DNA of 64,000 nt, from assembly GCA_029782025.1 (NCBI GenBank), contig JAKOVR010000052.1:1-64000 (forward strand). The letters are read 5' to 3'. The position numbers and the translations under genes are program-made. The stretch comes from Actinomycetes bacterium (GTDB lineage Bacteria; Actinomycetota; Acidimicrobiia; Acidimicrobiales; Acidimicrobilacustridaceae). Within the stretch, counting starts at the first letter, position 1. Each line of letters begins with the position of its first letter. This document shows positions 1 to 64,000 of the stretch, one piece after another. Under the pieces are notes generated by a model. That model was given only the letters and a program-made list of their open reading frames with translations, did no database searches and had not been told where the DNA came from.

Positions 1-66
1 CGCGAACACTTCGCACCCACGGGGGCTGGCGGGGTCGCTGGTCGGGTCTCTGGCAGGATCGGGGGC

Positions 67-1131
67 ATGGACGCCGGGGGGCTGCTCGAGGGGGTGCGGG
101 TGCTCGACGTGAGCGTGTGGCGCCCCGGTCCCTACGCCACCCAGCTGCTGGCCGAGCTCGGCGCCGACGTGATCAAGGTCGAGCCGCCGGGGGGCGACCC
201 GATGCGCATCTACCCCGCGCTGTTCGCCCGCCTCCACGCCGGGAAGCGCAGCCTCGTCCTCGACCTCAAGGACGACACCGACCGGGCCACCGCGCTCGAC
301 CTGGCGTCTGGGGCCGACGTGCTGGTCGAGGGGTTCCGGCCCGGTGTGGCCGACCGGCTCGGGGTGGGCTGGGAGGCGGTGCGGGCCGTGCGGCCTGGGA
401 TCGTCTACTGCTCGATCTCGGGCTTCGGGCAGGACGGCGCCCGCCGCGACGTGCCCGGGCACGACCTCGACTACCAGGCCTGGGCCGGTGTGCTCGCCCC
501 TGACGGTGGGCCGCCGGTGGTGCCGTCGGTGCCCGTGGCCGACCTCGCCGGCGGGATGGCGGCCGCCCTCGCCATCTGCGCGGCGTGCGTGCGGGCGGCC
601 CGCACCGGGGAGGGCGAACGCATCGATCTGGCCATGACCGATGTGCTCGCCACCTGGACCGGGGCCGACTCGCCGGTGGAGGGCGCAGCCACTGGGGCCG
701 ATCCCACCCTCGTCCCGGGCTACGGCACCTACGCCACCGCCGACGGCGGGTGGATCGCCCTCGGCGTGCTCAGCGAGCAGCCCTTCTGGGACGGGTTGTG
801 TTCCGTGGCCGGTCTCGACCGACTCGCCGGCATGGACTACACCGCTCGTCTGGCCGGCGGGGCGGCGGTGGACGCGGCGGTGGCCGATGCCATCAGGCGC
901 CACGACCGCGACGCCATCGTGGCCACCCTGCTCGCCGCCGGCGTCCCCGTCGCCCCGGTGCGCAGCCGTGCCGAGGTCGCCGCCGACCCGCACCTGCTCG
1001 CACGGGGCGCAGTGCGCCCGTCCGCCCCCCGCACCGGCACCTTCTTCCGGATGGCCACCCACCGCGTGGCGGGCCCGACCCCGGCGCCGGCGCCGGGGGA
1101 GCACCAAGGGGCGGTCTGGTCCCCTCGGTGA
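67..1131 (+). CDS. CaiB/BaiF family CoA-transferase or alpha-methylacyl-CoA racemase-like protein
   Basis: Family III CoA-transferase fold protein of 354 residues, at the short end for the family. The N-terminal block has the usual RVLDVS, GADVIKVEPPGGDP and LDLK elements. His132 in GHDLDY, Asp159 in VADLAGG and Glu237 in VLSEQPFW line up with the catalytic His, Asp and Glu of mycobacterial alpha-methylacyl-CoA racemase, so I favour racemase-type chemistry on 2-methylacyl-CoA esters over CoA transfer; formyl-CoA-transferase-like activity remains possible. The start ATG has no clear Shine-Dalgarno but has CAGGAT 8-13 bases upstream, consistent with a leaderless mRNA. The next gene follows 33 bases downstream on the same strand but looks functionally unrelated. 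Confidence 0.88.
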   Translation: MDAGGLLEGVRVLDVSVWRPGPYATQLLAELGADVIKVEPPGGDPMRIYPALFARLHAGKRSLVLDLKDDTDRATALDLASGADVLVEGFRPGVADRLGVGWEAVRAVRPGIVYCSISGFGQDGARRDVPGHDLDYQAWAGVLAPDGGPPVVPSVPVADLAGGMAAALAICAACVRAARTGEGERIDLAMTDVLATWTGADSPVEGAATGADPTLVPGYGTYATADGGWIALGVLSEQPFWDGLCSVAGLDRLAGMDYTARLAGGAAVDAAVADAIRRHDRDAIVATLLAAGVPVAPVRSRAEVAADPHLLARGAVRPSAPRTGTFFRMATHRVAGPTPAPAPGEHQGAVWSPR

Positions 1132-1164
1132 TCCGCACCGGGTCGCGGCGGCGAACAGGGGCCG

Positions 1165-1968
1165 ATGGTTGCGACGGGTACGGCGGACAGCGAGCGGTGG
1201 CGGGCCCTCCTCACCGAAGGGCACACGGGGGTGCGGCTCTCCCACCGGCTGTTCCGCAAGCTGCCGGGCGATCCCCGCTGCAAGCTGTGCCACAACCCGT
1301 TCGGCGGCCTGGCCGGCAAGGCGTTCGGGCTCATCGGGTGCGTCCCGTCGAAGGTCAACCCCAGCTTCTGCACCCGCTGCGTGGAGAAGCTGCCCCGGGG
1401 CGGGGCCAAGGTCGACGTGGCGGTGCTCTTCGCCGACATCCGCGGCTCCACCAGCCTCGGTGAGCACGCCGGACCGGAGGAGTACGCCGCCCTCCTCAAC
1501 CGCTTCTACGCCACGGCCACCCGGGTGCTGGTGGCCCACGACGCCATCATCGACAAGATCGTGGGCGACGAGGTGATGGCGCTGTTCGTGCCGGGGTTCG
1601 CCGGCCCGGGCTACCGGCGCGCCGCCGCCGAGGCCGCGGTCGATCTCGTGGGCCGGCTCCACACCGACATCGGGCTCCCCGTGGGGGCGGCGGTCAACGC
1701 CGGCCTGGCCTTCGTGGGCAGCGTCGGGTCCGAGTACGTGGTCGACATCACCGCGGTGGGCGACACGGTGAACACCGCGGCGCGGCTCCAGGGGCACGCC
1801 GCCGCCGGCGAGGTCGTGCTGGCCGAGGACGTCTACGCCGAGGTCGCCGGCTCCCTGCCCGCCCCGCCGGCCGAGGACCTGGCCATTCGTGGTCGCGAGG
1901 CGCCGGTACGGGCCCGCCGGCTGCCCGTGGCCGTGCCCACCCCCCGGCTGTCGATCGTCGCCGCCTGA
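1165..1968 (+). CDS. Class III adenylate/guanylate cyclase with Cys-rich N-terminal domain
   Basis: The C-terminal part (about residues 83-240) is a class III nucleotidyl cyclase catalytic domain. Metal-binding aspartates are Asp91 (FADIRGST) and Asp135 (VGDEVMALF). Lys131 and Asp194 occupy the purine-selecting positions and favour ATP over GTP; Asn203 and Arg207 (NTAARL) are the transition-state residues. The set looks complete, so a cAMP-forming enzyme is expected. Residues 39-72 contain CKLC, a single Cys59 and FCTRC, a likely metal-binding or redox module that could control the cyclase; it is not a HAMP or GAF domain. There is no membrane segment, so the protein should be cytoplasmic. The AGGGG just before the ATG is a plausible ribosome site. 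Confidence 0.88.
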   Translation: MVATGTADSERWRALLTEGHTGVRLSHRLFRKLPGDPRCKLCHNPFGGLAGKAFGLIGCVPSKVNPSFCTRCVEKLPRGGAKVDVAVLFADIRGSTSLGEHAGPEEYAALLNRFYATATRVLVAHDAIIDKIVGDEVMALFVPGFAGPGYRRAAAEAAVDLVGRLHTDIGLPVGAAVNAGLAFVGSVGSEYVVDITAVGDTVNTAARLQGHAAAGEVVLAEDVYAEVAGSLPAPPAEDLAIRGREAPVRARRLPVAVPTPRLSIVAA

Positions 1969-1987
1969 TCCGGAGTCGCCCCGCCCG

Positions 1988-2500
1988 TCAGGCCCGGGCC
2001 AGTTCCTGCTCGTAGCGGCGAGCCGTCTCGCCATCGAAGGCGACGAGCACGACGTCGTCGAGGTCGGCACCGGCCGGCGACGCCGCCAGCTCCCGCAGCG
2101 TGTCGACGGCGATGCGGGCGGCCCGGTCGGCCGGGAAGCCGAAGATGCCGGTGGAGATGGCGGGGATGCCAACGGAGCGGGCGCCGATGTGCCCCGCCTC
2201 AGCGACGACGGCCCGGTAGCACGACGCCAGCGCCGCCTCCTCGCCGCGGTCGCCGCCGCGCCACACCGGCCCGACGGTGTGGATGACCCACCGGGCCGGC
2301 AGGGCGAACCCCGGGGTGGTCACGGCCTCGCCGGTGGGGCAGTGGCCGAGCGCGGCGCAGGCGGGGACCAGCTCGGGGCCGGCGGCGGCGAAGATGGCCC
2401 CGCACACACCCCCGCCCGGCCGCAGCCCCTCGTTGGCGGCGTTGACGATGGCGTCGACGGCCAGCGTGGTGATGTCGCCCTGCCAGGTACGGATCTCCAT
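1988..2500 (-). CDS. Macro domain protein (O-acetyl-ADP-ribose deacetylase-like)
   Basis: Stand-alone macro domain of 170 residues. It carries the ADP-ribose-binding signatures [17 protein letters not shown] near the N-terminus and [13 protein letters not shown] in the second half, the pattern of YmdB/MacroD-type enzymes that hydrolyse O-acetyl-ADP-ribose or remove ADP-ribose from proteins. I chose the ATG of MEIRTWQGD, because its A is shared with the TGA of the upstream GNAT remnant (TGATG), implying translational coupling; the 24 extra residues of the longer reading lie inside that gene. It is the last gene of a three-gene minus-strand unit with the heparinase-like lyase. Specific substrate unknown. 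Confidence 0.88.
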
Positions 2501-2718
2501 CACAGGGCGAGCTCCATCCTGATGCCGGGGCCGAAGCGGGTGGAGACCTCGCCCGTCTCGACGAAACCGCACCGCCGGTAGAAGGCGAGCGCGTCGGGGT
2601 GAGCGAGGAGGTGGGGACGATCGCTGTCCCAGATCAGCGAGGCCCGGCGCTGGAGCTCCTCGAGGTCGGGGCGTTCCTCCGGCCGGCCGTCGCGGATGAT
2701 GGGGGAGCGGATTCCCAT
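2500..2718 (-). CDS. Internally deleted GNAT acetyltransferase remnant
   Basis: A 72-residue reading frame that looks like the two ends of a GNAT acetyltransferase joined together. Residues 1-43 resemble the first strand-helix unit ([20 protein letters not shown]), and residues 44-72 are a typical GNAT C-terminus ([16 protein letters not shown]). The middle, including the acetyl-CoA pyrophosphate loop (Q/RxxGxG/A), is missing, so enzymatic activity is unlikely. The join falls at HPDA, a motif that in full-length relatives can occur near both ends, which suggests deletion between short repeats (inference). Start and stop still overlap the neighbours as TGATG, so the frame is kept in the operon and may serve only as a translational bridge. 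Annotate as degenerate rather than functional. Confidence 0.7.
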
Positions 2719-4799
2719 CAGCCCGTGAACCCCGGCGTGGCGACCGGGACGGTGGGCACGGTGGAGGGGGTGGCGGTGGGGTCGGCGGCGGTGATGCCCT
2801 TGCACGGGTTGGCGGAGAGGGGCGAGGACGCCGCAGTGCGCTCGACCGACGCCGTCGCCCCGTTGCTGTGCCAGAGGGCGGGCGGGTTCGGTGGCGTGGG
2901 TGGCTCCCCGGTGCCCCCGTCGAAGGCGACCGAGATGGTGGTGGCCCCGGCCGCGGTGAGGTGGATGGCCAGCTTGCGGATGCCGGTGTTGGGATCGTTG
3001 CCGGCGGGGTGGGGCGAGCTGGGGAGGGGGACGGCGGCCTCGATCGAGAAGGTGGCGTCGGACGGGGCGAGGAGGCTGGCCCGCAGGGTGTGCCCGTTCA
3101 GCGTGAAGGTCGCCGTCCGCCGGTCGGGGCTGAGCTGGAGCTGGGCCCGGGTGTGGAGGAACCACCACACGTCGTGGGTGGCCGGCGCATCGGTGAAGTC
3201 GAGCTGGTCCACCAGCAGCACGGTCGGCCCGCCGGGCGCGGTGCGGTTGCTGAGGGCCACGCCCCGTTGCACCGGGGTGCCGCGGTAGGCGTTGGTGAGG
3301 TCGATGACCGAGAACGACTCGTCGGGGCCGGAGGCCCATCGGGTGATCGTGGCCACGGCGCGCGGGTCCTGGTCTTCGCAGGCGTCGGGGTCGATGACGA
3401 GCGTGTTGTGGCCCTCGGCCCGGGATCGGTAGTAGTCCCACCGGGGGCCGCCCGGCCATGACTGGAAGTACCCGGCCACGCCGTAGTCCTCGCGGCCGAG
3501 GTCCATGGCGAAGCGTTGGCCGTCGCGGTCGAGCACGAAGGACCCGAGGTCGAGCTGGTTGTGGTTGAACCCGGCGTCGCCGCCCTTGGCCCCGACCCAC
3601 GTGGCCGTGGCGTCGTCCCATGCCGTGCGGCTGGTGGCGACGTCGATGCCGGCGAAGAGGCGGTCGAGCGGGAGCGGCTCGGACGGTCCGGTCGGCGGCG
3701 AGTACCAGACCACGTCGAGAGCGTGGGGCTCGGCGTGGGCCACCTGGTAGGCGCGGTAGGCGTCGTGGCCGTAGCGGTCGGCCAGCCAGAACATGGCCGG
3801 GACGCTCGGCGCGTTGCGGGGCTGGCCGTCGTCGGCCCACTCCCACCGCTCGCCGCTGGGGGCCGTCATGTGGATAGGGACGTCGCCGGTCCGGTCGAGG
3901 CCGGCCATGGCCGACAGGCCGAAGTCGTGCCCGAGCGCGCTCTGGAGGCTGGCCAGGGCGGCGACGGTGTACTCGGTGGCGTACTCCCAGTAGCCCACAC
4001 CCTCGGGCCACCCACCGTCGGGGCCGTAGTGGCGATAGGCCGACGGCAGCCGGACCAGCGCCTCGTGGGCCACGAAGGCGGCGAGGGACGGGTCGATGTC
4101 GGCCACGGCCAGGGCACCGATCGCCTCCCCTCCGTTGACCACGTTGTTCCAGTTGTGGTCGACGACCGTCCAGTAGCTGACGGCCAGCGGCATGTTCCCC
4201 GTGTAGCTGTCGCGGGCGGGGCCGAGCCCCATGGTGATGATCGCCTGCTCCACCTGGCTGCGCTGGGCCGGCGTGAGGCCGTCGTAGAGCCAGTCGTAGC
4301 CGATGGCCACGGCGTGGGTCATCTCGGCCGTGTCGAGGAAGTGCAGCGGGTTCCAGTCCGGGAAGCGGGTGACGGCGTCGAGCTCGGCCCATGCCCGGTC
4401 GCGGATAGCGGGGTCGCCGTCGACCAGCCACACCAGACCGAGGTCGTAGAGCCGGCGGACGGCGGCGCGGCTGGTCTCCAGCAGTCGGATCTCGTCGGGC
4501 TTGGTGTAGGTGAGCACCGGGGTGCCGAGCAGGGCGGTGGCCCGGGCCTTCACCTGCCCGTACCACGCGCCCGTGGTGGGCTCGGCGGCGATCCGGGCCT
4601 TGAGCGGGCCGATCGTGTCGGCGGTGAGGATCAGCCGGGGGTGCCCGGGGCGCAGGCCGGCCAGCACCGTGGCTTCCGGCGGCACGGCCACGTCGGCCCC
4701 CGACGGCGCGGCGACGAGGACGGCCGCGACGAGGGCGACCAGCACGGCGACGGGAACCAGGCCCGACACCCGGGACGAGGGACGCGGTCGGTTGGCCAT
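2718..4799 (-). CDS. Secreted heparinase II/III-like polysaccharide lyase
   Basis: A 693-residue exported protein. A signal peptide covers about residues 1-36 (Arg-rich start, then [23 protein letters not shown]). An alpha/alpha-toroid part follows, with [10 protein letters not shown] and [17 protein letters not shown], the block typical of heparinase II/III and alginate-lyase-like enzymes. The C-terminal beta part opens with [24 protein letters not shown], the equivalent of the HxHxDxxSF region, and [15 protein letters not shown]. The expected substrate is an acidic polysaccharide, but the exact sugar cannot be read from the sequence. The start is leaderless: TACGGT lies at -12 to -7 of the ATG. 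It is the first gene of a unit with the GNAT remnant and macro domain and is divergent from NfeD. Confidence 0.85.
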
Positions 4800-4805
4800 G
4801 TCGCG

Positions 4806-4811
4806 ACCGTA
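4806..4811 (-). promoter_or_regulatory. TANNNT -10 box of the heparinase-like gene (leaderless)
   Basis: TACGGT on the minus strand occupies exactly -12 to -7 relative to the ATG at 4799. No Shine-Dalgarno sequence is present, so transcription probably begins at the A of the start codon. Confidence 0.6.
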
Positions 4812-4915
4812 CCCGGCGTCAAGAAGCCGCGAAGCCCGGCGCTGGCTGTGGCGATGGGCGTGCCGTGGGCAGCAACGGAGCGTACGCTCACGGCAGCGAA
4901 AGGGGAACGGGAACC

Positions 4916-5389
4916 ATGGTGTTGTTCTGGTTCGTGATCGGCGTGGGACTGCTGCTCGTCGAGCTCACGCACTTCGCGTTCTTCGCCCTCTTCGCCGCCA
5001 TCGGCTGCTTCGCTGCCGCCGTGGTGGCGTGGGTGGCCCCCGACGCCGTCATCGTCCAAGGCGTCGTGGCCGTCGGCGTCTCGGCCCTCGGCGTCGCCCT
5101 GGTGCGTCCGCTCATGACCAAGGCGTTCCACCACGGCACCGGCCACGGAGAGAAGCTCGGCAAGGGCGTCTTCGGTTCGCTCGTCGGCGAGGTGGTCATC
5201 ACGCTCGACGAGGTCGGCGGGGTGGGGCACGTCGGGCACGTCCGGTTGGCGGGGGAGCGGTGGCTGGCCACCAGCGCCCACGGCGAGATCATCGGCGAGC
5301 ACACCAAGGTGCGGGTTGTCGAAGTCGACGGCACGACGCTGGTCGTCGAAGAGGTCGACTCGGATCAGCCCCGCGATCCCGAGCAGTAG
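4916..5389 (+). CDS. Short NfeD-family membrane protein
   Basis: A 157-residue NfeD protein of the short type, without the N-terminal ClpP-like protease domain. Two to three hydrophobic segments fill residues 1-70 (LFWFVIGVGLLLVEL, FFALFAAIGCFAAAVVAWV, VQGVVAVGVSALGVALV). An OB-fold-like beta domain follows (GEVVITLDEVGGVGHVGHVRLAGERW to TTLVVEEV). NfeD proteins pair with stomatin/SPFH proteins in membrane microdomains, and an SPFH gene follows 27 bases downstream. I preferred the ATG at 4916 over a GTG 51 bases upstream because AGGGGAACGGGAA gives it a ribosome site and the hydrophobic stretch starts immediately after it. Confidence 0.85.
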   Translation: MVLFWFVIGVGLLLVELTHFAFFALFAAIGCFAAAVVAWVAPDAVIVQGVVAVGVSALGVALVRPLMTKAFHHGTGHGEKLGKGVFGSLVGEVVITLDEVGGVGHVGHVRLAGERWLATSAHGEIIGEHTKVRVVEVDGTTLVVEEVDSDQPRDPEQ

Positions 5390-5416
5390 CGACATCAATC
5401 CAAAGGAGTGTGGGGA

Positions 5417-6367
5417 ATGAGCACGACGCAGGTGGTGGCGATCTCGGTCGTCATCCTGATCTTCATCGTCGGTCTCACGGCGTTGTGGAACGCCGTCAAC
5501 ATCGTCCAGCAGGGCGAGGTCGGTGTGGTCAAGCGGCTGGGTGAGTACAAGCGCACCCACGCCCCGGGCCTCGTCGTCATCATGCCCTTCTTCGAGAAGC
5601 TGATCCGGGTCGACATGCGGGAGGTGCCCCGCCCCGGTGACCGTCAGGACGTGATCACCAAGGACAACGTGTCGGTGACCGTCAACGCCACCATCTTCAC
5701 CCAGGTCGTCGACGCCAAGCAGGCGCTGTTCAGCGTGGCCAGCTTCGACGTCGCCATCGACGCCCTGGCCCGCACGGCGCTCCGCTCGGTCATCGGCACC
5801 ATGACCCTCGACCAGGCCCTCAGCGAGCGGGAGCGCATCAACTTCGACGTGCAGCAGCAGATGGAGGCCGTCACCGACAAGTGGGGCATCCGCATCAGCC
5901 GCATCGAGATCGTCGAGATCGCCCCGCCGCCCCAGATCCTCCAGGCCCTGGCCCTCCAGAAGCAGGCCGACCAGCAGAAGCGGGCCCGCATCCTCGAGTC
6001 CGAGGGCCTGCAGCAGTCGGCCATCAACGTGGCCGACGGCAACGCCCAGGCCGCGGTGCGGGCAGCCGACGGCGAGAAGCACGCCGCCATCCTCCGGGCC
6101 GAGGGCGCCCGGCAGGCCGCCATCCTCGAGGCCGAAGGTCGGTCCCAGGCCATCACCACCGTCTACTCGGCCATCCGGGCCGCCAACCCCGACACCACGC
6201 TCGTCGCCATCCTCCAGCTCGACACCCTGGCCAAGTTCGCCGAGAGCAACAACGCCAAGATCGTGGTGCCCTACGAGAGCGCCGGGTTGATGGGGGCAGC
6301 GCAGGCGCTCAAGGGTGTGCTGAGCGATGGCCCCGTGGGGGTCGTCCCGCCCCCGCCGCCGGCCTGA
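5417..6367 (+). CDS. SPFH/Band 7 (paraslipin-type) membrane protein
   Basis: A 316-residue stomatin/prohibitin-homology protein. One N-terminal membrane anchor (about residues 7-27) is followed by the SPFH domain with VQQGEVGVVKRLGEYKRTHAPGLVVIMPF, DMREVPRPGDRQDVITKDNVSVTVNA and the ERINFDVQQQMEAVTDKWGIRI block. A long Ala/Glu/Gln-rich coiled coil (QALALQKQADQQKRARILESEG and on) leads to a proline-rich tail. Such proteins form large oligomeric cages at membranes and recruit proteases or organise lipid domains. The ATG is preceded by AAAGGAGTGTGGGGA, a strong ribosome site, which excludes the GTG nine bases upstream. It forms an operon with nfeD. Confidence 0.92.
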   Translation: MSTTQVVAISVVILIFIVGLTALWNAVNIVQQGEVGVVKRLGEYKRTHAPGLVVIMPFFEKLIRVDMREVPRPGDRQDVITKDNVSVTVNATIFTQVVDAKQALFSVASFDVAIDALARTALRSVIGTMTLDQALSERERINFDVQQQMEAVTDKWGIRISRIEIVEIAPPPQILQALALQKQADQQKRARILESEGLQQSAINVADGNAQAAVRAADGEKHAAILRAEGARQAAILEAEGRSQAITTVYSAIRAANPDTTLVAILQLDTLAKFAESNNAKIVVPYESAGLMGAAQALKGVLSDGPVGVVPPPPPA

Positions 6368-6384
6368 GCACTAGCTTGCCCGCC

Positions 6385-7956
6385 GTGCCCACCGCTGCGC
6401 CCCCGACCCGCTTCGTCGACGTCGGGGGCGTGTCGTTGCGCATCCTCGACGTCGGCCCGACCGGCGACCCCGAGGACGGCCGGGCCCGCACCATCGTCGT
6501 CCTGCCGGGTCACACCGCCCGGATCGAGGGCTTCCTGCCGCTGGTGGCCGCGCTGTCCACCCACCACCGGGTGGTCGTCGCCGACTTCCCCGGGAGCGGG
6601 GAGTCCGACAAGCCCGTCCGGCCCTACACGCTGCGGTACTACGAGGACACGGCCATGGCGCTGCTCGACGCCCTCGGTATCGAAAGCGCCGTGCTGGCCG
6701 GCGGGAGCCTCGGCGGCAACCTCGTGCTGCGGCTCGGCCACCGCTTCCCCGCGCGGTTCCCGCTCCTCGTCGCCTGGGGCCCGGCCGGCGCGTGGTCCCC
6801 GTCGCCGCTGCTGGCCGCGGCCGTGCGGCGCCTGCCCCGCCGGGCCCTGTTCTGGCCCATCGTGTGGGGCCAGTCCCGGTTCTGGTACGGGCGCGACTTC
6901 CCCGGTCGGGCCGAGGCGTTGCGCGAGACGTTCGCCTACTACCGGCGGGTGATGGGGCCGGGCTTCCTGGCCATGTACTTCGGCATGGCGGCCGACCAGC
7001 TGGCCCACAGCCACTTCGCCTACGCCCACCGGATCGCCCAGCCCACGCTGCTCGTCGTCGGCGAGCACGACGACGGGGCCGGAATGCGTCGGGGCGTCGC
7101 CCGCCTCCGCACGCTGCTTCCCCACAACGAGCTCGAGGTCTTTCCCGGCACCCGTCATTCGGTCGAGACGGAACAGCCCGAGGCACTGGCCCGATCGATC
7201 CTCGACTTCGTGGCCCGGGAGGGCGAGCCCCGCCGGGCCCCGCCGCTGGTCGCGGTGCTGGCGGCGATGCACCAGGAACTGGCCCCCCTGGTGGAGGAGC
7301 TGCGCCTCCACCAGGTGCGCCTCCCGGGCACCGAGGCCGAGGCCTACCGGGGATCGCTCGGCACGGTCGACGTGGTCGCCGCCGTCACCTGCATGGGGCC
7401 GGAGGCGGCCCGCCAGGTCACCCGCGCCGTCCTGGCTCACCACCCCGTCGATCACGTGATCGTGACCGGCATCGCCGGTGCCGTCGACCCGCTGCTGCGG
7501 ATCGGGACCCTCCTCGTGCCCGAGCGGGTGGTGGTCGACGGCACGGGGGTGGAGGTGCGCCCGGTGCCCATCGACGGGAGCACCCCCGGCGGCACGATCG
7601 TGACGGTGCCGGCGCTGGCCCACCAGGCCGACATCGTGGCCCGCCTGCGGGCGGCCGGCGTGGCCGCCGTCGACATGGAGACGGGCGCCATCGGCGAGGT
7701 GTGCGAGGCGGCCGGCGTCCCGTGGTCGGCGTTCCGGGCCATCAGCGACCGGGTCGACGACGCCGACGTCGACGACGAGGTCTTCGACCTGGCCGGCCCC
7801 GACGGCCGACCCCGCCCCGGCGCGGCCGTCGCCTACCTCGCCCGCCACCCCGATCGCGTCCCGTACCTGGCCCGCCTGGCCAAGGGGTCGGCCCTGGCCA
7901 TCGGGGTCGCCACCCGGGCCACGCTTCGGGCCCTGCACACCCATCCGTTCGCCTAG
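6385..7956 (+). CDS. Alpha/beta hydrolase fused to MTA/SAH-nucleosidase-like phosphorylase domain
   Basis: A 523-residue two-domain protein. About residues 1-285 form an alpha/beta hydrolase: strand-turn VVLPGHTARIEGF, nucleophile elbow GGSLGGN, acid region VVGEHDDG and catalytic His in GTRHSVETEQP. From about residue 290 a nucleoside phosphorylase/nucleosidase domain follows (VAVLAAMHQELAPLVEEL, VIVTGIAGAVDP, AVDMETGAIGEVCEAAGVPWSAFRAISDRVDD), the last block matching MTA/SAH nucleosidases. I see no stop or frameshift between the halves. The likely start is GTG 6385; TTG 6376 is the alternative, and there is no clear ribosome site. The substrate is unknown. This pairing of domains is unusual. 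The SDR gene follows 9 bases downstream with its own leaderless promoter. Confidence 0.82.
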   Translation: MPTAAPPTRFVDVGGVSLRILDVGPTGDPEDGRARTIVVLPGHTARIEGFLPLVAALSTHHRVVVADFPGSGESDKPVRPYTLRYYEDTAMALLDALGIESAVLAGGSLGGNLVLRLGHRFPARFPLLVAWGPAGAWSPSPLLAAAVRRLPRRALFWPIVWGQSRFWYGRDFPGRAEALRETFAYYRRVMGPGFLAMYFGMAADQLAHSHFAYAHRIAQPTLLVVGEHDDGAGMRRGVARLRTLLPHNELEVFPGTRHSVETEQPEALARSILDFVAREGEPRRAPPLVAVLAAMHQELAPLVEELRLHQVRLPGTEAEAYRGSLGTVDVVAAVTCMGPEAARQVTRAVLAHHPVDHVIVTGIAGAVDPLLRIGTLLVPERVVVDGTGVEVRPVPIDGSTPGGTIVTVPALAHQADIVARLRAAGVAAVDMETGAIGEVCEAAGVPWSAFRAISDRVDDADVDDEVFDLAGPDGRPRPGAAVAYLARHPDRVPYLARLAKGSALAIGVATRATLRALHTHPFA

Positions 7957-7959
7957 GCT
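7954..7959 (+). promoter_or_regulatory. TANNNT -10 box of the SDR/DUF35/thiolase operon
   Basis: TAGGCT at exactly -12 to -7 of the ATG at 7966, with no ribosome site, indicates a leaderless transcript. The box overlaps the TAG stop of the preceding fusion gene. Confidence 0.6.
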
Positions 7960-7965
7960 CCGGCC

Positions 7966-8775
7966 ATGGCACTGGAGCTCGAGGGGGCGCGGGCCCTCGT
8001 CACGGGGGCGTCGTCAGGGATCGGGGCGGCGATCGCCGTCGGCCTGGCCGAGCGGGGGGTCACGGTCGGCATGTGCGCCCGCCGCGAGGACCGCCTGGCC
8101 GAGGTGCTCGAACGCTGCCGGGCCAGTGCCCCCGAGTCGCGGATGTGGGCGGTCGACCTGGCCGACCTCGACGCCCTGACCGACTTCGCCCACCAGGCCG
8201 ACGACGAGCTCGGCGGGATCACCCTGCTCGTCAACAACGCCGGCATCCCCAAGCGGCGCATGGCCGTCGACCTGCGCCTCGACGAGGTCGACCACGTGAT
8301 GGCGGTCAACTACCTCTCGCCCGTGCGGCTGACCCTGGCGCTCCTGCCCCGGATGCTGGCCCGGCCGGCCGGCGCCATCGTCACCATCGGCTCGGTGGCG
8401 GCGCGGATGTCCCCGGCCGGGGAGACGGCGTACTCGGCATCCAAGGCAGCGATCACCGCCTTCGCCGAGGGGCTGGCCATCGAGTGCTGGGGCGGGCCCG
8501 TCTCGGTGCACGTGCTGCACCCCGGCCTGGTCGAGACCGAGCTGTTCGCCATCCCCGACAACGATCCGAGCTACTCCGACGACATCGAGTTCCTCCCTCC
8601 GACCGCCGTGGTCGACGCCCTCGTCGAGCAGCTCGCCACCGGCACCTTCGAGACCTACGTCCCGTCGTGGTTCGCCGACATCGCGTCGGGCAAGGCCGCC
8701 AACCTCGACGGCTACCTCGCCGGGGCGGCCGAGTACTTCCGCGCCAAGTCCGCCGCCCCCGAGGAGGGAGCATGA
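7966..8775 (+). CDS. SDR family NAD(P)-dependent oxidoreductase
   Basis: Classical short-chain dehydrogenase/reductase of 269 residues. The dinucleotide-binding TGASSGIG is at residues 13-20, LVNNAG marks the end of strand 4, and the catalytic Tyr156 and Lys160 are in YSASK with an upstream Ser (TIGSVAA). A C-terminal tail (ADIASGKAANLDGYLAGAAEYFRAK) extends beyond the fold. It oxidises or reduces a hydroxyl/keto group on an unidentified substrate. Its stop overlaps the DUF35 start (ATGA), and a thiolase follows, so a role in acyl-CoA or steroid-type beta-oxidation is a reasonable inference. The start is leaderless. Confidence 0.92.
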   Translation: MALELEGARALVTGASSGIGAAIAVGLAERGVTVGMCARREDRLAEVLERCRASAPESRMWAVDLADLDALTDFAHQADDELGGITLLVNNAGIPKRRMAVDLRLDEVDHVMAVNYLSPVRLTLALLPRMLARPAGAIVTIGSVAARMSPAGETAYSASKAAITAFAEGLAIECWGGPVSVHVLHPGLVETELFAIPDNDPSYSDDIEFLPPTAVVDALVEQLATGTFETYVPSWFADIASGKAANLDGYLAGAAEYFRAKSAAPEEGA

Positions 8776-9167
8776 CCGCCACCATCCCGCTCGTCGACTA
8801 CCTCGTGCTCGGCGACCAGCCCCACCTCGAGGCCCACGAGTGCGAGGCCTGCGGGGCCCGGTTCTTCGACCGTCGCAACGCCTGCGCCCACTGCAGCGGC
8901 ACGACCTTCCGCCCCGCCGCCATACCCACCGAGGGGGAGGTGCGGGCCTTCACCATCGTGGCCTTCGCCGCCCCCGGCATCGACGTGCCCTACGTGGCCG
9001 CCGTGGTCGACTGCGCCGGCACGAGCGTGCGGGCCAACCTGATCAACGTCGCACCCGATCCCGAGCACGTGCACCTCGGCATGAAGGTCCGCCTCGCCAC
9101 CTACCCGGTCGGCGCCGACAGCGACGGCACCGAGGCCATCGGCTTCGGGTTCGAGCCCATCTCGTAA
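8772..9167 (+). CDS. Zn-ribbon and OB-fold (DUF35) protein, thiolase partner
   Basis: A 131-residue protein with a rubredoxin-like zinc ribbon (Cys24, Cys27, Cys38, Cys41) followed by an OB fold (EGEVRAFTIVAFAAPGIDVPYVAAVVDCAG to the C-terminus). DUF35 proteins are obligate partners of SCP2-type thiolases or of acyl-CoA hydratases and help form or bind the acyl-CoA site. The gene overlaps the SDR by four bases (ATGA), and the thiolase ATG lies 9 bases after its stop, so the three should be co-translated and a DUF35-thiolase complex is expected. Confidence 0.9.
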   Translation: MTATIPLVDYLVLGDQPHLEAHECEACGARFFDRRNACAHCSGTTFRPAAIPTEGEVRAFTIVAFAAPGIDVPYVAAVVDCAGTSVRANLINVAPDPEHVHLGMKVRLATYPVGADSDGTEAIGFGFEPIS

Positions 9168-9176
9168 GGGGGAACC

Positions 9177-10382
9177 ATGGCCAGCGACGATCTCTGGATC
9201 CTCGGGATCCACATGACCAAGTTCGGCAAGCACACCGATCTCGACGTCATCGACCTCGCGTCCGAAGCGGCGATGGGCGCACTCGCCGACGGCGGCGTCA
9301 CGATGGCCGACATGGGGGTGCTCGCCGCGGGGTGCCTGATGCAGGCCAACGCCCCGATCGGGCAGATGCTCCAGAAGCAGATCGGCCAGACCGGCATCCC
9401 CGTCTACAACGTGTCCAACGCCTGCGCCACCGGTGCCACCGCGCTGCGCGTGGCCGCCATGGCGGTCAAGGCGGGGGAGGCCGACTTCGGCCTGGCCGTC
9501 GGGGTGGAGAAGTTGGCCGGTGCCGGCCTCCTGGCCGGGGGGAGCCGCAAGGACGACGCCCCGACCTGGACGCCGAAGGGGCGCTACGGCGCCGTGGCGC
9601 CGGTCGACGGCCGCATCGGCACCGAGATCATGCCCGGGGTGTTCGCCCAGATCGGCATGGAGTACGGCCACCGCTACGGCGGGACGAGCTTCGAGCTCTT
9701 CGCCCGCATCAGCGAGAAGAACCACGCCCACTCCACCCTGAACCCCTTGGCCGCCTACCAGAAGCGCTTCACGCTCGAGGAGATCATGGGCGACCTGATG
9801 ATCGCGTACCCCAACACCCGCCCGATGTGCTCGGCCAACACCGACGGCGCCGCCGCGGTGGTGGTCACGAGCGGCGCCAAGCTGCGCACGCTGTCGCTCG
9901 AGCAGCAGCGGCGGGCGGTGAAGGTGTCGGCCTCGATCCTCACCAGCGATCCCTGGACCGAGTCGTGCCAGGTGCTCCCCGACGTCAACACCCTCACCCG
10001 CAACGCGGCGACGGCGGCCTACGAGGCGTCCGGGGTGAGCCCCGCCGACCTCGACCTGGTCGAGCTGCACGACTGCTTCGCCACGGCCGAGCTCGTCCAC
10101 TACGACAACCTCATGCTGTGCCCGGACGGCGGCGCCGTCGACTTCTTCGAGTCGGGCGCGCCGTTCCGCGACGGCCGGCTCCCGGTCAACGTGTCCGGCG
10201 GCCTGCAGTCCAAAGGTCACCCGATCGCCGCTACCGGCATCGCCAACATCTGGGAGGTGGCCACCCACCTGCGGGGTGAGGCCGGCGACCGCCAGATCGA
10301 GGGGGCCAAGGTCGGCCTCGCCCACGTGATCGGCCTCGGGTCCGCCTGCGGCGTCCACATCCTGGAGAAGGCCGCGGTGTGA
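9177..10382 (+). CDS. Thiolase family protein (SCP2/lipid-transfer type)
   Basis: A 401-residue thiolase. The nucleophilic Cys83 sits in SNACATGA. His298 and Cys300 are in HDCF, the motif of SCP2-type thiolases, and His348 is in KGHPIAATG. All catalytic residues are present, so either thiolytic cleavage or retro-aldol cleavage of an acyl-CoA is possible, as in Ltp-type enzymes that work with a DUF35 protein. The ribosome site AAGGGGGAACC precedes the ATG. It is the last gene of the SDR-DUF35-thiolase operon and runs towards the zinc-ribbon gene on the other strand. Confidence 0.93.
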   Translation: MASDDLWILGIHMTKFGKHTDLDVIDLASEAAMGALADGGVTMADMGVLAAGCLMQANAPIGQMLQKQIGQTGIPVYNVSNACATGATALRVAAMAVKAGEADFGLAVGVEKLAGAGLLAGGSRKDDAPTWTPKGRYGAVAPVDGRIGTEIMPGVFAQIGMEYGHRYGGTSFELFARISEKNHAHSTLNPLAAYQKRFTLEEIMGDLMIAYPNTRPMCSANTDGAAAVVVTSGAKLRTLSLEQQRRAVKVSASILTSDPWTESCQVLPDVNTLTRNAATAAYEASGVSPADLDLVELHDCFATAELVHYDNLMLCPDGGAVDFFESGAPFRDGRLPVNVSGGLQSKGHPIAATGIANIWEVATHLRGEAGDRQIEGAKVGLAHVIGLGSACGVHILEKAAV

Positions 10383-10396
10383 TCCCGGGCGCCGGA

Positions 10397-10960
10397 TCAG
10401 GCCGGCGCGCAGGGGAGCGGGGTGTGGCACATGGCGCAGCTGGGGTGGGCGGCCCGCGACTCGGTCGACTGGTCCACCGGCGCCCCGCACGTGGGGCACT
10501 CGGCCGGCACGGACCACCGGACGACGGCGAGGACCGGCCCCGACGCGTCGTCGGCGAGTTCGAGGGTCGGCTTATCCCAGAAGGTGCCGGCCCGGACCAT
10601 GGGCGGGTCGGCACCGTCGTACACGACCGCGATCGTCTGGCCGACGGTGGGTGTGTAGAGCCCCGAGGTCGTGTCGAAGATCGAGAAGTGGGCGGTGAAG
10701 GGCGGTCCCTCCGATGGCGCCACGTCGGCGGCCACGGCGAACTCGCGCTGGCCGACGGCGCGCATCCAGCCGCACTCGGTCACCTCGGTCAGCACGGCCA
10801 GGGCCTTGCGGCCGCCGGCTTCGAGCCGGGCGACCTCCTCCAGGTTGATGCCGCAGCGCCGGTTGAAGGCGTCGGCCTCCTCGACGGACTGGGACAGCGC
10901 CGGAGCCGCCGGGGCAGGAGCCGGCGTCTCGTCCGCTCGGTGCCGCTTCCGTCCGAACAC
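10397..10960 (-). CDS. Hypothetical protein with C-terminal zinc ribbon
   Basis: A 187-residue cytoplasmic protein that I do not recognise. After a charged, proline/alanine-rich start (to about residue 24) it has SVEEADAFNRRCGINLEEVARLEAGGRKALAVLTEV, then a beta-rich middle part with repeated short strands (AHFSIFDTTSGLYTPTVGQTIAVVYD). The C-terminus has two CxxC pairs (CPTC and CAMC) plus a last Cys, a probable structural zinc site. The start is a GTG with TAGGAT exactly at -12 to -7, so it is leaderless. It is convergent with the thiolase and divergent from the BNR-repeat gene. Confidence 0.72.
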   Translation of the reverse strand: MFGRKRHRADETPAPAPAAPALSQSVEEADAFNRRCGINLEEVARLEAGGRKALAVLTEVTECGWMRAVGQREFAVAADVAPSEGPPFTAHFSIFDTTSGLYTPTVGQTIAVVYDGADPPMVRAGTFWDKPTLELADDASGPVLAVVRWSVPAECPTCGAPVDQSTESRAAHPSCAMCHTPLPCAPA

Positions 10961-10966
10961 GCCGCG

Positions 10967-10972
10967 ATCCTA
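10967..10972 (-). promoter_or_regulatory. TANNNT -10 box of the zinc-ribbon gene
   Basis: TAGGAT on the minus strand at -12 to -7 of the GTG start at 10960; leaderless arrangement. Confidence 0.6.
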
Positions 10973-11094
10973 AGGGTGGGATCAGACGGCCCGGACCATC
11001 GTCTGGATGTCTTACGGCCGCACGATCGGCTGGCTCGTACCGCCGGAGGACGACCTCGGGTGGGGGGCCTCCGACGCCGGTAGCGTACCGAGCC

Positions 11095-12051
11095 ATGGCG
11101 CCGTTGTTGGTCGGGACGTCCGAGGGTCTGTTCCTCGTGACCGGGCAGGGCGGGCCGTCGCGGATCGACGACCAACCGGTGGTGGCGATGGCCAACCCCT
11201 CCGCACCGGATCGGGGCGGCGTGGTGTCGGTGCTGGACGCCTCCGGTCGCGTCGGGACGGTGGCCCTGGCGAAGTCCGAGACGCTCGTTCGGAAGGGGCG
11301 GGTGGACCTCGGCTCGGACGCGCCGACGACATTGCTCGATGCCGGGCGCCTCTTCATCGGCACTCGCGGCGCCCACCTGTTCCGGCAGGGTGACGACGGC
11401 GGCTTCGATCGGCTCGCGTCCTACGACGCGGTGCCCGGCCGGTCGTCGTGGACCCAGCCCTGGGGTGCGCCACCCGACACCCGGTCGCTGGCCTGGCTGC
11501 CGGGAGGAGCCGACGGCGGCTCGATCCTCGTCAACGCCCACGTCGGCGGTGTGTGCCGTTCCGACGACGGCGGCGAGTCGTGGGTCCAGCTGCTCGACCC
11601 CGGCATCGATGTCCACCAGGTCGCCGCCGCAGGATCGGGGCTGCTCGTCGTGGCCACCGGCGTCAGCGGGTTCGGGTGGAGTGTCGACCGCGGCGACTCG
11701 TGGCGGTTCACGGATGCGGGACTGCACGCCGAGTACTGCCGTGCCGTCGCCGTCACTGTCACCTCGGTGCTCGTCAGCGCGTCGACCGGCCCGTTCGACG
11801 GCAAGGCTGCGCTTTACCGGCGGGCGCTCGGCGTCGATGACCCGGCCGTGCCGTTCGAGAAGGTCGAGGGAGGGCTCCCCGAATGGTTCGACGGCAACAT
11901 CGACACCAATGCCCTCGCCACCCACGGCTCGGAGGTCGCCCTGCTGGCGGAGGACGGGTCGTTGTTCGTCTCGACCGACGACGCCCGCACCTGGCGATCG
12001 GTCGGCCGGGTGCCGGGACCGGCCACGTCGTTGGTGTTCGCCCACCCGTGA
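11095..12051 (+). CDS. BNR/Asp-box repeat beta-propeller protein
   Basis: A 318-residue protein with Asp-box turns typical of sialidase-like or WD40-like propellers: SDDGGESW, SVDRGDSW and STDDARTW, and glycine-rich strand pairs between them. There is no signal peptide or membrane segment, so it is predicted to be cytoplasmic. Catalytic residues of sialidases (Arg triad, FRIP) are not visible, so it is more likely a binding or scaffold protein. TAGCGT lies 9-14 bases before the ATG and no ribosome site is seen. Its role is unknown. It converges with the nitroreductase gene. Confidence 0.75.
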   Translation: MAPLLVGTSEGLFLVTGQGGPSRIDDQPVVAMANPSAPDRGGVVSVLDASGRVGTVALAKSETLVRKGRVDLGSDAPTTLLDAGRLFIGTRGAHLFRQGDDGGFDRLASYDAVPGRSSWTQPWGAPPDTRSLAWLPGGADGGSILVNAHVGGVCRSDDGGESWVQLLDPGIDVHQVAAAGSGLLVVATGVSGFGWSVDRGDSWRFTDAGLHAEYCRAVAVTVTSVLVSASTGPFDGKAALYRRALGVDDPAVPFEKVEGGLPEWFDGNIDTNALATHGSEVALLAEDGSLFVSTDDARTWRSVGRVPGPATSLVFAHP

Positions 12052-12059
12052 CCGTCGGC

Positions 12060-12515
12060 TCACCCCACGGGGTCGAGGATCACCAGCGGGATGTCACGGT
12101 CGGTCTTGGTCTGGTAGCCGGCGTACCCCTTGTAGGCCGCCACCACCGTCGGCCACAGCTCGGCCTTCTCGTCGGCCGAGGCCGTGCGGGCCACCATCGG
12201 GCGTTCCCGGCCGGCCATCACGATGCGGACCTCGGGCATGGCCTGCAGGTTCCGGTACCACTGGGGCGGCCGGTCGTCGCCGCCGTTGGAGGCGACGAGG
12301 ACCACCGAGTCGCCGGGCTGTACCGGTGAGGTGAGCATGGTCTCGCGGGGCTCGCCGCTCTTGCGGCCGGTCGTGGTGAGGATCAGTACCGGCATGCCGA
12401 ACCCCTTCCCGGCGATCCGCCCCTTGCTGGCCTTGAACAGCGCTCGGTGCAGGGCGGTGAAGGCGCGCTGGAAGGTGTCCTTCCGGCGCTGCTGGGCGCT
12501 GGCGCCGGCCGTCAT
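12060..12515 (-). CDS. F420-dependent nitroreductase (Ddn) family protein
   Basis: A 151-residue split-barrel protein of the deazaflavin-dependent nitroreductase family. It shows GMPVLILTTTGRKSGEPRETMLTSPVQPGDSVVLVASNGGDDRPPQWYRNLQAMPEVRI split over the first 110 residues, matching the pattern LLTTTGRKSG...NPQWYHNL of mycobacterial Ddn relatives. The expected cofactor is F420H2 and the substrate is not known. I chose the ATG at 12515, which overlaps the SDR stop as ATGA; the longer reading frame upstream is a shadow of the SDR gene. It is the last gene of the TetR-SDR-nitroreductase unit, so it is probably under the same TetR control. Confidence 0.9.
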   Translation of the reverse strand: MTAGASAQQRRKDTFQRAFTALHRALFKASKGRIAGKGFGMPVLILTTTGRKSGEPRETMLTSPVQPGDSVVLVASNGGDDRPPQWYRNLQAMPEVRIVMAGRERPMVARTASADEKAELWPTVVAAYKGYAGYQTKTDRDIPLVILDPVG

Positions 12516-13375
12516 CGGGCCGCCTTGGGCTGGGGGAACTGCGTGCGCATCATCAGGTCCCATCCGGCGTCGGGCAGGAGGCCGTGGGAGGCGATGGTGA
12601 GCTTGGCCCCCGGGGTGACCGAGTAGCGGGCCCGGGGTCGGCTGCTCGACGCCGCCCGCTCGATCACCGAGGCCACCGCTTCGGGGCCGGCCGCCGCCAG
12701 CTTCCCCATCAGGCCCTCGTAGGCCCCGACCGAGCGGTCGATCACGCCGGCATGGAACTCGGCGTAGGGGGAGGACGGGTCGAGGTCGGGGGCGGCGTGG
12801 CCGACGGTGTCGGCGAAGGCCGTCTTGATGAGGCCGGGCTCGACGATCACGACCTTCACCCCGAAGGGCCGGACCTCGTAGCGGAGGGCGTCGCTGATGG
12901 CCTCCACCGCGTACTTCGAGGCGTGGTAGAAGCCCATGCCGGGGAAGGTCACCTTGCCCCCGACCGAGCTCAGGTTGATGATCCGCCCCCAGCCCTGCTT
13001 CCGCATGCCGGGCAGAACGAGCTGGCACATGCGGGTGAGGCCGAACACGTTGGTCTCGAACTGGCGGCGGATGTCGGCGTCCGAGGCCTCCTCGATCGGG
13101 GCGGTGAGGCTGTAGCCGGCGTTGTTGACGAGCACGCCGACCGCACCCTCCTCCCGCTCGACGTGGGCCACCGCCTCCTGCATCGACGTCTCGTCGCACA
13201 CGTCGAGGGCGAGGGTCCGGCAGCCGGCCGCCTTCAGCTCCTCGAGGGTCTCGGGCTTGCGAGCGGTGGCGTAGGTGGTCCAGCCCTTGCGGGCGAAGTG
13301 CTCGGCGGTGACCCGGCCGATGCCGGTGGAGCAACCGGTGATGAGTACGGCTCGGGAGACAGGGGAATCGGGCAT
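12512..13375 (-). CDS. SDR family oxidoreductase
   Basis: Classical SDR of 287 residues with TGCSTGIG near residue 13, LVNNAGYS, a Ser in NLSSVGG and the active-site YHASK. The extra C-terminal length and the VVIVEPGLIKTAF block resemble broad-range ketone/alcohol dehydrogenases. The ATG follows AAAGAAGG, a good ribosome site. It is the second gene of a minus-strand operon (TetR 12 bases upstream, nitroreductase overlapping downstream), a typical detoxification or secondary oxidation unit controlled by its own repressor. The substrate cannot be assigned. Confidence 0.92.
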   Translation of the reverse strand: MPDSPVSRAVLITGCSTGIGRVTAEHFARKGWTTYATARKPETLEELKAAGCRTLALDVCDETSMQEAVAHVEREEGAVGVLVNNAGYSLTAPIEEASDADIRRQFETNVFGLTRMCQLVLPGMRKQGWGRIINLSSVGGKVTFPGMGFYHASKYAVEAISDALRYEVRPFGVKVVIVEPGLIKTAFADTVGHAAPDLDPSSPYAEFHAGVIDRSVGAYEGLMGKLAAAGPEAVASVIERAASSSRPRARYSVTPGAKLTIASHGLLPDAGWDLMMRTQFPQPKAAR

Positions 13376-13387
13376 CGGGGCCTTCTT

Positions 13388-13966
13388 TCAGGGGGTGCGG
13401 ACGAGATCCCACACGGCGTCCTCGGCCAGGGCGAACGACCTGGCGTCGAAGAGGTCGCCGTAGCTGCGCAGGCCGCGCACGATGCCGATGAAGGCGCCGT
13501 ACACCAGAGCCATGACGAGCGGCGGGGGGAGGGGGCGGATGGCGCCGGCGGCCTGGCCGCGGGCGATGAGAGCGATGGCCCCGGTGTCGACGTCGATGCC
13601 GGCCTGACGGCTCTCGGCATCGAGGTAGGGCTCGTGGTGGTGCATCTCGAGGAAGGCGAACGCGTCGGGGTGCTCGAGCACGAACGAGGTGAGCGCCCCC
13701 CACCAATGGTGGAAGGCTTCGCGGGGGTCGCCCGTGGCCGGCGCGGCGAGGAGGCGGTCGCGCAGCTCGCCCTTCCAGCGGCGGTACAGGGCATTGACCA
13801 GCGCCTCCTTGCTGGGGAAGTACCGGTAGATGGTGCCCGTGGCCACGCCCGCGGCCTCGGCCACCTGGGGCACGGTCGTGCCGGCGTAGGTGCGCTCGAC
13901 GAAGGTGACCAGCGCGGCGTCGAGGATGGCGGCCCGCTTGTCGACGGCGGCGGCGGCGCTGGGCAT
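13388..13966 (-). CDS. TetR family transcriptional regulator
   Basis: A 192-residue TetR protein. The N-terminal helix-turn-helix (RAAILDAALVTFVERTYAGTTVPQVAEAAGVATGTIYRYFPSKEALVNALY) is intact, and the C-terminal ligand domain is all-helical. The start is ambiguous: ATG 13966 (MPSAAAA) has GAACAT at -12 to -7 and directly abuts the palindrome at 13968-13985, while ATG 13980 or 13984 would place the palindrome inside the coding sequence. I favour 13966. It leads the SDR-nitroreductase operon and probably represses itself and both enzymes; the ligand is unknown. Confidence 0.9.
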   Translation of the reverse strand: MPSAAAAVDKRAAILDAALVTFVERTYAGTTVPQVAEAAGVATGTIYRYFPSKEALVNALYRRWKGELRDRLLAAPATGDPREAFHHWWGALTSFVLEHPDAFAFLEMHHHEPYLDAESRQAGIDVDTGAIALIARGQAAGAIRPLPPPLVMALVYGAFIGIVRGLRSYGDLFDARSFALAEDAVWDLVRTP

Positions 13967-13967
13967 G

Positions 13968-13985
13968 AATGAATGTTCATTCATT
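13968..13985. promoter_or_regulatory. TetR operator palindrome
   Basis: Perfect inverted repeat AATGAATG-TT-CATTCATT directly upstream of the TetR start, covering the presumed leaderless -10 (GAACAT on the minus strand). The size and position are typical of an autorepressor site. It also lies 63 bases before the tag gene and could affect that promoter. Confidence 0.65.
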
Positions 13986-14047
13986 TGCCTGTACCGGGTC
14001 AACCCCTCCCGGTGTGACGTGGGTCGCAGCTGAGGGAGACTGCGGCG

Positions 14048-14695
14048 ATGGCGCAACATCAGGAGAACGATGTCCGGCCCGGCGACGACGGCCGGCGTCG
14101 GTGCGGCTGGTGTCTGGGGACGGCCGACTACGTCGCCTACCACGACGACGAGTGGGGGCGCCCCGTGGTCGACGACGTGCGGCTCTACGAGAAGCTCTGC
14201 CTCGAGGGCTTCCAGTCGGGGCTGTCCTGGCTCACGGTCCTGCGCAAGCGCGAGGCCTTCCGCCGGGCCTTCGGCGGGTTCGCCCCCGACGTGGTGGCCG
14301 AGTTCGGCCCCGGCGATGTGGCCCGGCTGCTGGCCGACCCGACCCTCGTGCGGCACCGGGGCAAGATCGAGGCCACCATCGCCAACGCCCGGGCGACCCT
14401 GGCCGTGCAGGCCGATCTCGGGTCGTTGGCCGCGCTGGTGTGGTCGTTCGAACCGAGGCGCCGAGGGCGGCCGGTGCCGCGGCGGCTCGGGGAGGTGCCG
14501 GCGACGGTGCCCGAGTCGGTGGCGCTGGCCAAGGCCCTGCGCTCGTACGGCTTCCGGTTCGTGGGGCCCACCACCGCCTACGCGGCGATGCAGTCGCTCG
14601 GTCTGGTCAACGACCACCTCGCCGACTGCACCGTCCGCGTCGCCTGCGACCGGGACCGGCGGGCGATCACCCCGCCGGTGCCACCAACGCGGTGA
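14048..14695 (+). CDS. tag: DNA-3-methyladenine glycosylase I
   Basis: A 215-residue Tag-type glycosylase that removes 3-methyladenine from alkylated DNA. Family signatures are present: RCGWCLGTADYVAYHDDEWGRPV near the N-terminus, the helix-hairpin-like GFQSGLSWLTVLRKREAFRRAF, and GFRFVGPTTAYAAMQSLGLVNDHLADC. The Cys and His near the start (CGW, YHDDEW) and the C-terminal H...C (NDHLADC) form the known zinc snap. The last residues overlap the convergent MarR gene by 29 bases. GAGACT at -12 to -7 suggests a leaderless start; a GAGGGAG further upstream is a second possibility. Confidence 0.93.
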   Translation: MAQHQENDVRPGDDGRRRCGWCLGTADYVAYHDDEWGRPVVDDVRLYEKLCLEGFQSGLSWLTVLRKREAFRRAFGGFAPDVVAEFGPGDVARLLADPTLVRHRGKIEATIANARATLAVQADLGSLAALVWSFEPRRRGRPVPRRLGEVPATVPESVALAKALRSYGFRFVGPTTAYAAMQSLGLVNDHLADCTVRVACDRDRRAITPPVPPTR

Positions 14696-15140
14696 GGAGC
14701 GCGTCGAGTTGGCGCTGCTGCGGCGCCGAGAGCCGGTCGAAGAGGAGGCGCCGGACGGTGGCCACGTGGCCGGGGGCGGCCGCCTCGACCGCGGCGTACC
14801 CGGCGTCGGTGAGGACGGCGAGCGTCCCCCGGCCGTCGTCGGGGCAGTCGGTGCGGCGGACCCAGCCACGGTCCTCGAGCCGGCGCACGGCGTGGGAGAG
14901 CCGGCTCGGGGAGGACAGGGTGGTCCGGGCCAGCTCGTTCATGCGCAGCGTGCGCTCGGGTGCCTCGCTGAGCACGGCCAGCACGGCGTAGTACGCGTGG
15001 GGCATCCCGGCGTCGGCCTGGAGTTGGGTGTCGAGCTGCTCGAGCAGCCCCGCGGTGAAGGCGATGACGAGCCGCCACAGGTGCTGCTCGCGGTCGTCGA
15101 GCCAGGCCGCGTCGGTGGGGGGACGGGGAGCGCGGGCCAC
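14667..15140 (-). CDS. MarR family transcriptional regulator
   Basis: A 157-residue winged-helix MarR regulator: dimerisation helix WRLVIAFTAGLLEQLDTQLQADAG, then MPHAYYAVLAVLSEAPERTLRMNELARTTLSSPSRLSHAVRRLEDRGWVRRTDCPDDGRGTLAVLTDAG, read here in pieces as helix-turn-helix plus wing. I chose GTG 15140 because TACGAT lies exactly at -12 to -7 and no start with a ribosome site exists upstream; a TTG at 15182 would lie inside the operator region. It is divergent from a VOC-family gene, with two operator copies between them, so it probably represses both in response to a small phenolic or oxidised ligand (inference). Confidence 0.9.
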   Translation of the reverse strand: MARAPRPPTDAAWLDDREQHLWRLVIAFTAGLLEQLDTQLQADAGMPHAYYAVLAVLSEAPERTLRMNELARTTLSSPSRLSHAVRRLEDRGWVRRTDCPDDGRGTLAVLTDAGYAAVEAAAPGHVATVRRLLFDRLSAPQQRQLDALLTALVAPAG

Positions 15141-15146
15141 GGCGGC

Positions 15147-15152
15147 ATCGTA
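15147..15152 (-). promoter_or_regulatory. TANNNT -10 box of the MarR gene
   Basis: TACGAT on the minus strand at -12 to -7 of GTG 15140; leaderless arrangement that decides the start. Confidence 0.6.
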
Positions 15153-15168
15153 GCGGGCGCGGCCGAGA

Positions 15169-15215
15169 GGTTGAAGGTTCAATCAACCATGGTATGGTTG
15201 AGCATTCAATCAACC
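15169..15215. promoter_or_regulatory. Two-copy MarR operator
   Basis: Two 20-base copies (15169-15188 and 15196-15215), each GGTTGA-N8-TCAACC, agree at 17 of 20 positions and end identically in TTCAATCAACC. Their centres are 27 bases apart. They lie between the MarR start and the VOC gene's ribosome site, covering the expected -35 region of marR and the promoter of the VOC gene. Confidence 0.75.
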
Positions 15216-15247
15216 GGGACGCACCGGTACGGACCGAGGAGTCGACC

Positions 15248-15715
15248 ATGGAGATCAAGGAGTTGGGCCACCTGGTCCTGTACGTCCGCAACCTCGAGCG
15301 TTCGGTGCACTTCTACCGCGACGTGCTGGGGTGGCGGCAGATCGTGCCGGGCGACGACGACACGCTTCCGTTCCCGGCGGCCGGGTTCTCCGCGCCGAAC
15401 GGGCGCACCCACCACGAGCTGCTGCTCATCGAGGTGGGGGAGTCGGCTGCGTCCCTGCCCGTGGGCCGCCGGGTCGGGATGTACCACTTCGGCCTGAAGG
15501 TGGGCGACAGCGACGACGAGCTGCGGGACGCGCTGGCCACGGTGCAGGCCAACGGGGTCCGGATCGTGGGGGCCAGCGACCACACCGTCACCCACTCGCT
15601 CTACATCCAGGACCCCGACGGCAACGAGATCGAGCTCTACATTGACGTCCCGGGTGTCGACTGGCGCAACGACCCCACGCTGATCGCCTCGCCCATCAAG
15701 CCGTTGCTGCTCTGA
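15248..15715 (+). CDS. VOC family protein (glyoxalase/extradiol dioxygenase-like)
   Basis: A 155-residue vicinal-oxygen-chelate protein built from two beta-alpha-beta-beta-beta units. Probable metal ligands are His10 (LGHLVLYV), a Glu or His in THHELLLIEV, His in MYHFGLKV and Glu in DPDGNEIELYID, the usual H/E/H/E arrangement of the family. Substrate unknown: glyoxalase, fosfomycin-resistance-like and extradiol dioxygenase functions are all possible. I chose the ATG at 15248 because CGAGGAG precedes it; the in-frame ATG at 15194 lies inside the operators. It is controlled by the divergent MarR. Confidence 0.9.
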   Translation: MEIKELGHLVLYVRNLERSVHFYRDVLGWRQIVPGDDDTLPFPAAGFSAPNGRTHHELLLIEVGESAASLPVGRRVGMYHFGLKVGDSDDELRDALATVQANGVRIVGASDHTVTHSLYIQDPDGNEIELYIDVPGVDWRNDPTLIASPIKPLLL

Positions 15716-15763
15716 CTGCCGCGCCATGACCGCGTGGGCCGCTCAGGTCGGCATGACTCGGCC

Positions 15764-15792
15764 TTGCAGTGACAGGGGTCACCCGGTACCAT
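15764..15792 (+). promoter_or_regulatory. Sigma-70-type promoter of the giant surface protein with a CRP-like palindrome in the spacer
   Basis: TTGCAG (15764-15769) and TACCAT (15787-15792) are separated by exactly 17 bases. The spacer holds GTGA-N6-TCAC (GTGACAGGGGTCAC, 15768-15781, overlapping the last bases of the -35 box), the core of a CRP/FNR-family site. A bound regulator there would block RNA polymerase. The resulting leader would be about 100 bases. Confidence 0.55.
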
Positions 15793-15857
15793 GCGCTGCT
15801 TCTTCGGGCGGAGTGAGGTAGTTTAGCGACGGTCCTCACGGATCACCCTCACGGAGA

Positions 15858-15874
15858 GCGGCAGCGGCTGCCGC
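15858..15874 (+). other. Hairpin in the leader of the giant surface protein mRNA
   Basis: GCGGCAG-cgg-CTGCCGC forms a 7-bp stem ending 26 bases before the ATG, just upstream of the GAAAGGCGG ribosome site. Two CCTCACGGA direct repeats precede it. It may tune stability or translation; I cannot match it to a known riboswitch. Confidence 0.4.
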
Positions 15875-15900
15875 GAACAAGCGAAAGGCGGCGATCGACG

Positions 15901-18900
15901 ATGGGTTCAACCCCCCGCGTCCGACGTACCGGTACCCCGGCCAAACTGGCCCGTTCCGCACGTCACGACTCGTCAGTCCCCGGGCGTACGCGTGCGCTCC
16001 GGCGTCGGATCACAAGCGTCGGGGTCGCGGCCAGCCACGTGCTCGCGCTCATCGGGATCACCACGCTCACGTCATCGACACCGGCAGCGGCGGGGCCGGC
16101 GCCGGTGATGTTCGGCTACGTGCCATTGCCCGCCGACCAGTTCGCCACCACCATGGCCACGATCAGCGCGAGCCAGGCCACGGTGTCGGGTACCACGATC
16201 GACTTCACCGTTGGCATCACCAACGCCGGTGCCGGCGCGATCATGTACTACGACGACTGGGAAGACGGCTATGAGGCCGACATCGCCAACCCGGTGCAAG
16301 CAACGACGCTCATCTTCGGTGACGGCAACGGGGCCAACGGCAACGCCGCGACCTTCTGCTCGACGTGCGCCGGCGACCTGCTGCCGGCGGGTGCGGCGTT
16401 GGTGATGCGCAACAACGTCACGACGCCACGCGGAGGGTCCCCGGCCACCGGCATCTTCGACGGGCGGGACAAGGTGGCGTCGACCCGAGGGTTCGCCCTC
16501 ACCGCCGGCGGCTTCGCCACCAATGTCGGGTCGCTTCTCGCCAGCGTCGTGTCCTCGTATGACACGAGCAAATACGGGTACGACTTCGTGGCCCCGGTCG
16601 GTGAGGACACCGCCGTGCCGGCGAGCACGTCGAACGCCAACGCCTACGCCGGGTTGTTCGTCCAGGCATCGCAGGACAACACCGCCGTCACGATCGACAC
16701 GAACGCCGACGGTGCCGCCGACGTGACGCAGACGATCAACGCAGGACAGGTGGTCCACGTCAACGGAACCGTGCTGGAGGGCGCGACCGTCCACGCGACC
16801 AAGCCGGTCCAGGTGCACGAGGCCACGGGTGACACCACCGCCTCCTACGAGTCGCGCTGGTACACGCTCTTTCCGAACAACCTCCTGTCGAACCAGTACA
16901 TGAGCCCGGTCGGCTCGGCCACCGCGAACTACCGCACCGTCAACTACCTGTACAACCCCAACAACGCGGCCATCACCGTCACGCCCACCTGTGGCCGATC
17001 GGTGAACGACGGCGCCACCACCAGCGGCAGCCCGACGGTCACGTCGGCCACCGCCAACTTCGTCAACGCCGACGTCGGCTCGCTCATCGGTGGAGCAGGC
17101 ATCCCGGCCGGCGCGCGGATCACCGCTCGCACCAACGCCACGACGGTCACCATCAGCGCCAACGCCACCGCCACCGCGACCGGGGTCGCCCTGTCGGTGG
17201 GCTGTCCGGCCCCGATCAACATCCCGGCCAACTCGGGCGTGTCGTTCATGTCGCCCAACGGCCTCGCGGTCTCGTTCCAGTCGAACGGGCCCAACTTCGT
17301 TGCCGTCGCCGGCGTGGGCGCGCAATCGGGCGCCCTTCCCGGTGCCGGCACCGACGCCTCGTCGAACTGGGACTGGGGGTACACCCTCACGCCGGTCACC
17401 CTCCTCACCACCCAGGTCGTGATCGGCTTCGCCCCTGGGAACTCGAACCTCAACCCGAGCCTCCCGGCGGGGAACCGCGACGACGATCCCGTTTGGATCA
17501 CGACCCTGACCCCCACGACGCTTCACGTCGACTTCGATGGGGACCCGGCCACCGGCGCGATCGCTGGCGCCGACTGCTTCGGCGCCAACCACGACCAGGA
17601 CATCGTCGTGGGCGCAGGTCTCACGTCGACCCGGATCTTCGACAACACCGACGGCACCATGACCGGCGCGCGCATCTACACCTGTGACGGCACGAAGATC
17701 TCCGGTGCGTGGGGTGAGGACTCGGCCAATGCCCCGTTCGGCACCCCCGGCTTCGACGCCGGCTACACCGTCATCCCCACCACCACCATGGTGGTCAACA
17801 AGAGCGGTGCGGTGGTGACCGACACCAACGGCGACGGTCGGCTCAGCCCGGGCGACATCATCACCTATGACATCTCGATTTCGGATGCCGGGAGCTTGGC
17901 GTTCACCAACGTCAACGCCCAGGACACGATTCCGGCCGGCACCCAGTACGTCGCGGACTCGACCAACTTCGACGACGGGTCGATCACGCACATCCCCGAC
18001 GACGTGGTTCCTCCCGCGGCGACGACCTTCCCGCTCGACGAGACCGGCGCCGGTGTCCCTGGCGGCGGTGGCGTCGCGGCGGGCGCCACGGTCCATTTCA
18101 CCTTCTCGGCGCTCGTACTCGATCCCTACCAGGCGTCCGGCACGATCCTGCACAACACGGCATGCGGGTCCGCGACCGAAGCGAGCAACTGCGGGTCGGT
18201 CGACACCCCATTGACCAATTCGGACCTGTCGCTCACGAAGAGCGTGACGAGCGCGGCAACGTTCGTCGGCACGAACGCGACCTTCCGTGTTTCGGTGACG
18301 AACGCCGGCCCTGACACGGCGACCGGCGTGGAGGTCACGGACCTCCTCCCCGCAGGGCTCACCTACGTCTCCGATACCCCGTCGCAGGGCTCGTACGACA
18401 GCGGCACCGGGGTGTGGGCAGTCGGTTCCCTGGCTGGGAGCGCGACCGCGACCCTTGACATCACGGTGCAGGTGAACGCCTCGAGCGTCGACAACTTCGC
18501 CCAGGTCACGAGGGCGCAGGCCGCCGATCCCGACTCGCAGCCGGCGGAGAACCCGCTCGGCCCGGGCAACCCGCCCGACCAGGATGATGAGGCTGTCGCC
18601 ACCGTCACGGCGGCGCCGGTCGCGGACCTCGCCATCAGCAAGACCGATGGTGGGGCCACCACGACACCCGGTGGCACGGTGACGTACACGCTCACCGTGA
18701 GCAACTCCGGCGGCGCCGACGCCACGGGAGCGGTCATCTCCGAGACCGTGCCCGCGAATTCGACGTTCAACGCTGGCGCGTCGTCCGCCGGCTGGACATG
18801 CTCTCCGGACAACAACGCCGGCTCGACCTGCACGAACACCGTCGGTACCGTGACGTCGGGTGGCACCGTGTCCAGCACGTTCGCCGTCACCGTCGCGAAC

Positions 18901-21900
18901 CCGGTGCCCACTGGCACCACGCAGGTGACCAACACCGCGACCGTCTCGGATGACGGCAGCCACGGGGTGGATCCCACCCCGGGCAACAACACGAGCTCGG
19001 ACAACACACCGATCACCACCGCGATGGATATCAGCGTGGTGAAGTCCGACGGCGGCGCGACTGCCACCCCCGGCTCCACCGTGACCTACTCCATCACCGC
19101 GACCAACGGCGGGAACGTCGGCGTCACCGGGGTCGTTCTCACCGAGACCGTTCCCGCCAACTCGACGTTCAATGCTGGCGCCTCGTCCGCGGGTTGGGCG
19201 TGCTTGCCGAACAACAATGCTGGCTCCACCTGCACGCTCACCGTCGGTGGATTGGCCGGCGGCGGCAGCAGCGCCGGCTTCAATTTCGCCGTCACGGTGG
19301 CGAACCCGGTCCCGGCCGGAATGACCCAGCTGAGCAACACCGTCACCATCGCCGACGACGGCGCCAACGGCGCCGACGGGACCCCGGGCAACAACACGTC
19401 GACCGACACCACGCCCGTCACCGCCAGCCCGGACTTGACCATCACCAAGTCCGACGGTGGGGCCTCCGCCACCCCCGGCGGCACGACCAGCTACACGCTC
19501 AGCTACCAGAACGTGGGCGACCAGGACGCCACTGGTGTGGTGATCACGGAAACCGTGCCGACCGACACGACGTTCAACGCGGCCGCGTCGTCCGCGGGCT
19601 GGGTGTGCGTGCCGGACACCAATGCCGGATCCACGTGCACGATCACCATCGGCTCGGTGGCCGCGGGCGCGCCGATCGCGACCCGAACCTTCGCGGTGGC
19701 CGTCGCCGATCCGTTGGCGGCAGGCGTGTCGCAGATCTCCAACACGGCAACCATCGCCGATGACGGCGCCAACGGCGCCGATCCTTCGCCGGCCAACAAC
19801 GTGGCAACCGACACCACGCCCGTGGACGCCGCACCCGACCTGTCGATCGTGAAGTCCGACGGCGGAGCATCCACGACCCCGGGCGGCACGGTCACCTACT
19901 CCTTGCAGGTGACCAACAGTGGCAACCAGGGCGCGACCGGTGTCGTGGTCACGGAAACCGTGCCGTCGAACACGACCTTCAACCCGGGACTTTCGAGCGC
20001 CGGCTGGACCTGCGCGCCCGACGGAAACGCCGGCTCCATCTGCACCAACACCATCGGCGCGCTGTCGGGCGCCGGCGCGACGACGACCCTCGACTTCGGT
20101 CTGACCGTGGCGAATCTCATCCCCGCCGGGGTCAACCAGGTGGCGAACACGGCCAGCGTTGCCGACGACGGCGGTAATGGCCCTGACCCGACACCGGGTG
20201 ACAACACCAGCTCCGATACGACCCCGATCACCACCGCGCTCGACCTGACCATCACAAAGTCCGACGGCGGGGCCACGACGACGCCGGGCGGTACCGTGAT
20301 CTACACGCTCGACTACGCCAACGACGGCAACGTCGGTGCGACGGGTGTGGTGCTCACCGAGACCGTTCCCGCCAACTCGACGTTCGACCCGGGTTCCTCG
20401 ACGGCAGGGTGGTCGTGCCTGCCGGACGACAATGCTGGCTCGACCTGCACGCTGACCGTTGGTGCCCTGGCCGGTGGCGGAGCGAGCGGCACGGCGACGT
20501 TCGCCGTCGCCGTGGTGAACCCGGTGCCGGCCGGGACCACACAGATCTCGAACACCGTGCTGGTAGGCGACGATGGTGCCAACGGTGCCGATGCCAACCC
20601 GGCCAACAACACGGCCAGCGATACCACGCCGGTGACGGCTGATCCGGACGTGGTGGTGTCGAAGACCGATGGTGGTGTGACGACGACGCCGGGTGGGACG
20701 GTCGCCTACACGATCACGTACACGAACAACGGTGACGAGGACGCGACGGGGGTGTCGTTGGTGGAGACGGTGCCGGCGAACACGACGTTCGATGCCGCGG
20801 GGTCGACGGCGGGTTGGGGTTGTGTGCCGAACGGCAACGCCGGTAGCACCTGCACGCTCACGATTGCTGGCCCGATCGCCGGTGGCGGCGGCAACGGATC
20901 CGCGACGTTCGCGGTGACGGTCGACAACCCGCTGCCCGGAGGCGTGACCCAGATCGCCAACGCGGTGGTGGCCGACTTCCCGTGCTCGACGGGCACCTGT
21001 ACGAGTCCGCCCGGGACCGACACCACGCCGGTGACGTCGGATCCGAACATCACGGTGTCGAAGACCGATGGTGGGATCACGACGACGCCGGGTGCGACGG
21101 TGCCTTACGCGATCACGTACACGAACAACGGCAACGCGGCTGCGGCGTCGGTCACGTTGACCGAGACGGTGCCGGCGAACACGACGTTCGATGCCGCGGG
21201 GTCGACGGCGGGTTGGGGTTGTGCGCCGAACGGCAACGCCGGTAGCACCTGCACGCTCACGATTGCTGGCCCGATCGCCGGTGGCGGCGGCAACGGATCC
21301 GCGACGTTCGCGGTGACGGTCGACAACCCGCTGCCCGCGGGGGTCACGCAGTTGACCAACGCGGTGGTGGCCGACTTCCCGTGCTCGACGGGCACCTGCA
21401 CGAGCCCGCCCGGGACCGACACCACCCCGGTCACCTCGGCGCCCGACCTGTCGATCGTGAAGAGCGACGGCGGCGCGTCGACCACCCCCGGCGGCACCGT
21501 GGTGTACGGCCTCACGGTCACCAACAACGGCACCATCGCCGCTACGGGTGTGACGGTCAACGAGACGGTGCCGGCGAACTCCACCTTCAACGCGGGCGCC
21601 TCGACCCTTGGCTGGACCTGCGCGCCGAACAACAACGCGGGCTCCACGTGCACCTTCGACGCCGGCACGCTCTCCGGTGGTGGCGCCTCGACAGTGGTGA
21701 ACTTCGCCGTGACGGTCGATACCCCGATTCCTGGAGGCGTGACCCAGATCGCCAACACCGCCGTCGTCACCGACGACGGCGACAACGGCACCGATCCGAC
21801 GCCGGACGACAACACCAGCTCCGACAGCACGCCGATCGTGTCGGCGGTCGATCTGACGGTCAGCAAGTCCGATGGCGGTGCGGCCACGACGCCCGGCGGC

Positions 21901-24900
21901 ACCGTCGTCTACACGATCGGTTTCAGCAACGACGGCAACGTCGGAGCTACGGGTGTGGTACTCACCGAGACGGTGCCGGCGAACAGCACGTTCGATTCGG
22001 GATCGTCGTCACCGGGGTGGACGTGCTCGCCCGACAACAACGCCGGTTCCACCTGCACGCTGAACGTCGGCAGCTTCGGCGCCGGCAGCCTGTCGGTGGC
22101 GACCTTCGGGGTGACCACGGTGAGCCCGCTCCCGATCGGGGTCACCCAGCTCTCCAATACCGTGACGATCAGCGATGACGGCACGAGTGGCCCGGATGCC
22201 AACCCGACCAACAACACCTCGACCGATACCACGCCGATCACGGCGGCTCCGAACATCGTGGTCAGCAAGGACGACGGCGGCATCACGGCGCAACCTGGCG
22301 GCTCGGTCGATTACGCGATCCAGTACACGAACAGCGGCGACCAGGACGTGGCCGGCGTCGTGATCCACGAAACCGTCCCCGACCACACCACGTTCAATCC
22401 CGGTGGTTCGACCGCGGGCTGGACCTGTGTGCCGGACAACAGCGCCACTGCGGCCTGCACGCTGGCCATCGCCGGCACGATCGCCGGCAACGGTGGCTCT
22501 GGTGTCGTGCACTTCGTGGTCACGGTCGACAACCCGCTTCCTGCCGGCGTCACCCAGCTCACCAACGCCGTGACCGGCACGTGGCCCTGCGTCACCAGCA
22601 CCTGTCCGAGCCCGCCCGGAACGGACACCACGCCATTGAGCTTCGCCCCTGACCTCAGCGTCACGAAGGACGACAGCGGTGTCAGCGTGGCGGCCGGCGG
22701 GTCGGTGGCGTACACGATCACCTACGCCAACAACGGCAACATCGCATCCACCAACGTCACGCTCACCGAGACGGTGCCCGCCAACACCGCCTTCAACAGT
22801 GGAGCCTCGACCGCGGGCTGGGTGTGCGCACCCGACAACTCTGCCGGCGCCACGTGCACCCTGAACGTGGGCACAGTGCCCGGCGGGGGTGCCGGTGGCA
22901 CCGCCACCTTCGCAGTCACCGTGGATTCGCCGCTGGCCGGCGCGGTCACCCAGATCGACAACACGGTCACCATCGACGACGACCACGACAACGGCGACGA
23001 CCCGAACCCCGACGACAACACCGGCACCGATGCCACGCCGGTCGTCCAGAGCCTGATCGGCGACACGGTCTTCCTCGACCTGGACGGCAACGGCGTGCAG
23101 GACCCGGGCGACACCGGCCTGGACGGCGTCACCGTCACGCTCCTGCAGGACGCCGACAACAATGGATCGTACGAGACCACGGTCGGCACCACGGTCACGG
23201 CCGGTGGCGGGCTCTACTCGTTCACGAGCCTCCCGCCCGGTGTGTACCGAGCGGTCGTGACCGTGCCGGCCGGGTTCAGCAACTCCACGCCGACGCAGGT
23301 CGATCACACGTCGGCGGCCGACGAGGTGTTCGCCGATGCCGACTTCGGCATCCTCGGTGCCACCATCGGCGACCATGTGTTCCGCGACTCGGTCGTCAAC
23401 GGCGTGTTCGACAACGGCAGCGACAGCAACCTGGTCGGCGCCACGGTCGAGCTCCACAGCAGCGGCGGTGCCCTGCTCCAGACCACTGTCACCGACGGCA
23501 ACGGCGACTACCACTTCCGTGGGCTCCCGGCCGGGGACTACAACGTCACGTTCGTCCCGCCGGCGGGCATGGTCTTCACCCGACCCAACGCCACGTCCGA
23601 CAACCTCGACTCGGACGCCAACGTCCTCGACGGCACCACCGGCGTGTTCAGCGTGGCGGCAGGTGCCACCAACAACGACATGGACGCAGGCCTGTACTTC
23701 CCGACCGATTTCTCCGGCAAGGTCTACCAAGACCTGAACAACAACGGCGCGGTCGATCCCGGTGAGGCAGGCATCCCTGGCGCGACGATCACGATCACCG
23801 GTACCGACGACCTCGGCAACCCGGTCAATGTGTCGACCACGACCAACGGCAGCGGCGACTGGGCCCTCACCGTCCGGACCGGCACCTATACGATCACCGA
23901 GACGCAACCGGCGGGCTTCCTCGACGGCAAGGACACCGTCGGCGCCCAGGGCGGAACCCCCTCGAACGACCAGTTCAGCAACATCGTCCTCGGCGAGGGC
24001 AACCCTGGATCCGGGTACCTCTTCGGTGAGGTGCCGCCATCGTCCTTCGCCGGCACCGTCTTCGACGACGCCGATGGCGACGGCACCCAGGACCCGGGCG
24101 ATCCCGGCATTCCTGGCGCCACCGTCACCCTCACCGGCACCGATTGGAACGGCAACCCGGTCAACACCTCGACCGGCACCGACGGCTCCGGCGTGTTCAC
24201 CTTCGCGAACCTGCTCCCGGGCACCTACACGATCACCGAGACCCAGCCTGGTGGCTTCGTCGACGGCCGTGACACCGTCGGATCCGTTCCGGGCACGCTC
24301 GGCAACGACGTCGTGTCCTCGATCAGCCTCCCGGTGGGCACCTCGGCAACGGGCTACACCTTCGCCGAGCTCCGTACCGGCTCCATCGGCGATCGGGTCT
24401 GGAGCGACACGAGCGGCGACGGCATCCAGGATCCCGGCGAGGGCAACCTGCCCAACGTCACCGTGAACCTCAGCGGCACCGACGTGCTCGGCAATGCAGT
24501 GAACCAGTCGACCACGACCAACGCGTCAGGCATCTACAGCTTCACCAACCTGGTGGCCGGCTCCTACACGGTCACGGTCGACACGGCCACGACGCCTCCG
24601 GGATCGACCTCCACGACCACGAACCCGCGGCCGGTCACCCTCGACGAGGGCGAGTTGAACACCGACACCGACTTCGGCTTCGCGCCGGCGCCGCCTCCCA
24701 CGGGCGCCATCGGTGACACCGTGTGGAGCGACACGAACGGGAACGGCTCCCAGGACCCGGGTGAGCCGGGCCTCGGAGGCGTACTCGTCACCCTCCTCCA
24801 GGACGCCGATTCGAACGGCAGCTACGAGACCACGGTGACCTCGGCGATCTCGAGCGGCGCTGGCACCTATGGCTTCCCGGGGCTGCCAGCCGGTCTGTAC

Positions 24901-26574
24901 CGGGTCGTCGTCACGCCGCCGTCGGGCCTCGCCAACACGACACCCACCACCGTCGATGTGAACCTCGGGGCCAACGCGGTGCGCAACGACGTCGACTTCG
25001 GTTTCCAGCCGCCGCCGCCGCCGGCTCCCGGTACGATCGGCGACACGGTGTTCAGCGACACCAACGGGAACGGCGTCCAGGATCCGGGTGAGCCCGGGGT
25101 CGTCGGGGCGACGGTGACGTTGCGCCAGGACACGAACAACGACGGCATCTACGAAACCGTCGGCGCCACCCAGATCTCCGGAGCCAACGGCGCCTATTCG
25201 TTCGGCAACCTCCCGCCGGGCCAGTACCAGGTCGTGCTCACGGTGCCCAACGGACAGAACCCGACCACGCCGACGTCGATCGCCGTGCCGCTGATCTCAG
25301 GCCAATCGGTCGACACCGCTGACTTCGGTGTGCGGGCCACGCCTGCCCCGACCGGCACGATCGGTGACTTCGTGTGGAGCGACAACGACGGCGATGGCGT
25401 GCAGGATCCGGGTGAGCCCGGCCTGGACAACATCACGGTCACCCTCCGCCAGGACACCAACGGCGACGGTACCTACGAGACCACCGTGGGTACCACGACC
25501 ACGGACGCCAGCGGCAACTACAGCTTCGCCAACCTGCCGCCGGGCTCGTACTCCGTGGCGGTCACCACGGGCGGGCTCAGCCCGACCACCAGCCCGGTCG
25601 TCCTGGTGCCCCTGTCGGGCGGCGATGCGGTCGACACGGCTGACTTCGGTCTCAACGACGCGGAGCCGCCCGCCGGCTCGATCGGCGACCGCGTGTGGAG
25701 CGACATCGACCGTGACACCGTCCAAGACGGGACCGAGCCCGGGCTCAACGGCGTGACCGTCACCCTCTTCGAGGACAGCGACGGCGACGGCACCTATGAG
25801 ACCACTGTGGCGACCACGACCACGTCCGGCAACGGCAACTACGACTTCATCAACCTGCCGCCCGGTCGCTATCTCACCGTCGTGACCCCGCCGACCGGCA
25901 TGTCACCGACCACCACCGGCTCGGTGGCCACCATCCTGGCCCCGAACCAGGTCGTCACCGACACCGACTTCGGCCTGGCTACGCCGCCGCAACAGCCGTT
26001 CGACCTCCAGCTGGACAAGAGCGCAGACGGCAGCCCGGTCGCCGGCGGGAACGTCGTGTGGCATCTGGCGATCCGCAACAACGGCATCGTCGCCACGCCG
26101 AACCCGATCGTCGTGACCGACGTGTTGCCCAACGGACTCACCTACGTGAGCTTCACCGGCACGGGCTGGAGTTGTGCGGCCAACGGTCAGACCGTGACCT
26201 GCACGCTGCCGCAATCGCTTCCGGTCAACGGGTCGAGCGACCTCCGGATCAGCACCCAGATCACGGCCGATCCCGGGACTGTCATCACCAACAACGCGTC
26301 GGTCTCGGCGGCCGGCGTCGAGCTCACCCTGGCGAACAACGCCGACGCCGCGGCGGTCACCATCGTGGCGGCGCCGACCACCACGACCACGAGCACCACC
26401 CAGCCCACACCGACCACGGTGCCGGTGACGCCGCTGCCGGTCACTGGCTCCAACTCGTCGACCCGCCTGGCGTGGATCGGCCTGCTGCTGCTCGGCATGG
26501 GTGGTCTCCTCCTGCTCGCCCGTGCCAGGATCGAGCAGCGCATCAGCCGGGAGGATCGCCGGTCTGTGATCTGA
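15901..26574 (+). CDS. Giant LPXTG-anchored surface protein with DUF11 and SdrD_B repeats
   Basis: A 3557-residue exported adhesin-like protein. A long Arg-rich signal peptide ends near residue 63 (STPAAAG). Residues 64 to about 630 form an N-terminal beta-rich domain (SRWYTLFPNNLLSNQYMSPVG and similar). After one more divergent unit, twelve DUF11-type modules of about 130 residues run from residue 775 to 2384 (DLSIVKSDGG...TPGGTVTY...ETVPANSTF...AGWTC...NAGSTC pattern). Nine SdrD_B modules follow from about 2385 (IGDTVFxDxxGNGVQDPGEPGL...YSFxNLPPGxY), with Ca2+-binding-like DxDGDG loops, then a last DUF11 module from 3367. A Thr/Pro linker leads to LPVTG at 3512-3516, a hydrophobic helix and an Arg-containing tail, the sortase signal. 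Each DUF11 module has paired Cys that may form disulfides. Expected role: cell-wall-anchored stalk for adhesion or cell contact. Confidence 0.9.
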   Translation: MGSTPRVRRTGTPAKLARSARHDSSVPGRTRALRRRITSVGVAASHVLALIGITTLTSSTPAAAGPAPVMFGYVPLPADQFATTMATISASQATVSGTTIDFTVGITNAGAGAIMYYDDWEDGYEADIANPVQATTLIFGDGNGANGNAATFCSTCAGDLLPAGAALVMRNNVTTPRGGSPATGIFDGRDKVASTRGFALTAGGFATNVGSLLASVVSSYDTSKYGYDFVAPVGEDTAVPASTSNANAYAGLFVQASQDNTAVTIDTNADGAADVTQTINAGQVVHVNGTVLEGATVHATKPVQVHEATGDTTASYESRWYTLFPNNLLSNQYMSPVGSATANYRTVNYLYNPNNAAITVTPTCGRSVNDGATTSGSPTVTSATANFVNADVGSLIGGAGIPAGARITARTNATTVTISANATATATGVALSVGCPAPINIPANSGVSFMSPNGLAVSFQSNGPNFVAVAGVGAQSGALPGAGTDASSNWDWGYTLTPVTLLTTQVVIGFAPGNSNLNPSLPAGNRDDDPVWITTLTPTTLHVDFDGDPATGAIAGADCFGANHDQDIVVGAGLTSTRIFDNTDGTMTGARIYTCDGTKISGAWGEDSANAPFGTPGFDAGYTVIPTTTMVVNKSGAVVTDTNGDGRLSPGDIITYDISISDAGSLAFTNVNAQDTIPAGTQYVADSTNFDDGSITHIPDDVVPPAATTFPLDETGAGVPGGGGVAAGATVHFTFSALVLDPYQASGTILHNTACGSATEASNCGSVDTPLTNSDLSLTKSVTSAATFVGTNATFRVSVTNAGPDTATGVEVTDLLPAGLTYVSDTPSQGSYDSGTGVWAVGSLAGSATATLDITVQVNASSVDNFAQVTRAQAADPDSQPAENPLGPGNPPDQDDEAVATVTAAPVADLAISKTDGGATTTPGGTVTYTLTVSNSGGADATGAVISETVPANSTFNAGASSAGWTCSPDNNAGSTCTNTVGTVTSGGTVSSTFAVTVANPVPTGTTQVTNTATVSDDGSHGVDPTPGNNTSSDNTPITTAMDISVVKSDGGATATPGSTVTYSITATNGGNVGVTGVVLTETVPANSTFNAGASSAGWACLPNNNAGSTCTLTVGGLAGGGSSAGFNFAVTVANPVPAGMTQLSNTVTIADDGANGADGTPGNNTSTDTTPVTASPDLTITKSDGGASATPGGTTSYTLSYQNVGDQDATGVVITETVPTDTTFNAAASSAGWVCVPDTNAGSTCTITIGSVAAGAPIATRTFAVAVADPLAAGVSQISNTATIADDGANGADPSPANNVATDTTPVDAAPDLSIVKSDGGASTTPGGTVTYSLQVTNSGNQGATGVVVTETVPSNTTFNPGLSSAGWTCAPDGNAGSICTNTIGALSGAGATTTLDFGLTVANLIPAGVNQVANTASVADDGGNGPDPTPGDNTSSDTTPITTALDLTITKSDGGATTTPGGTVIYTLDYANDGNVGATGVVLTETVPANSTFDPGSSTAGWSCLPDDNAGSTCTLTVGALAGGGASGTATFAVAVVNPVPAGTTQISNTVLVGDDGANGADANPANNTASDTTPVTADPDVVVSKTDGGVTTTPGGTVAYTITYTNNGDEDATGVSLVETVPANTTFDAAGSTAGWGCVPNGNAGSTCTLTIAGPIAGGGGNGSATFAVTVDNPLPGGVTQIANAVVADFPCSTGTCTSPPGTDTTPVTSDPNITVSKTDGGITTTPGATVPYAITYTNNGNAAAASVTLTETVPANTTFDAAGSTAGWGCAPNGNAGSTCTLTIAGPIAGGGGNGSATFAVTVDNPLPAGVTQLTNAVVADFPCSTGTCTSPPGTDTTPVTSAPDLSIVKSDGGASTTPGGTVVYGLTVTNNGTIAATGVTVNETVPANSTFNAGASTLGWTCAPNNNAGSTCTFDAGTLSGGGASTVVNFAVTVDTPIPGGVTQIANTAVVTDDGDNGTDPTPDDNTSSDSTPIVSAVDLTVSKSDGGAATTPGGTVVYTIGFSNDGNVGATGVVLTETVPANSTFDSGSSSPGWTCSPDNNAGSTCTLNVGSFGAGSLSVATFGVTTVSPLPIGVTQLSNTVTISDDGTSGPDANPTNNTSTDTTPITAAPNIVVSKDDGGITAQPGGSVDYAIQYTNSGDQDVAGVVIHETVPDHTTFNPGGSTAGWTCVPDNSATAACTLAIAGTIAGNGGSGVVHFVVTVDNPLPAGVTQLTNAVTGTWPCVTSTCPSPPGTDTTPLSFAPDLSVTKDDSGVSVAAGGSVAYTITYANNGNIASTNVTLTETVPANTAFNSGASTAGWVCAPDNSAGATCTLNVGTVPGGGAGGTATFAVTVDSPLAGAVTQIDNTVTIDDDHDNGDDPNPDDNTGTDATPVVQSLIGDTVFLDLDGNGVQDPGDTGLDGVTVTLLQDADNNGSYETTVGTTVTAGGGLYSFTSLPPGVYRAVVTVPAGFSNSTPTQVDHTSAADEVFADADFGILGATIGDHVFRDSVVNGVFDNGSDSNLVGATVELHSSGGALLQTTVTDGNGDYHFRGLPAGDYNVTFVPPAGMVFTRPNATSDNLDSDANVLDGTTGVFSVAAGATNNDMDAGLYFPTDFSGKVYQDLNNNGAVDPGEAGIPGATITITGTDDLGNPVNVSTTTNGSGDWALTVRTGTYTITETQPAGFLDGKDTVGAQGGTPSNDQFSNIVLGEGNPGSGYLFGEVPPSSFAGTVFDDADGDGTQDPGDPGIPGATVTLTGTDWNGNPVNTSTGTDGSGVFTFANLLPGTYTITETQPGGFVDGRDTVGSVPGTLGNDVVSSISLPVGTSATGYTFAELRTGSIGDRVWSDTSGDGIQDPGEGNLPNVTVNLSGTDVLGNAVNQSTTTNASGIYSFTNLVAGSYTVTVDTATTPPGSTSTTTNPRPVTLDEGELNTDTDFGFAPAPPPTGAIGDTVWSDTNGNGSQDPGEPGLGGVLVTLLQDADSNGSYETTVTSAISSGAGTYGFPGLPAGLYRVVVTPPSGLANTTPTTVDVNLGANAVRNDVDFGFQPPPPPAPGTIGDTVFSDTNGNGVQDPGEPGVVGATVTLRQDTNNDGIYETVGATQISGANGAYSFGNLPPGQYQVVLTVPNGQNPTTPTSIAVPLISGQSVDTADFGVRATPAPTGTIGDFVWSDNDGDGVQDPGEPGLDNITVTLRQDTNGDGTYETTVGTTTTDASGNYSFANLPPGSYSVAVTTGGLSPTTSPVVLVPLSGGDAVDTADFGLNDAEPPAGSIGDRVWSDIDRDTVQDGTEPGLNGVTVTLFEDSDGDGTYETTVATTTTSGNGNYDFINLPPGRYLTVVTPPTGMSPTTTGSVATILAPNQVVTDTDFGLATPPQQPFDLQLDKSADGSPVAGGNVVWHLAIRNNGIVATPNPIVVTDVLPNGLTYVSFTGTGWSCAANGQTVTCTLPQSLPVNGSSDLRISTQITADPGTVITNNASVSAAGVELTLANNADAAAVTIVAAPTTTTTSTTQPTPTTVPVTPLPVTGSNSSTRLAWIGLLLLGMGGLLLLARARIEQRISREDRRSVI
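18625..23052 (+). repeat. Tandem array of about 400-base DUF11-coding repeats
   Basis: Eleven consecutive in-frame units begin at the D/N-x-x-x-x-K-x-D-x-G motif, each about 399-405 bases. A twelfth, more divergent unit precedes them from 18223. Repeats starting at 20647 and 21046 are nearly identical over their central part: 20764-20938 and 21163-21337 differ at one of 175 positions, pointing to a recent duplication or gene conversion. Confidence 0.85.
23053..25998 (+). repeat. Array of nine SdrD_B-coding repeats
   Basis: Nine units of about 320-350 bases encode B-type repeats with QDPGxxGL/IxG, YSFxNLPPGxY and ADFGx motifs. They are more divergent from each other than the DUF11 units, and the last four are the most regular, with proline-rich joints. 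Confidence 0.8.
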
Positions 26575-26587
26575 GGGGGACGTCTGC

Positions 26588-27724
26588 ATGAGGAGTTCGA
26601 GATGGCCGGCGCGCCTGGGCGCGATCGCGCTGTGTGCGGCAGCAGCGACGGGTTGCTCATCGGCACCGACGGCCAGCACCAGTGCCGGCCCGGCGGCGTC
26701 AGCTTCCGGGGCGTCCGGAGGCGGTGACAGCCAGGTCGGCGCGGGATCCGCGACGGCCCCGGCCACGGTCGCCCCGCCCACCACCGCCGCTGCGGCCCCA
26801 GCCGTGCCCTCGAAGGGCTGCGGCACGAGCACCGTGAAGGCGGTCGAGAAGCAGCAGGTGACGGTGGCGGCCGGCGGCGCCGGTCGGTTCTACCTGCTCA
26901 CCACCCCGGCGGCCCACGACGGCAAGACCCCGCTGCCGCTCGTGCTCGACTTCCACGGCCTCCTCGAGGGCGCCCAGATCCACAGCGGCATGTCCAACCT
27001 GAGCGCGCTGGCCCAGAAGGAGGGCTTCGTCGTCGCCTTCCCCAACGGCTCGGGCAACCCGATCCACTGGGACGCCAACCCGCTGCACGACCCCAACGAG
27101 GACCTGCAGTACGTCGATGCGATGATCGCCCAGCTCGAGCGGGACCTCTGCATCGACACGGCCCGGGTCTACAGCACCGGCCTCTCCTACGGCGCCATCT
27201 TCACCACCTTCCTGCTGTGCCACCGGCCCGGCGTGTTCGCCGCCGTCGCCCCCGTGGCCGGGCTCCAGGACACCGAGAACTGCCCCACCACGGAGAAGAC
27301 CCCGATCCTCGCCTTCCACGGGACCGCCGACCCGATCCTGCTGTTCAACGGCGGGTACGGCGACGCCGTGGGCGGGATGCTCGGGGGCAAGCTGCCGGAT
27401 GGGGCGGCGCCTTCGACCACGACGGCCCCGGCCTACGACCTCGACGGCAAGGGGTACCCCGCCAACGTGCGGGCGTGGGCCGAGCGCTACGGCTGCGACA
27501 AGGCGCCCACCGACACCAAGGTCGGTACGGACGTCGTGCGCCGCACCTACGCCTGTCCAGGGGGCACGGCGGTCGAGTTCCTGGTCATCGTCGGCGGCGG
27601 CCACAGCTGGCCCGGCAGCGAGTTCAGCAAGGGGATCGAGAAGATCGTCGGCCCGACCACCTTCACCATCGAGGCCAACGTCGAGATGTGGCGGTTCTTC
27701 CAGCGCTACGCCCGCCGGGCCTGA
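26588..27724 (+). CDS. Secreted PHB depolymerase/feruloyl esterase-like lipoprotein (LpqC type)
   Basis: A 378-residue exported esterase. The signal peptide ends in a lipobox with Cys23 (AATGC), followed by an Ala/Ser/Gly/Pro-rich linker to about residue 75. The alpha/beta hydrolase domain has the oxyanion HG in LDFHGLLEGAQIHSG, the nucleophile Ser200 in GLSYG, an acid in FHGTADPI and the catalytic His in GGGHSWPG. It belongs to the poly(3-hydroxybutyrate) depolymerase/LpqC family, which acts on polyesters or feruloyl/acetyl esters outside the cell. The ATG has a GAGGGGA ribosome site and lies 13 bases after the giant surface protein, so the two may be co-transcribed. Confidence 0.88.
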   Translation: MRSSRWPARLGAIALCAAAATGCSSAPTASTSAGPAASASGASGGGDSQVGAGSATAPATVAPPTTAAAAPAVPSKGCGTSTVKAVEKQQVTVAAGGAGRFYLLTTPAAHDGKTPLPLVLDFHGLLEGAQIHSGMSNLSALAQKEGFVVAFPNGSGNPIHWDANPLHDPNEDLQYVDAMIAQLERDLCIDTARVYSTGLSYGAIFTTFLLCHRPGVFAAVAPVAGLQDTENCPTTEKTPILAFHGTADPILLFNGGYGDAVGGMLGGKLPDGAAPSTTTAPAYDLDGKGYPANVRAWAERYGCDKAPTDTKVGTDVVRRTYACPGGTAVEFLVIVGGGHSWPGSEFSKGIEKIVGPTTFTIEANVEMWRFFQRYARRA

Positions 27725-27748
27725 GCCCGAGGGGCGGCCGGACCGCGT

Positions 27749-29095
27749 TCAGGCCTCGGCGCCGGCCAGGAACCCCTGGAACCACCGGGCCGACTGCTTG
27801 GGGATGCGCCGGAACCCGTCGTCGTAGTCGACGTAGACCAGACCGAACCGGGGCCGGCGGCCGAAGAACCACTCGATGTTGTCGGCGTAGCTCCAGTGGA
27901 AGAAGCCGTCGACCGGCACGCCCTCCTGCTTGGCCCGCAGCACCGAGCGCAGGTGCTCCCGCACGTACCAGATGCGCACGTCGTCGTGGATCTCGCCGTC
28001 GTGGACCCGGTCGCGCAGCCCGAGCCCGGACTCCGTGACGTGGAGCCGGTCGGCGGCGGGGTGGGCGGCGTAGCGCCGCAGCACGTGGTACAGGCCCTCG
28101 GGGTCGGCGGGGATCCCGATGTCGGAGCGGAGCTTGACCTCCGGGTCTGGGAGCGAGAACGACGGGATCGCCCCGACCAGAGGGATGCCGGTGGGCTTGA
28201 GGACCAGCGGGCCGTAGTACTGCAACCCCATGAAGTCGAACCGGAACGTGGCTGCCTCGAGGTCGCCGTCGAGGATGGCCGGCTCCATCCAGCGCAGCAG
28301 CCGGTTCTTCTCGAACGGGTAGCCGAGGCCGCCGGCCGGGTCGATGAACATGTCGCTGGTGAGGGCCTCGATGGCGGCCTTGCGCCGGCGGGTGCGCTCG
28401 TCGGTGGGCTCGTACGGGCGGGCCAGGGTGATGATGTTGGTGGTGCCGATCTGGCTCCCGGCGGGGAGGATCGCCCGCATGCGCCGGCCGGCCTCGGCCG
28501 TGGCCAGGTTCATGTGGTGCACGCAGCGAAGGGTGTGGCGGGGGTAGAGCCCCCGCCGGCCGTAGCCGCCGATGAGGAGGTGGCTGGCCACCGAGGCGGG
28601 CTCGTTGAACACCATCCAGTGCTTCACCTTGTCGCCGAAGGCGTCGGCGCACACCTCGGCCAGGCGGGCGAACGGTTCGATGACGGCGCGCTGGCCCCAC
28701 CCACCCTTGGCGTAGAGCGCCTGGGGCATGTCCCAGTGGTGGACGGTGGCCCACGGCTCGATGCCGGCCTCGAGGCAGGCGTCGATCACCCGGTGGTAGA
28801 AGTCGATGCCCTTCTGGTTGGGTGGGCCGTCGCCGTCGCCCATGATGCGGGGCCAGCTGATCGAGAACCGGTTGGCGCCGAACCCGAGCTCCTTGATCAG
28901 CGCGATGTCCTCGGGGTAGCGGTGGTAGAAGTCGATGGCGTCGTCACCTACCCGGCCGCCGGCGATGCGCCCCCGCCGCCCGGCCTCGTCCCAGACCGAC
29001 GGGCGCTTGCCGTGGAGGTCCCACGCCCCCTCGACCTGCCAGGCCGCCGAGGCCACCCCCCAGGTGAAGTCCGTGCCGAAGTCCGCTGCTCGCAT
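27749..29095 (-). CDS. Glycoside hydrolase family 1 beta-glucosidase
   Basis: A 448-residue GH1 enzyme without signal peptide, of normal family length. The N-terminal FTWGVASAAWQVEGAW and DFYHRYPEDIALIKELGFGANRFSISWPRI are diagnostic. The acid/base is Glu165 (VFNEPAS) and the nucleophile Glu355 (VTESG). The aglycone and sugar-binding WSYADNIEWFFG and FGLVYVDY near the C-terminus are also present. It should cleave beta-glucosides or beta-galactosides in the cytoplasm. The chosen ATG (MRAADFG) has CATGAT at -12 to -7; upstream sequence in frame is a shadow of the protease gene. Confidence 0.93.
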   Translation of the reverse strand: MRAADFGTDFTWGVASAAWQVEGAWDLHGKRPSVWDEAGRRGRIAGGRVGDDAIDFYHRYPEDIALIKELGFGANRFSISWPRIMGDGDGPPNQKGIDFYHRVIDACLEAGIEPWATVHHWDMPQALYAKGGWGQRAVIEPFARLAEVCADAFGDKVKHWMVFNEPASVASHLLIGGYGRRGLYPRHTLRCVHHMNLATAEAGRRMRAILPAGSQIGTTNIITLARPYEPTDERTRRRKAAIEALTSDMFIDPAGGLGYPFEKNRLLRWMEPAILDGDLEAATFRFDFMGLQYYGPLVLKPTGIPLVGAIPSFSLPDPEVKLRSDIGIPADPEGLYHVLRRYAAHPAADRLHVTESGLGLRDRVHDGEIHDDVRIWYVREHLRSVLRAKQEGVPVDGFFHWSYADNIEWFFGRRPRFGLVYVDYDDGFRRIPKQSARWFQGFLAGAEA

Positions 29096-29147
29096 GGTGC
29101 CATCATGGCCCACGCCGGCCCGGGCGGCGCCACCGGCATCGTCGGTG

Positions 29148-29981
29148 TCATCGGCGGGTGCCGCCGACGCCCCGGCCCCGCACGAAGGGCGCCAACGTGC
29201 CGAGGTCGGCGTACACACTGGGAACGGAGGCGTCGTCGCACGTGTCGCCGAAGCTGACAACCCCGACCTGGACCCAGCGCCACGTGCGGCGGTCGAAGGC
29301 GACGAGCGGCCCGCCGCTGTCGCCCCCGCAGGCGTCGGCGTGGCTCGGCGACCCGCCACAGAGCATCGTCGCCCCGTCGATCCCGCCCTCCCACTCGGCC
29401 CAGCAGGTGCTGTCGGCGACGATGCGCAGCGACGCGGCGCGGAGCCGGGTCGGGTACGTCTCGCGGCGGTCGCTGGTGGCCCCCCAGCCCATCACCATCA
29501 CGGGCGCGCCGGCGGCCAGCAACGCCGGCTGGGTGGTGGCGTCGACGAGCGCCACGGGCTGGACACGCGGACCGAGGGTCAGGGGCCGGCGGAGCAGGAG
29601 CACGGCCACGTCGTTGCGGCTCGTCGCCTCCTGGTAGCCGCGGTGCACCCGGATCTCCCGCACCGGGACGACCTGGGCCGCCTCGTCGGTCAGGTCGGTC
29701 GTGCCCGCCATGACGGTCACGTCGGCGGCGTGCACGTCGCTCACGCAGTGGGCGGCGGTGAGGATCTCGTCGGGGGCCACGATCGACGCGCCGCAGAACT
29801 GCTCGCCGTCGGCGTCGATGAGGGCCGCCATCCACGGGGTGCGGCCCGGCGGCACCTCCTGGCCCCGGATCACCGCGCCGGCGGGCGGGGCCGTGGCGGT
29901 CGCGGTGGCGAGGGTGGCGACGAGCCCGCCGGCGACGAGGGCGGCGCGGAGGGTGCGGGGGCGAGGGTCGGTGCTGGTCAT
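29148..29981 (-). CDS. Secreted trypsin-like serine protease (S1 family)
   Basis: A 277-residue exported protease. A signal peptide covers about residues 1-36 (AALVAGGLVATLATATATAPPAGA), and mature chymotrypsin-like sequence begins near VIRGQEVPPGRTPWMAAL. The catalytic triad is His78 (TAAHC), Asp124 (RNDVAVL) and Ser222 (CGGDSGGP). Asp six residues before the Ser (ADACGGDSGG) predicts trypsin-like Lys/Arg specificity. Six or more Cys could form the usual disulfides. GACGAT lies at -12 to -7 of the ATG, suggesting a leaderless mRNA. It is divergent from the nitrobindin-like gene. Confidence 0.93.
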   Translation of the reverse strand: MTSTDPRPRTLRAALVAGGLVATLATATATAPPAGAVIRGQEVPPGRTPWMAALIDADGEQFCGASIVAPDEILTAAHCVSDVHAADVTVMAGTTDLTDEAAQVVPVREIRVHRGYQEATSRNDVAVLLLRRPLTLGPRVQPVALVDATTQPALLAAGAPVMVMGWGATSDRRETYPTRLRAASLRIVADSTCWAEWEGGIDGATMLCGGSPSHADACGGDSGGPLVAFDRRTWRWVQVGVVSFGDTCDDASVPSVYADLGTLAPFVRGRGVGGTRR

Positions 29982-30047
29982 TGGGCGATCGTCGGCCCTC
30001 CCGGGTGAAGGCTCGATGAACCGGACGGTCGCCCCGGCGGGCAGGGA

Positions 30048-30053
30048 TAGGCT
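30048..30053 (+). promoter_or_regulatory. TANNNT -10 box of the nitrobindin-like gene
   Basis: TAGGCT at exactly -12 to -7 of ATG 30060, the same hexamer and spacing as before the SDR gene at 7966. Confidence 0.6.
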
Positions 30054-30059
30054 CCGGCC

Positions 30060-30623
30060 ATGGATGACCTCGAGAAACTCGGACCGTTGGCCGCCCTGGT
30101 GGGCACGTGGGTAGGGGAGAAGGGGCTCGACGTCTCCTTCCACCACGAGGACGGGGCGGTGGGCGACACGCCGTACCGCGAGCGCGTCACCTTCTCCGCC
30201 TTCGGTCCCGTCGACAACGGCACCCAGTGCCTCTACGGCCTCGACTACCGGATGGCGGCATGGCGGGGCGACGAGGTCGATCCGTTCCACACCGAGGTCG
30301 GGTACTGGCTCTGGGACGCCGAGCGGGGCCTGGTCATGCGGGCGTTCATGGTGCCGCGCGGCACCGTCGTCCTCGCCGGCGGCGAGGCCGCCGCCGACGC
30401 CTCGTCGTTCACCATGACGGCCGAGCTCGGCTCCTCGGAGTTCGGCGTCCTGCAGAACCCCTACCTCGCCGTCAACGCCAGCACGGTCCGCTACGAGGTC
30501 ACCATCACCGTCCACGACGCCGACTCGTTCACCTACGAGGAGGACACCGTGCTGAAGATGACGGTGCAGGACGACCTGCTGCACCACACCGACCGGAACA
30601 CGCTGCGCCGGGTGCCGGCTTAG
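30060..30623 (+). CDS. Nitrobindin-like heme-binding beta-barrel (FABP-like) protein
   Basis: A 187-residue protein with the layout of the THAP4/nitrobindin beta-barrel family: GTWVGEKGLDVSF at the first strand (family GTWxGxGxG), ERVTFSAFGPVDNGTQCLYGLDYR, FHTEVGYWLWD (family HxExGxxR/W) and a C-terminal HTDRNTLRRV. Such proteins bind ferric heme and react with NO or peroxynitrite, or carry lipids. The glycine-rich first motif is imperfect, so heme binding is uncertain. No signal peptide. The start is leaderless. Confidence 0.68.
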   Translation: MDDLEKLGPLAALVGTWVGEKGLDVSFHHEDGAVGDTPYRERVTFSAFGPVDNGTQCLYGLDYRMAAWRGDEVDPFHTEVGYWLWDAERGLVMRAFMVPRGTVVLAGGEAAADASSFTMTAELGSSEFGVLQNPYLAVNASTVRYEVTITVHDADSFTYEEDTVLKMTVQDDLLHHTDRNTLRRVPA

Positions 30624-30638
30624 TCGGCTGACTAACCT
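30620..30638. promoter_or_regulatory. Probable TetR operator overlapping the promoter of the sulfatase-TetR operon
   Basis: Inverted repeat TTAGTC-GGCT-GACTAA (30620-30635) overlaps the -10 candidate TAACCT (30633-30638) upstream of the sulfatase. The operon encodes a TetR protein, the natural candidate for binding. The palindrome also includes the TAG stop of the preceding gene. Confidence 0.55.
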
Positions 30639-30662
30639 GGGTCCACCCCCCGAGGAGGACCC

Positions 30663-32201
30663 ATGCCCCACGATCCCGTCGTCACCGAAGCGGTGCGCGA
30701 AGCCGCGCACCTCGAGCCCCAGTTCCGCTTCGCCGACCAGGAGGCGCTCGCCGCCTCCCGGCTGGCCGCGTACCACGCCACCGGGAAGAGCCCCAACGTC
30801 CTGGTGATCCTCTTCGACGACGTCGGCTGGGGCGACTTCGGCTGCTACGGCGGCGGGGTCGCCGTCGGTGCGCCCACCCCCAACATCGACCGGCTGGCCC
30901 GGCGGGGCATGCTGCTCACCTCGTGCTACTCCGAGCCGAGCTGCACGCCCTCGCGCGCCTCGATGATGACCGGGCGGCTCCCCATGCGCCACGGCCTGCT
31001 GCGCCCGCCGATGTACGGCCAGAAGGGTGGTCTCGACGGCGAGATCACCTTCGCCCAGCTCCTGCGCGAGGCCGGCTACGTCACCCAGGCCGTGGGCAAG
31101 TGGCACATGGGGGAGAACGTCGAGAGCCAGCCCCAGCACGTGGGCTTCGACGACTTCTACGGCTTCCTGTCGGTGTCCGACATGTACACCGAGTGGCGCG
31201 ACCCGTACTTCTTCCCGGAGATCGTCTACTCCGAGGAGCGCACGAAGTGGGTGGAGAACCTGCCCTTCAACCGCTGCTTCGTCCACGCCGTCAAGGGCGG
31301 CGAGACCGAGAACGTCGAGGAGGTCACCATCCCCGTGCTGTCGCAGCTCGACCAGAAGTGGACCGATTACTCGCTCGACTTCATCCGGCGCATGGCGCCG
31401 GGCTCGGGTGGGGCCGAGGCCGGGCGGCCGTGGTTCCTGTACCACTGCACCCGGGGCGCGCACTTCGACAACTACCCCCACGAGGACTTCCTCGGGCGGT
31501 CGCCGGCCAAGCACCCCTACAAGGACACGATCATCGAGCTCGACGACATCGTGGGCCGACTGGTGCGGGAGCTCGAGGCCACCGGGCAGCTCGAGGACAC
31601 GCTCATCTTCATCTCCTCCGACAACGGCCCGGAGATGGAGACCTGGCCCGACGCGGCCTACTCGCCGTTCCGTTGTGCGAAGGGGTCGACCTGGGAGGGC
31701 GGCCAGCGGGTGCCCGGCATCGTGGCCTGGCCGGGCATGATCGAGGCCGACCGGGCCACCGACGGCCTGTTCAGCCAGATGGACCTCTTCCGCACGGTGC
31801 TGCGGCTGGCCGGCGCCGAGGCGGCCACCCCCACCGACCGCTACATCGACGGTGTCGACCAGACCGCGTTCCTGCTCTGCCCGGACGGCGAGTCCACCCG
31901 CAAGTACCTCTACTACTGGCTGGTCAACGTCTTCTCCGCCCTCCGGGTGGGGGAGTGGAAGTTCATGGTGGCGTCCACCTCCGACGACGACCGCGACTGC
32001 CTGAACCTCGGCGGGTTCACCGGGGTCACCCAGAAGTACACCCACGGCCGGCTGTACAACCTCTACCTCGACCCGAAGGAGAGCCACAGCTACATGATCC
32101 GCAAGCTGGCCTACATCGACAGCTTCACCGGCGGCCTGCGCGACCACTTCATGTCCTTCGGCGCCTACCCGGGCAAGCACCCCATCGCGGCGATGAGCTG
32201 A
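30663..32201 (+). CDS. Sulfatase (arylsulfatase family, cysteine type)
   Basis: A 512-residue sulfatase. The signature CTPSRASMMTGR holds Cys94, which is converted to formylglycine by a maturing enzyme. Metal ligands are seen in LFDDVGWGDFG at the N-terminus and SSDNGPEM near the middle, and the second signature region VGKWHMG is present. There is no signal peptide, so it should act in the cytoplasm on an unidentified sulfate ester. The ribosome site CGAGGAGG precedes the ATG. Its TGA overlaps the start of a TetR gene (TGATG), and an operator-like palindrome lies in front of the operon. Confidence 0.92.
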   Translation: MPHDPVVTEAVREAAHLEPQFRFADQEALAASRLAAYHATGKSPNVLVILFDDVGWGDFGCYGGGVAVGAPTPNIDRLARRGMLLTSCYSEPSCTPSRASMMTGRLPMRHGLLRPPMYGQKGGLDGEITFAQLLREAGYVTQAVGKWHMGENVESQPQHVGFDDFYGFLSVSDMYTEWRDPYFFPEIVYSEERTKWVENLPFNRCFVHAVKGGETENVEEVTIPVLSQLDQKWTDYSLDFIRRMAPGSGGAEAGRPWFLYHCTRGAHFDNYPHEDFLGRSPAKHPYKDTIIELDDIVGRLVRELEATGQLEDTLIFISSDNGPEMETWPDAAYSPFRCAKGSTWEGGQRVPGIVAWPGMIEADRATDGLFSQMDLFRTVLRLAGAEAATPTDRYIDGVDQTAFLLCPDGESTRKYLYYWLVNVFSALRVGEWKFMVASTSDDDRDCLNLGGFTGVTQKYTHGRLYNLYLDPKESHSYMIRKLAYIDSFTGGLRDHFMSFGAYPGKHPIAAMS

Positions 32202-32731
32202 TGGCGAAGGAGGCGCTGGCCGAGGCGGCGGCGGAGCTGTTCGCCGAGCGGGGCCCGGCCCGGGTCACCGTCCGCGAGGTGGCCGACCGCGCCGGGGTCA
32301 ACCACGGCCTCGTGCACTACTACTTCGGCTCCAAGGAAGGGCTGGTGGCCGCCGCCCTCGGGGCCTGCGTCGACGCCGTGGCGGCCGAGCTGGAGGGAGC
32401 GCCCGACCCGGTGCGGCTCTTCGCCCCCGGGTCAGCGTCGGCCCGCCACGGCCGGCTCCTGGCCCAGATCCTGCTGGAGGGCGGCGAGCCCGGCCGGCTC
32501 CAGGGCGACTTCCCGGCCATGCGGGCCCTGGTCGACGCCCAGACGGCCCGGGGCGTGGCCCCGGCGGTCGCCGGCGAGCGGGCCGCGCTGGTGATCGCCC
32601 TGGTGCTCGGGTGGCAGCTGTACGAGCCGTTCCTGGTGGCGGCGGCCGGCGCGGCGTCGGCCCCGTTCCCGGCCACCGGGGCCGAGGTGGTGGCCCGCGG
32701 GGTCAGCGCCCTGCTCGGTCCGGGGGGCTGA
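32201..32731 (+). CDS. TetR family regulator, co-operonic with sulfatase
   Basis: A 176-residue TetR protein that begins almost directly with its DNA-binding domain (ALAEAAAELFAERGPARVTVREVADRAGVNHGLVHYYFGSKEGLVAAAL) and has a short hydrophobic ligand domain. The ATG shares its A with the TGA of the sulfatase, so expression is coupled. Likely role: repression of the sulfatase operon through the palindrome at 30620. Its end overlaps the convergent MmyB-type regulator by 29 bases. Confidence 0.88.
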   Translation: MAKEALAEAAAELFAERGPARVTVREVADRAGVNHGLVHYYFGSKEGLVAAALGACVDAVAAELEGAPDPVRLFAPGSASARHGRLLAQILLEGGEPGRLQGDFPAMRALVDAQTARGVAPAVAGERAALVIALVLGWQLYEPFLVAAAGAASAPFPATGAEVVARGVSALLGPGG

Positions 32732-33548
32732 GGCGGGCCAGGGAGTCGTCGCCGGGCAGCGGGAGGTGGACGAAGACCCGCAGCCCCGGCGCGTCGCTGG
32801 GGACGAGCTGCTGGAGCTCGAAGGCCAGCGGGCCGGCGTCGGGATGGCGGAAGCGCCGGACGCGGGGATCGGGGCCGGCCACGTCCTGGCTGGGCCACCA
32901 CGCCCGGAACTCGGCGCTGGCGGCGAGGAGCCGGTCGACGAGGGCGACCATGGCCGGGTCGGTGCGACGGGCCACCGTGTCGGTGCGGAACTCCGAGAGC
33001 ACCCGGCGAGCCTCGTCCTCCCACCCGTCGATGAGGGCCCGGGCGTCGGGGTTGGCGAACACGACCCAGAGCAGGTTGCGGTCCTCGTCGGGCAGGGTGG
33101 GCAACGACGGGAAGAGCCGGGCGTGGGCCGCGTTCCAGGCCAGGTAGTCCCAGTGCGGGCCGAGCACGTAGGCCGGGGCGGGGTCGAGCTGGTCGAGGAG
33201 GTGCCACAGCGTGTCGGGCACGAGCGGGGGGACGGTCCCGGTGTCGGGCCGGGCGTGGCCGGCCAGCCGGAGCAGGTGCTCCCGGGCGGCGGCGTCGAGG
33301 TGCAGGACCCGGGCCAGCGCCTCGAGCACGTCGACCGACGGGTTGATGGGCCGGCCTTGCTCCAGCCACGTGTACCAGCTGGCCGACACCCCGGCGAGGC
33401 CGGCGACCTCCTCCCGGCGCAGGCCGGGCGTCCGCCGCCGGCCCGACGGGTCGAGCCCCACCTCCTCCGGGCCCAGGGCGGCGCGGCGGGCCCGCAGGAA
33501 GGCACCGAGCTCGGCGCGGCGGCCGTCGTCAGGGGTGGTCGGGGGCAC
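32703..33548 (-). CDS. XRE-type HTH regulator with MmyB-like ligand domain
   Basis: A 281-residue regulator. The N-terminal helix-turn-helix runs from LGAFLRARRAAL through RRTPGLRREEVAGLAGVSASWYTWLEQGRPINPSVDVLEALARVLHL, the typical actinobacterial pattern. The C-terminal PAS-like MmyB domain (PAYVLGPHWDYLAWNAAHARLF ... LWVVFANPDAR ... FRHPDAGPLAFELQQL) binds small, possibly fatty-acid-like, ligands. The start is GTG 33548 with CACAAT at -12 to -7; the long upstream reading frame belongs to the antisense of GT2. It often controls an adjacent oxidoreductase, but no such gene is next to it here. Confidence 0.9.
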   Translation of the reverse strand: MPPTTPDDGRRAELGAFLRARRAALGPEEVGLDPSGRRRTPGLRREEVAGLAGVSASWYTWLEQGRPINPSVDVLEALARVLHLDAAAREHLLRLAGHARPDTGTVPPLVPDTLWHLLDQLDPAPAYVLGPHWDYLAWNAAHARLFPSLPTLPDEDRNLLWVVFANPDARALIDGWEDEARRVLSEFRTDTVARRTDPAMVALVDRLLAASAEFRAWWPSQDVAGPDPRVRRFRHPDAGPLAFELQQLVPSDAPGLRVFVHLPLPGDDSLARLSPPDRAGR

Positions 33549-33577
33549 GGCTGCATTGTGCCGCGCGCCGGCGACGG

Positions 33578-34792
33578 TCAGCGCGGGCGTTCCCGGAACA
33601 CCCAGGCCGGCATGAGCAGGAACCGGAGCCCGGTGGCGAGCGCCGAGGCCGCCATCACCACGGCGACGACGGTGCCCGTCGCCGCGTGGGGAAGGAAGGC
33701 ACCGGTGGCCAGCAGGGCGGCCGAGGTCAGGGCCAGGCCGCCGGCGTGCACCGCCCCCGCCCGCAGGAAGTGCCGGTGGGCCCGCTCGCGGGTGCGGTGC
33801 CGGAAGGTGAAGCGCCGGTGGGCCGCGGTGTTGCCGAGCATCGTGGCGGTGAGGGAAACGGCGTTGGCGGCGAGGTCGCCGAGGGCGGGGCGGAGGGCGA
33901 GGAAGGCGGCGAGGTAGGCCACGGTGCTCACGACGCCGACGGTGGCGAAGCTCACCAGCTCGCCGCCGGTGCCGGGTGGCAGCTCGTGGCGGGGCGTGGC
34001 GTGGAAGGCCACCGTCTTGGGGTGGAACCAGAAATCGCGGGACAGCCGCCACACCCCCTTGAGGTCCTCGGTGGCGGTCTTGACGATGTCGACCCGGGAG
34101 TCGGGGTCGTCGACCCAGTCGACCGGGATCTCGGCGATGCGCAGGCCGTTGCGCTCGGCCATGACGAGCAGCTCGGTGTCGAAGAACCAAGCGTCGTCCT
34201 CGATGAGCGGCAACAGGTCGCGGCCGACGTCGGTGCGCATGGCCTTGAAGCCGCACTGGGCGTCGCGGAAGCCGGCCCGGAGGGTGAGCTGGAGGATGCG
34301 GTTGTAGGTGCGGGAGATGAACTCGCGCTTGGGGCCCCGCACCACCCGGGAGCCCCGCAGCAGGCGGGAGCCGATGGCCAGGTCGCTGTGTCCGGACAGG
34401 AGGGGGGCGACGAGCGGGAGGAGGGCGTCGAGGTCGGTGGAGAGGTCCACGTCCATGTAGCTGACGACGGTGGCGTCGCTCTCCAGCCAGACCGTGCGCA
34501 GGGCCCGGCCCCGGCCCTTCTGGTCGAGGTGGACGGCCCGCACGCGCGGGTCGCGCGCCTCCAGCCGCTCGGCCACCGACCACGTGTCGTCGGTCGACGC
34601 GTTGTCGGCGATGGTCACCCGCCAGGTGAACGGGAAGCTCGACCCCAGGTAGCCGACGAGGCGGTGGATGCTGTCGGCGAGGACATGGGCCTCGTTGTAG
34701 ACCGGGATGACGATGTCCACCAGGGGTGGGGCCGGGCGGGGGCCGTTCGCCGGCTGGGCGAGGGAGCCGTCGGAGGTGAGGGTCGCGGTCAT
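33578..34792 (-). CDS. GT2 glycosyltransferase fused to GtrA-like membrane domain
   Basis: A 404-residue two-part protein. Residues 20-260 form a family 2 glycosyltransferase of the dolichyl/polyprenyl-phosphate sugar synthase type: VDIVIPVYNEAHVLADSI, ADNASTDDTW, YMDVDLSTDL (DxD metal site) and CGFKAMRTDVG. Residues 270-400 have four hydrophobic segments of a GtrA domain (FATVGVVSTVAYLAAFLAL through FLLMPAWVF). Together they should make and flip or present polyprenyl-phosphate-linked sugar for cell-envelope glycans. GACGAT lies at -12 to -7 of the ATG. It is divergent from the YjbR-like gene. Confidence 0.9.
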   Translation of the reverse strand: MTATLTSDGSLAQPANGPRPAPPLVDIVIPVYNEAHVLADSIHRLVGYLGSSFPFTWRVTIADNASTDDTWSVAERLEARDPRVRAVHLDQKGRGRALRTVWLESDATVVSYMDVDLSTDLDALLPLVAPLLSGHSDLAIGSRLLRGSRVVRGPKREFISRTYNRILQLTLRAGFRDAQCGFKAMRTDVGRDLLPLIEDDAWFFDTELLVMAERNGLRIAEIPVDWVDDPDSRVDIVKTATEDLKGVWRLSRDFWFHPKTVAFHATPRHELPPGTGGELVSFATVGVVSTVAYLAAFLALRPALGDLAANAVSLTATMLGNTAAHRRFTFRHRTRERAHRHFLRAGAVHAGGLALTSAALLATGAFLPHAATGTVVAVVMAASALATGLRFLLMPAWVFRERPR

Positions 34793-34896
34793 GTCCGGAT
34801 CGTCGTCCGGCCGCCTCGGAGGGCCGTGGGTGGTTCCTGGGAATCCCCTTGGAATCCGGCCCGGTCGCCCCGCGGTGGGGCCTACAGTCGCGCGCG

Positions 34897-35379
34897 ATGG
34901 GCGGACGAGCGACGGGCCGCGGTGAGGAGCCCGAACGGGAGCGGTCGGCGGCAGGTCATCCGGTCGCCATCAGATCTGCTCGGGCCGAGCGGCTCGTCGG
35001 CCGCCTGCGTCGGGTGTGCCTCTCCCTCCCAGATGTCGAGGAGCGGCTGAGCCACGGCGAACCCACGTGGTTCGTCCGGGGCAAGAAGGTGTTCGTGCAG
35101 CTCGACGACCACCATCACGGCGGCGACCACCTCGGCTTCTGGTGCCCGGCGCCGCCGGGCGTGCAGGCCGAGCTGGTGGAGCTGGAGCCCGAGCGGTTCT
35201 ACCGCCCGCCGTACGTGGGGGCGCGAGGGTGGTTGGGCGTGCGCATCGACCGCGACCCCGACTGGGACGAGATCGCCAGGATCGCGGCCGAGGCCTATCG
35301 GATGGTGGCGCCGGTGACGCTCGTCCGCCGGCTCGACGCTGAGGGCGGACCCCGCCGGGGTGCGCCGCCGGTCAGATGA
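34897..35379 (+). CDS. MmcQ/YjbR family protein
   Basis: A 160-residue protein of the MmcQ/YjbR family (double-wing DNA-binding-like fold): VCLSLPDVEERLSHGEPTWFVRGKKVFVQL and FYRPPYVGARGWLGVRIDRDPDWDEIARIAAEAYRMVAP. The function of the family is unknown. I chose ATG 34897 because TACAGT lies 9-14 bases upstream; the reading frame extends further back without support. It overlaps the convergent acyl-CoA synthetase by 8 bases. Confidence 0.85.
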   Translation: MGGRATGRGEEPERERSAAGHPVAIRSARAERLVGRLRRVCLSLPDVEERLSHGEPTWFVRGKKVFVQLDDHHHGGDHLGFWCPAPPGVQAELVELEPERFYRPPYVGARGWLGVRIDRDPDWDEIARIAAEAYRMVAPVTLVRRLDAEGGPRRGAPPVR

Positions 35380-36916
35380 TCCGGGAGGCGTGGCCCTCCC
35401 AGTACTTGTCCTTGAGCAGGCGCTTGTAGAGCTTGCCCGTGGGATGGCGGGGCAGCTCGGCCATGAAGTCGACGGTGCGCGGGCACTTGACGTCGGCCAG
35501 GTGCTCGCGGCAGTAGGCGATCAGCTCGCGTTCGAGTTCCGGGCCGGCGTCGGCCATGTCGCGGGGCTGGACGACGGCCTTGACCTCCTCGCCGAAGTCT
35601 TCGTTGGGCACGCCGATCACGGCCACGTCCTCCACCTTCGGGTGCAGGGCGAGGACGTTCTCGGCCTCCTGGGGGTAGACGTTCACGCCGCCGGTGATGA
35701 TCATGTAGGCCTTGCGGTCGGTCAGGTAGAGGAACCCGTCCTCGTCGAGGCGGCCGATGTCGCCGAGCGTGGACCAGCCCTTCGGGTGGCGGGAGGAGGC
35801 GGTCTTCTCGGGGTCGTTGTGGTACTCGAAGGCGGTGGCCGAGGCGAAGTAGATCGTGCCCTCCTCGCCGACGGGGAGCTCCTCGCCGTCGTCGCCCACG
35901 ATGTGGACCTCGCCCAGCAGTGACTTGCCGACGCTGCCCTTGTGGGCCAGCCAGTCGGTGCTGTTCGTGTAGCAGAACCCGTTGCCTTCGGTGCCGGCGT
36001 AGTACTCGTGGATGACCGGCCCCCACCACTCGATCATCTGCTCCTTGACCGGGACGGGGCAGGGGGCGGCGGCGTGGATGGCGGCCTGGATGCTCGACAC
36101 GTCGTACCGGGTCCGCACCTCGTCGGGGAGCTTGAGCATCCGGATGAACATGGTGGGCACGACCTGGGTGTGGGTCACGTGGTGCCGCTCGACCAGGCGC
36201 AGGAACTCCTCGGCGTCGAAGTGCTCCATGACGATGACGGTGCCGCCGACCTGGTGGACGGCCATCGTGAAGCGCAGCGGCGCGGCGTGGTAGAGCGGCG
36301 CGGGGGAGAGGTACACCATCTCGGGCCCGTAGCCGAAGAGCATCTGCCCGAGCACCGTCACCGACGTGGGCGCGTCGAGGGGCTGGTCGGGCGGGGGCAG
36401 CTTCACGCCCTTCGGGCGGCCCGTGGTGCCAGAGGAGTAGAGCATGTCCTTCCCGGCCAGGCGCGGGTCGGGGAGCGGGTCGGCCGGCTGGGCGGCGACG
36501 GCGGCCTCGTAGCTCTCGAAGCCGTCGACCGTGCCGTCGATCATGAGGTTCAGCTCGACGCCGGGGATGTCCCCCACGATGCTCTGGGCCATGTCGCGCT
36601 TGTAGGCGGTGGTGATGAAGGCACGGGCCCCGCAGTCGTTGACGATGTAGGCCGCCTCCTCCTCGGTGAGCCGGCTCGACATGGCGGTGTAGTAGAGGCC
36701 GGCGTAGGCCGAGCCCCAGGCCAGCTCGTAGAAGCGGGGGTGGTTCTCGAGGCAGAAGGCCACGTGGTCGCCCACGCCGAGGCCGTGGGAGCGGAAGAGC
36801 TGGGCCACGCGGTTGGCGGCGGCGTCGAGCTCGCCGTAGGTGATCACCTGGCCGGTGGCGGCCATGATCACCGCCGGGCGATCGGGCGTGGTCGCGGCAT
36901 GGGTGCCTGGGTACAT
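35372..36916 (-). CDS. Acyl-CoA synthetase (AMP-forming, FadD-type)
   Basis: A 514-residue member of the ANL superfamily. It has the P-loop YSSGTTGRPKG, the AMP-binding YYAGTEGNG, TLGDIGRLDEDGFLYLTDR with the adenylate-contacting Asp, and GGVNVYPQEAEN in the hinge. The C-terminal catalytic Lys is in RHPTGKLYKR. It forms acyl-CoA from a fatty or related carboxylic acid; chain length is not predictable. The ribosome site AAGGGGGAACC precedes the ATG and equals that of the thiolase gene. It stands alone in its transcription unit. Confidence 0.93.
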   Translation of the reverse strand: MYPGTHAATTPDRPAVIMAATGQVITYGELDAAANRVAQLFRSHGLGVGDHVAFCLENHPRFYELAWGSAYAGLYYTAMSSRLTEEEAAYIVNDCGARAFITTAYKRDMAQSIVGDIPGVELNLMIDGTVDGFESYEAAVAAQPADPLPDPRLAGKDMLYSSGTTGRPKGVKLPPPDQPLDAPTSVTVLGQMLFGYGPEMVYLSPAPLYHAAPLRFTMAVHQVGGTVIVMEHFDAEEFLRLVERHHVTHTQVVPTMFIRMLKLPDEVRTRYDVSSIQAAIHAAAPCPVPVKEQMIEWWGPVIHEYYAGTEGNGFCYTNSTDWLAHKGSVGKSLLGEVHIVGDDGEELPVGEEGTIYFASATAFEYHNDPEKTASSRHPKGWSTLGDIGRLDEDGFLYLTDRKAYMIITGGVNVYPQEAENVLALHPKVEDVAVIGVPNEDFGEEVKAVVQPRDMADAGPELERELIAYCREHLADVKCPRTVDFMAELPRHPTGKLYKRLLKDKYWEGHASRII

Positions 36917-36953
36917 GGTTCCCCCTTGGTCGCCCGGCCCCCGCCGGGAGCCG

Positions 36954-38084
36954 TCACTGTACCGACTGGGCCCGGGTGGCCGAGCGGGCGGTGCGGCGCA
37001 GGGCGGTGAGGCCCCGGTGCCAGCGGGCCCGCCGGGCGTCTCCGTGGCTGGCCTCCTCCGGCAGCGTCACGGCGAGGAGGTAGGCGGCCTTGTCCCGCCA
37101 GCCGGGCACGGCCTCGAGGGCGGTGACGGCCTGGGTGGCGTAGGCACGGCCGGCCCCGCGGTAGCCGGCCAGCCAGCGCTGCTCCCGCCGGTCGTCGACC
37201 CGGGCGTGGGCCCAGGCCACCAGCTCGTGCGGGGCGCGCCAGCCGAGCCGGTCGGTGGCGGCCCGGATGGCGGCGGCCACGACCGCCTCGCCCCGCGACG
37301 CCCGGGCCAGGTCGAGCACGGCGTCGAGGGCCAGCGGCTCCCGGTGGCCGGCGCCGGCCTCGGCGATCTGGGCCAGGTCCCGGAGCGGGACCAGCCGGGG
37401 TTCCGCCGATCCCAGCACGGCGTGGTAGCAGGCGTGGAGGAAGCGTTGCGGGCGCCCGAGGGCGGGGACGGCCATGCCCCCGATCAGGACGCGGTCCGGA
37501 GCGTCGTGGATCCGGTCGAGGTCGAGGGCGAGGCCGAACGGGCCGGCGGCGAGCGTGCGGTGCACGTCGACCTCGAGGTCGTCGGGCATGGTGATGCTCA
37601 GCCCCTTGGTGAACCGCCGGTCGAAGCCGGGGCGGGGCTCGCGGTAGTGGCGCCGGCCCCCCTGGGCCACGAGCAGGTCGCGGGCCGCTTCCAGGTGGGC
37701 CGGGGGGATCAGCAGGTCGATGTCGCCGAAGCACCGGTCGGCCGGGTCGGCGTAGTCGAGGTGAGCGGCGGCGGGGCCCTTCAGCACGAGGAACCGGATG
37801 CCGGCGGCGGCGAAGTCGTCGGCGGTGGTGAGGAGGCGCCGCTCGAGGCGGAGGGCCGCGCCCATCCAGGCCCGGTGCCGGTCCCGCAGCTCCCGGGCCT
37901 GGTGTTCGTCGACCGCCCACGCGCCGTCGCGGACGGCTGCCGCCAACGTGCCGATGACCCGCTCGCCGGTGGCCCGGGCGACGAGGCCCGGCCACGCCTC
38001 GGGCGCCACCGGGGTGGCCGGCGGGTCGAGATCGGTGGCGATCCCCCAGGCGGCCGCCGTGCGGACGAGGGTGTCGAGCTCCAC
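36954..38084 (-). CDS. NTP_transf_5-type nucleotidyltransferase family protein
   Basis: About 376 residues. The core FLVLKGPAAAHLDYADPADRCFGDIDLLI, with the strand-helix-DxD pattern, is typical of the uncharacterised nucleotidyltransferase family often found in envelope-polysaccharide or natural-product clusters. LEVDVHRTLA supplies a third acidic residue. The rest is helical. The start is uncertain: GTG 38084 lies three bases past the acyltransferase stop, and TTG 38090 overlaps that stop as TTGA. It forms an operon with the acyltransferase, which suggests modification of an envelope sugar or lipid (inference). Confidence 0.8.
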   Translation of the reverse strand: MELDTLVRTAAAWGIATDLDPPATPVAPEAWPGLVARATGERVIGTLAAAVRDGAWAVDEHQARELRDRHRAWMGAALRLERRLLTTADDFAAAGIRFLVLKGPAAAHLDYADPADRCFGDIDLLIPPAHLEAARDLLVAQGGRRHYREPRPGFDRRFTKGLSITMPDDLEVDVHRTLAAGPFGLALDLDRIHDAPDRVLIGGMAVPALGRPQRFLHACYHAVLGSAEPRLVPLRDLAQIAEAGAGHREPLALDAVLDLARASRGEAVVAAAIRAATDRLGWRAPHELVAWAHARVDDRREQRWLAGYRGAGRAYATQAVTALEAVPGWRDKAAYLLAVTLPEEASHGDARRARWHRGLTALRRTARSATRAQSVQ

Positions 38085-38086
38085 GG

Positions 38087-38773
38087 TCAAGCCGGGGCGT
38101 GGGCGGGCGCCACCCAGGTGTCGGTGTCGGGGTCGTACCGGCGCACCACGCGGGCCGGCACGCCCACGGCGACCGAGTAGTCGGGGATGGCGCCGGTGAC
38201 CACGGCGTTGGCACCGATGGTGACGTTCCGGCCGATGGTGCTGCCGGGCAGGACCACGCACCCGTGGCCCAACCACGACCCGTCGCCGATGGTGACGGGC
38301 TCGGGCTCCATCGCCTGCCACCCGATGGGCAGCGTGCGGTCCTGGTAGTCGTGGTTGCAATCGGTGATGTGCACGAACGGGCCCGTCCACACGCCGTTGC
38401 CGATGGTGATCGACTCGTGGCCGACGATGGTCGAGCCCCGCCCGATCACGCAGTAGTCGCCGATGGTGACGATGGCCTCGGCCAGCTTGGGCTGGTCGGG
38501 CATCCACCCCGCGCTCAGCGTGCAGTAGGGGGCCACGATCGTGTGCTCACCGATGTGGATGGCGCACTCGTTGACGATGGTCTCGAACGGGAAGCACAGC
38601 ACCGAGTTGGGCCCGAAGGACCCGAACTTGGCGGCCCGGGGCGACTCGCTGGCGATGGCCCCGAAGCGCTGCATCTGACGCCAGCCCCACCGCACCACCT
38701 CGCCGGTCTGCAGGATGGCCCGGCTCCGGACGCGATCGACGAGCCTCGGAGGTGGGTACTCGCGCCGCAGCAT
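38087..38773 (-). CDS. Left-handed beta-helix acyltransferase (hexapeptide repeat)
   Basis: A 228-residue acyltransferase with repeated hexapeptides (IHIGEHTIVAPYCTLSAG, VTIGDYCVIGRGSTIVGHESITIGNGVWTGPFVHITD, VTIGDGSWLGHGCVVLPGSTIGRNVTIGANAVVTG). His residues in ITDCNHDY match the catalytic position of CAT/maltose-acetyltransferase-type enzymes. VGVPARVVRRYD closes the fold. It should transfer an acetyl or similar group to a sugar hydroxyl. TAGTGT at exactly -12 to -7 marks a leaderless start, and the box lies just before the stop of the ABC permease gene. Confidence 0.9.
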   Translation of the reverse strand: MLRREYPPPRLVDRVRSRAILQTGEVVRWGWRQMQRFGAIASESPRAAKFGSFGPNSVLCFPFETIVNECAIHIGEHTIVAPYCTLSAGWMPDQPKLAEAIVTIGDYCVIGRGSTIVGHESITIGNGVWTGPFVHITDCNHDYQDRTLPIGWQAMEPEPVTIGDGSWLGHGCVVLPGSTIGRNVTIGANAVVTGAIPDYSVAVGVPARVVRRYDPDTDTWVAPAHAPA

Positions 38774-38779
38774 CGCCCG

Positions 38780-38785
38780 ACACTA
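38780..38785 (-). promoter_or_regulatory. TANNNT -10 box of the acyltransferase operon
   Basis: TAGTGT on the minus strand at -12 to -7 of the ATG at 38773; leaderless arrangement. Confidence 0.6.
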
Positions 38786-38787
38786 GG

Positions 38788-39672
38788 TCAGTCGGTGGTG
38801 CGGTGGCGGTAGCGCCGGAGGGTGGCCGGCACCACCAGGAGCAGCACGATCCCGCACGAGAGGAACGAGGCCAGCACGGGGTTGTCCATCGGCCAGCTCG
38901 ACACCGACGGCGGCGCGCCCGGGTTGCCGAAGAGCTCGCGGACGGCGGCGACCATCACGCTCACCGGGTTCCAGGTGGCGAACTTCTGGAGGACGACGGG
39001 CATGCTGTCGATCGGGACGAACGCGTTGCTGATGAACGTGATGGGGAACACCACCGTGAAGCCGACCCCCATCACCGCGTCGGGGGTGCGCACGATCAGC
39101 CCGAGGAACGTGCCGAACCAGATCATCGACGACGCGAACACGCCGAGCAGCACGATGGCGAGGACGACGTGGAGCACGTCGGTGTGGGGGCGCCAACCCA
39201 CGAGGAGGCCGGCGCCGAGCAGCACGCTGATGGCGAGGAACATGCTGGCCAGCTCGGCGACGTAGTGGCCGAGCAGGTAGGCCAGCCGCGACGACGGCAG
39301 GCCCCGGAAGCGGTCGATCACGCCCTCGAGCAGGTCGGTGGCGATGCCGGTGGCCGGCCCGACGAGACCGAAGGCGAGCGACTGCACCAGGATCCCGGCG
39401 ATGACGTACTCGCGGTAGTTGCTGTTCTGCACCGCGATCGCCCCGCCGAAGACGTAGGTGAACAGCAGCACGAACATCAGCGGCTGGACGGTGACGTCGA
39501 GCAGCTTCTCCGGGAGCTGGCGCACGTGGGCCAGGTTGCGCCCGGCGAACACGAGGGTGTCGGACCACAGCGAAGCCACGGCGTTGGTGCGCTCGGGAGC
39601 GTTGGCGTCGTGCTGGGACACATGGACCGCGTGCGGCGCGGCCGCAGGGGTGGTGACGGTGGTGACGGTCAT
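38788..39672 (-). CDS. ABC-2 type exporter permease (DrrB-like)
   Basis: A 294-residue ABC-2 permease. Six hydrophobic segments can be read (LMFVLLFTYVFGGAIAV, YVIAGILVQSLAFGLVG, ASMFLAISVLLGAGLLVG, HVVLAIVLLGVFASSMIWFGTFLGL, VGFTVVFPITFISNAFV and a C-terminal CGIVLLLVVPATL). The family signature around FVPIDSMPVVLQKFATWNPVS is present. With the ATPase it should form a DrrAB-like exporter for a hydrophobic drug or lipid. It overlaps the ATPase gene by four bases (ATGA). Confidence 0.92.
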   Translation of the reverse strand: MTVTTVTTPAAAPHAVHVSQHDANAPERTNAVASLWSDTLVFAGRNLAHVRQLPEKLLDVTVQPLMFVLLFTYVFGGAIAVQNSNYREYVIAGILVQSLAFGLVGPATGIATDLLEGVIDRFRGLPSSRLAYLLGHYVAELASMFLAISVLLGAGLLVGWRPHTDVLHVVLAIVLLGVFASSMIWFGTFLGLIVRTPDAVMGVGFTVVFPITFISNAFVPIDSMPVVLQKFATWNPVSVMVAAVRELFGNPGAPPSVSSWPMDNPVLASFLSCGIVLLLVVPATLRRYRHRTTD

Positions 39673-40655
39673 GCCAGGGCCTCCGCCGGCGCTCGATCGG
39701 GGGTGGTGAGGGAGAGGAAGACGTCGTCGAGGGTGGCCCCCCGACGGTTGAGGTCGACCGCTTCGATGCCGGCCTCGTCGAGGGCGCGCATCAGGTCGAT
39801 GAGGCGGACGCCCTCCCGGACGGGCACCGTCATCAGCAGCTGCTCCGGTTCGAGCGTGGGGGGTGAGCTGGTGAAGGCGGCGACCACGCCGGGGGCGCGG
39901 TCGAGGTCGGACGGGTCGGCGAGGGTCACGTCGACCCGGTCGTTGCCGATGCGGGCCTTGAGCTCGGCCGGCGTGCCGTGGGCGACCGAGCGGCCGTGGT
40001 CGAGCACGACGATGTCGTCGGCCAGGCGGTCGGCTTCCTCGAGGTACTGCGTGGTGAGGATGAGCGTCGTGCCGTCGCGCACCAGCTCCCGGAGGAGATC
40101 CCACAGGTCGCCGCGGCTGCGGGGATCGAGGCCGGTGGTGGGTTCGTCGAGGAAGAGCACCTCGGGGGCGGCGACGAGGCTGGAGGCGAGGTCGAGCCGG
40201 CGCCGCATGCCGCCCGAGAAGTGCTTGGCCAGCTTGCCGGCGTCGTCGGCAAGGCGGAATCGTTCGAGCAGCTCGTCGGCCCGGCGCCGGGCGTGGGCCT
40301 TGCTGAACCCGTAGAGCCGGCCGACCATCACCAGGTTGGCCCGGGCCGAGAGCAGCCCGTCGACGGTGGCCTCCTGGGCGGTGATGCCGATGCGGCGGCG
40401 GACCTGGGCCGGGTGGGTGGCGACGTCGAACCCGGCGACGGTGGCCGAGCCCTCGGTGGGGGTGGAGAGCGTGGTGAGGATGCGGATCGCCGTGGTCTTG
40501 CCGGCGCCGTTGTGGCCGAGCAGGCCGAGCACCGACCCGGCGGGGACGGCGAGGTCGAGGTGGCGCAGGGCCCACAGGTCGCCGTAGCGCTTGCTCAGGC
40601 CCTGGGCTTCGACGCCGACACCGGACGTCGTAGGGTGGTCCCGTTCGTCGTACAT
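39669..40655 (-). CDS. ABC exporter ATP-binding protein (DrrA-like)
   Basis: A 328-residue ATPase with Walker A GHNGAGKTT, Q-loop TAQEATVDG, signature FSGGMRRRLDLA, Walker B VLFLDEPTTGLD and H-loop replaced by Q (LILTTQYLEEAD), a substitution common in DrrA-type proteins. The C-terminal DrrA extension is present. Start ATG 40655 (MYDERDHP) is inside the first operator copy; TAATGT lies 8-13 bases upstream. The ATG 36 bases further upstream would cover both operators and the start region of the divergent TetR gene, so I rejected it. Regulated by that TetR. Confidence 0.93.
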   Translation of the reverse strand: MYDERDHPTTSGVGVEAQGLSKRYGDLWALRHLDLAVPAGSVLGLLGHNGAGKTTAIRILTTLSTPTEGSATVAGFDVATHPAQVRRRIGITAQEATVDGLLSARANLVMVGRLYGFSKAHARRRADELLERFRLADDAGKLAKHFSGGMRRRLDLASSLVAAPEVLFLDEPTTGLDPRSRGDLWDLLRELVRDGTTLILTTQYLEEADRLADDIVVLDHGRSVAHGTPAELKARIGNDRVDVTLADPSDLDRAPGVVAAFTSSPPTLEPEQLLMTVPVREGVRLIDLMRALDEAGIEAVDLNRRGATLDDVFLSLTTPDRAPAEALA

Positions 40656-40684
40656 GGTACGAACATTACCAGTACACTGTACGA
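40648..40684. promoter_or_regulatory. Two-copy TetR operator and back-to-back leaderless promoters
   Basis: Copy 1 TCGTAC-ATG-GTACGA (40648-40662) covers the ATPase start codon. Copy 2 contains GTACA-C-TGTAC (about 40670-40684) and ends at the TetR GTG. Both fit GTACANNGTACGA, with centres about 22 bases apart. The -10 boxes lie back to back with four bases between: TAATGT on the minus strand (40663-40668) and TACACT on the plus strand (40673-40678). Binding would silence both genes. Confidence 0.75.
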
Positions 40685-41779
40685 GTGGCAACCCGACGAC
40701 CGGTGACAGGACAATCGATGGACGACGCGCACCCCACGGCCCGACAACGGGCGAAGCAGGAGGCCAAGTCGGCCAAGCAGGAGATCAAGGCGGCCGTGAA
40801 GGACGCGGTGAAGGACGCCGTGAAGGACGCCAAGCGCGAGGCGGCGGAAGAGGCGGCCCGCCAGGCGGCGGTGCGAGGGGGCAGCCGCGGCGGCGGTCGC
40901 GGAGCGGCCCGGTCCTCGAGCGGCTCGTTGCGCGACGTCGTCGACCTCGTGGCCGAGAAGCTCGACGAGAAGATGAACGAGCACGTCGCCCAGCACGAGC
41001 GGGCGATGGCCAAGTCCACCCGCGCCGTGGAGCGCTACGAGCTGATCGGCCGTCACCTCGGAGCGCTCGACGTGTGGACCCGGCTCGAGCCAGGGGGCCG
41101 CCGCCCGCGCTTCACCCGCGAGGACATCGCCGCCGCGGCCGTGCTGATCGCCGATGCCGAAGGGCTCGAGGCGGCCTCGATGCGCCGGCTCGCCGCCCAT
41201 CTCGGGGCCGGCACCATGACGCTCTACCACTACGTCCACACCAAGGACGAGCTGCTCTCGCTGGTCTTCGACGCCGTGATGGGCGAACTCGTCGTGCCCG
41301 ACGACGAGCCGCTGCCCGAGCGCTGGACCGACGCGCTCCGGGTGTTGGCCCACCGGGCCCGCGCCGCGCTGGAGCGCCACCCGTGGATCCTCGACATCAC
41401 CGACGATCCGCCCATGGGCCCCAACGGGGTGCGCCACTTCGACCAGACCATGCTGGCCGTGAGCGGGCTGAACGTCAGCCTGGCCGAGAAGATCGACATC
41501 GTCACCGCGGTCGACGAGTACGTGTTCGGCTACTGCCTGCAGGCCCGCAACAACCTCGAGAGCCCCACGGGCCCGCTGGCCCCGGCCATGAAGCGCTACG
41601 TCGAGGGGCTGATCGCCACGGGCGGCTACTCCCAGATCGAGGCCCTCGCCGCCGACGTCGGGCTCGATGCAGCCTGGGCCCAGATCGGTGCGGCCATGCG
41701 CGACCCCGGTCGGTTCGACCGCAACCTCACGCGCCTCCTCGACGGCATCGCGGCGTCGTTGGGTCTGGGCGGTGGCTGA
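40685..41779 (+). CDS. TetR family regulator with long Lys/Ala-rich N-terminal extension
   Basis: A 364-residue regulator. The TetR DNA-binding domain begins only near residue 142 (RFTREDIAAAAVLIADAEGLEAASMRRLAAHLGAGTMTLYHYVHTKDELLSLV) and is followed by a TetR_C ligand domain of the tetracycline-repressor type. The first 130 residues contain Lys/Ala/Glu-rich amphipathic helix with repeated AVKDAVKDA, then a Gly/Arg/Ser stretch and a second helix (LRDVVDLVAEKLDEKMNEHVAQHERAM), not part of the family. The GTG start has TACACT exactly at -12 to -7 (leaderless). It overlaps its two operators' right end and probably represses itself and the ABC exporter; the ligand should be an exporter substrate. 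Confidence 0.88.
   Translation: MATRRPVTGQSMDDAHPTARQRAKQEAKSAKQEIKAAVKDAVKDAVKDAKREAAEEAARQAAVRGGSRGGGRGAARSSSGSLRDVVDLVAEKLDEKMNEHVAQHERAMAKSTRAVERYELIGRHLGALDVWTRLEPGGRRPRFTREDIAAAAVLIADAEGLEAASMRRLAAHLGAGTMTLYHYVHTKDELLSLVFDAVMGELVVPDDEPLPERWTDALRVLAHRARAALERHPWILDITDDPPMGPNGVRHFDQTMLAVSGLNVSLAEKIDIVTAVDEYVFGYCLQARNNLESPTGPLAPAMKRYVEGLIATGGYSQIEALAADVGLDAAWAQIGAAMRDPGRFDRNLTRLLDGIAASLGLGGG
40793..40832 (+). repeat. 12-base direct repeat in the TetR extension
   Basis: GTGAAGGACGC(G/C) is repeated about three times in phase and encodes the AVKDAVKDAVKDA helix. Confidence 0.7.
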
Positions 41780-42704
41780 GCGCACCGCGCCGCCGGCGTG
41801 GGCGGTGGCACTCGCCGCGCTGGTCGCCGGGGCCTGCACCGCCGGGGCCGCCACCGCACCGCCCGGGCCGCCCGGGTCGACGGGGTCGACCGGGACTGCC
41901 GGCTCGGGGGCCACGGCGCCTCCGGCCACGGCGCCCCCTGTCACCGCGCCCCCGGCCACCGCGCCCCCGGCCACCGCGCCCCCGGCCACCGCGCCGGCCC
42001 GGCCCACCCGCATCTCGGTGTTCGGCGACTCCACCGCGCTCTACACGACCTTCGGCCTCAGCGGCAGCGTGGCCAAGGGCACCCGGGCCGAGGTGGTGGG
42101 CGGAGCGGTCGACCTCGGGTGCAGCATCCTTCGCGGCGCCCAGCGCCGCACCTTCCTCGGCGTCGGGCCCAACGCGGCGTCGTGTGACCGGTGGGACGCG
42201 GTGTGGTCGGCCGAGCTGGCCGCCCGCCCGGCTGACCTGGCCGTGATCCAGGACGGGCCGTGGGAGGTCACCGAGCAGCTCCTCCCCGGCGACACCGTCT
42301 GGCGCACGCTCGGCGATCCCGTGGTCGACCTCGCCCTGCTGGTACGCATGGTCGAGGTCACCGACCTGGTGGCGGCGGCCGGGGCCCGGTCGGTGTGGCT
42401 GACCCTGCCGCCGATCGGCCCGGATCTCACCGACCCGGCCCACCCGAAGACGGCCGAGCAGGCCCACGGCGACACCGCCGATCCGGCGCGGCGCCAGCGC
42501 TACAACGCCATCCTCGGGAAGCTCACCGGGCTCCGCCCGGACACGGCCCGCGTCGTCGACCTCGGATCGTGGCTGGAGGGCACCGGCGAGGACCTGCGGC
42601 TGCGCCCCGATGGCATCCACTTCACCGTGGCCACGGCCGAAGAGGTGTCCGACCGCTTCCTCGTCGATGCGGTCCTCGGCGCCTACGCGCCGCCAGATCG
42701 CTGA
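41772..42704 (+). CDS. Exported SGNH/GDSL-type hydrolase
   Basis: A 310-residue protein. The hydrophobic N-terminal segment (WAVALAALVAGACTAG) is a signal peptide, and its Cys is a possible but weak lipobox. An (A/V)TAPP repeat linker follows to about residue 76. The SGNH domain has FGDSTALYTTFG (catalytic Ser), LAVIQDGPWEV and DGIHFT (Asp/His pair near the C-terminus), the arrangement of SGNH domains linked to O-acyl transfer or hydrolysis at cell-wall glycans. The GTG start overlaps the TetR gene by 8 bases. Confidence 0.82.
   Translation: MAERTAPPAWAVALAALVAGACTAGAATAPPGPPGSTGSTGTAGSGATAPPATAPPVTAPPATAPPATAPPATAPARPTRISVFGDSTALYTTFGLSGSVAKGTRAEVVGGAVDLGCSILRGAQRRTFLGVGPNAASCDRWDAVWSAELAARPADLAVIQDGPWEVTEQLLPGDTVWRTLGDPVVDLALLVRMVEVTDLVAAAGARSVWLTLPPIGPDLTDPAHPKTAEQAHGDTADPARRQRYNAILGKLTGLRPDTARVVDLGSWLEGTGEDLRLRPDGIHFTVATAEEVSDRFLVDAVLGAYAPPDR
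41910..41999 (+). repeat. Six tandem 15-base repeats coding the ATAPP linker
   Basis: Units of the type GCCACCGCGCCCCCG repeat six times in frame, the first two and last with base changes; the four from 41940 are the most regular. They encode the Ala-Thr-Ala-Pro-Pro linker and may vary in copy number. Confidence 0.8.
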
Positions 42705-42773
42705 GACCGGCCCGAGTGACGAGGAACGCGACCGGACAAGCAACCAGTACGCCCGCTACGGCATGATTCCGGC

Positions 42774-43211
42774 GTGGACGGGGGTCAGGAAAGAGCACCG
42801 GCACCTGACCGCCAGCGCACCGGCGCGACCGCGGGTTTGGTGTCGTGGGGTCTGATCATCGTCGGGGTCGCGTGCTTCGGACTGGCGTCGGGCTTCGGTC
42901 GAGCGTGGGTGTGGCGGACGGACACCGTCAATGGGAAGGTCGTGATGGCCTCGAGCTGCATCTCGTGGCAATCGCCCTACCGCGATCGATGGCCGGTCCT
43001 GGCGCTCGGGTCGATGGCGATCCTCGCCCTGGCCGCCTGGAGTCCGTGGTCCGGGCGCGACAGCCCGACCACGCGTGCTGCCATGCGGAATGCCGGCCGG
43101 GCTGTCGCTGTCCTGGCACTGGTCGGCACCGTCGTCGTGTGGTCCAGCTCCGGCGGCGCCCTGGGCCCGAGGGAGCCCGACCTCGCCGCGTCGTGTGGTG
43201 CCTCCGTGTGA
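42774..43211 (+). CDS. Hypothetical small membrane protein
   Basis: A 145-residue protein that I do not recognise. It has three hydrophobic segments (GLVSWGLIIVGVACFGLASGFG, WPVLALGSMAILALAAWSPW, AVAVLALVGTVVVWSS) and a short extracytoplasmic part with one Cys (ASSCISWQSPYRDRW); a second Cys is near the C-terminus. The GTG start has CATGAT at -12 to -7. The codon pattern and third-position GC are somewhat less extreme than in the neighbours, and conservation is unknown. Confidence 0.62.
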   Translation: MDGGQERAPAPDRQRTGATAGLVSWGLIIVGVACFGLASGFGRAWVWRTDTVNGKVVMASSCISWQSPYRDRWPVLALGSMAILALAAWSPWSGRDSPTTRAAMRNAGRAVAVLALVGTVVVWSSSGGALGPREPDLAASCGASV

Positions 43212-43280
43212 GGGCGGCGTGGGGAGCGCGAGGTGTCGCCAACGCGACTGACCTCTCGTTGACCCGAGGGCTGTGCCGGC

Positions 43281-45112
<1,832 letters not shown>

Positions 45113-45116
<4 letters not shown>

Positions 45117-46831
45117 CGCGAGGTGGCCTTCCTGCGGAGGGGACGGGCGCTGCCGTTGCGCTTGGGTGCGGCCCCGGACGAGGACGGTCGGGCGGCCTTG
45201 GCCGTGACGGGGCGACCCGTGGCCTTGGTCGACGTGGTGCGGGGGCCGGGCCGGGCGGTGCCGCGCTTCGGCTGGCGCGAGGTCGACGCCGCCCGCTTGG
45301 CGGCCGGACCGGTCGGCTTGTGGGCGCCGCTCACGGGCCGGCCGGAGGCGGTGCGGGGCTGGGGCTTGGTCGGCAACGGATCGCGGCCGGTGGCGGTGGT
45401 GCGGGTGGCGGCGCGCTCGGCGGCGGCGGTGTCGCGCTTGGCCTTGCGTCGGGCCGCGCCGCTCGGTCGCCGTTGGCCGTCCTCGAGGGGCGGACGCTCG
45501 GTGTCGGTGCGGGCCGTCCGGTCGGTGCGGGCCGTCCGGTCGGTGCGCGGCGTCCGGTCGGTGCGGGGCGCTCCCGGGCGGGGAGGACGGGGAGCTCTGC
45601 GGTCGGCGTTGCGGCGTTCCAGCGTCCCGACCGCGTCCTCGACCGAGCTCGCCACCGCGGTCGCCCTGGCCGTCGCCCGAGCAACGGGCGCCGGGGCCTC
45701 GACCCGCAGCACCTCGGGCGTGGCGTCGGTGAGCCCCGGCTCGTAGCCGAGGGCCTTCTGGAGCCGGCCGACCTCCTTGACCTGGTCCGGGGCGACGAGG
45801 CTCACGACCGCGCCGGCGGCACCGGCACGGGCAGTGCGGCCGGAGCGGTGGACGTAGTCCTTGTGGTCGGCCGGCGGGTCGTAGTGCACCACGCAGGCCA
45901 CGCCGTCGACGTGGATGCCGCGGGCGGCGACGTCGGTGGCCACGAGGGCCTGCACCTCGCCCTTGTGGAAGGAGCGCAGCGCCTTCTCGCGGGCCACCTG
46001 GGACCGGTCGCCGTGGATGGCGGCACCGCGGATGCCGCGCTGGTCGAGGAGCTTGAGCACGCGGTCGGCGCCGCGCTTGGTGCGGCAGAACACCACGGTG
46101 GGCCCGGCGGTGCTGATGATCTCGCTGGTGAGGCGGAGGCGGTCGGTGCGCTCGGCCGACCAGAAGAAGTGGTCGGCCTTCGACATGGCGTCCTGCTCAC
46201 CGTGGGCCGGGCCGATCTCGTGGCGGACCGGCTCGTGCTGGTAGCCGCGGATCAGCGCGTCGACGTCGCCGTCGAGGGTGGCGGAGAACAGCAGGGTCTG
46301 GCGCCGGGAGGTGCACTGGTCGAGCAGGCGCTTGACCTCGGGCAGGAACCCCATGTCGGCCATCCGGTCGGCCTCGTCGATCACGACCAGCTCCACGTCG
46401 CGCAGGTCGACGTGCCGGCGGCCGATCAGGTCGGCCAGGCGGCCGGGACAGGCCACGGCGATGTCGACGCCGCGGGCCAGGGCCTTGGTCTGGCGCTCGA
46501 AGCCGACGCCACCGTAGAACGCCTCGACCCACGGGCCCTTGGGCTTGGCCAGGAGCTGCAGTTCGCGGCACACCTGGGACGCGAGCTCGCGGGTGGGGAC
46601 GAGGACGAGGGCGCGGGGGCGCTTCGGGTGGGCCCGCTCGATGCCGAGCACGAGGGGGATGCCGAAGGCGATGGTCTTGCCGGATCCGGTGGGGGCACGG
46701 CCGCAGATGTCGCGGCCGGCCAGCGCGTCGGGGATGGTGGCGGCCTGGATGGGGAAGGGATCGGTGACGCCACGTTGGTGCATGGCCTCGGCCATGCGGG
46801 CAGGGACGCCGAGGTCGGTGAAGGAAGGCAC
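45113..46831 (-). CDS. DEAD-box RNA helicase with basic repeat tail
   Basis: A 572-residue helicase. All motifs are visible: Q motif [18 protein letters not shown], Ia PTRELASQV, Ib [40 protein letters not shown]. Residues from about 385 form a long basic, Thr/Pro/Ala-rich tail with (R/A)RTD repeats, probably an RNA-binding extension. It unwinds structured RNA, likely in ribosome assembly or cold adaptation given its coupling to typA. GTG start with GGAG eight bases upstream. A structured leader of up to about 200 bases precedes it. Confidence 0.95.
45503..45574 (-). repeat. Four tandem 18-base repeats in the helicase tail
   Basis: Units GTCGGTGCGGGCCGTCCG (plus-strand reading) occur four times, the first two identical, encoding the Arg-Thr-Asp-rich tail of the helicase. 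Confidence 0.8.
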
Positions 46832-47071
46832 GAAGAGCTCCGGGTGGCCGCGCGGCGCGGCCGGCAGGGGGTCGGATGGATCGGCGACAAGAGGCGGGTC
46901 ACCGTGTGAGGGGATCGACCCGGCGCAGGCACCGGAACCATCCGGGGGGCGGGGAGCACCTGCTCCCGATCCCCGGCTCGCCGCTCAACGCATGCCTCTT
47001 CGCGCTGATCAGGCCGATCTGGACCGTGACACCCTAGCGGTTGACGTGCCGAAAACGCGAATCGTTGTGCC
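46832..47071 (-). promoter_or_regulatory. Structured leader and promoter region of the helicase-typA operon
   Basis: This 240-base gap holds no gene. On the minus strand a -10 candidate TAGGGT lies near 47030. Two strong inverted repeats follow in the presumed leader: GGGAGCA/TGCTCCC (46952-46967) and GGCCGCGC-C-GCGCGGCC (46846-46862), the second ending seven bases before the GGAG ribosome site. The upstream HxlR gene ends at 47072, so read-through from it is also possible. Confidence 0.5.
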
Positions 47072-47728
47072 TCACGCCGGCGGAGAGAGCGGCTGCACCA
47101 GCGGTCGGGCCGGCACCAGCAGCCGGCGCGCCCGCTCGACCTCACGGCGCTGGCCTCGGCGCACCGCCAGCGTCGTGAAGTCGAGCACACCGGCGGCCAC
47201 GCCCAGCACGGCATCGCCCGTCCCCGCCAGCACGACCGCGGCTCCGGGCTCGGAGGCGGGGCCGGCGCCCACCTCCACCGTGCCGCCCCCCGCGCGCACG
47301 TGCAGGACGCCGCCCTCGACCTCGAGATCGAGGGCGATGTCCGGGCCGGCGTCCCGCCGGGCCGGGATGAGCGACCGGAGCCCCACCACGAGCCAGTGGG
47401 GTCGGAACTGGTCCGTCGACGCCCGCTCGAGGAGGCCGGGGCCACCCCAACGGGCCAGGGCGAGCACCGCCGGTTCGAGGTCCTGGCCGCGATCGGTCAG
47501 TGCGTAGACCCCTCCCCGCGCCGGTCCGGCGCGGGTCACGACCCCCGCCGCCTCGAGCTGGTGGAGGCGGTCGGCCAAGAGGTTGGTGGCGATGCCGGGG
47601 AGGCCGTCGAGCAGCTCGCCGTACCGGCGCGGTGCCACCAGGAGCTCGCGCACGATGAGCAGGGTCCAACGGTCCCCGACCACATCGAGGGCCCGGGCGA
47701 GGCCGCAGTAGTGGTCGTAGGGGCGCAT
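47072..47728 (-). CDS. HxlR family regulator with SCP2-like C-terminal domain
   Basis: A 218-residue protein. Residues 5-100 form the HxlR winged helix: YCGLARALDVVGDRWTLLIVRELLVAPRRYGELLDGLPGIATNLLADRLHQLEAAGVV read in pieces. From about 130 an SCP2 sterol-carrier-like fold follows (IALDLEVEGGVLHVRAGGGTVEV ... VVLAGTGDAVLGVAAGVLDF), which could bind a hydrophobic ligand and act as the sensor. The start is leaderless: TAGGAT exactly at -12 to -7. A perfect 8-bp inverted repeat lies between it and the divergent hydrolase, so it probably controls both. Confidence 0.88.
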   Translation of the reverse strand: MRPYDHYCGLARALDVVGDRWTLLIVRELLVAPRRYGELLDGLPGIATNLLADRLHQLEAAGVVTRAGPARGGVYALTDRGQDLEPAVLALARWGGPGLLERASTDQFRPHWLVVGLRSLIPARRDAGPDIALDLEVEGGVLHVRAGGGTVEVGAGPASEPGAAVVLAGTGDAVLGVAAGVLDFTTLAVRRGQRREVERARRLLVPARPLVQPLSPPA

Positions 47729-47734
47729 GCCCGC

Positions 47735-47740
47735 ATCCTA
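47735..47740 (-). promoter_or_regulatory. TANNNT -10 box of the HxlR gene
   Basis: TAGGAT on the minus strand at -12 to -7 of the ATG at 47728. Confidence 0.6.
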
Positions 47741-47756
47741 CACGGGTCGGTCCCGG

Positions 47757-47777
47757 TCACTTGAGAAAGTCAAGTGA
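47757..47777. promoter_or_regulatory. HxlR operator between divergent genes
   Basis: Perfect inverted repeat TCACTTGA-GAAAG-TCAAGTGA. It sits at about -29 to -49 of the HxlR gene and -19 to -39 of the hydrolase gene, covering the -35 regions of both leaderless promoters. Confidence 0.7.
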
Positions 47778-47795
47778 GCGTGACACACTGGGCCG

Positions 47796-48626
47796 ATGCA
47801 CGTCAACGCCTACGGTCCGACCGATCCGTCCGCCACCTTCGTCCTGCTGCACGGCTTCCCCGGTGGCGCCGACGACTGGCGCCCCGTGGCCGAAGCCTTG
47901 GCCGAGGGCGGATCCCGAGTCCTCGTGCCCGATCTCCTGGGCTTCGGAGCCAGCCCTCGGCCCGGCTCCTTCGAGGGGCTGTGGACGGGCGCGCAGGCCG
48001 ATGCCGTGGCGGCGGCGCTCGACGCCGGCGGGGTGCGGTCGGCGGTCGTGGTCGGGCACGACTACGGCGGGCCGGTCGCCGTCACCCTGGCCGACCGCCG
48101 CCCCGATCTCGTCGGCGCGTTGGTCCTGGCCAACACCAACATCTTCCCGGACACGCCGGTGACCCTGCCGCTCAGCCTGGTCCGACTGCCCCTGCTGGGC
48201 TGGGTGGCCGAGCGGTTGCTGTTCTCCGCGCCGTCGCTGGCGATGCTGGCTGGACGTCTCGCCGTTTCACCGGACGTGCGGCTGCACGCCAACGACCGCT
48301 CGGAGGCCAGGTCGATCAGGATCCTCTTCGCCGGCGTGCTCCGCCAGCTGGCCGACCTCTACACGCCGATCCTCGAGGCCGCCGGACGCCTCGCCGTCCC
48401 GACCCTGGTGCTGTGGGGCGCCGGTGATCCGTTCTTCGACGTGACCCAGGGCCGCCGGACGGCGGACGTGCTCGGCGCGCGGTTCGAACTGCTCGACGGT
48501 GTCGGCCACCTCCCGCCGGCGGAGGCGCCCGACCGAGTGGCAGCGTTGCTCACCGGCTGGAGGGACGAGATCGCGGCCGGGGATCCGTCGGCGCCAGTCG
48601 GACCTGATCAGGTCGCGAGCTCGTAG
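47796..48626 (+). CDS. Alpha/beta hydrolase, epoxide hydrolase/haloalkane dehalogenase-like
   Basis: A 276-residue alpha/beta hydrolase. The nucleophile is Asp89 in VVGHDYGG, as in epoxide hydrolases and haloalkane dehalogenases, with the oxyanion block LLHGFPGGADDWRPV and the catalytic His in GVGHLPPAEAP; an acid is in LWGAGDPFFD. A cap region lies between (LPLLGWVAERLLFSAPSLAML). It should hydrolyse an epoxide, alkyl halide or similar xenobiotic. CACACT ends at -7 of the ATG as a weak -10 box. It is divergent from HxlR and probably induced by the same hydrophobic ligand (inference). It overlaps the convergent membrane protein by 19 bases. Confidence 0.88.
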   Translation: MHVNAYGPTDPSATFVLLHGFPGGADDWRPVAEALAEGGSRVLVPDLLGFGASPRPGSFEGLWTGAQADAVAAALDAGGVRSAVVVGHDYGGPVAVTLADRRPDLVGALVLANTNIFPDTPVTLPLSLVRLPLLGWVAERLLFSAPSLAMLAGRLAVSPDVRLHANDRSEARSIRILFAGVLRQLADLYTPILEAAGRLAVPTLVLWGAGDPFFDVTQGRRTADVLGARFELLDGVGHLPPAEAPDRVAALLTGWRDEIAAGDPSAPVGPDQVASS

Positions 48627-50293
48627 ACGGTCATGGCCTCGGCGGGATCGTCGACGCGCAGGAGGAGCCCGTAGGCGGTGTGGGCGCGGTCGAGCTCGGC
48701 TCGGCGGTCGGGCGCGAGGGCCCGGCGGTCGACGACGACCCAGCCCACCCCGCGGGCGCGCAGGGCGGCGAGACCGTCGGCGTCGGGGAAGGTCTGCATC
48801 GCGGCCTCGAGCCGCTCGTAGTCCGCGGGGAACAGCCCGGAGTAGCCGTTGACGAGCGGGTGGCCGTGGTCGAGCCCTTGGAGCATCCACCGCGCCGTCG
48901 GTTCGTAGTCCTCCACGTCGCCGGAGGCCGGGAAGGGCACCATGGCCACGGCGTCGGCCGTGTCCCGATGGTGGTCGCGGAGGTAGCCGATCCACGCTGC
49001 GTCGCTCGACGGCACGTCGACCACCCGGCCGGTCGGGAGCGCCGTCTCCACCAGCGACAGCGCCACCACGCCGACGACGACGGCCCGCAGGCCGGACGGC
49101 CCACGGCGCCACTCGCGGTCGATGGCCGGGGCGGCGAGGCCGACCAGGAACACCTGGGTGAGCGCGCCGAAGCGGAAGGGGCTGCGCAGGCTGGCGAAGC
49201 CCGGGACGTGGTCCCGCAGCAGGGCGTAGAGGTTCACCCCGCCGATGCCCAGGTGCGACCCGAAGCTCAGCGCGAACGCGGCGAGGGCCCCGGCCCCGAG
49301 GAACGCGCCGGCCCGGCGCCGCCCGGCGTCGCGGGCCAGCAGGACGGCGCCGTAGCCGGCCCCGAGCAACACGACCGTGCCGGGCCAGAGGGCGTGGACG
49401 TCGGGATCGCCGAGGCGGGTCGACGGCATCGGCGAGAGGCCGGGTCGGTCGACGTCGAGGTGCAGCCAGTTGCCGGCGTCGGCGCTCTGCTGCTCGAGGA
49501 GGCGATCGGAGCGCCGGTAGCCGTCGGTGACCTGCTTCTGGGTGAGGAGGAAGGGCAGGGTGGTGACGGCGAACACCACGGCGCCGACGGCCAGGCCGAC
49601 GACGCGGTCACGGGTGAGGAGGCGGCGGCTGAGCAAGGCGAGGGCGGCCAGCGGCACCACCACGCCGGCGAAGAGCCCGTAGTAGCCGCAGGTGAGGAAG
49701 GTCGCGGCGAACCAGGCGCCGGCGGCGACGCCGTCACGGCGCCGCCCGTCCTCCGCCCACGCCAGCACGGCGTCGGCCAGGAAGAACAGGGGGAACACGG
49801 CCACGAGCTGGAGCACCCCCAGCTCGTCGGCCACGAAGGGCAGGCCCTGGGCCATGAGGCCGGTGAGCATCGCCGGGACGGGTCCGGCGCCGAGCCGGCG
49901 GGCCAGGCGGGCCCCACCGAGGCCGTTGAGCACGACCATCAGGAGGACGACCAGGTTGTAGGCCAGCGTCGCGTTCCCGGTGACGGCGGCGAGGGGGGCG
50001 GCGACGAGGCCGGTGAGGGGCTGGGCCTCGGACAGGGCGAAGGCCCCGGGGGTGGGGTGGAAGATGGGGGCGTCCCAGTAGCCGGCGAGCAGGTGCCCGA
50101 GCCGGTCCTGGTTCCAGCGCAGCGTCCACAGGTTGAACCACGGCACGGTGGCCACGGGTTCGATGCCGGCGGGGAGGGCCGAGGGGAGGTGCAGCACCGT
50201 CGGCCAGGTGAGGCCCACGGCGGCGACCAGGTGGGCGGGAGCGACCTGACGCGGCGTCACGGATCGGTTTAGGTCCGGCACATGCCCCCCCAT
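48608..50293 (-). CDS. Polytopic membrane protein, probable GT-C-type glycosyltransferase
   Basis: A 561-residue protein with about ten hydrophobic segments (LTGLVAAPLAAVTGNATLAYNLVVLLMVVLNGLGGARL, LQLVAVFPLFFLADAVLAW, TCGYYGLFAGVVVPLAALALL, VVGLAVGAVVFAVTTLPFLL and more) and a C-terminal soluble part of about 150 residues. The layout, with an early loop DRLGHLLAGYWDAPIFHPTPGAFALSEAQPLTG, resembles GT-C enzymes that use polyprenyl-phosphate sugars. No family name can be assigned. The start is uncertain: ATG 50293, or GTG at 50281 or 50260. It is divergent from a GT4 gene, which supports an envelope-glycan role. Confidence 0.78.
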   Translation of the reverse strand: MGGHVPDLNRSVTPRQVAPAHLVAAVGLTWPTVLHLPSALPAGIEPVATVPWFNLWTLRWNQDRLGHLLAGYWDAPIFHPTPGAFALSEAQPLTGLVAAPLAAVTGNATLAYNLVVLLMVVLNGLGGARLARRLGAGPVPAMLTGLMAQGLPFVADELGVLQLVAVFPLFFLADAVLAWAEDGRRRDGVAAGAWFAATFLTCGYYGLFAGVVVPLAALALLSRRLLTRDRVVGLAVGAVVFAVTTLPFLLTQKQVTDGYRRSDRLLEQQSADAGNWLHLDVDRPGLSPMPSTRLGDPDVHALWPGTVVLLGAGYGAVLLARDAGRRRAGAFLGAGALAAFALSFGSHLGIGGVNLYALLRDHVPGFASLRSPFRFGALTQVFLVGLAAPAIDREWRRGPSGLRAVVVGVVALSLVETALPTGRVVDVPSSDAAWIGYLRDHHRDTADAVAMVPFPASGDVEDYEPTARWMLQGLDHGHPLVNGYSGLFPADYERLEAAMQTFPDADGLAALRARGVGWVVVDRRALAPDRRAELDRAHTAYGLLLRVDDPAEAMTVYELAT

Positions 50294-50300
50294 CTAGCGT
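50291..50300. promoter_or_regulatory. Overlapping divergent -10 boxes
   Basis: TAGCGT (50295-50300) stands at -13 to -8 of the GT4 ATG. The minus-strand hexamer TAGATG (50296-50291) overlaps it by two bases and points towards the membrane protein gene. The minus-strand box is imperfect and does not fix that gene's start. Confidence 0.4.
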
Positions 50301-50307
50301 CGGGCCG

Positions 50308-51588
50308 ATGCTCGGCGAGGAGGAGGCGCAACCGCACGCGGGAACGGGGTCGCCGCTGCGGATCGCGCTCCTCGGCTACCGGAGCGACCCCCGGTCTGGC
50401 GGGCAGGGCGTGTACCTGCGCCACCTGAGCCGCGAGGTGGCGGCGCTCGGCCACCGGGTCACGGTGCTCTCCGGCCCGCCGTACCCCGCCCTCGACGAGG
50501 GGGTGGCCCTCGTCGAGCTGCCGAGCCTCGACCTGTACCGGGAGGGGGGTCCCTTCCGCAACCGGTCGTGGGCGGCGATCCGCACCTGGCCCGACGTGGT
50601 CGAGTTCGCCACCATGTTCGCCGGGCAGTTCCCCGAGCAGCGGACCTTCTCCCTGCGGGCGGCCCGGTGGCTGCGGGCCCATCGGCGCCACATCGACATC
50701 GTGCACGACAACCAGTGCCTCGGGGTGGGCCTCGAACACCTCCGGCGGGAGGGGTGGCCGGTGGTCGCCACCATCCACCATCCCCTCACGGTGGACCTCC
50801 GCGTCGCCCTCGACCACATCGACGACCCGCGGTGGATCCGGTCGATCACCCGGTGGTACGGGTTCCTCCCGATGCAGGCCCGTGTGGCCTCGTCGCTGTC
50901 GCGGGTGCTCACGGTGTCGCACGCGTCGCGGGCCGACATCATCGAGCAGATGGGGGTGGCGCCGGCATCGGTGTCGGTCGTGCCCGTCGGTACCGATCCC
51001 GCCCGGTTCCGGCCCCGACCCGAGGTGGCGCGGGTGCCCGGGCGCATCATGACCACGGCCAGCGCCGACGTTCCCCTCAAGGGGCTGGTGCACCTGCTGG
51101 AGGCCGTGGCCAAGCTGCGCACGGAGCGCTCCGACGCGCACCTGCTGGTGGTGGCCCGGGCCCAGCCGGCCGGGCCCGTGGCCGACGCCATGGAGCGGTT
51201 CGACCTGCACGGTGCCGTGGCGTTCGTGTCCGACCTCACCGACGAGCAGCTCGTGCGGGCCTACGCCGAGGCCGAGGTGGCGGTGGTGCCCTCGCTCTAC
51301 GAGGGGTTCGGCCTCCCCGCCGTGGAGGCGATGGCCTGCGGTGTCCCGGTGGTGGCCACCACGGGCGGGGCGCTCCCCGAGGTGGTCGGGGCGGACGGGG
51401 TCGCCGGCCTGCTGGTGCCGCCGGCCGACGCCGGCGCGCTGGCCCAGGCCATCGGGACCGTGCTCGACGATCCGGAGCTGGCCCGTCGGCTGGGGGTGCA
51501 GGGGCGCCAGCGCGTGCTCGACCGCTTCACCTGGCGGCGGTGCGCCGAGGCCACGGTGGCGCACTACCGCGACGTGCTCGGGTCCTGA
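50308..51588 (+). CDS. Glycosyltransferase family 4 protein
   Basis: A 426-residue GT-B enzyme. The N-terminal half binds the acceptor (RIALLGYRSDPRSGGQGVYLRHLSREVAALGHRVTVLSG). The C-terminal half holds the sugar-nucleotide site with VPVGTDPARFRP, DVPLKGLVHLLEAVAKL and the EX7E motif EGFGLPAVE, then GGALPEVVG. It should transfer a sugar to an envelope polysaccharide or lipid. TAGCGT lies 8-13 bases before the ATG and no ribosome site is visible. It is divergent from the GT-C-like gene; the donor sugar is unknown. Confidence 0.93.
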   Translation: MLGEEEAQPHAGTGSPLRIALLGYRSDPRSGGQGVYLRHLSREVAALGHRVTVLSGPPYPALDEGVALVELPSLDLYREGGPFRNRSWAAIRTWPDVVEFATMFAGQFPEQRTFSLRAARWLRAHRRHIDIVHDNQCLGVGLEHLRREGWPVVATIHHPLTVDLRVALDHIDDPRWIRSITRWYGFLPMQARVASSLSRVLTVSHASRADIIEQMGVAPASVSVVPVGTDPARFRPRPEVARVPGRIMTTASADVPLKGLVHLLEAVAKLRTERSDAHLLVVARAQPAGPVADAMERFDLHGAVAFVSDLTDEQLVRAYAEAEVAVVPSLYEGFGLPAVEAMACGVPVVATTGGALPEVVGADGVAGLLVPPADAGALAQAIGTVLDDPELARRLGVQGRQRVLDRFTWRRCAEATVAHYRDVLGS

Positions 51589-51608
51589 CCGCGGCCGGTG
51601 GTCCCGGC

Positions 51609-53066
51609 TCACGGGTCGAGCGTGGGGACGGCCTGGGGTGACGGGATCTGGGGGAGCGGTCCCTTGTTGATGGCGGCGCTGACCTTCTCGACCTGGACCT
51701 TGGTGTCGGGCAGCGACGGCACGCTCGGGTCGGGCGGCGTGGCGAGGTCGAAGGCGACCGTGAGGTCGGCCATCGTCTCCCGGCGCCAGGCCGACAGGTT
51801 CGGCACCTCGACCCCGAAGCGGGTCTCGAGGAACCGCAGGACCGACGTGTGGTCGAAGGTCTGGCTGGCCACCCGGCCCTTGTCGCTGCGGGCCCGCGCG
51901 AACGGCGAGACGATGATGGTCGGGATGCGCCCGCCGCACCCGATGGGCTCGGGCTCGGTGCCGCCCGGGATCGTCACCCACTCGTCGGGGGTCCCCGGGG
52001 CGGGCACCGGTGGGGGGACGTGGTCGAAGGCGCCGTCGGTCTCGTCGTAGGTGAGGATGAACGCCGTCTTGGCCCACACCTTCGGGTTGGCCAGCAGCGC
52101 ACCGAGGAAGCCGGCGGTGTAGTCCTCGCCGAGGGCGGGCGCCCAGATGGGGTGCTCGCTCTTGGCCTCCGGCGCCACGATCCAGCTCACCTGCGGGAGG
52201 TTGCCGGACGCGACGTCGGCGGTGAAGTCGGCGAGCGTGCGGTTGGCGATGGCGTTGTCGTACAGGGGATCCCCCGGCTTGGCGTCGAGGTAGCGCTGGT
52301 AGTACTTCACGACGTTGTCGTCGTAGTCGTCCTGCTCGTGGTAGATCCGCCAGGAGACGCCGGCCTTCTGGAGACGCTCGGGGTAGGTGTCCCAGCGGAA
52401 CCCCTTGCCGTTGTTGTCGACGACGGGGCCGCCGCCCGTGCCCCGCGGGTCGATCGTGCCGGTCATCGCCATGTGCCGGTTGGGGAGCGTCGGGCCCATG
52501 ACCGAGCAGAAGAATCGGTCGCAGAGGGTGAAGTGGTCGGCGAGGGCCCAGTAGTAGGGGATGTCGACCCGCCGGTAGTAGGGCAGCGCCCGGGGGCCGT
52601 TGACCTTGGCGAAGCCGTCGAGCTTCCCGCCGTTCCAGCTGGCGTGCATGCCCTGCCACAGGTGGTTGCTCCCGCCCAGGGCCTGCCCGGCGCTGTCGAG
52701 GCTGCGCACGTGGAAGGGCAGGATGTAGCCGTCCGGGTGCTGGTCGGTGGGCTGGTACCAGAGGGGCTTGCCGTTGGCCTGGATCAGCACGTCGGGGTCG
52801 GCGAAGCCGCGGACGCCGGGGCGGGTGCCGAAGTACATGTCGAAGGAGCGGTTCTCCTGCATGAGGATCACGACGTGCTCGATGTCGGTCAGCTTCCACG
52901 CCCCGGCCCCTGCGCCGGTCCCGGGCGTCGACGCCGCCGCCGTGGTCCCGGCCGCGGCCCCACCGGGCCCCGATCCCGAGCCGCTCGACGAGCACCCGGC
53001 CAGGAGCCAGCCGCCGGCCAGCGCCGCCGCACCACCCAGGACGTCACGACGGGAAGGTTGCGCCAT
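51609..53066 (-). CDS. Tat-exported phosphoesterase lipoprotein (phospholipase C family)
   Basis: A 485-residue acid-phosphatase/phospholipase C family protein. The N-terminus SRRDVLGGAAALAGGWLLAGC combines a twin-arginine motif with a lipobox (Cys25), so it should be a folded, lipid-anchored enzyme on the outer face of the membrane. The catalytic domain has HVVILMQENRSFDMYFGT (metal and nucleophile region), PTLPNRHMAMTG, DETDGAFDHVPPP and TFDHTSVLRFLETRFG, the family's metal-binding blocks. Substrate: phospholipid or another phosphodiester. TACCCT exactly at -12 to -7 of the ATG marks a leaderless start. Confidence 0.92.
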   Translation of the reverse strand: MAQPSRRDVLGGAAALAGGWLLAGCSSSGSGSGPGGAAAGTTAAASTPGTGAGAGAWKLTDIEHVVILMQENRSFDMYFGTRPGVRGFADPDVLIQANGKPLWYQPTDQHPDGYILPFHVRSLDSAGQALGGSNHLWQGMHASWNGGKLDGFAKVNGPRALPYYRRVDIPYYWALADHFTLCDRFFCSVMGPTLPNRHMAMTGTIDPRGTGGGPVVDNNGKGFRWDTYPERLQKAGVSWRIYHEQDDYDDNVVKYYQRYLDAKPGDPLYDNAIANRTLADFTADVASGNLPQVSWIVAPEAKSEHPIWAPALGEDYTAGFLGALLANPKVWAKTAFILTYDETDGAFDHVPPPVPAPGTPDEWVTIPGGTEPEPIGCGGRIPTIIVSPFARARSDKGRVASQTFDHTSVLRFLETRFGVEVPNLSAWRRETMADLTVAFDLATPPDPSVPSLPDTKVQVEKVSAAINKGPLPQIPSPQAVPTLDP

Positions 53067-53072
53067 CCCCGC

Positions 53073-53078
53073 AGGGTA
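53073..53078 (-). promoter_or_regulatory. TANNNT -10 box of the phospholipase C gene
   Basis: TACCCT on the minus strand at -12 to -7 of the ATG at 53066. Confidence 0.6.
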
Positions 53079-53096
53079 GAACGTGCCGGGGGAGCC

Positions 53097-54137
53097 CTAC
53101 GGGACGGTGACCCGCACGTCGGTGAAGCCGGCGTGGCCGTCGGAGAGCAGGGCGATCCGCCCGGCGCCGAAGGTGCCGTCGCTGGCGTTGGCGGCAGTGG
53201 CCCCGGCGACGGAGCACGACAGCGAGGAGCCGGAGGCCCGGAACGTCATGTCGTAGAACGTGCTGGCGGTGAAGGCGTGGCCGACCGACGCGAGGACCGT
53301 GGCCGAGCCGTTCTGGAACCGGCCGACGAGCAACTGGTGGTTCGGCAGGTCGACCTTGCAGAACAGGTAGTTGTCGGCGTCCTGGTAGCGCAGGCCGAGC
53401 CCGGCCCGGATCACCGCGGGGTCCATCTTGAACCGGGCGCGGACGGTGACGTCGCCCCAGGCCGCGCCGGCCGACGCCCGGCTCTCACCGGTGCCGGTGG
53501 CGCCGTAGAAGGGGCCGTCGGCGGTGTTCATCACCGACCAGCTGCCGGAATCGGTGGTCCAGCGGCCGGCGCCGCCGGAGAAGTCGTCGAAGAACACCTC
53601 CCCGGCGACGGTGGTGGGGGTCGTGGTGGTCGGGGCCGGCGTGGTGGTCGTCGGTGCCACCTTGGTGGTGGACGTCGTGGCCGGGCCGGCCTTGGCGGTC
53701 GTGGTCGTCACGCTCGGGCCCGGGGGCAGGCTGGTGCTGCCCGGCGGCGCCGGCGCGGTGCTGGTCGTGGTCCCGGGTTCACCGGCCGTGGAGGTGGGGC
53801 CGTCGGTGGCGGCCGGGCCGGTGGCCGTGGTCGTCGGGCTGGTCGAGCCCCCGGTGGTGGGCGCCGATGTCGGGGGAGCGTGGGTGGTGTCGACCAGCTC
53901 GTCGCCGCCCCGCCGGGTGGCCGAGAACAGGAGGAGCAGGGCGGCGACGACGGCCGCACCGGCGAGGACCCACTGCGGGCCGCCCCACGCCGGGGCGCGG
54001 CGAGTGGCCTGCAGGTCGGCCAGGGTGGTGTGGGCCAGTCGCGGAGGGACGGGCTCCCGCTCGAGGTCGGTGAGGTAGGCGTCGAGCCGCTCGGTGAGCG
54101 GGTCGGGGCCGGCGCCGGGATGGGACGGTTCAGGCAT
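53097..54137 (-). CDS. Membrane protein with extracellular LamG-like domain, probable anti-sigma partner
   Basis: A 346-residue single-pass protein. A cytoplasmic part of about 53 residues (LTERLDAYLTDLEREPVPPRLAHTTLADLQATRR in pieces) precedes one membrane helix (WVLAGAAVVAALLLLFSA). A Thr/Pro/Ser linker runs from about residue 80 to 175, and a concanavalin A/LamG-like domain follows (FFDDFSGGAGRWTTDSGSWSV ... GLGLRYQDADNYLFCKVDLPNHQLLVGRF) to the end. Its start overlaps the ECF sigma gene by 8 bases, the usual sigma/anti-sigma arrangement. There is no HxxxCxxC zinc motif, so it would be an atypical anti-sigma factor; the sensing role of the extracellular domain is inference. Confidence 0.75.
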   Translation of the reverse strand: MPEPSHPGAGPDPLTERLDAYLTDLEREPVPPRLAHTTLADLQATRRAPAWGGPQWVLAGAAVVAALLLLFSATRRGGDELVDTTHAPPTSAPTTGGSTSPTTTATGPAATDGPTSTAGEPGTTTSTAPAPPGSTSLPPGPSVTTTTAKAGPATTSTTKVAPTTTTPAPTTTTPTTVAGEVFFDDFSGGAGRWTTDSGSWSVMNTADGPFYGATGTGESRASAGAAWGDVTVRARFKMDPAVIRAGLGLRYQDADNYLFCKVDLPNHQLLVGRFQNGSATVLASVGHAFTASTFYDMTFRASGSSLSCSVAGATAANASDGTFGAGRIALLSDGHAGFTDVRVTVP

Positions 54138-54771
54138 CGCCCAACTCCTTCCTGAGGGTGGCCAGCGCCCGCTGCACGTGGGTACGCACGGTGCCGGCCC
54201 GGCAGCCCATCACGGCCGCCGTCTGCTCGATCGAGTAGCCGTGGTGGTAGTGGAGCACGATGGCGGCCCGCTGCTTGGGCGGGAGCTTGCGGTAGGCCCG
54301 ATCGAGGTCGGGGTCGTGCACGGCGCGTCCGGCCGAGGCGGCGGCGCCGACGGGCTGACCCGGGAGCCGCCCGGCATCGGCGGCCACCGGATCGGTGGTG
54401 TCCCACGGTGCGGAGCGGTCCAGCCGGCGCTTGCGGCGGAAGCAGTGGTGGAGGCAGATCTTGGTGAGCCAGGCCGAGCGCTTCGACTCGTCGCGCACGC
54501 TCGACCACGCCTTCCACGCCCGCCACATCGTCTCCTGGACGGCGTCCTCGGCCTCGGCCCGGTCGTGGAGCACCGACAGGGCGAGGTGGTAGAGCCGGGT
54601 TTTCTCGCGGGCGAACACGGCGTCGAAGGCCGCCTCCGGGGGGAGCGCGGCGTAGGCCAGCTCGAGCGGGAGGGGGACCGGGGCCGGGTCGTGCATCGCG
54701 GGGACGGGCCACACCCGGGCCGCCCGGGTGGAGGTGGTCAGGCTAGGGCACCTCGCGGTCGCAGTGGGCAT
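54130..54771 (-). CDS. ECF-type RNA polymerase sigma factor
   Basis: A 213-residue sigma-70-family factor with region 2 (FAREKTRLYHLALSVLHDRAEAEDAVQETMWRAWKAW, containing the DAVQETMWRAW signature) and region 4 (YRKLPPKQRAAIVLHYHHGYSIEQTAAVMGCRAGTVRTHVQRALATLRKEL). I chose ATG 54771 because GGAGG lies six bases upstream. A shorter form from MHDPAPVP is possible and would drop 26 residues. It overlaps the downstream membrane protein, and the second ECF gene is divergent at 54914. Confidence 0.88.
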   Translation of the reverse strand: MPTATARCPSLTTSTRAARVWPVPAMHDPAPVPLPLELAYAALPPEAAFDAVFAREKTRLYHLALSVLHDRAEAEDAVQETMWRAWKAWSSVRDESKRSAWLTKICLHHCFRRKRRLDRSAPWDTTDPVAADAGRLPGQPVGAAASAGRAVHDPDLDRAYRKLPPKQRAAIVLHYHHGYSIEQTAAVMGCRAGTVRTHVQRALATLRKELGDA

Positions 54772-54913
54772 GGCATCCTCCGAGGACGGGACGGGAGCGG
54801 TGCCGGACCCGTCGCCCTTCTGAGTCCCGGGCCGTCCGAATCGACGTACACGGATCGTCCGGGCCGATGTGGACGCGGCGGCGGCCTGGCGCGTGTACCC
54901 CACCGTGCTGCCG

Positions 54914-55447
54914 ATGGCCGACGAGACTGGGCGGGTGGAGACGACCGTCCACGACCACTTCCCCGCCTTCTTCGCCGCCGAGTACCCGGGCGTGGTGCGC
55001 CTCGTCCGGGCGCTGACGGGGAGTCGGCCGGTGGCCGAGGACGTGGCCCAGGAGGCCTTCGCCGCCGCCCATGACCGCTGGGACCGCGTCGCCGGGTTCG
55101 ACCGGCCGGACCTGTGGGTGCGCCGGGTGGCGCTGAACCGGGCCATCGGCGTCCATCGCCGCCGCCGGTCCGAGGCACGGGCCCTGGAACGCCTGCAGCG
55201 GGCGGGGATGCCGATGGTCGTGCCCGTGGCCCCGCAGGAGCCCGACGCCCGGGTGTGGGCCGCGGTGCAGGCCCTGCCCCGCCGGCAACGCCAGCTCGTG
55301 GCCCTCGTCTACGTCGAGGACCGGGCCATCGAGGACGCCGCCGCGATCCTCGGGCTGTCGGCGTCGACCGCCCGCACCCACCTCCACCGGGCCCGGGCGG
55401 CCCTCGCCGCCGCGCTGGGCCCACCCACCGACGAGGAACGACGATGA
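54914..55447 (+). CDS. ECF-type RNA polymerase sigma factor (second, divergent)
   Basis: A 177-residue SigE/ECF-type factor: region 2 YPGVVRLVRALTGSRPVAEDVAQEAFAAAHDRWDRV and region 4 ALPRRQRQLVALVYVEDRAIEDAAAILGLSASTARTHLHRARAALAAAL. It is clearly different from the sigma factor on the other side. The ATG at 54914 is preferred; a GTG 45 bases upstream is an alternative. Its stop overlaps the ATG of a membrane protein by four bases (ATGA), the standard arrangement with an anti-sigma partner. Confidence 0.88.
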   Translation: MADETGRVETTVHDHFPAFFAAEYPGVVRLVRALTGSRPVAEDVAQEAFAAAHDRWDRVAGFDRPDLWVRRVALNRAIGVHRRRRSEARALERLQRAGMPMVVPVAPQEPDARVWAAVQALPRRQRQLVALVYVEDRAIEDAAAILGLSASTARTHLHRARAALAAALGPPTDEERR

Positions 55448-56349
55448 CGACCCCCGACCCTGCCACCGCTGACGACCTCGACGCCACCGTGCGGGCCGCC
55501 CTCGCCCGCCACGCCGGCGGTCCCGTCGACGCGGGACCGGCCGCCCTGGGCGCGGTGGCGCAGCGCAGCGCCCGCCGGCGGTCCCGCCGCCGGGCGGTGG
55601 CCGCCGGGCTCGGCGCCGCGTCGCTCCTGATCGGCGGCGCCGCCCTCGCCGCCCGGGGCGGTGCCGGCGCGCCCCCCACGGTGGAGGCCGGGGTGGCCGA
55701 CGGGTCGGGCCCGTCGGATCCGCGCCCCGGGGGATCCGAGGCGGCCGCCCCCGCCGAGTCGAGCACCACCGCGCCGGCCGCCACCGTCCCGGAACGCCGG
55801 CCCGACGATCCCGAACCGTCGACCTCGCTGCCGGCGACCTTGCCCACGCCGCCGCCGTCGACGGTGCCCCCCACGAAGCCCCCGACCACCACGACGACCC
55901 GGCCTCGGACGACGACGACCACGGCCGGCCCCACGACGACCACCACCACGTGGCCCTTCCCGCCCGACGGCCCGTCCACGGACCTCGCCGCCGCCAAGGC
56001 GCTCTGGGACGCGTCGAAGCCGGCGCGGTACTCCTACTACATCCGCAGGACCTGCTTCTGCGCCCCGGACTACGTGCGGCCGCTCCACGTGTTCGTCGAC
56101 GGCGCCACGGTTCGGGTGACCGACGGCGAGTCGGAAGCCACGGTCTCGCCGGACGTGGCCAAGGGGTTGACGATGGACGAGCTCTACGCCGAGGCGTCGG
56201 CCATCGGCCCGGGCGGTCGGATCGTGGCGCTCCAGATCGAGACGACGGGGCCGGCGGCGGGCCGCATCGTCCGGATCGAGCTCGACCCGATCGTCCAGGC
56301 CATCGACGACGAGATCGGTTACGAGGTGGCGTCGTTCACCGTGGGGTGA
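55444..56349 (+). CDS. Membrane protein with extracellular DUF6174-like domain, probable anti-sigma partner
   Basis: A 301-residue single-pass protein. A cytoplasmic N-terminus of about 50 residues with an Arg-rich end (RSARRRSRRR) precedes one helix (AVAAGLGAASLLIGGAALAA). A Pro/Thr/Ser linker with poly-Thr runs from about 75 to 175, followed by a compact domain (ARYSYYIRRTCFCAPDYVRPLHVFVDGATVRV ... YEVASFTVG) that resembles DUF6174-type secreted domains. Its CFC pair may form a disulfide or bind metal. It overlaps the ECF gene by four bases. The plan, though not the sequence, mirrors the partner of the other ECF sigma factor. Confidence 0.75.
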   Translation: MTTPDPATADDLDATVRAALARHAGGPVDAGPAALGAVAQRSARRRSRRRAVAAGLGAASLLIGGAALAARGGAGAPPTVEAGVADGSGPSDPRPGGSEAAAPAESSTTAPAATVPERRPDDPEPSTSLPATLPTPPPSTVPPTKPPTTTTTRPRTTTTTAGPTTTTTTWPFPPDGPSTDLAAAKALWDASKPARYSYYIRRTCFCAPDYVRPLHVFVDGATVRVTDGESEATVSPDVAKGLTMDELYAEASAIGPGGRIVALQIETTGPAAGRIVRIELDPIVQAIDDEIGYEVASFTVG

Positions 56350-56352
56350 CGC

Positions 56353-57657
<1,305 letters not shown>

Positions 57658-57695
57658 GCCCGGCAATCTAAGCGATCCTGAACGGAAGCGCAGTA

Positions 57696-57711
57696 AAGTG
57701 AAGCAAGACTT
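57696..57711. promoter_or_regulatory. LysR-type binding site candidate
   Basis: AAGT-N8-ACTT lies in the 71-base divergent region between the inositol synthase and LysR genes, within TAAAGT, which could also serve as the LysR gene's -10 box. Symmetry is short, so the call is tentative. Confidence 0.4.
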
Positions 57712-57728
57712 AACGAAAGGCGCGGCGG

Positions 57729-58598
57729 GTGGCCCTCCCCGACATCACGGTGCAGCAGCTCGAGTACCTCGACGCCGTCGAGCGCTCGCCCACGTGGGCG
57801 GCAGCCGCGGCCTCGTTGGGCGTGAGCCCGTCGGCCCTGAGCCAGGGGCTGGCCGAGCTCGAGCGGCGGGTGGGGGTGCGCCTGTTCGACCGGGCCGGGC
57901 GGCGGCGGGTGCCCACGGCCGAGCACGCCGTCGTGCTGGCCCACGCCCGGCGGGTGCTGGCCCAGACCAGCGACCTGGTGGCCTGGGCCGGCGAGGCCAG
58001 GGCCGGCCGGCGGGGGCGGGTGCGCGTCGGGATGATCGACGCCGCCGCCGTCGATCGCTTCCCGGAGGAGTTGCGGCGCTTCCGAGCCGAGCGGCCGGGC
58101 CTCGACTTCCACCTGACCGTGGCCCCTTCCGGCGAGCTGCTCGGGCTGCTGGCCGACGGTCGGCTCGACCTCGCCGTGTGCGTGGCGCCGCCGGCGCCCG
58201 TCGCCGGGCTGGTCACCGAGGCGGTGGCCGACGAGCCGCTGCGCCTCTACGCCCCCGACGGCGCCCGGGCCGGCGATCCGCACCGCTGGGGGCCGTGGGT
58301 CACCTTCCCGGCCGGGTCGCACTCCCGGGCGGCCATCGCCGCGGCCGTCCGGGGCGCCGGGGCCAGGTTCGAGGTGGTGGCCGAGAGCCACCAGCCAGAG
58401 GTGCTCCGGGAGATGGTGCGGTTGGGGATGGGCTGGACGGTGCTGCCCCCGACCCAGGCCGAGCGCCCGCCGGCACCCCTCGTGCCGGCCCGGCGGGCCC
58501 CGCTCCTGGTCCGGCGCCTGGTGGTCGCCACGCGGCGCGACGGGCTGCCCAACCCGGCCGGCGAGCAGCTGATCGCGCTGCTCAGGCGCAGCGGGTGA
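57729..58598 (+). CDS. LysR family transcriptional regulator
   Basis: A 289-residue LysR regulator. Its N-terminal winged helix (ITVQQLEYLDAVERSPTWAAAAASLGVSPSALSQGLAELERRVGVRLFDRAGRRRVPT) and the two-lobed periplasmic-binding-like effector domain (GRVRVGMIDAAAVDRFPEEL onward) are complete. GTG start with GAAAGG upstream. It is divergent from inositol-phosphate synthase, so it is the first candidate for its regulator. It ends 17 bases inside the convergent peptidase gene. Confidence 0.92.
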   Translation: MALPDITVQQLEYLDAVERSPTWAAAAASLGVSPSALSQGLAELERRVGVRLFDRAGRRRVPTAEHAVVLAHARRVLAQTSDLVAWAGEARAGRRGRVRVGMIDAAAVDRFPEELRRFRAERPGLDFHLTVAPSGELLGLLADGRLDLAVCVAPPAPVAGLVTEAVADEPLRLYAPDGARAGDPHRWGPWVTFPAGSHSRAAIAAAVRGAGARFEVVAESHQPEVLREMVRLGMGWTVLPPTQAERPPAPLVPARRAPLLVRRLVVATRRDGLPNPAGEQLIALLRRSG

Positions 58599-60147
58599 GC
58601 CGCACCCGGTCGCCGCCCGGGCTCTCGATCTTGCCCTTGCCGTCGGTGGTGGCCCAGGTGGTGAGGTCGCGCAGGAAGCTGCGGCGGGCGGCGTCGGTGT
58701 CCCACACCCAGTCGACGCGGATGCAGGTCTTGCTGCCCTCGGTGTAGGTGACGTAGCGGTCGCCCCCCCAGCCGTCGGGGGTGTCGATGGCCGTCAGGCC
58801 GCCGCCGAGCATGTCGGTGAGCTGCTGCTCGTCCATGGTGCTCGGGTCGATCTGGCCGTCGAGCAGCTGGCCGAGGAGGTCGCCGAGGTTGTCGACCCCG
58901 CCACCGGTGTGGAGCATCACACCGGTGAGGTACTCCCCGAGCACGCCGTCGCCGGTGGCGGTGCCGGGCACGTCGGGCGGGGCCACCTCCTTCGCCCCCT
59001 CCCGGGCCGTGTACTTCTCGGGGTGGAGGATCTGCTCGGCGGTGGTGGGGAGGTCGCCGAAGGCCCGGTCGACGGCGGCGTTGCCGCCATTGCGCTCGAT
59101 GGCCCGTACGAACGGCTCCCCGAGGGTGTAGGGGGCCTCCTGGATGAGGGCGAGGGTGAGCGACCCGCTCATGAGCGCCCCCATCTGCTCGAGCCCGAGC
59201 TGGAGCATCTCGGACTGGAGCGTCTGCTGGTCGTCGGCATCGAGCTGGGCCACGTAGTCGTTCTCGATGCGCTTGGCGTTGCCCTCCACCAGGGCGAGGT
59301 AGGCCCATTCCGATCCGTCGGTCCGCTGGTCGATGTCGGGTCGCTGCAGGTCGAGTTGCTGGTCGTCGAGGGCGTGGGTGAGCTCGTGGACCACGACCTC
59401 CCGCCAGAACGGCGTGATGCGCTCGCCCCGGACCACCAGCACGTCGGTGGCCGGGTCGTAGAACCCGAGCACGCCGTCGCCGAGGAGGGAGAGTTGCGCC
59501 TCGGTGGGGTCGACGTCGGGGCCGACGATGCCGAGGGCCTTGTAGACCCGGCCCTTTCGAGCGAGGTCGTCCTTCTCCTTCTCGAACTCGGTGCGCACCC
59601 TCGCCTTGAAGTCGGCGGCCGACAGCACCTGGACGTCGACGTCGTTCTTGAACGAGAGGCCGCGGCGCTCGGCCACGAACCGCTGCAGCTCCAGCACCTC
59701 GGCCTTGATCTCCTCCGGCGTGGCCTTGGGGCCCGACGGCGCGCTGGGCGTGGGCAGGCCGGGGATGGTGAGCCCCGGATTGCGGGTGGAGGGTGCCGTG
59801 CGCCGGGTGCTCGACGTGGTGCCGGCTTGCCCGCCGCTGCCCTTGCCGGCGGAGGTGGACGGGGACGCGGCCACCGGCGTGTCGGGCGATCGGCCCAGCG
59901 CGATGGCCGTGGCGGCGAGCGCGAGGACGAGCAGGGCGGCCACGGCGACGAGGCCGGCGGTCCGACCGGGCCGGGCGGGGGGTGGCGCGGCGAAGGGTGC
60001 GGCGGGCACGGCGGCCGGTGGCACGGGGGAGGGTGCCGGTGCGACGGGCCGCGGCGCGGGGCGCGGGGGCGGGTCCGGCCATCGCACGGGGTAGTCGGCG
60101 ATCGGGGGTGCCGGCGGGGGCGTGTCGGGCCACGTGGGGTCGCTCAC
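58582..60147 (-). CDS. Membrane-anchored HExxH zinc-metallopeptidase-like protein
   Basis: A 521-residue protein. A proline/alanine-rich cytoplasmic stretch of about 60 residues precedes one membrane helix (TAGLVAVAALLVLALAATAIAL), so most of the protein is outside. A Ser/Gly/Thr linker follows. The zinc motif is His254-Glu255-Leu-Thr-His258 (VVVHELTHALDDQQLDL); Glu in LVEGNAKRIE, about 30 residues on, is a possible third ligand. The C-terminal half is helical with one conserved-looking Cys pair at the end (TCIRVDWVW, LTRCA). The substrate is unknown. The GTG start has TAGGGT 9-14 bases upstream, and the promoter is shared back to back with the amidase. Confidence 0.82.
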   Translation of the reverse strand: MSDPTWPDTPPPAPPIADYPVRWPDPPPRPAPRPVAPAPSPVPPAAVPAAPFAAPPPARPGRTAGLVAVAALLVLALAATAIALGRSPDTPVAASPSTSAGKGSGGQAGTTSSTRRTAPSTRNPGLTIPGLPTPSAPSGPKATPEEIKAEVLELQRFVAERRGLSFKNDVDVQVLSAADFKARVRTEFEKEKDDLARKGRVYKALGIVGPDVDPTEAQLSLLGDGVLGFYDPATDVLVVRGERITPFWREVVVHELTHALDDQQLDLQRPDIDQRTDGSEWAYLALVEGNAKRIENDYVAQLDADDQQTLQSEMLQLGLEQMGALMSGSLTLALIQEAPYTLGEPFVRAIERNGGNAAVDRAFGDLPTTAEQILHPEKYTAREGAKEVAPPDVPGTATGDGVLGEYLTGVMLHTGGGVDNLGDLLGQLLDGQIDPSTMDEQQLTDMLGGGLTAIDTPDGWGGDRYVTYTEGSKTCIRVDWVWDTDAARRSFLRDLTTWATTDGKGKIESPGGDRVRLTRCA

Positions 60148-60155
60148 CGGTGTCG

Positions 60156-60171
60156 ACCCTACCGGTAGCGT
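60156..60171. promoter_or_regulatory. Symmetric bidirectional promoter: back-to-back TANNNT boxes
   Basis: Minus-strand TAGGGT (60161-60156) and plus-strand TAGCGT (60166-60171) are separated by CCGG; together they form the perfect palindrome CTACCGGTAG (60159-60168). The divergent start codons are only 32 bases apart (60147 and 60179), and neither has a ribosome site, so both mRNAs should be leaderless. Confidence 0.65.
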
Positions 60172-60178
60172 GCGCCGC

Positions 60179-61561
60179 ATGGACTTCAGGGGAACGTCGC
60201 TGCTCGAGCTGTCGGCCCGCGTGCAGGCCCGCGAGGTGTCCGCCCGGGAGCTCGTCGGGCACGCCCTGGCCCAGATCGAGCGCCACGATGGGGCCATCAA
60301 CGCCTTCGTCGCCGTCGACGGTGACCGGGCCCTGGCCGACGCCGACCTCATCGACCGGCGCATCGCCGCCGGGGCCGAGGTCGGTCCGCTGGCCGGGATA
60401 CCCATCGGGGTCAAGGACCTCGAGGACGCCGCCGGCTTCGTCACGACCTACGGGTCGGCCCTGCACGTCGACGACGCGCCGGCGCAGGCCGACGCCACCG
60501 TCGTGGCCCGGCTCCGGACCGCCGGCTGCGTGGTGCTGGGCAAGACCAACACCCCCGAGCACGGCTGGACGTCCGACACCACCAGCCCCGCCTTCGGGGC
60601 CACCCGGAACCCGATCGACCTCGAGCGCTCGGCCGGGGGATCGTCCGGGGGCAGCGCGGCCGCCCTGGCCGCGGGCATGGTGCCGCTGGCCACCGGGTCC
60701 GACGGGGGCGGCTCGATCCGCATCCCTTCGGCGCTGTGCGGTCTGCCCGGCTTCATGCCCAGCCACGGCCGCGTCCCCAACGGGGGTACCACCCGCGGCC
60801 CCGGTTCGGGCGTCATGGGGGTGAAGGGGCCGATGGCCGGCCGGATGCGCGACGTCGCCTACGCCCTCGACGTCGTCCTCGGGCCCGACCCGCTCGACCC
60901 GTACTCGGTACCCACCCACGACGCCCCCTGGTTCCCCGACGTGGCCGGCTACGTGGCGCCGCCCCGCCGGGTGCTGTGGTCGACCATGGGGTACGACGTC
61001 GACACCGAGGTGCGGTCGATCTGTGACGCGGCGCTCCGTCGCATCGAGGGGGCCGGGGTCGAGGTCGTCCCGGTCGAGCAGGTGCTCACCGATGACCCGG
61101 TGTGGACGTTCCTGCAGCTCTGGTCGGTGTACCGGGCCCGGGCCCAGGGCCACCTCCGGGACACGCCCGACTGGGAACGCATCGACCCGGGTCTGCGGGG
61201 CCAGATCGACTTCGCCGCCCACGTCGACGCCCCGGCGTTCGCCTCGGCCCTGGACGCCTGCTATCGGTACAACGCCGAGTTCGAAGCCTGCTTCGACGCC
61301 CACGGCGCCGACCTGCTCCTCACCCCCACCGTGGCCGGGCAGACCGGCCTCGTGGGCCGGCCGGGCACCATCGACGGCGAGGAGCGGCTCGACTGGGTGC
61401 GCTACACCTACCCGTGCAACCTCACCCGGCGCCCCGCCGGCACGGTCCCGGCCGGGCGCACCGCCGACGGGATGCCCGTCGGACTCCAGGTCGTGGGCCG
61501 GCGCCTCGACGACCGCACGGTGCTGCGGGCGCTCACGGCCATCGAGGACGTGCTCGGCTGA
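60179..61561 (+). CDS. Amidase (amidase signature family)
   Basis: A 460-residue amidase. The Ser-cisSer-Lys triad is Lys79 (GVKDLED), Ser155 (GGSSGGSAAALA) and Ser179 (GSDGGGSIRIPS). The N-terminal SLLELSARVQAREVSARELV and C-terminal GMPVGLQVVGRRLDD are typical. It hydrolyses an amide or nitrile-derived amide; it is not the GatA subunit, because no gatB/gatC is near. Start ATG 60179 with TAGCGT 8-13 bases upstream; the frame extends back but has no start support. It converges with the GGDEF gene. Confidence 0.93.
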   Translation: MDFRGTSLLELSARVQAREVSARELVGHALAQIERHDGAINAFVAVDGDRALADADLIDRRIAAGAEVGPLAGIPIGVKDLEDAAGFVTTYGSALHVDDAPAQADATVVARLRTAGCVVLGKTNTPEHGWTSDTTSPAFGATRNPIDLERSAGGSSGGSAAALAAGMVPLATGSDGGGSIRIPSALCGLPGFMPSHGRVPNGGTTRGPGSGVMGVKGPMAGRMRDVAYALDVVLGPDPLDPYSVPTHDAPWFPDVAGYVAPPRRVLWSTMGYDVDTEVRSICDAALRRIEGAGVEVVPVEQVLTDDPVWTFLQLWSVYRARAQGHLRDTPDWERIDPGLRGQIDFAAHVDAPAFASALDACYRYNAEFEACFDAHGADLLLTPTVAGQTGLVGRPGTIDGEERLDWVRYTYPCNLTRRPAGTVPAGRTADGMPVGLQVVGRRLDDRTVLRALTAIEDVLG

Positions 61562-61567
61562 GTCCGC

Positions 61568-62896
61568 TCAGCTGAGCGGGTCGAGCGACCACCGGCCCTT
61601 GCCGCCCCGCTTGGCGCGGTAGAGCGCGGCGTCGGCCACCTCGAGGAGCACGCCGGGAGTGACCCTCGGGCTGGCGGTGACGGCGATCCCGATCGACGCA
61701 CCGATCGCCACCACCGGCCCCGTGGACAGCGCGATCGGTTCGCCCAACGTCGCCAGGAGGCGGTCGGCCAGCCGGGCGGCGTCGGCGTCGGGGAGGCCGG
61801 TGCAGAGCACGGCGAACTCGTCGCCGCCGAGCCGGGCCAGCAGGTCGCCGGGCCGGAGCTCGGCACCGATGCGGGCGGTCACCGCCCGCAGCACCTCGTC
61901 GCCGGCGGCGTGGCCGTGGGTGTCGTTCACCGGCTTGAACAGGTCGAGGTCGAGGTACAGCAGGGCCACCGGCCAGCGCGTCGCCCGGTCGCCGATGGTG
62001 GCGTCGAGGTCGGTCAGGAACCGCCCCCGGTTGGCCACGCCGGTGAGGGGGTCGTGGTTGGCGGCGTGGTGCAGCAGCTGCTCGGAGTGGGTGCGCTCGA
62101 AGGCCAGCCCGACGAGGCGCCGGGCCCGCTCGAGCGCGGCGTGGTGGCTGACGAAGGGGTCGCCGACGGGCTGGCGCCACACGATGAGGCAGGCCAGCTC
62201 GGCCCCGTCGGGGGGGACGGGCACGGGGAGGGCCCAGCAGCTGTGCAGCCCGGCCGCGGCCGCGGCCGCCCGCACCGGTTCGGGCCAGGCCGGGTCGTCG
62301 GCGGCGACCACGAGGCCGTGGCCGGCGAGGGCACGGGCCCAGGGGGTGGGCTCGTCGAAGGCGATCGCCCCGCTCAGCTCGCGGGGGATGTTCGAGACGG
62401 CGACGTGGTCGAAGGCGGCGCCGTCCCACCCGTGCCCGATGGCCACCGCCGCTCCCTGGAGGTCGTGGTCGAGCGAGGTGGCCAGGAAGCCGAGGACCTC
62501 GGTCAGCGGGCTGCTGGCCACGAGGGCCTGGAGGGCGTCGTCGAGTAGGGGCTGGCCCCCGAGCGGCCGGGCCCGCACGATGGCGCCCTGCACGTCGGGG
62601 TGGTCGAAGGCCGGCACCACCCCGGTCTCGGTGTGCACGATCCGGCCGTCCTTGCCGATGAGGCGCAGGGCCAGCGGGATGCTGCCTTCGGGCTCGTCGC
62701 CGATGCGGTCGAGGACCTGGACGAAGGCCTGCATCCCGAGCTCGAGGTCCTCGGGGTGGACGATGGTGAGGGCGCTGGTGCCGACCAGCTCCTCGGGCCG
62801 GTAGCCGAGCACCTCCACCACGCCGGGGCTGACGTAGCGGAAGGTGAAGTCGGCGTCGACCACGCCGTGCAGGTACGGCGACGACTCGACGATCAC
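61568..62896 (-). CDS. Diguanylate cyclase with PAS and GAF-like input domains
   Basis: A 442-residue cytoplasmic signalling protein. A PAS domain at residues 5-115 (LHGVVDADFTFRYVSPGVVEVLGYRPEELVGTSALTIVHPEDL) is followed by a GAF-like domain (about 125-265). The GGDEF motif is at 357-361 (LGGDEFAVL) with the substrate block NHDPLTGVANRGRF, so c-di-GMP synthesis is expected. RPGD at 348-351 is the inhibitory I-site (RxxD). GTG start at 62896; TATCCT upstream (62933-62938) may be the -10 box of a short leader. No EAL or HD-GYP gene is near. Confidence 0.92.
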   Translation of the reverse strand: MIVESSPYLHGVVDADFTFRYVSPGVVEVLGYRPEELVGTSALTIVHPEDLELGMQAFVQVLDRIGDEPEGSIPLALRLIGKDGRIVHTETGVVPAFDHPDVQGAIVRARPLGGQPLLDDALQALVASSPLTEVLGFLATSLDHDLQGAAVAIGHGWDGAAFDHVAVSNIPRELSGAIAFDEPTPWARALAGHGLVVAADDPAWPEPVRAAAAAAGLHSCWALPVPVPPDGAELACLIVWRQPVGDPFVSHHAALERARRLVGLAFERTHSEQLLHHAANHDPLTGVANRGRFLTDLDATIGDRATRWPVALLYLDLDLFKPVNDTHGHAAGDEVLRAVTARIGAELRPGDLLARLGGDEFAVLCTGLPDADAARLADRLLATLGEPIALSTGPVVAIGASIGIAVTASPRVTPGVLLEVADAALYRAKRGGKGRWSLDPLS

Positions 62897-62970
62897 ACGG
62901 AAGAGCCCGTCCGGCTCGCTGCCAACGCGTCGAGGATAGGTGACCGCTCCGCCTGTGCAACACTGCGGCC

Positions 62971-63453
62971 ATGACTGCCCTCGACATCCCGGCGGCGATC
63001 CACCGCGGCGAGGCCGACCTCCCCTTCGTCGACGTCGGCGACGGTTCGGCGATCCAGCTCCTCCAGGTGGACATCCCCCACGGCCTCTGGGTGGTGCGCA
63101 CCCGGTTCCAGCCCGGCGTCACGATCGCCCGCCACAAGCACACGGGTGAGGTCTTCGCCTTCACGATCGCCGGCAGCTGGAAGTACAAGGAGTACCCGGA
63201 GGTCAACACCGCGGGCTCCTACCTCTACGAGCCGGCCGGCTCGATCCACACGCTCACCGTGCCGGCCGACCAGGACGGGGTCACCGATGTGTTCTTCGCC
63301 ATCTACGGCGCCAACCTCAACCTCGACGACGCCGACCAGGTCGAGTTCGTCATCGATGCCGGGTTCATGCTCGAATTCTACACGGCGATGTGCGAGGCCG
63401 CCGGCCTCGGCACCCCCGCCGTCATCGGCGCCGACCGCGCCCCCGGCCGGTAG
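62971..63453 (+). CDS. Cupin dioxygenase, 2,4'-dihydroxyacetophenone dioxygenase-like
   Basis: A 160-residue single-domain cupin. Motif 1 has RHKHTGEVFAFTIAGSWKY, and motif 2 has YEPAGSIHTLTVPAD. His, His, Glu and His form the iron site. The arrangement and the tail (FFAIYGANLNLDDADQVEFVIDAGFMLEFY) match the ChrR-like/2,4'-dihydroxyacetophenone dioxygenase family, which cleaves a C-C bond in a hydroxylated aromatic ketone; the actual substrate is unknown. AACACT at -12 to -7 is a weak leaderless box. The DUF47 gene follows 6 bases downstream. Confidence 0.85.
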   Translation: MTALDIPAAIHRGEADLPFVDVGDGSAIQLLQVDIPHGLWVVRTRFQPGVTIARHKHTGEVFAFTIAGSWKYKEYPEVNTAGSYLYEPAGSIHTLTVPADQDGVTDVFFAIYGANLNLDDADQVEFVIDAGFMLEFYTAMCEAAGLGTPAVIGADRAPGR

Positions 63454-63459
63454 GGCGCG

Positions 63460-64000
63460 GTGAAGTTCCGCCTCCTCCCCACCGACGAAGGGTTCTTCGA
63501 CCTCTTCGAAGCGGCGGCCGCCAACGTGGCCGACTGCGCCCGCAAGCTCGCCGACCTGATCGCCTCCCCGTCGGACCGAGCGCTGTTCGAAGCCGTCGTG
63601 GCCTGCGAGCAGAAGGGCGACCAGATCACGAGCGACGTCCTCGCCCGCCTCGAGTCCAGCTTCGTCACGCCGTTCGACCGCGAGGACATCCACGCCCTGG
63701 CCGAGGAGCTCGACGACATCGTCGACGACATGCAGGCCGTGGCCAGCCGCATCGAGCTGCTGTCGGTCACCGCCACGCTCGACGAGCTGCGGGAGCAGAG
63801 CCGGTTGATGATCCAGCTGGGCGACGAGTGCCAGGCCCTGATCGGCCTCCTCCGATCGATGAAGGGCCTCGTGCCCCACCTCGACGCCATCGACCGGCTC
63901 GAGAGCGAGGGCGACCGCATCTACCACCGCACGCTGGGGCGTCTCTTCAGCGGCGAGTTCGAAGCCCTCGACGTGCTGCGCTGGAAGGACGTGGTCGAGG
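63460..64000 (+). CDS. PhoU-like DUF47 family protein (3' end beyond the window)
   Basis: Partial; about 180 residues read from GTG 63460 to the window edge without a stop. The sequence KFRLLPTDEGFFDLFEAAAANVADCARKLADLI, CEQKGDQITSDVLARLESSFVTPFDREDIHALAEELDDIVDDMQAVASRI and LESEGDRIYHRTLGRLFSGEFEALDVLRWKDVVE (read in blocks) is typical of DUF47/PhoU-like proteins. These usually precede and regulate a low-affinity PiT phosphate transporter, which may lie beyond the window. AGGGCG before the GTG may act as a ribosome site. Too few residues remain to judge the C-terminus. Confidence 0.88.
   Translation, partial: MKFRLLPTDEGFFDLFEAAAANVADCARKLADLIASPSDRALFEAVVACEQKGDQITSDVLARLESSFVTPFDREDIHALAEELDDIVDDMQAVASRIELLSVTATLDELREQSRLMIQLGDECQALIGLLRSMKGLVPHLDAIDRLESEGDRIYHRTLGRLFSGEFEALDVLRWKDVVE

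Follow-up and report, generated by a model that had tools for sequence, protein, structure and literature searches.

A single gene in the window, by which we mean the whole 64,000-nucleotide stretch of DNA analysed here, encodes an alpha/beta hydrolase fused in frame to a nucleosidase, and the observation made in the initial annotation is thereby confirmed. The best explanation, to which we assign a probability of about 0.55, is a real, lineage-restricted fusion of a hydrolase and a nucleosidase of the MTA/SAH nucleosidase (MTAN) type, the two probably acting side by side on separate substrates. The gene, its parts and its neighbours are as follows.

4865..5389, + strand: NfeD-like protein (PF01957)
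5408..6367, + strand: SPFH/Band 7 protein (PF01145)
6385..7956, + strand: fused gene, 523 aa, GTG start (open frame and Pfam)
6409..7218, + strand: alpha/beta hydrolase half, aa 9-278 (Pfam, alignment, profile match and model)
7219..7245, + strand: linker, aa 279-287, EGEPRRAPP (from the ends and starts of standalone relatives)
7246..7953, + strand: MTAN-fold nucleosidase half, aa 288-523 (Pfam, alignment, model and PDB matches)
7966..8775, + strand: short-chain dehydrogenase (SDR), 9 bases after the fusion stop (PF00106)
8772..9167, + strand: OB-fold/zinc-ribbon (ChsH2-like) protein before the thiolase (PF01796, PF12172)
9177..10382, + strand: thiolase/lipid-transfer protein (PF22691 and others)

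Elsewhere in the window, a heparinase II/III-like protein (PF07940) is encoded at 2718-4799 (-), a macro-domain protein (PF01661) at 1988-2572 (-), where it adjoins a guanylate-cyclase-domain protein at 1165-1968, and a 3557-aa protein rich in DUF11 and SdrD_B repeats at 15901-26574.

The fused gene is a single unbroken frame of 523 codons on the + strand, opening with a GTG at 6385, 17 bases past the end of the SPFH gene, and closed by the stop codon at 7954-7956. PF00561 was matched at aa 36-259 (E 3.4e-18, 66.6 bits against a Pfam cut-off of 25.8) and PF01048 with its best stretch at aa 289-385 (E 2.5e-22, above the Pfam cut-off) and a second piece at 7597-7785 of the window, so the two domains annotated for one 523-residue chain do lie in one frame, both over cut-off. 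The Ser nucleophile and His ascribed to the first half were located at S108 (in GGSLGG) and H258 (in GTRHS), and an Asp was also found at the usual triad place (D229, in GEHDD). The DMET and ISDR motifs ascribed to the second half were likewise found, with E432 and D455, together with an MHQE motif carrying E298.

Comparison with standalone relatives located the join. Standalone hydrolases stop about 0-14 residues beyond the position equivalent to aa 278 and standalone nucleosidases start at about the position of aa 285-295, indicating that the fusion consists of two complete domains placed end to end. A sequencing or assembly error that joined two neighbouring genes was considered in this light and appears unlikely. 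The fusion is seen in one draft genome only, and two codons of the linker, both GAG (aa 279 and 281), are each one base from a stop, as such an error would allow; against it, frame and codon use are continuous across the join, the join falls exactly between two complete domains, and no leftover spacer beyond nine codons is present. The codon score of the fusion frame was above those of the other five frames in all 11 of the 150-base bins, including the join bin, and third-position GC was 95% in the hydrolase half and 96% in the nucleosidase half. An alignment of the full-length protein together with the relatives of either half (A3) misplaced 28-41 residues per nucleosidase in the hydrolase region and was rejected, and the two halves were therefore modelled separately. 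The resulting structure predictions show two folds in one chain, and the alignments show, within one frame, both predicted sets of active-site residues, with standalone relatives of each half.

In the first half, the alpha/beta hydrolase fold (Abhydrolase_1) and the Ser-Asp-His triad were both found. Ser108, Asp229 and His258 were invariant in 8/8 aligned sequences of its subfamily, which has many further invariant positions of its own in this alignment; the seven other members are 54-63% identical to the window's hydrolase in it. The model of this half (pLDDT 88) matched esterases, an enol-lactonase and C-C hydrolases with Z scores of 27-30 (up to 29.8) in largely tied rows that point to no particular substrate, and the enol-lactonase was among the top rows. 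PcaD was among the best NCBIfam models (75.6 bits against a cut-off of 255.85), and the half scored far under every NCBIfam cut-off among the models listed. The first half is accordingly named here only as a candidate Ser-His-Asp ester or lactone hydrolase.

In the second half, the MTAN fold was found together with the catalytic Glu and Asp and the Met-Glu ribose site. The model (pLDDT 95) matched MTAN or futalosine hydrolase in 50/50 of the PDB rows listed (Z 22.8-26.9, rmsd 1.8-2.4), and M11, E14, M147, E148 and D171 (numbering of the half) were invariant in an alignment of 34 subfamily sequences. Profile alignment to 4qez and 5dk6 gave the correspondence to MTAN, in which E298, E432 and D455 occupy the active-site positions of MTA/SAH nucleosidase, the catalytic Glu/Asp and the ribose-binding Met-Glu being assigned by the numbering and roles of the E. 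coli enzyme. The NCBIfam cut-offs for MTAN equivalogs (PRK05584, 82.8 of 169 bits; TIGR01704, 43.8 of 73.8 bits) and for the futalosine hydrolase MqnB (63.8 of 124.7 bits) were missed. Positions 100-146 of the PNP_UDP_1 profile were unmatched, with about 20 residues in their place, and a similar profile gap was observed in the nucleosidase relatives of genomes G029 and G036. The region that helps to form the 5' pocket in MTAN thus differs here, which suggests that the pocket receiving the 5' group is altered. The second half would cleave a 5'-substituted adenosine at its N-glycosidic bond to give adenine and a 5-substituted ribose, and its most likely substrate is 5'-methylthioadenosine (MTA) or 5'-deoxyadenosine.

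The top NCBIfam model for this half was HpnG, at 86.7 bits with MTAN second at 82.8, and the HpnG model was matched by 34/34 subfamily members at E <= 0.001. HpnH over cut-off was found in 6/27 genomes with the nucleosidase and in 0/25 without it (p 0.023, a value that ignores kinship). These results would fit an HpnG-like enzyme of hopanoid metabolism with adenosylhopane as its substrate, a reading that we regard as highly improbable: the window's half lies far under the HpnG cut-off of 187.1 bits, no HpnH over cut-off was found in the draft host genome (best match 48.1 bits against 225.05), and six regions around HpnH held no clear nucleosidase match. The nucleosidase-bearing genomes with HpnH over cut-off were G096, G104, G113, G125, G148 and G368.

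The metabolic setting of the host genome bears on the choice of substrate. MtnA acts on a sugar phosphate that comes from MtnP, or from MtnN plus MtnK. The fused gene encodes the sole PNP_UDP_1 (PF01048) protein found in the genome, and AhcY and MtnA are both present above cut-off, sharing one locus (L163, G000:C204:83000-102500) with a P450, an SDR and a polysaccharide deacetylase; MtnA is the fourth gene after AhcY. The MqnA family (PF02621) was not found in the draft genome (0/1). SAH has an alternative route, since AhcY is present; taken together, the sole PNP_UDP_1 protein, MtnA and AhcY, with no MqnA found, make MTA or 5'-deoxyadenosine a more likely substrate than SAH or futalosine. For the first cut upstream of MtnA, the draft genome offers no candidate but the fused half; the assembly has 219 contigs and is 95.7% complete, so that an MtnP may be missing from it. 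The M. tuberculosis MtnN prefers 5'-deoxyadenosine, according to the part of PMC6302742 consulted, and this preference and the MtnA/AhcY/MqnA pattern together support the assignment of MTA or 5'-deoxyadenosine. A PNP_UDP_1 match was absent from 22/37 genomes of the family, indicating that the activity is dispensable there.

The fusion was found in the host genome only, and each half was found apart from the other in relatives. The fused protein was matched in 5/37 family genomes at 1e-15, with a full-length match in its own genome only; the same fusion, which the initial annotation had proposed to seek in other genomes, was thus absent from 36/36 other genomes of a family in which the genus is represented by its own genome only. 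Among 66 distinct fetched genes matching the nucleosidase profile at 1e-15, a set that may include more distant PNP_UDP_1 genes, the hydrolase profile was in frame in one, the window's own. Nucleosidase places from the class search entered this architecture check where a locus was fetched, and four places from the order search (G274:C27, G235:C199, G372:C108 and G402:C420) were left out of it. Genes were called with a home-made caller; in loci L056, L065 and L066, where it produced no model for the nucleosidase, this gene was taken from tblastn or from the open frame. In the order, the fused protein was matched at E <= 1e-25 in 41/397 genomes, including its own and three hydrolase-only genomes; in the class, the nucleosidase profile was matched at 1e-20 in 42/395 genomes, its own included. 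The two samples are draws from larger groups and have genomes in common, and in these searches, as in the search of the order for the hydrolase, scoring covered the top few candidates of each genome.

The hydrolase subfamily is rare in the order, occurring in 5/397 genomes (four of genus g114 and the host), and three further members were found in MAGs labelled delta proteobacterium/Myxococcota or Proteobacteria (52-57% identity). The hydrolase stands alone at 7/7 other loci, with the nucleosidase in none of those open frames, and no locus examined except the window holds the two together. A plasmid search with the whole protein matched 97 records, but in none of them did a single place span 80% of the query, and the 15 matches listed all fell on the hydrolase half. 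In the consulted portions of the papers matched by domain names or fusion topic, no hydrolase-nucleosidase pairing in bacteria was described; the papers matched by both domain names were general ones or dealt with fungal immune receptors.

These distributions bear on the proposal of the initial annotation that the fusion implies sequential chemistry on one metabolite, for example with the hydrolase taking off an acyl group before the nucleosidase breaks the glycosidic bond. Enzyme fusions often link steps of one pathway; both active sites are intact here, and a dehydrogenase and a thiolase pair are packed closely with the gene. However, genomes G278, G296 and G329 of g114 have the hydrolase and no nucleosidase of the subfamily (threshold 1e-5, all candidates scored), G216 of the same genus has both on different contigs, and the halves share no locus examined other than the window. 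With the halves apart in relatives, sequential chemistry on one metabolite is left without comparative support, and we consider it unlikely. The two-enzyme chain with both active sites is supported, and its sequential use is not, the halves lying apart in relatives with no conserved partner gene standing out beside the nucleosidase. Because the halves are apart in the relatives examined, a local gene fusion is the probable origin and not a shared two-step pathway.

The flanks of the fused gene are consistent with such an origin. At L064 (G204), a standalone nucleosidase lies beside NfeD (50% identity) and SPFH (77%) genes in opposite orientation, and at L080 (G216) a nucleosidase lies near an OB-fold protein (65% identity) and a thiolase (77%). 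Upstream and downstream flanks are therefore both seen near standalone nucleosidases, each link resting on one locus, which fits a hydrolase gene placed before a nucleosidase. The tree puts the window's nucleosidase in a pair with the one from G029, a genome of the same family, with support (86/79) that is not strong. No conserved partner gene stood out beside the nucleosidase among the neighbours compared: enoyl-CoA hydratases made up 4/62 immediate neighbours and 3/143 distant genes (p 0.20), and SDRs 3/62 and 5/143 (p 0.70). This enrichment test is weak, because the neighbours were labelled with one-seed profiles and such profiles overlook members. At L085, the nucleosidase lies between an AurF-like oxygenase (PF11583) and a 353-aa protein for which Pfam gave no match over cut-off, and the same two gene clusters flank it at L087.

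A second fusion of the same nucleosidase subfamily was found in G360 (L067:5721-7280; G360:C47), where a 519-aa protein carries an SDR (aa 7-191) before it. The L067 fusion falls in a supported 13-row clade (98/96) that does not contain the window's row, and the two fusions therefore look independent. With a lactonase-like hydrolase as partner in the first and an SDR in the second, they hint at an oxidative route of sugar disposal, in which the nucleosidase would free a 5-substituted ribose, a neighbouring or fused SDR would convert it to a lactone, and an enol-lactonase-like hydrolase would open the lactone. Several observations agree with this route: an SDR (7966-8775) directly follows the fusion in the window, an SDR 46% identical to it directly precedes the nucleosidase in L082 and another, 49% identical, lies in L080, and PcaD and an enol-lactonase are among the best NCBIfam models and top structural rows of the hydrolase. 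A chlorodeoxyribose 1-dehydrogenase is mentioned in the section of PMC6302742 consulted. Set against these, the lack of SDR enrichment beside the nucleosidase, the SDRs' best listed scores, which are under cut-off, generic and 3-ketoacyl-reductase-like, the place of the window's SDR with a thiolase, and the identity of only about 35% between the fused SDR of L067 and the window's SDR make oxidative disposal quite improbable. In its fullest form, the fusion and the adjacent SDR would carry out a three-step oxidative disposal of a SAM by-product, 5'-deoxyadenosine or methylthioadenosine, through lactone opening; given the lack of SDR enrichment next to the nucleosidase, this is kept as the boldest reading only and judged very doubtful.

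We therefore return to a lineage-restricted fusion with side-by-side activities. A free-standing alpha/beta hydrolase gene would have come in frame, without a stop, before a nucleosidase gene; the short, MTAN-like subfamily to which the latter belongs is widespread in the order and class. The nucleosidase half would cut MTA or 5'-deoxyadenosine, with the MtnA isomerase serving the later sugar-phosphate step, and the two activities would work on separate substrates with a short linker between them. If both halves are active, the protein would be a single-chain enzyme of a pairing with no bacterial example in the consulted portions of the literature searched, and it would offer a handle on both a short MTAN-like subfamily and a rare hydrolase subfamily. 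The SDR fusion, for its part, points to a link between adenine release and sugar oxidation.

Among known systems, PNP_UDP and alpha/beta-hydrolase domains occur as alternative domains before the sensor in fungal NLR N-termini and immune effectors, as described in the part of PMC4986451 consulted; the window protein differs from these PNP-type effectors in lacking a sensor domain. An anti-phage PNP effector was sought with PADLOC, which returned only PDLC00759 (E 0.002, 14.7 bits), and the neighbours are metabolic or membrane genes. The hydrolase half shares its fold and triad with the 3-oxoadipate enol-lactonase PcaD, HsaD and esterases (PF00561), and differs from PcaD in score (75.6 against 255.85 bits) and in forming a separate subfamily with its own invariant positions. 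HpnG (TIGR03468, hopanoid-associated phosphorylase) gives the best NCBIfam score for the nucleosidase half and is similarly short, at 212 positions, whereas the score of this half is 86.7 against 187.1 bits and the host has no HpnH over cut-off. MTA/SAH nucleosidase (MtnN, PF01048) resembles the fused half in fold, catalytic Glu/Asp and ribose-binding Met-Glu positions; in contrast to MtnN, the fused half has a shortened region (profile 100-146), scores below the NCBIfam cut-offs and is joined at its N-terminus to another enzyme. Fusions of a nucleosidase or of an enol-lactonase with another enzyme have precedents, by their model names, in the MtnN-phosphatase fusion (PRK06698) and the PcaDC/PcaCD fusions, from which the window fusion differs in its partner domains and their order.

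Follow-up and report, generated by a model that had tools for sequence, protein, structure and literature searches.

Two divergent ECF sigma factor modules with overlapping membrane partner genes in an actinobacterial genome

Two ECF sigma factor genes lying back to back, each overlapping a gene for a single-pass membrane protein, raise the question whether they form one signalling unit or two switches that happen to be neighbours. The arrangement occupies positions 53097-56349 of a 64,000-nucleotide stretch of DNA (the window) from an Actinomycetes bacterium. The initial annotation took it to suggest a two-input unit of envelope signalling, possibly cross-regulated. The data reported here lead to a different reading, in which the locus probably hosts two autonomous switches, each made of an ECF sigma factor and a membrane-anchored anti-sigma factor. 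The mirrored arrangement does not amount to a new system.

Gene order, start sites and neighbours

The four genes make up two divergent pairs at the sides of a 142-bp gap (54772-54913), presumed to carry the promoters. Reading frames, strands and starts were checked, and the two sigma genes proved to start at 54771 and 54914, as annotated. On the minus strand, sigA (54130-54771, 213 aa) overlaps by 8 bp (54130-54137) the downstream gene asA (53097-54137, 346 aa), which encodes its probable membrane-anchored anti-sigma factor. On the plus strand, sigB (54914-55447, 177 aa) overlaps by 4 bp, at the sequence ATGA (55444-55447), the gene of its own probable membrane-anchored anti-sigma factor, asB (55444-56349, 301 aa). 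A GGAGG sequence (54781-54777) is found 5 nt upstream of the sigA ATG at 54771. The sole sigA relative starts, in the alignment, opposite Met26 (54696), and a shorter SigA initiated at 54696 is therefore possible. No clear Shine-Dalgarno sequence was seen upstream of the sigB start.

Both sigma factors are of ECF size and contain regions 2 and 4 (PF04542, PF08281) above the cut-off. Pfam E-values for Sigma70_r2 and Sigma70_r4_2 are 9.8e-13 and 1.4e-15 in SigA, 6.1e-9 and 1.8e-14 in SigB. For either protein the nearest named NCBIfam model is TIGR02983, the SigE family. SigA scores 109.2 bits and SigB, which is SigE-family-like, 120.8 bits (5e-35); both values fall short of the curated cut-off of 141.55 bits, and membership in the family was rejected.

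The gene following asA on the same strand (51609-53066) encodes an exported phosphoesterase of the phospholipase C / acid phosphatase family (PF04185, 9.1e-108), and starts at 53066, 30 nt after asA. The protein carries an RR motif and a lipobox (RRDVLGGAAALAGGWLLAGC). Spacing and strand suggest co-transcription, and the phosphoesterase gene is probably the third of the sigA-asA operon, and a target of SigA. A different gene is found downstream of the module A relative known from another genome, so the link between module A and the phosphoesterase is not conserved. At the other edge, a gene for myo-inositol-1-phosphate synthase (56353-57666, minus strand) converges on asB and ends 3 bases from it; module B has thus no further gene downstream on its strand here.

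Cytoplasmic parts and ectodomains of the membrane partners

The two partners share the plan originally described, a short cytoplasmic part, one helix, a Thr/Pro-rich linker and an extracellular domain. In AsA the cytoplasmic part spans residues 1-55, the transmembrane helix residues 56-74 approximately, the linker extends to about 178, and the ectodomain covers about 179-345. In AsB the corresponding limits are 1-50, about 51-69, about 175 and, for the ectodomain, 181-299. One transmembrane helix is predicted in each protein, from residue 56 and 51 or so, respectively, and the orientation is inferred. Since both cytoplasmic parts are devoid of Cys, the HxxxCxxC zinc motif is missing, as annotated, and assignment to the zinc anti-sigma (ZAS) class was discarded. 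Its absence is not unusual, since among class I anti-sigma domains about 44% are without the motif (PMC7406223).

The N-termini were also compared with profiles of known anti-sigma domains, as the annotation had proposed, and no Pfam or NCBIfam profile recognised an anti-sigma domain in either AsA or AsB. This fits the idea that the sigma factors, instead of being inhibited, depend on the partners for activation or for attachment to the membrane, or that the partners are sensors acting through another protein, as does the dual, activating role reported for the anti-sigma factor RskA (PMC7509140). Such alternative is rather unlikely, because no other kind of ECF regulator is as widespread as the membrane-anchored anti-sigma factors, whose genes usually neighbour that of the sigma factor (PMC8103513), and because the cytoplasmic parts are too short for most other roles. 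An anti-sigma function of AsA and AsB is probable on the basis of gene overlap, topology and recurrence of the arrangement.

Structural models, of low to moderate confidence in this region, place two short helices ahead of the transmembrane helix in both proteins, at residues 13-26 and 39-45 in AsA, and at residues 7-23 and from 32 onward in AsB. The comparison with characterised inhibitors is instructive. RseA and RskA, which are class I proteins without zinc motif, and the class II protein CnrY are likewise encoded beside an ECF sigma factor, and consist of a cytoplasmic N-terminus, a membrane helix and an extracytoplasmic sensor. Yet, class I cytoplasmic domains average 101 residues (PMC7406223), and those of AsA and AsB, with 50-55 residues, are shorter; the class I fold is a three-helix bundle plus a fourth helix, encompassing about 100 residues, whereas only two helices are modelled here with the limited confidence mentioned. 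By length and by the two modelled helices AsA and AsB seem nearer to CnrY, which embraces its sigma factor with two helices (PMC4598750), but match neither CnrY nor class I proteins in sequence. Anti-sigma domains shorter than 50 aa have been set aside as possible members of class II (PMC4598750, PMC7406223).

No match was found between the cytoplasmic parts of AsA and AsB (E 0.31). Partners were compared all against all by using the cytoplasmic parts only, along with shuffled controls; a version including the transmembrane helix was dropped as compositionally biased. Against the controls, the AsA N-terminus is nearest to that of its relative in another genome of the family (L002; z 7.3), followed by L074 (z 4.0), and the AsB N-terminus is nearest to L033, from genome G060 (z 7.5), followed by L034 (z 5.7). 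The L033 partner has an ectodomain unlike DUF6174 in spite of an N-terminus resembling that of AsB, and in these sequences inhibitory part and sensor thus appear to have been exchanged between modules.

The AsA ectodomain had been described as LamG-like. The fold was assigned correctly, but the domain is more exactly CBM66-like. It matches the CBM66 of Bacillus subtilis levanase both in sequence (5.5e-8, with a two-sequence profile) and in fold (Foldseek 9.4e-8; Z 15.2, rmsd 2.8, 143 aligned residues, 19% identity), and similarly matches the xanthan-binding CBM66 of Cohnella. The next structural relatives are galectins, which share the concanavalin/galectin fold. In levanase and in the Cohnella protein the module sits on an enzyme, in AsA on a membrane sensor. 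CBM66 members bind fructans or xanthan (PMC11002231), and by analogy a polysaccharide is the likely ligand of AsA.

The AsB ectodomain corresponds, as proposed, to DUF6174 (PF19671, 2e-14, 54.4 bits versus a cut-off of 23.8). The modelled domain may possibly adopt a LolA/RseB-like fold. Comparisons with LolA, LprG, RseB and MucB give Z values of 5.5-6.2, which are weak (<8); among the structure matches listed most have the LolA/RseB fold, the best Foldseek E-value being 8.6e-3. Elsewhere in the order DUF6174 is found mostly in proteins in which a lipobox was noted by eye. In another family of the order, a DUF6174 single-pass protein (L120, G459:C300) overlaps an ECF gene by ATGA, and the combination of DUF6174 with an ECF partner is therefore recurrent. 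A second DUF6174 protein, in which the domain follows one hydrophobic segment, is encoded in the genome under study (L116, G000:C153:8372-8641); no ECF gene was recognised within its 1.5 kb flanks. A limited literature search retrieved no mention of DUF6174, and no report of DUF6174 or CBM66-like ectodomains as sensors of anti-sigma factors.

One unit or two neighbours

The plan shared by the two modules is not unusual in this genome, which was sampled as 38 stretches for the analysis of partners. Out of 41 matches to sigma-70 region 2, about 20, including sigA and sigB, precede a gene which overlaps or abuts them and encodes a single-pass partner without zinc motif. Similarly, 23 of 24 sigB-like loci (L018-L041) have a transmembrane partner, mostly at ATGA. 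Within the non-redundant set of 47 partners, 28 start at -3 and 5 at -7, the HxxxCxxC motif is missing from the cytoplasmic part of 44, and the cytoplasmic parts have a median length of 49 residues. The procedure used to find partners required a hydrophobic helix but not an overlap, so that the overlap is a genuine finding, while the helix is partly built in. Two partners (L046:1524-2417, minus strand, G000:C184, and L045:1331-2323, minus strand, G000:C92) match zf-HC2 just over the cut-off without carrying HxxxCxxC, and are, judging from their sequences, degenerate zinc anti-sigma domains.

Divergent starts separated by 142 bp, and an identical protein plan on both sides, make it conceivable that the mirrored pair is a single two-input envelope unit, in which both sigma factors control the 142 bp, activating or competing at each other's promoter. 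The number of divergent neighbours expected by chance is about 0.02 for some 20 modules among about 4,400 genes, by a hand estimate that assumes random gene order, and this too speaks for a unit. The estimate concerns an arrangement singled out once it had been seen, and chance is therefore plausible, though not proven, in spite of the low expectation. A full-length module A relative was found in just one of 60 related genomes, another genome of the family (L002/L042), where the AsA relative is 38% identical over its length, and its gene overlaps by 8 bp, as in the window, that of a SigA relative (49% identical in the alignment). No ECF gene lies divergently to that module. Relatives of SigB, at most 50% identical, occur in 18 other genomes, the closest being 47-50% identical; no divergent ECF gene is present in their flanks, of which 1.5 kb at most was covered (a shorter stretch where some contigs end). 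In a six-frame screen of the loci two ECF genes were found at none, except those covering the window. The AsA ectodomain has only weak matches (E 1e-7 to 1e-4) in 247 genomes of the class. The four-gene order is thus missing in the relatives covered, a result that the annotation had named as refuting its reading.

The proteins themselves speak against a joint function, SigA and SigB being 29% identical over 159 aa, and the cytoplasmic domains of AsA and AsB unrelated. A shared promoter is not recognisable in the gap. No sigma-70-type promoter-like site was detected in the interval 54600-55050, a simple scan of the 142 bp disclosed no ECF-like GGAAC/CGTC pair, and the repeats found in the gap are only GC-rich and chance-like. 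The absence of a promoter-like signal in the gap neither favours nor rules out shared control. When all this is considered together with the 20 or so comparable modules in the genome, a two-input unit looks quite improbable. What stands of the initial description is that two overlapping sigma/membrane partner pairs with unlike ectodomains lie back to back; the single cross-regulated unit is not supported. Modules A and B are probably neighbours by chance.

The symmetry of the locus could also have arisen if one module had recently been duplicated and inverted, as the same plan on both sides might suggest. The low identity of the sigma factors, and N-termini that do not match, rule out such an origin, which was given next to no probability; overlaps of different size (8 and 4 bp) and the unlike cytoplasmic parts and ectodomains are likewise at odds with it.

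A second divergent ECF-like pair was noticed on contig C208 of the same genome, at 3400 (minus strand) and 6058 (plus strand), the two matches being about 2.5 kb apart.

Mode of action and the set of exchangeable sensors

If the two modules are autonomous switches, the short N-terminus of each membrane protein would hold its own sigma factor inactive, probably as a clamp made of the two modelled helices. In response to an outside ligand or stress the inhibitor would be removed, the likeliest route being regulated intramembrane proteolysis by a site-2 protease, and the freed sigma factor would transcribe a small regulon together with the operon to which it belongs. Candidate M50 site-2 proteases are encoded in the genome. 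Module A would sense through its CBM66-like, probably polysaccharide-binding ectodomain, and probably control the gene of the exported phosphoesterase that follows it; in module B, sensing would occur through DUF6174, possibly endowed with a LolA/RseB-like fold.

A close parallel in terms of organization is provided by the SigI/RsgI systems of Clostridium thermocellum, which also occur as many parallel pairs per genome, and combine a common inhibitory N-terminus and transmembrane helix with swapped C-terminal sensors, including carbohydrate-binding modules (PMC12203970). In contrast, the sigma factors described here are of the ECF type, not SigI, a Thr/Pro linker follows the helix, and the binding module is CBM66-like. 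Pfam revealed no RsgI N-terminal domain in AsA or AsB, and given this absence, and the ECF nature of the sigma factors, identification of the partners as RsgI proteins was rejected. AsB might in turn resemble RseA/RseB and MucA/MucB, in which an envelope sensor of the LolA fold is coupled to the anti-sigma factor. AsB would differ from these systems by combining sensor domain and anti-sigma factor in a single polypeptide; the fold match to this group is weak (Z 5.5-5.7).

Modules A and B belong to a large, lineage-wide set of gene pairs with one plan and exchangeable ectodomains. The broader point is the number of sigma/partner pairs with swapped sensors found in one genome, and the window provides two clear instances of an architecture that this actinobacterial genome repeats about 20 times. 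One may go further, and tentatively envisage a plug-in family, with about 20 pairs of ECF sigma and two-helix anti-sigma factors per genome and ectodomains swapped freely, in which AsB would combine an RseA-like inhibitor and an RseB-like lipid sensor as naturally fused parts of one protein. This extended scenario is itself doubtful; that the mirrored pair acts as a two-input unit is less likely still. If the N-termini do inhibit the sigma factors, the ectodomains would be testable clues to the surface signals perceived by such uncultured actinobacteria, and profiles that at present overlook anti-sigma factors of this sort could be extended with the short two-helix domain.

The ectodomains of the partners encoded in this genome are of many kinds, and include Kelch, bacterial Ig, NIT, FtsX-ECD and DUF4232 domains, or belong to no known family. 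Kelch-like and bacterial Ig-like ectodomains are found in the ECF partners at L066:1158-2561 (minus strand, G000:C193) and L050:6020-7327 (plus strand, G000:C208), and a NIT (nitrate and nitrite sensing) domain (5.9e-11) in the ECF partner at L073:1596-2783 (minus strand, G000:C53). The ectodomain of a further ECF partner, at L076:1691-2746 (minus strand, G000:C189), is an FtsX extracellular domain (PF18075, 1.6e-31), and this protein is a possible sensor of cell division or of the cell wall.
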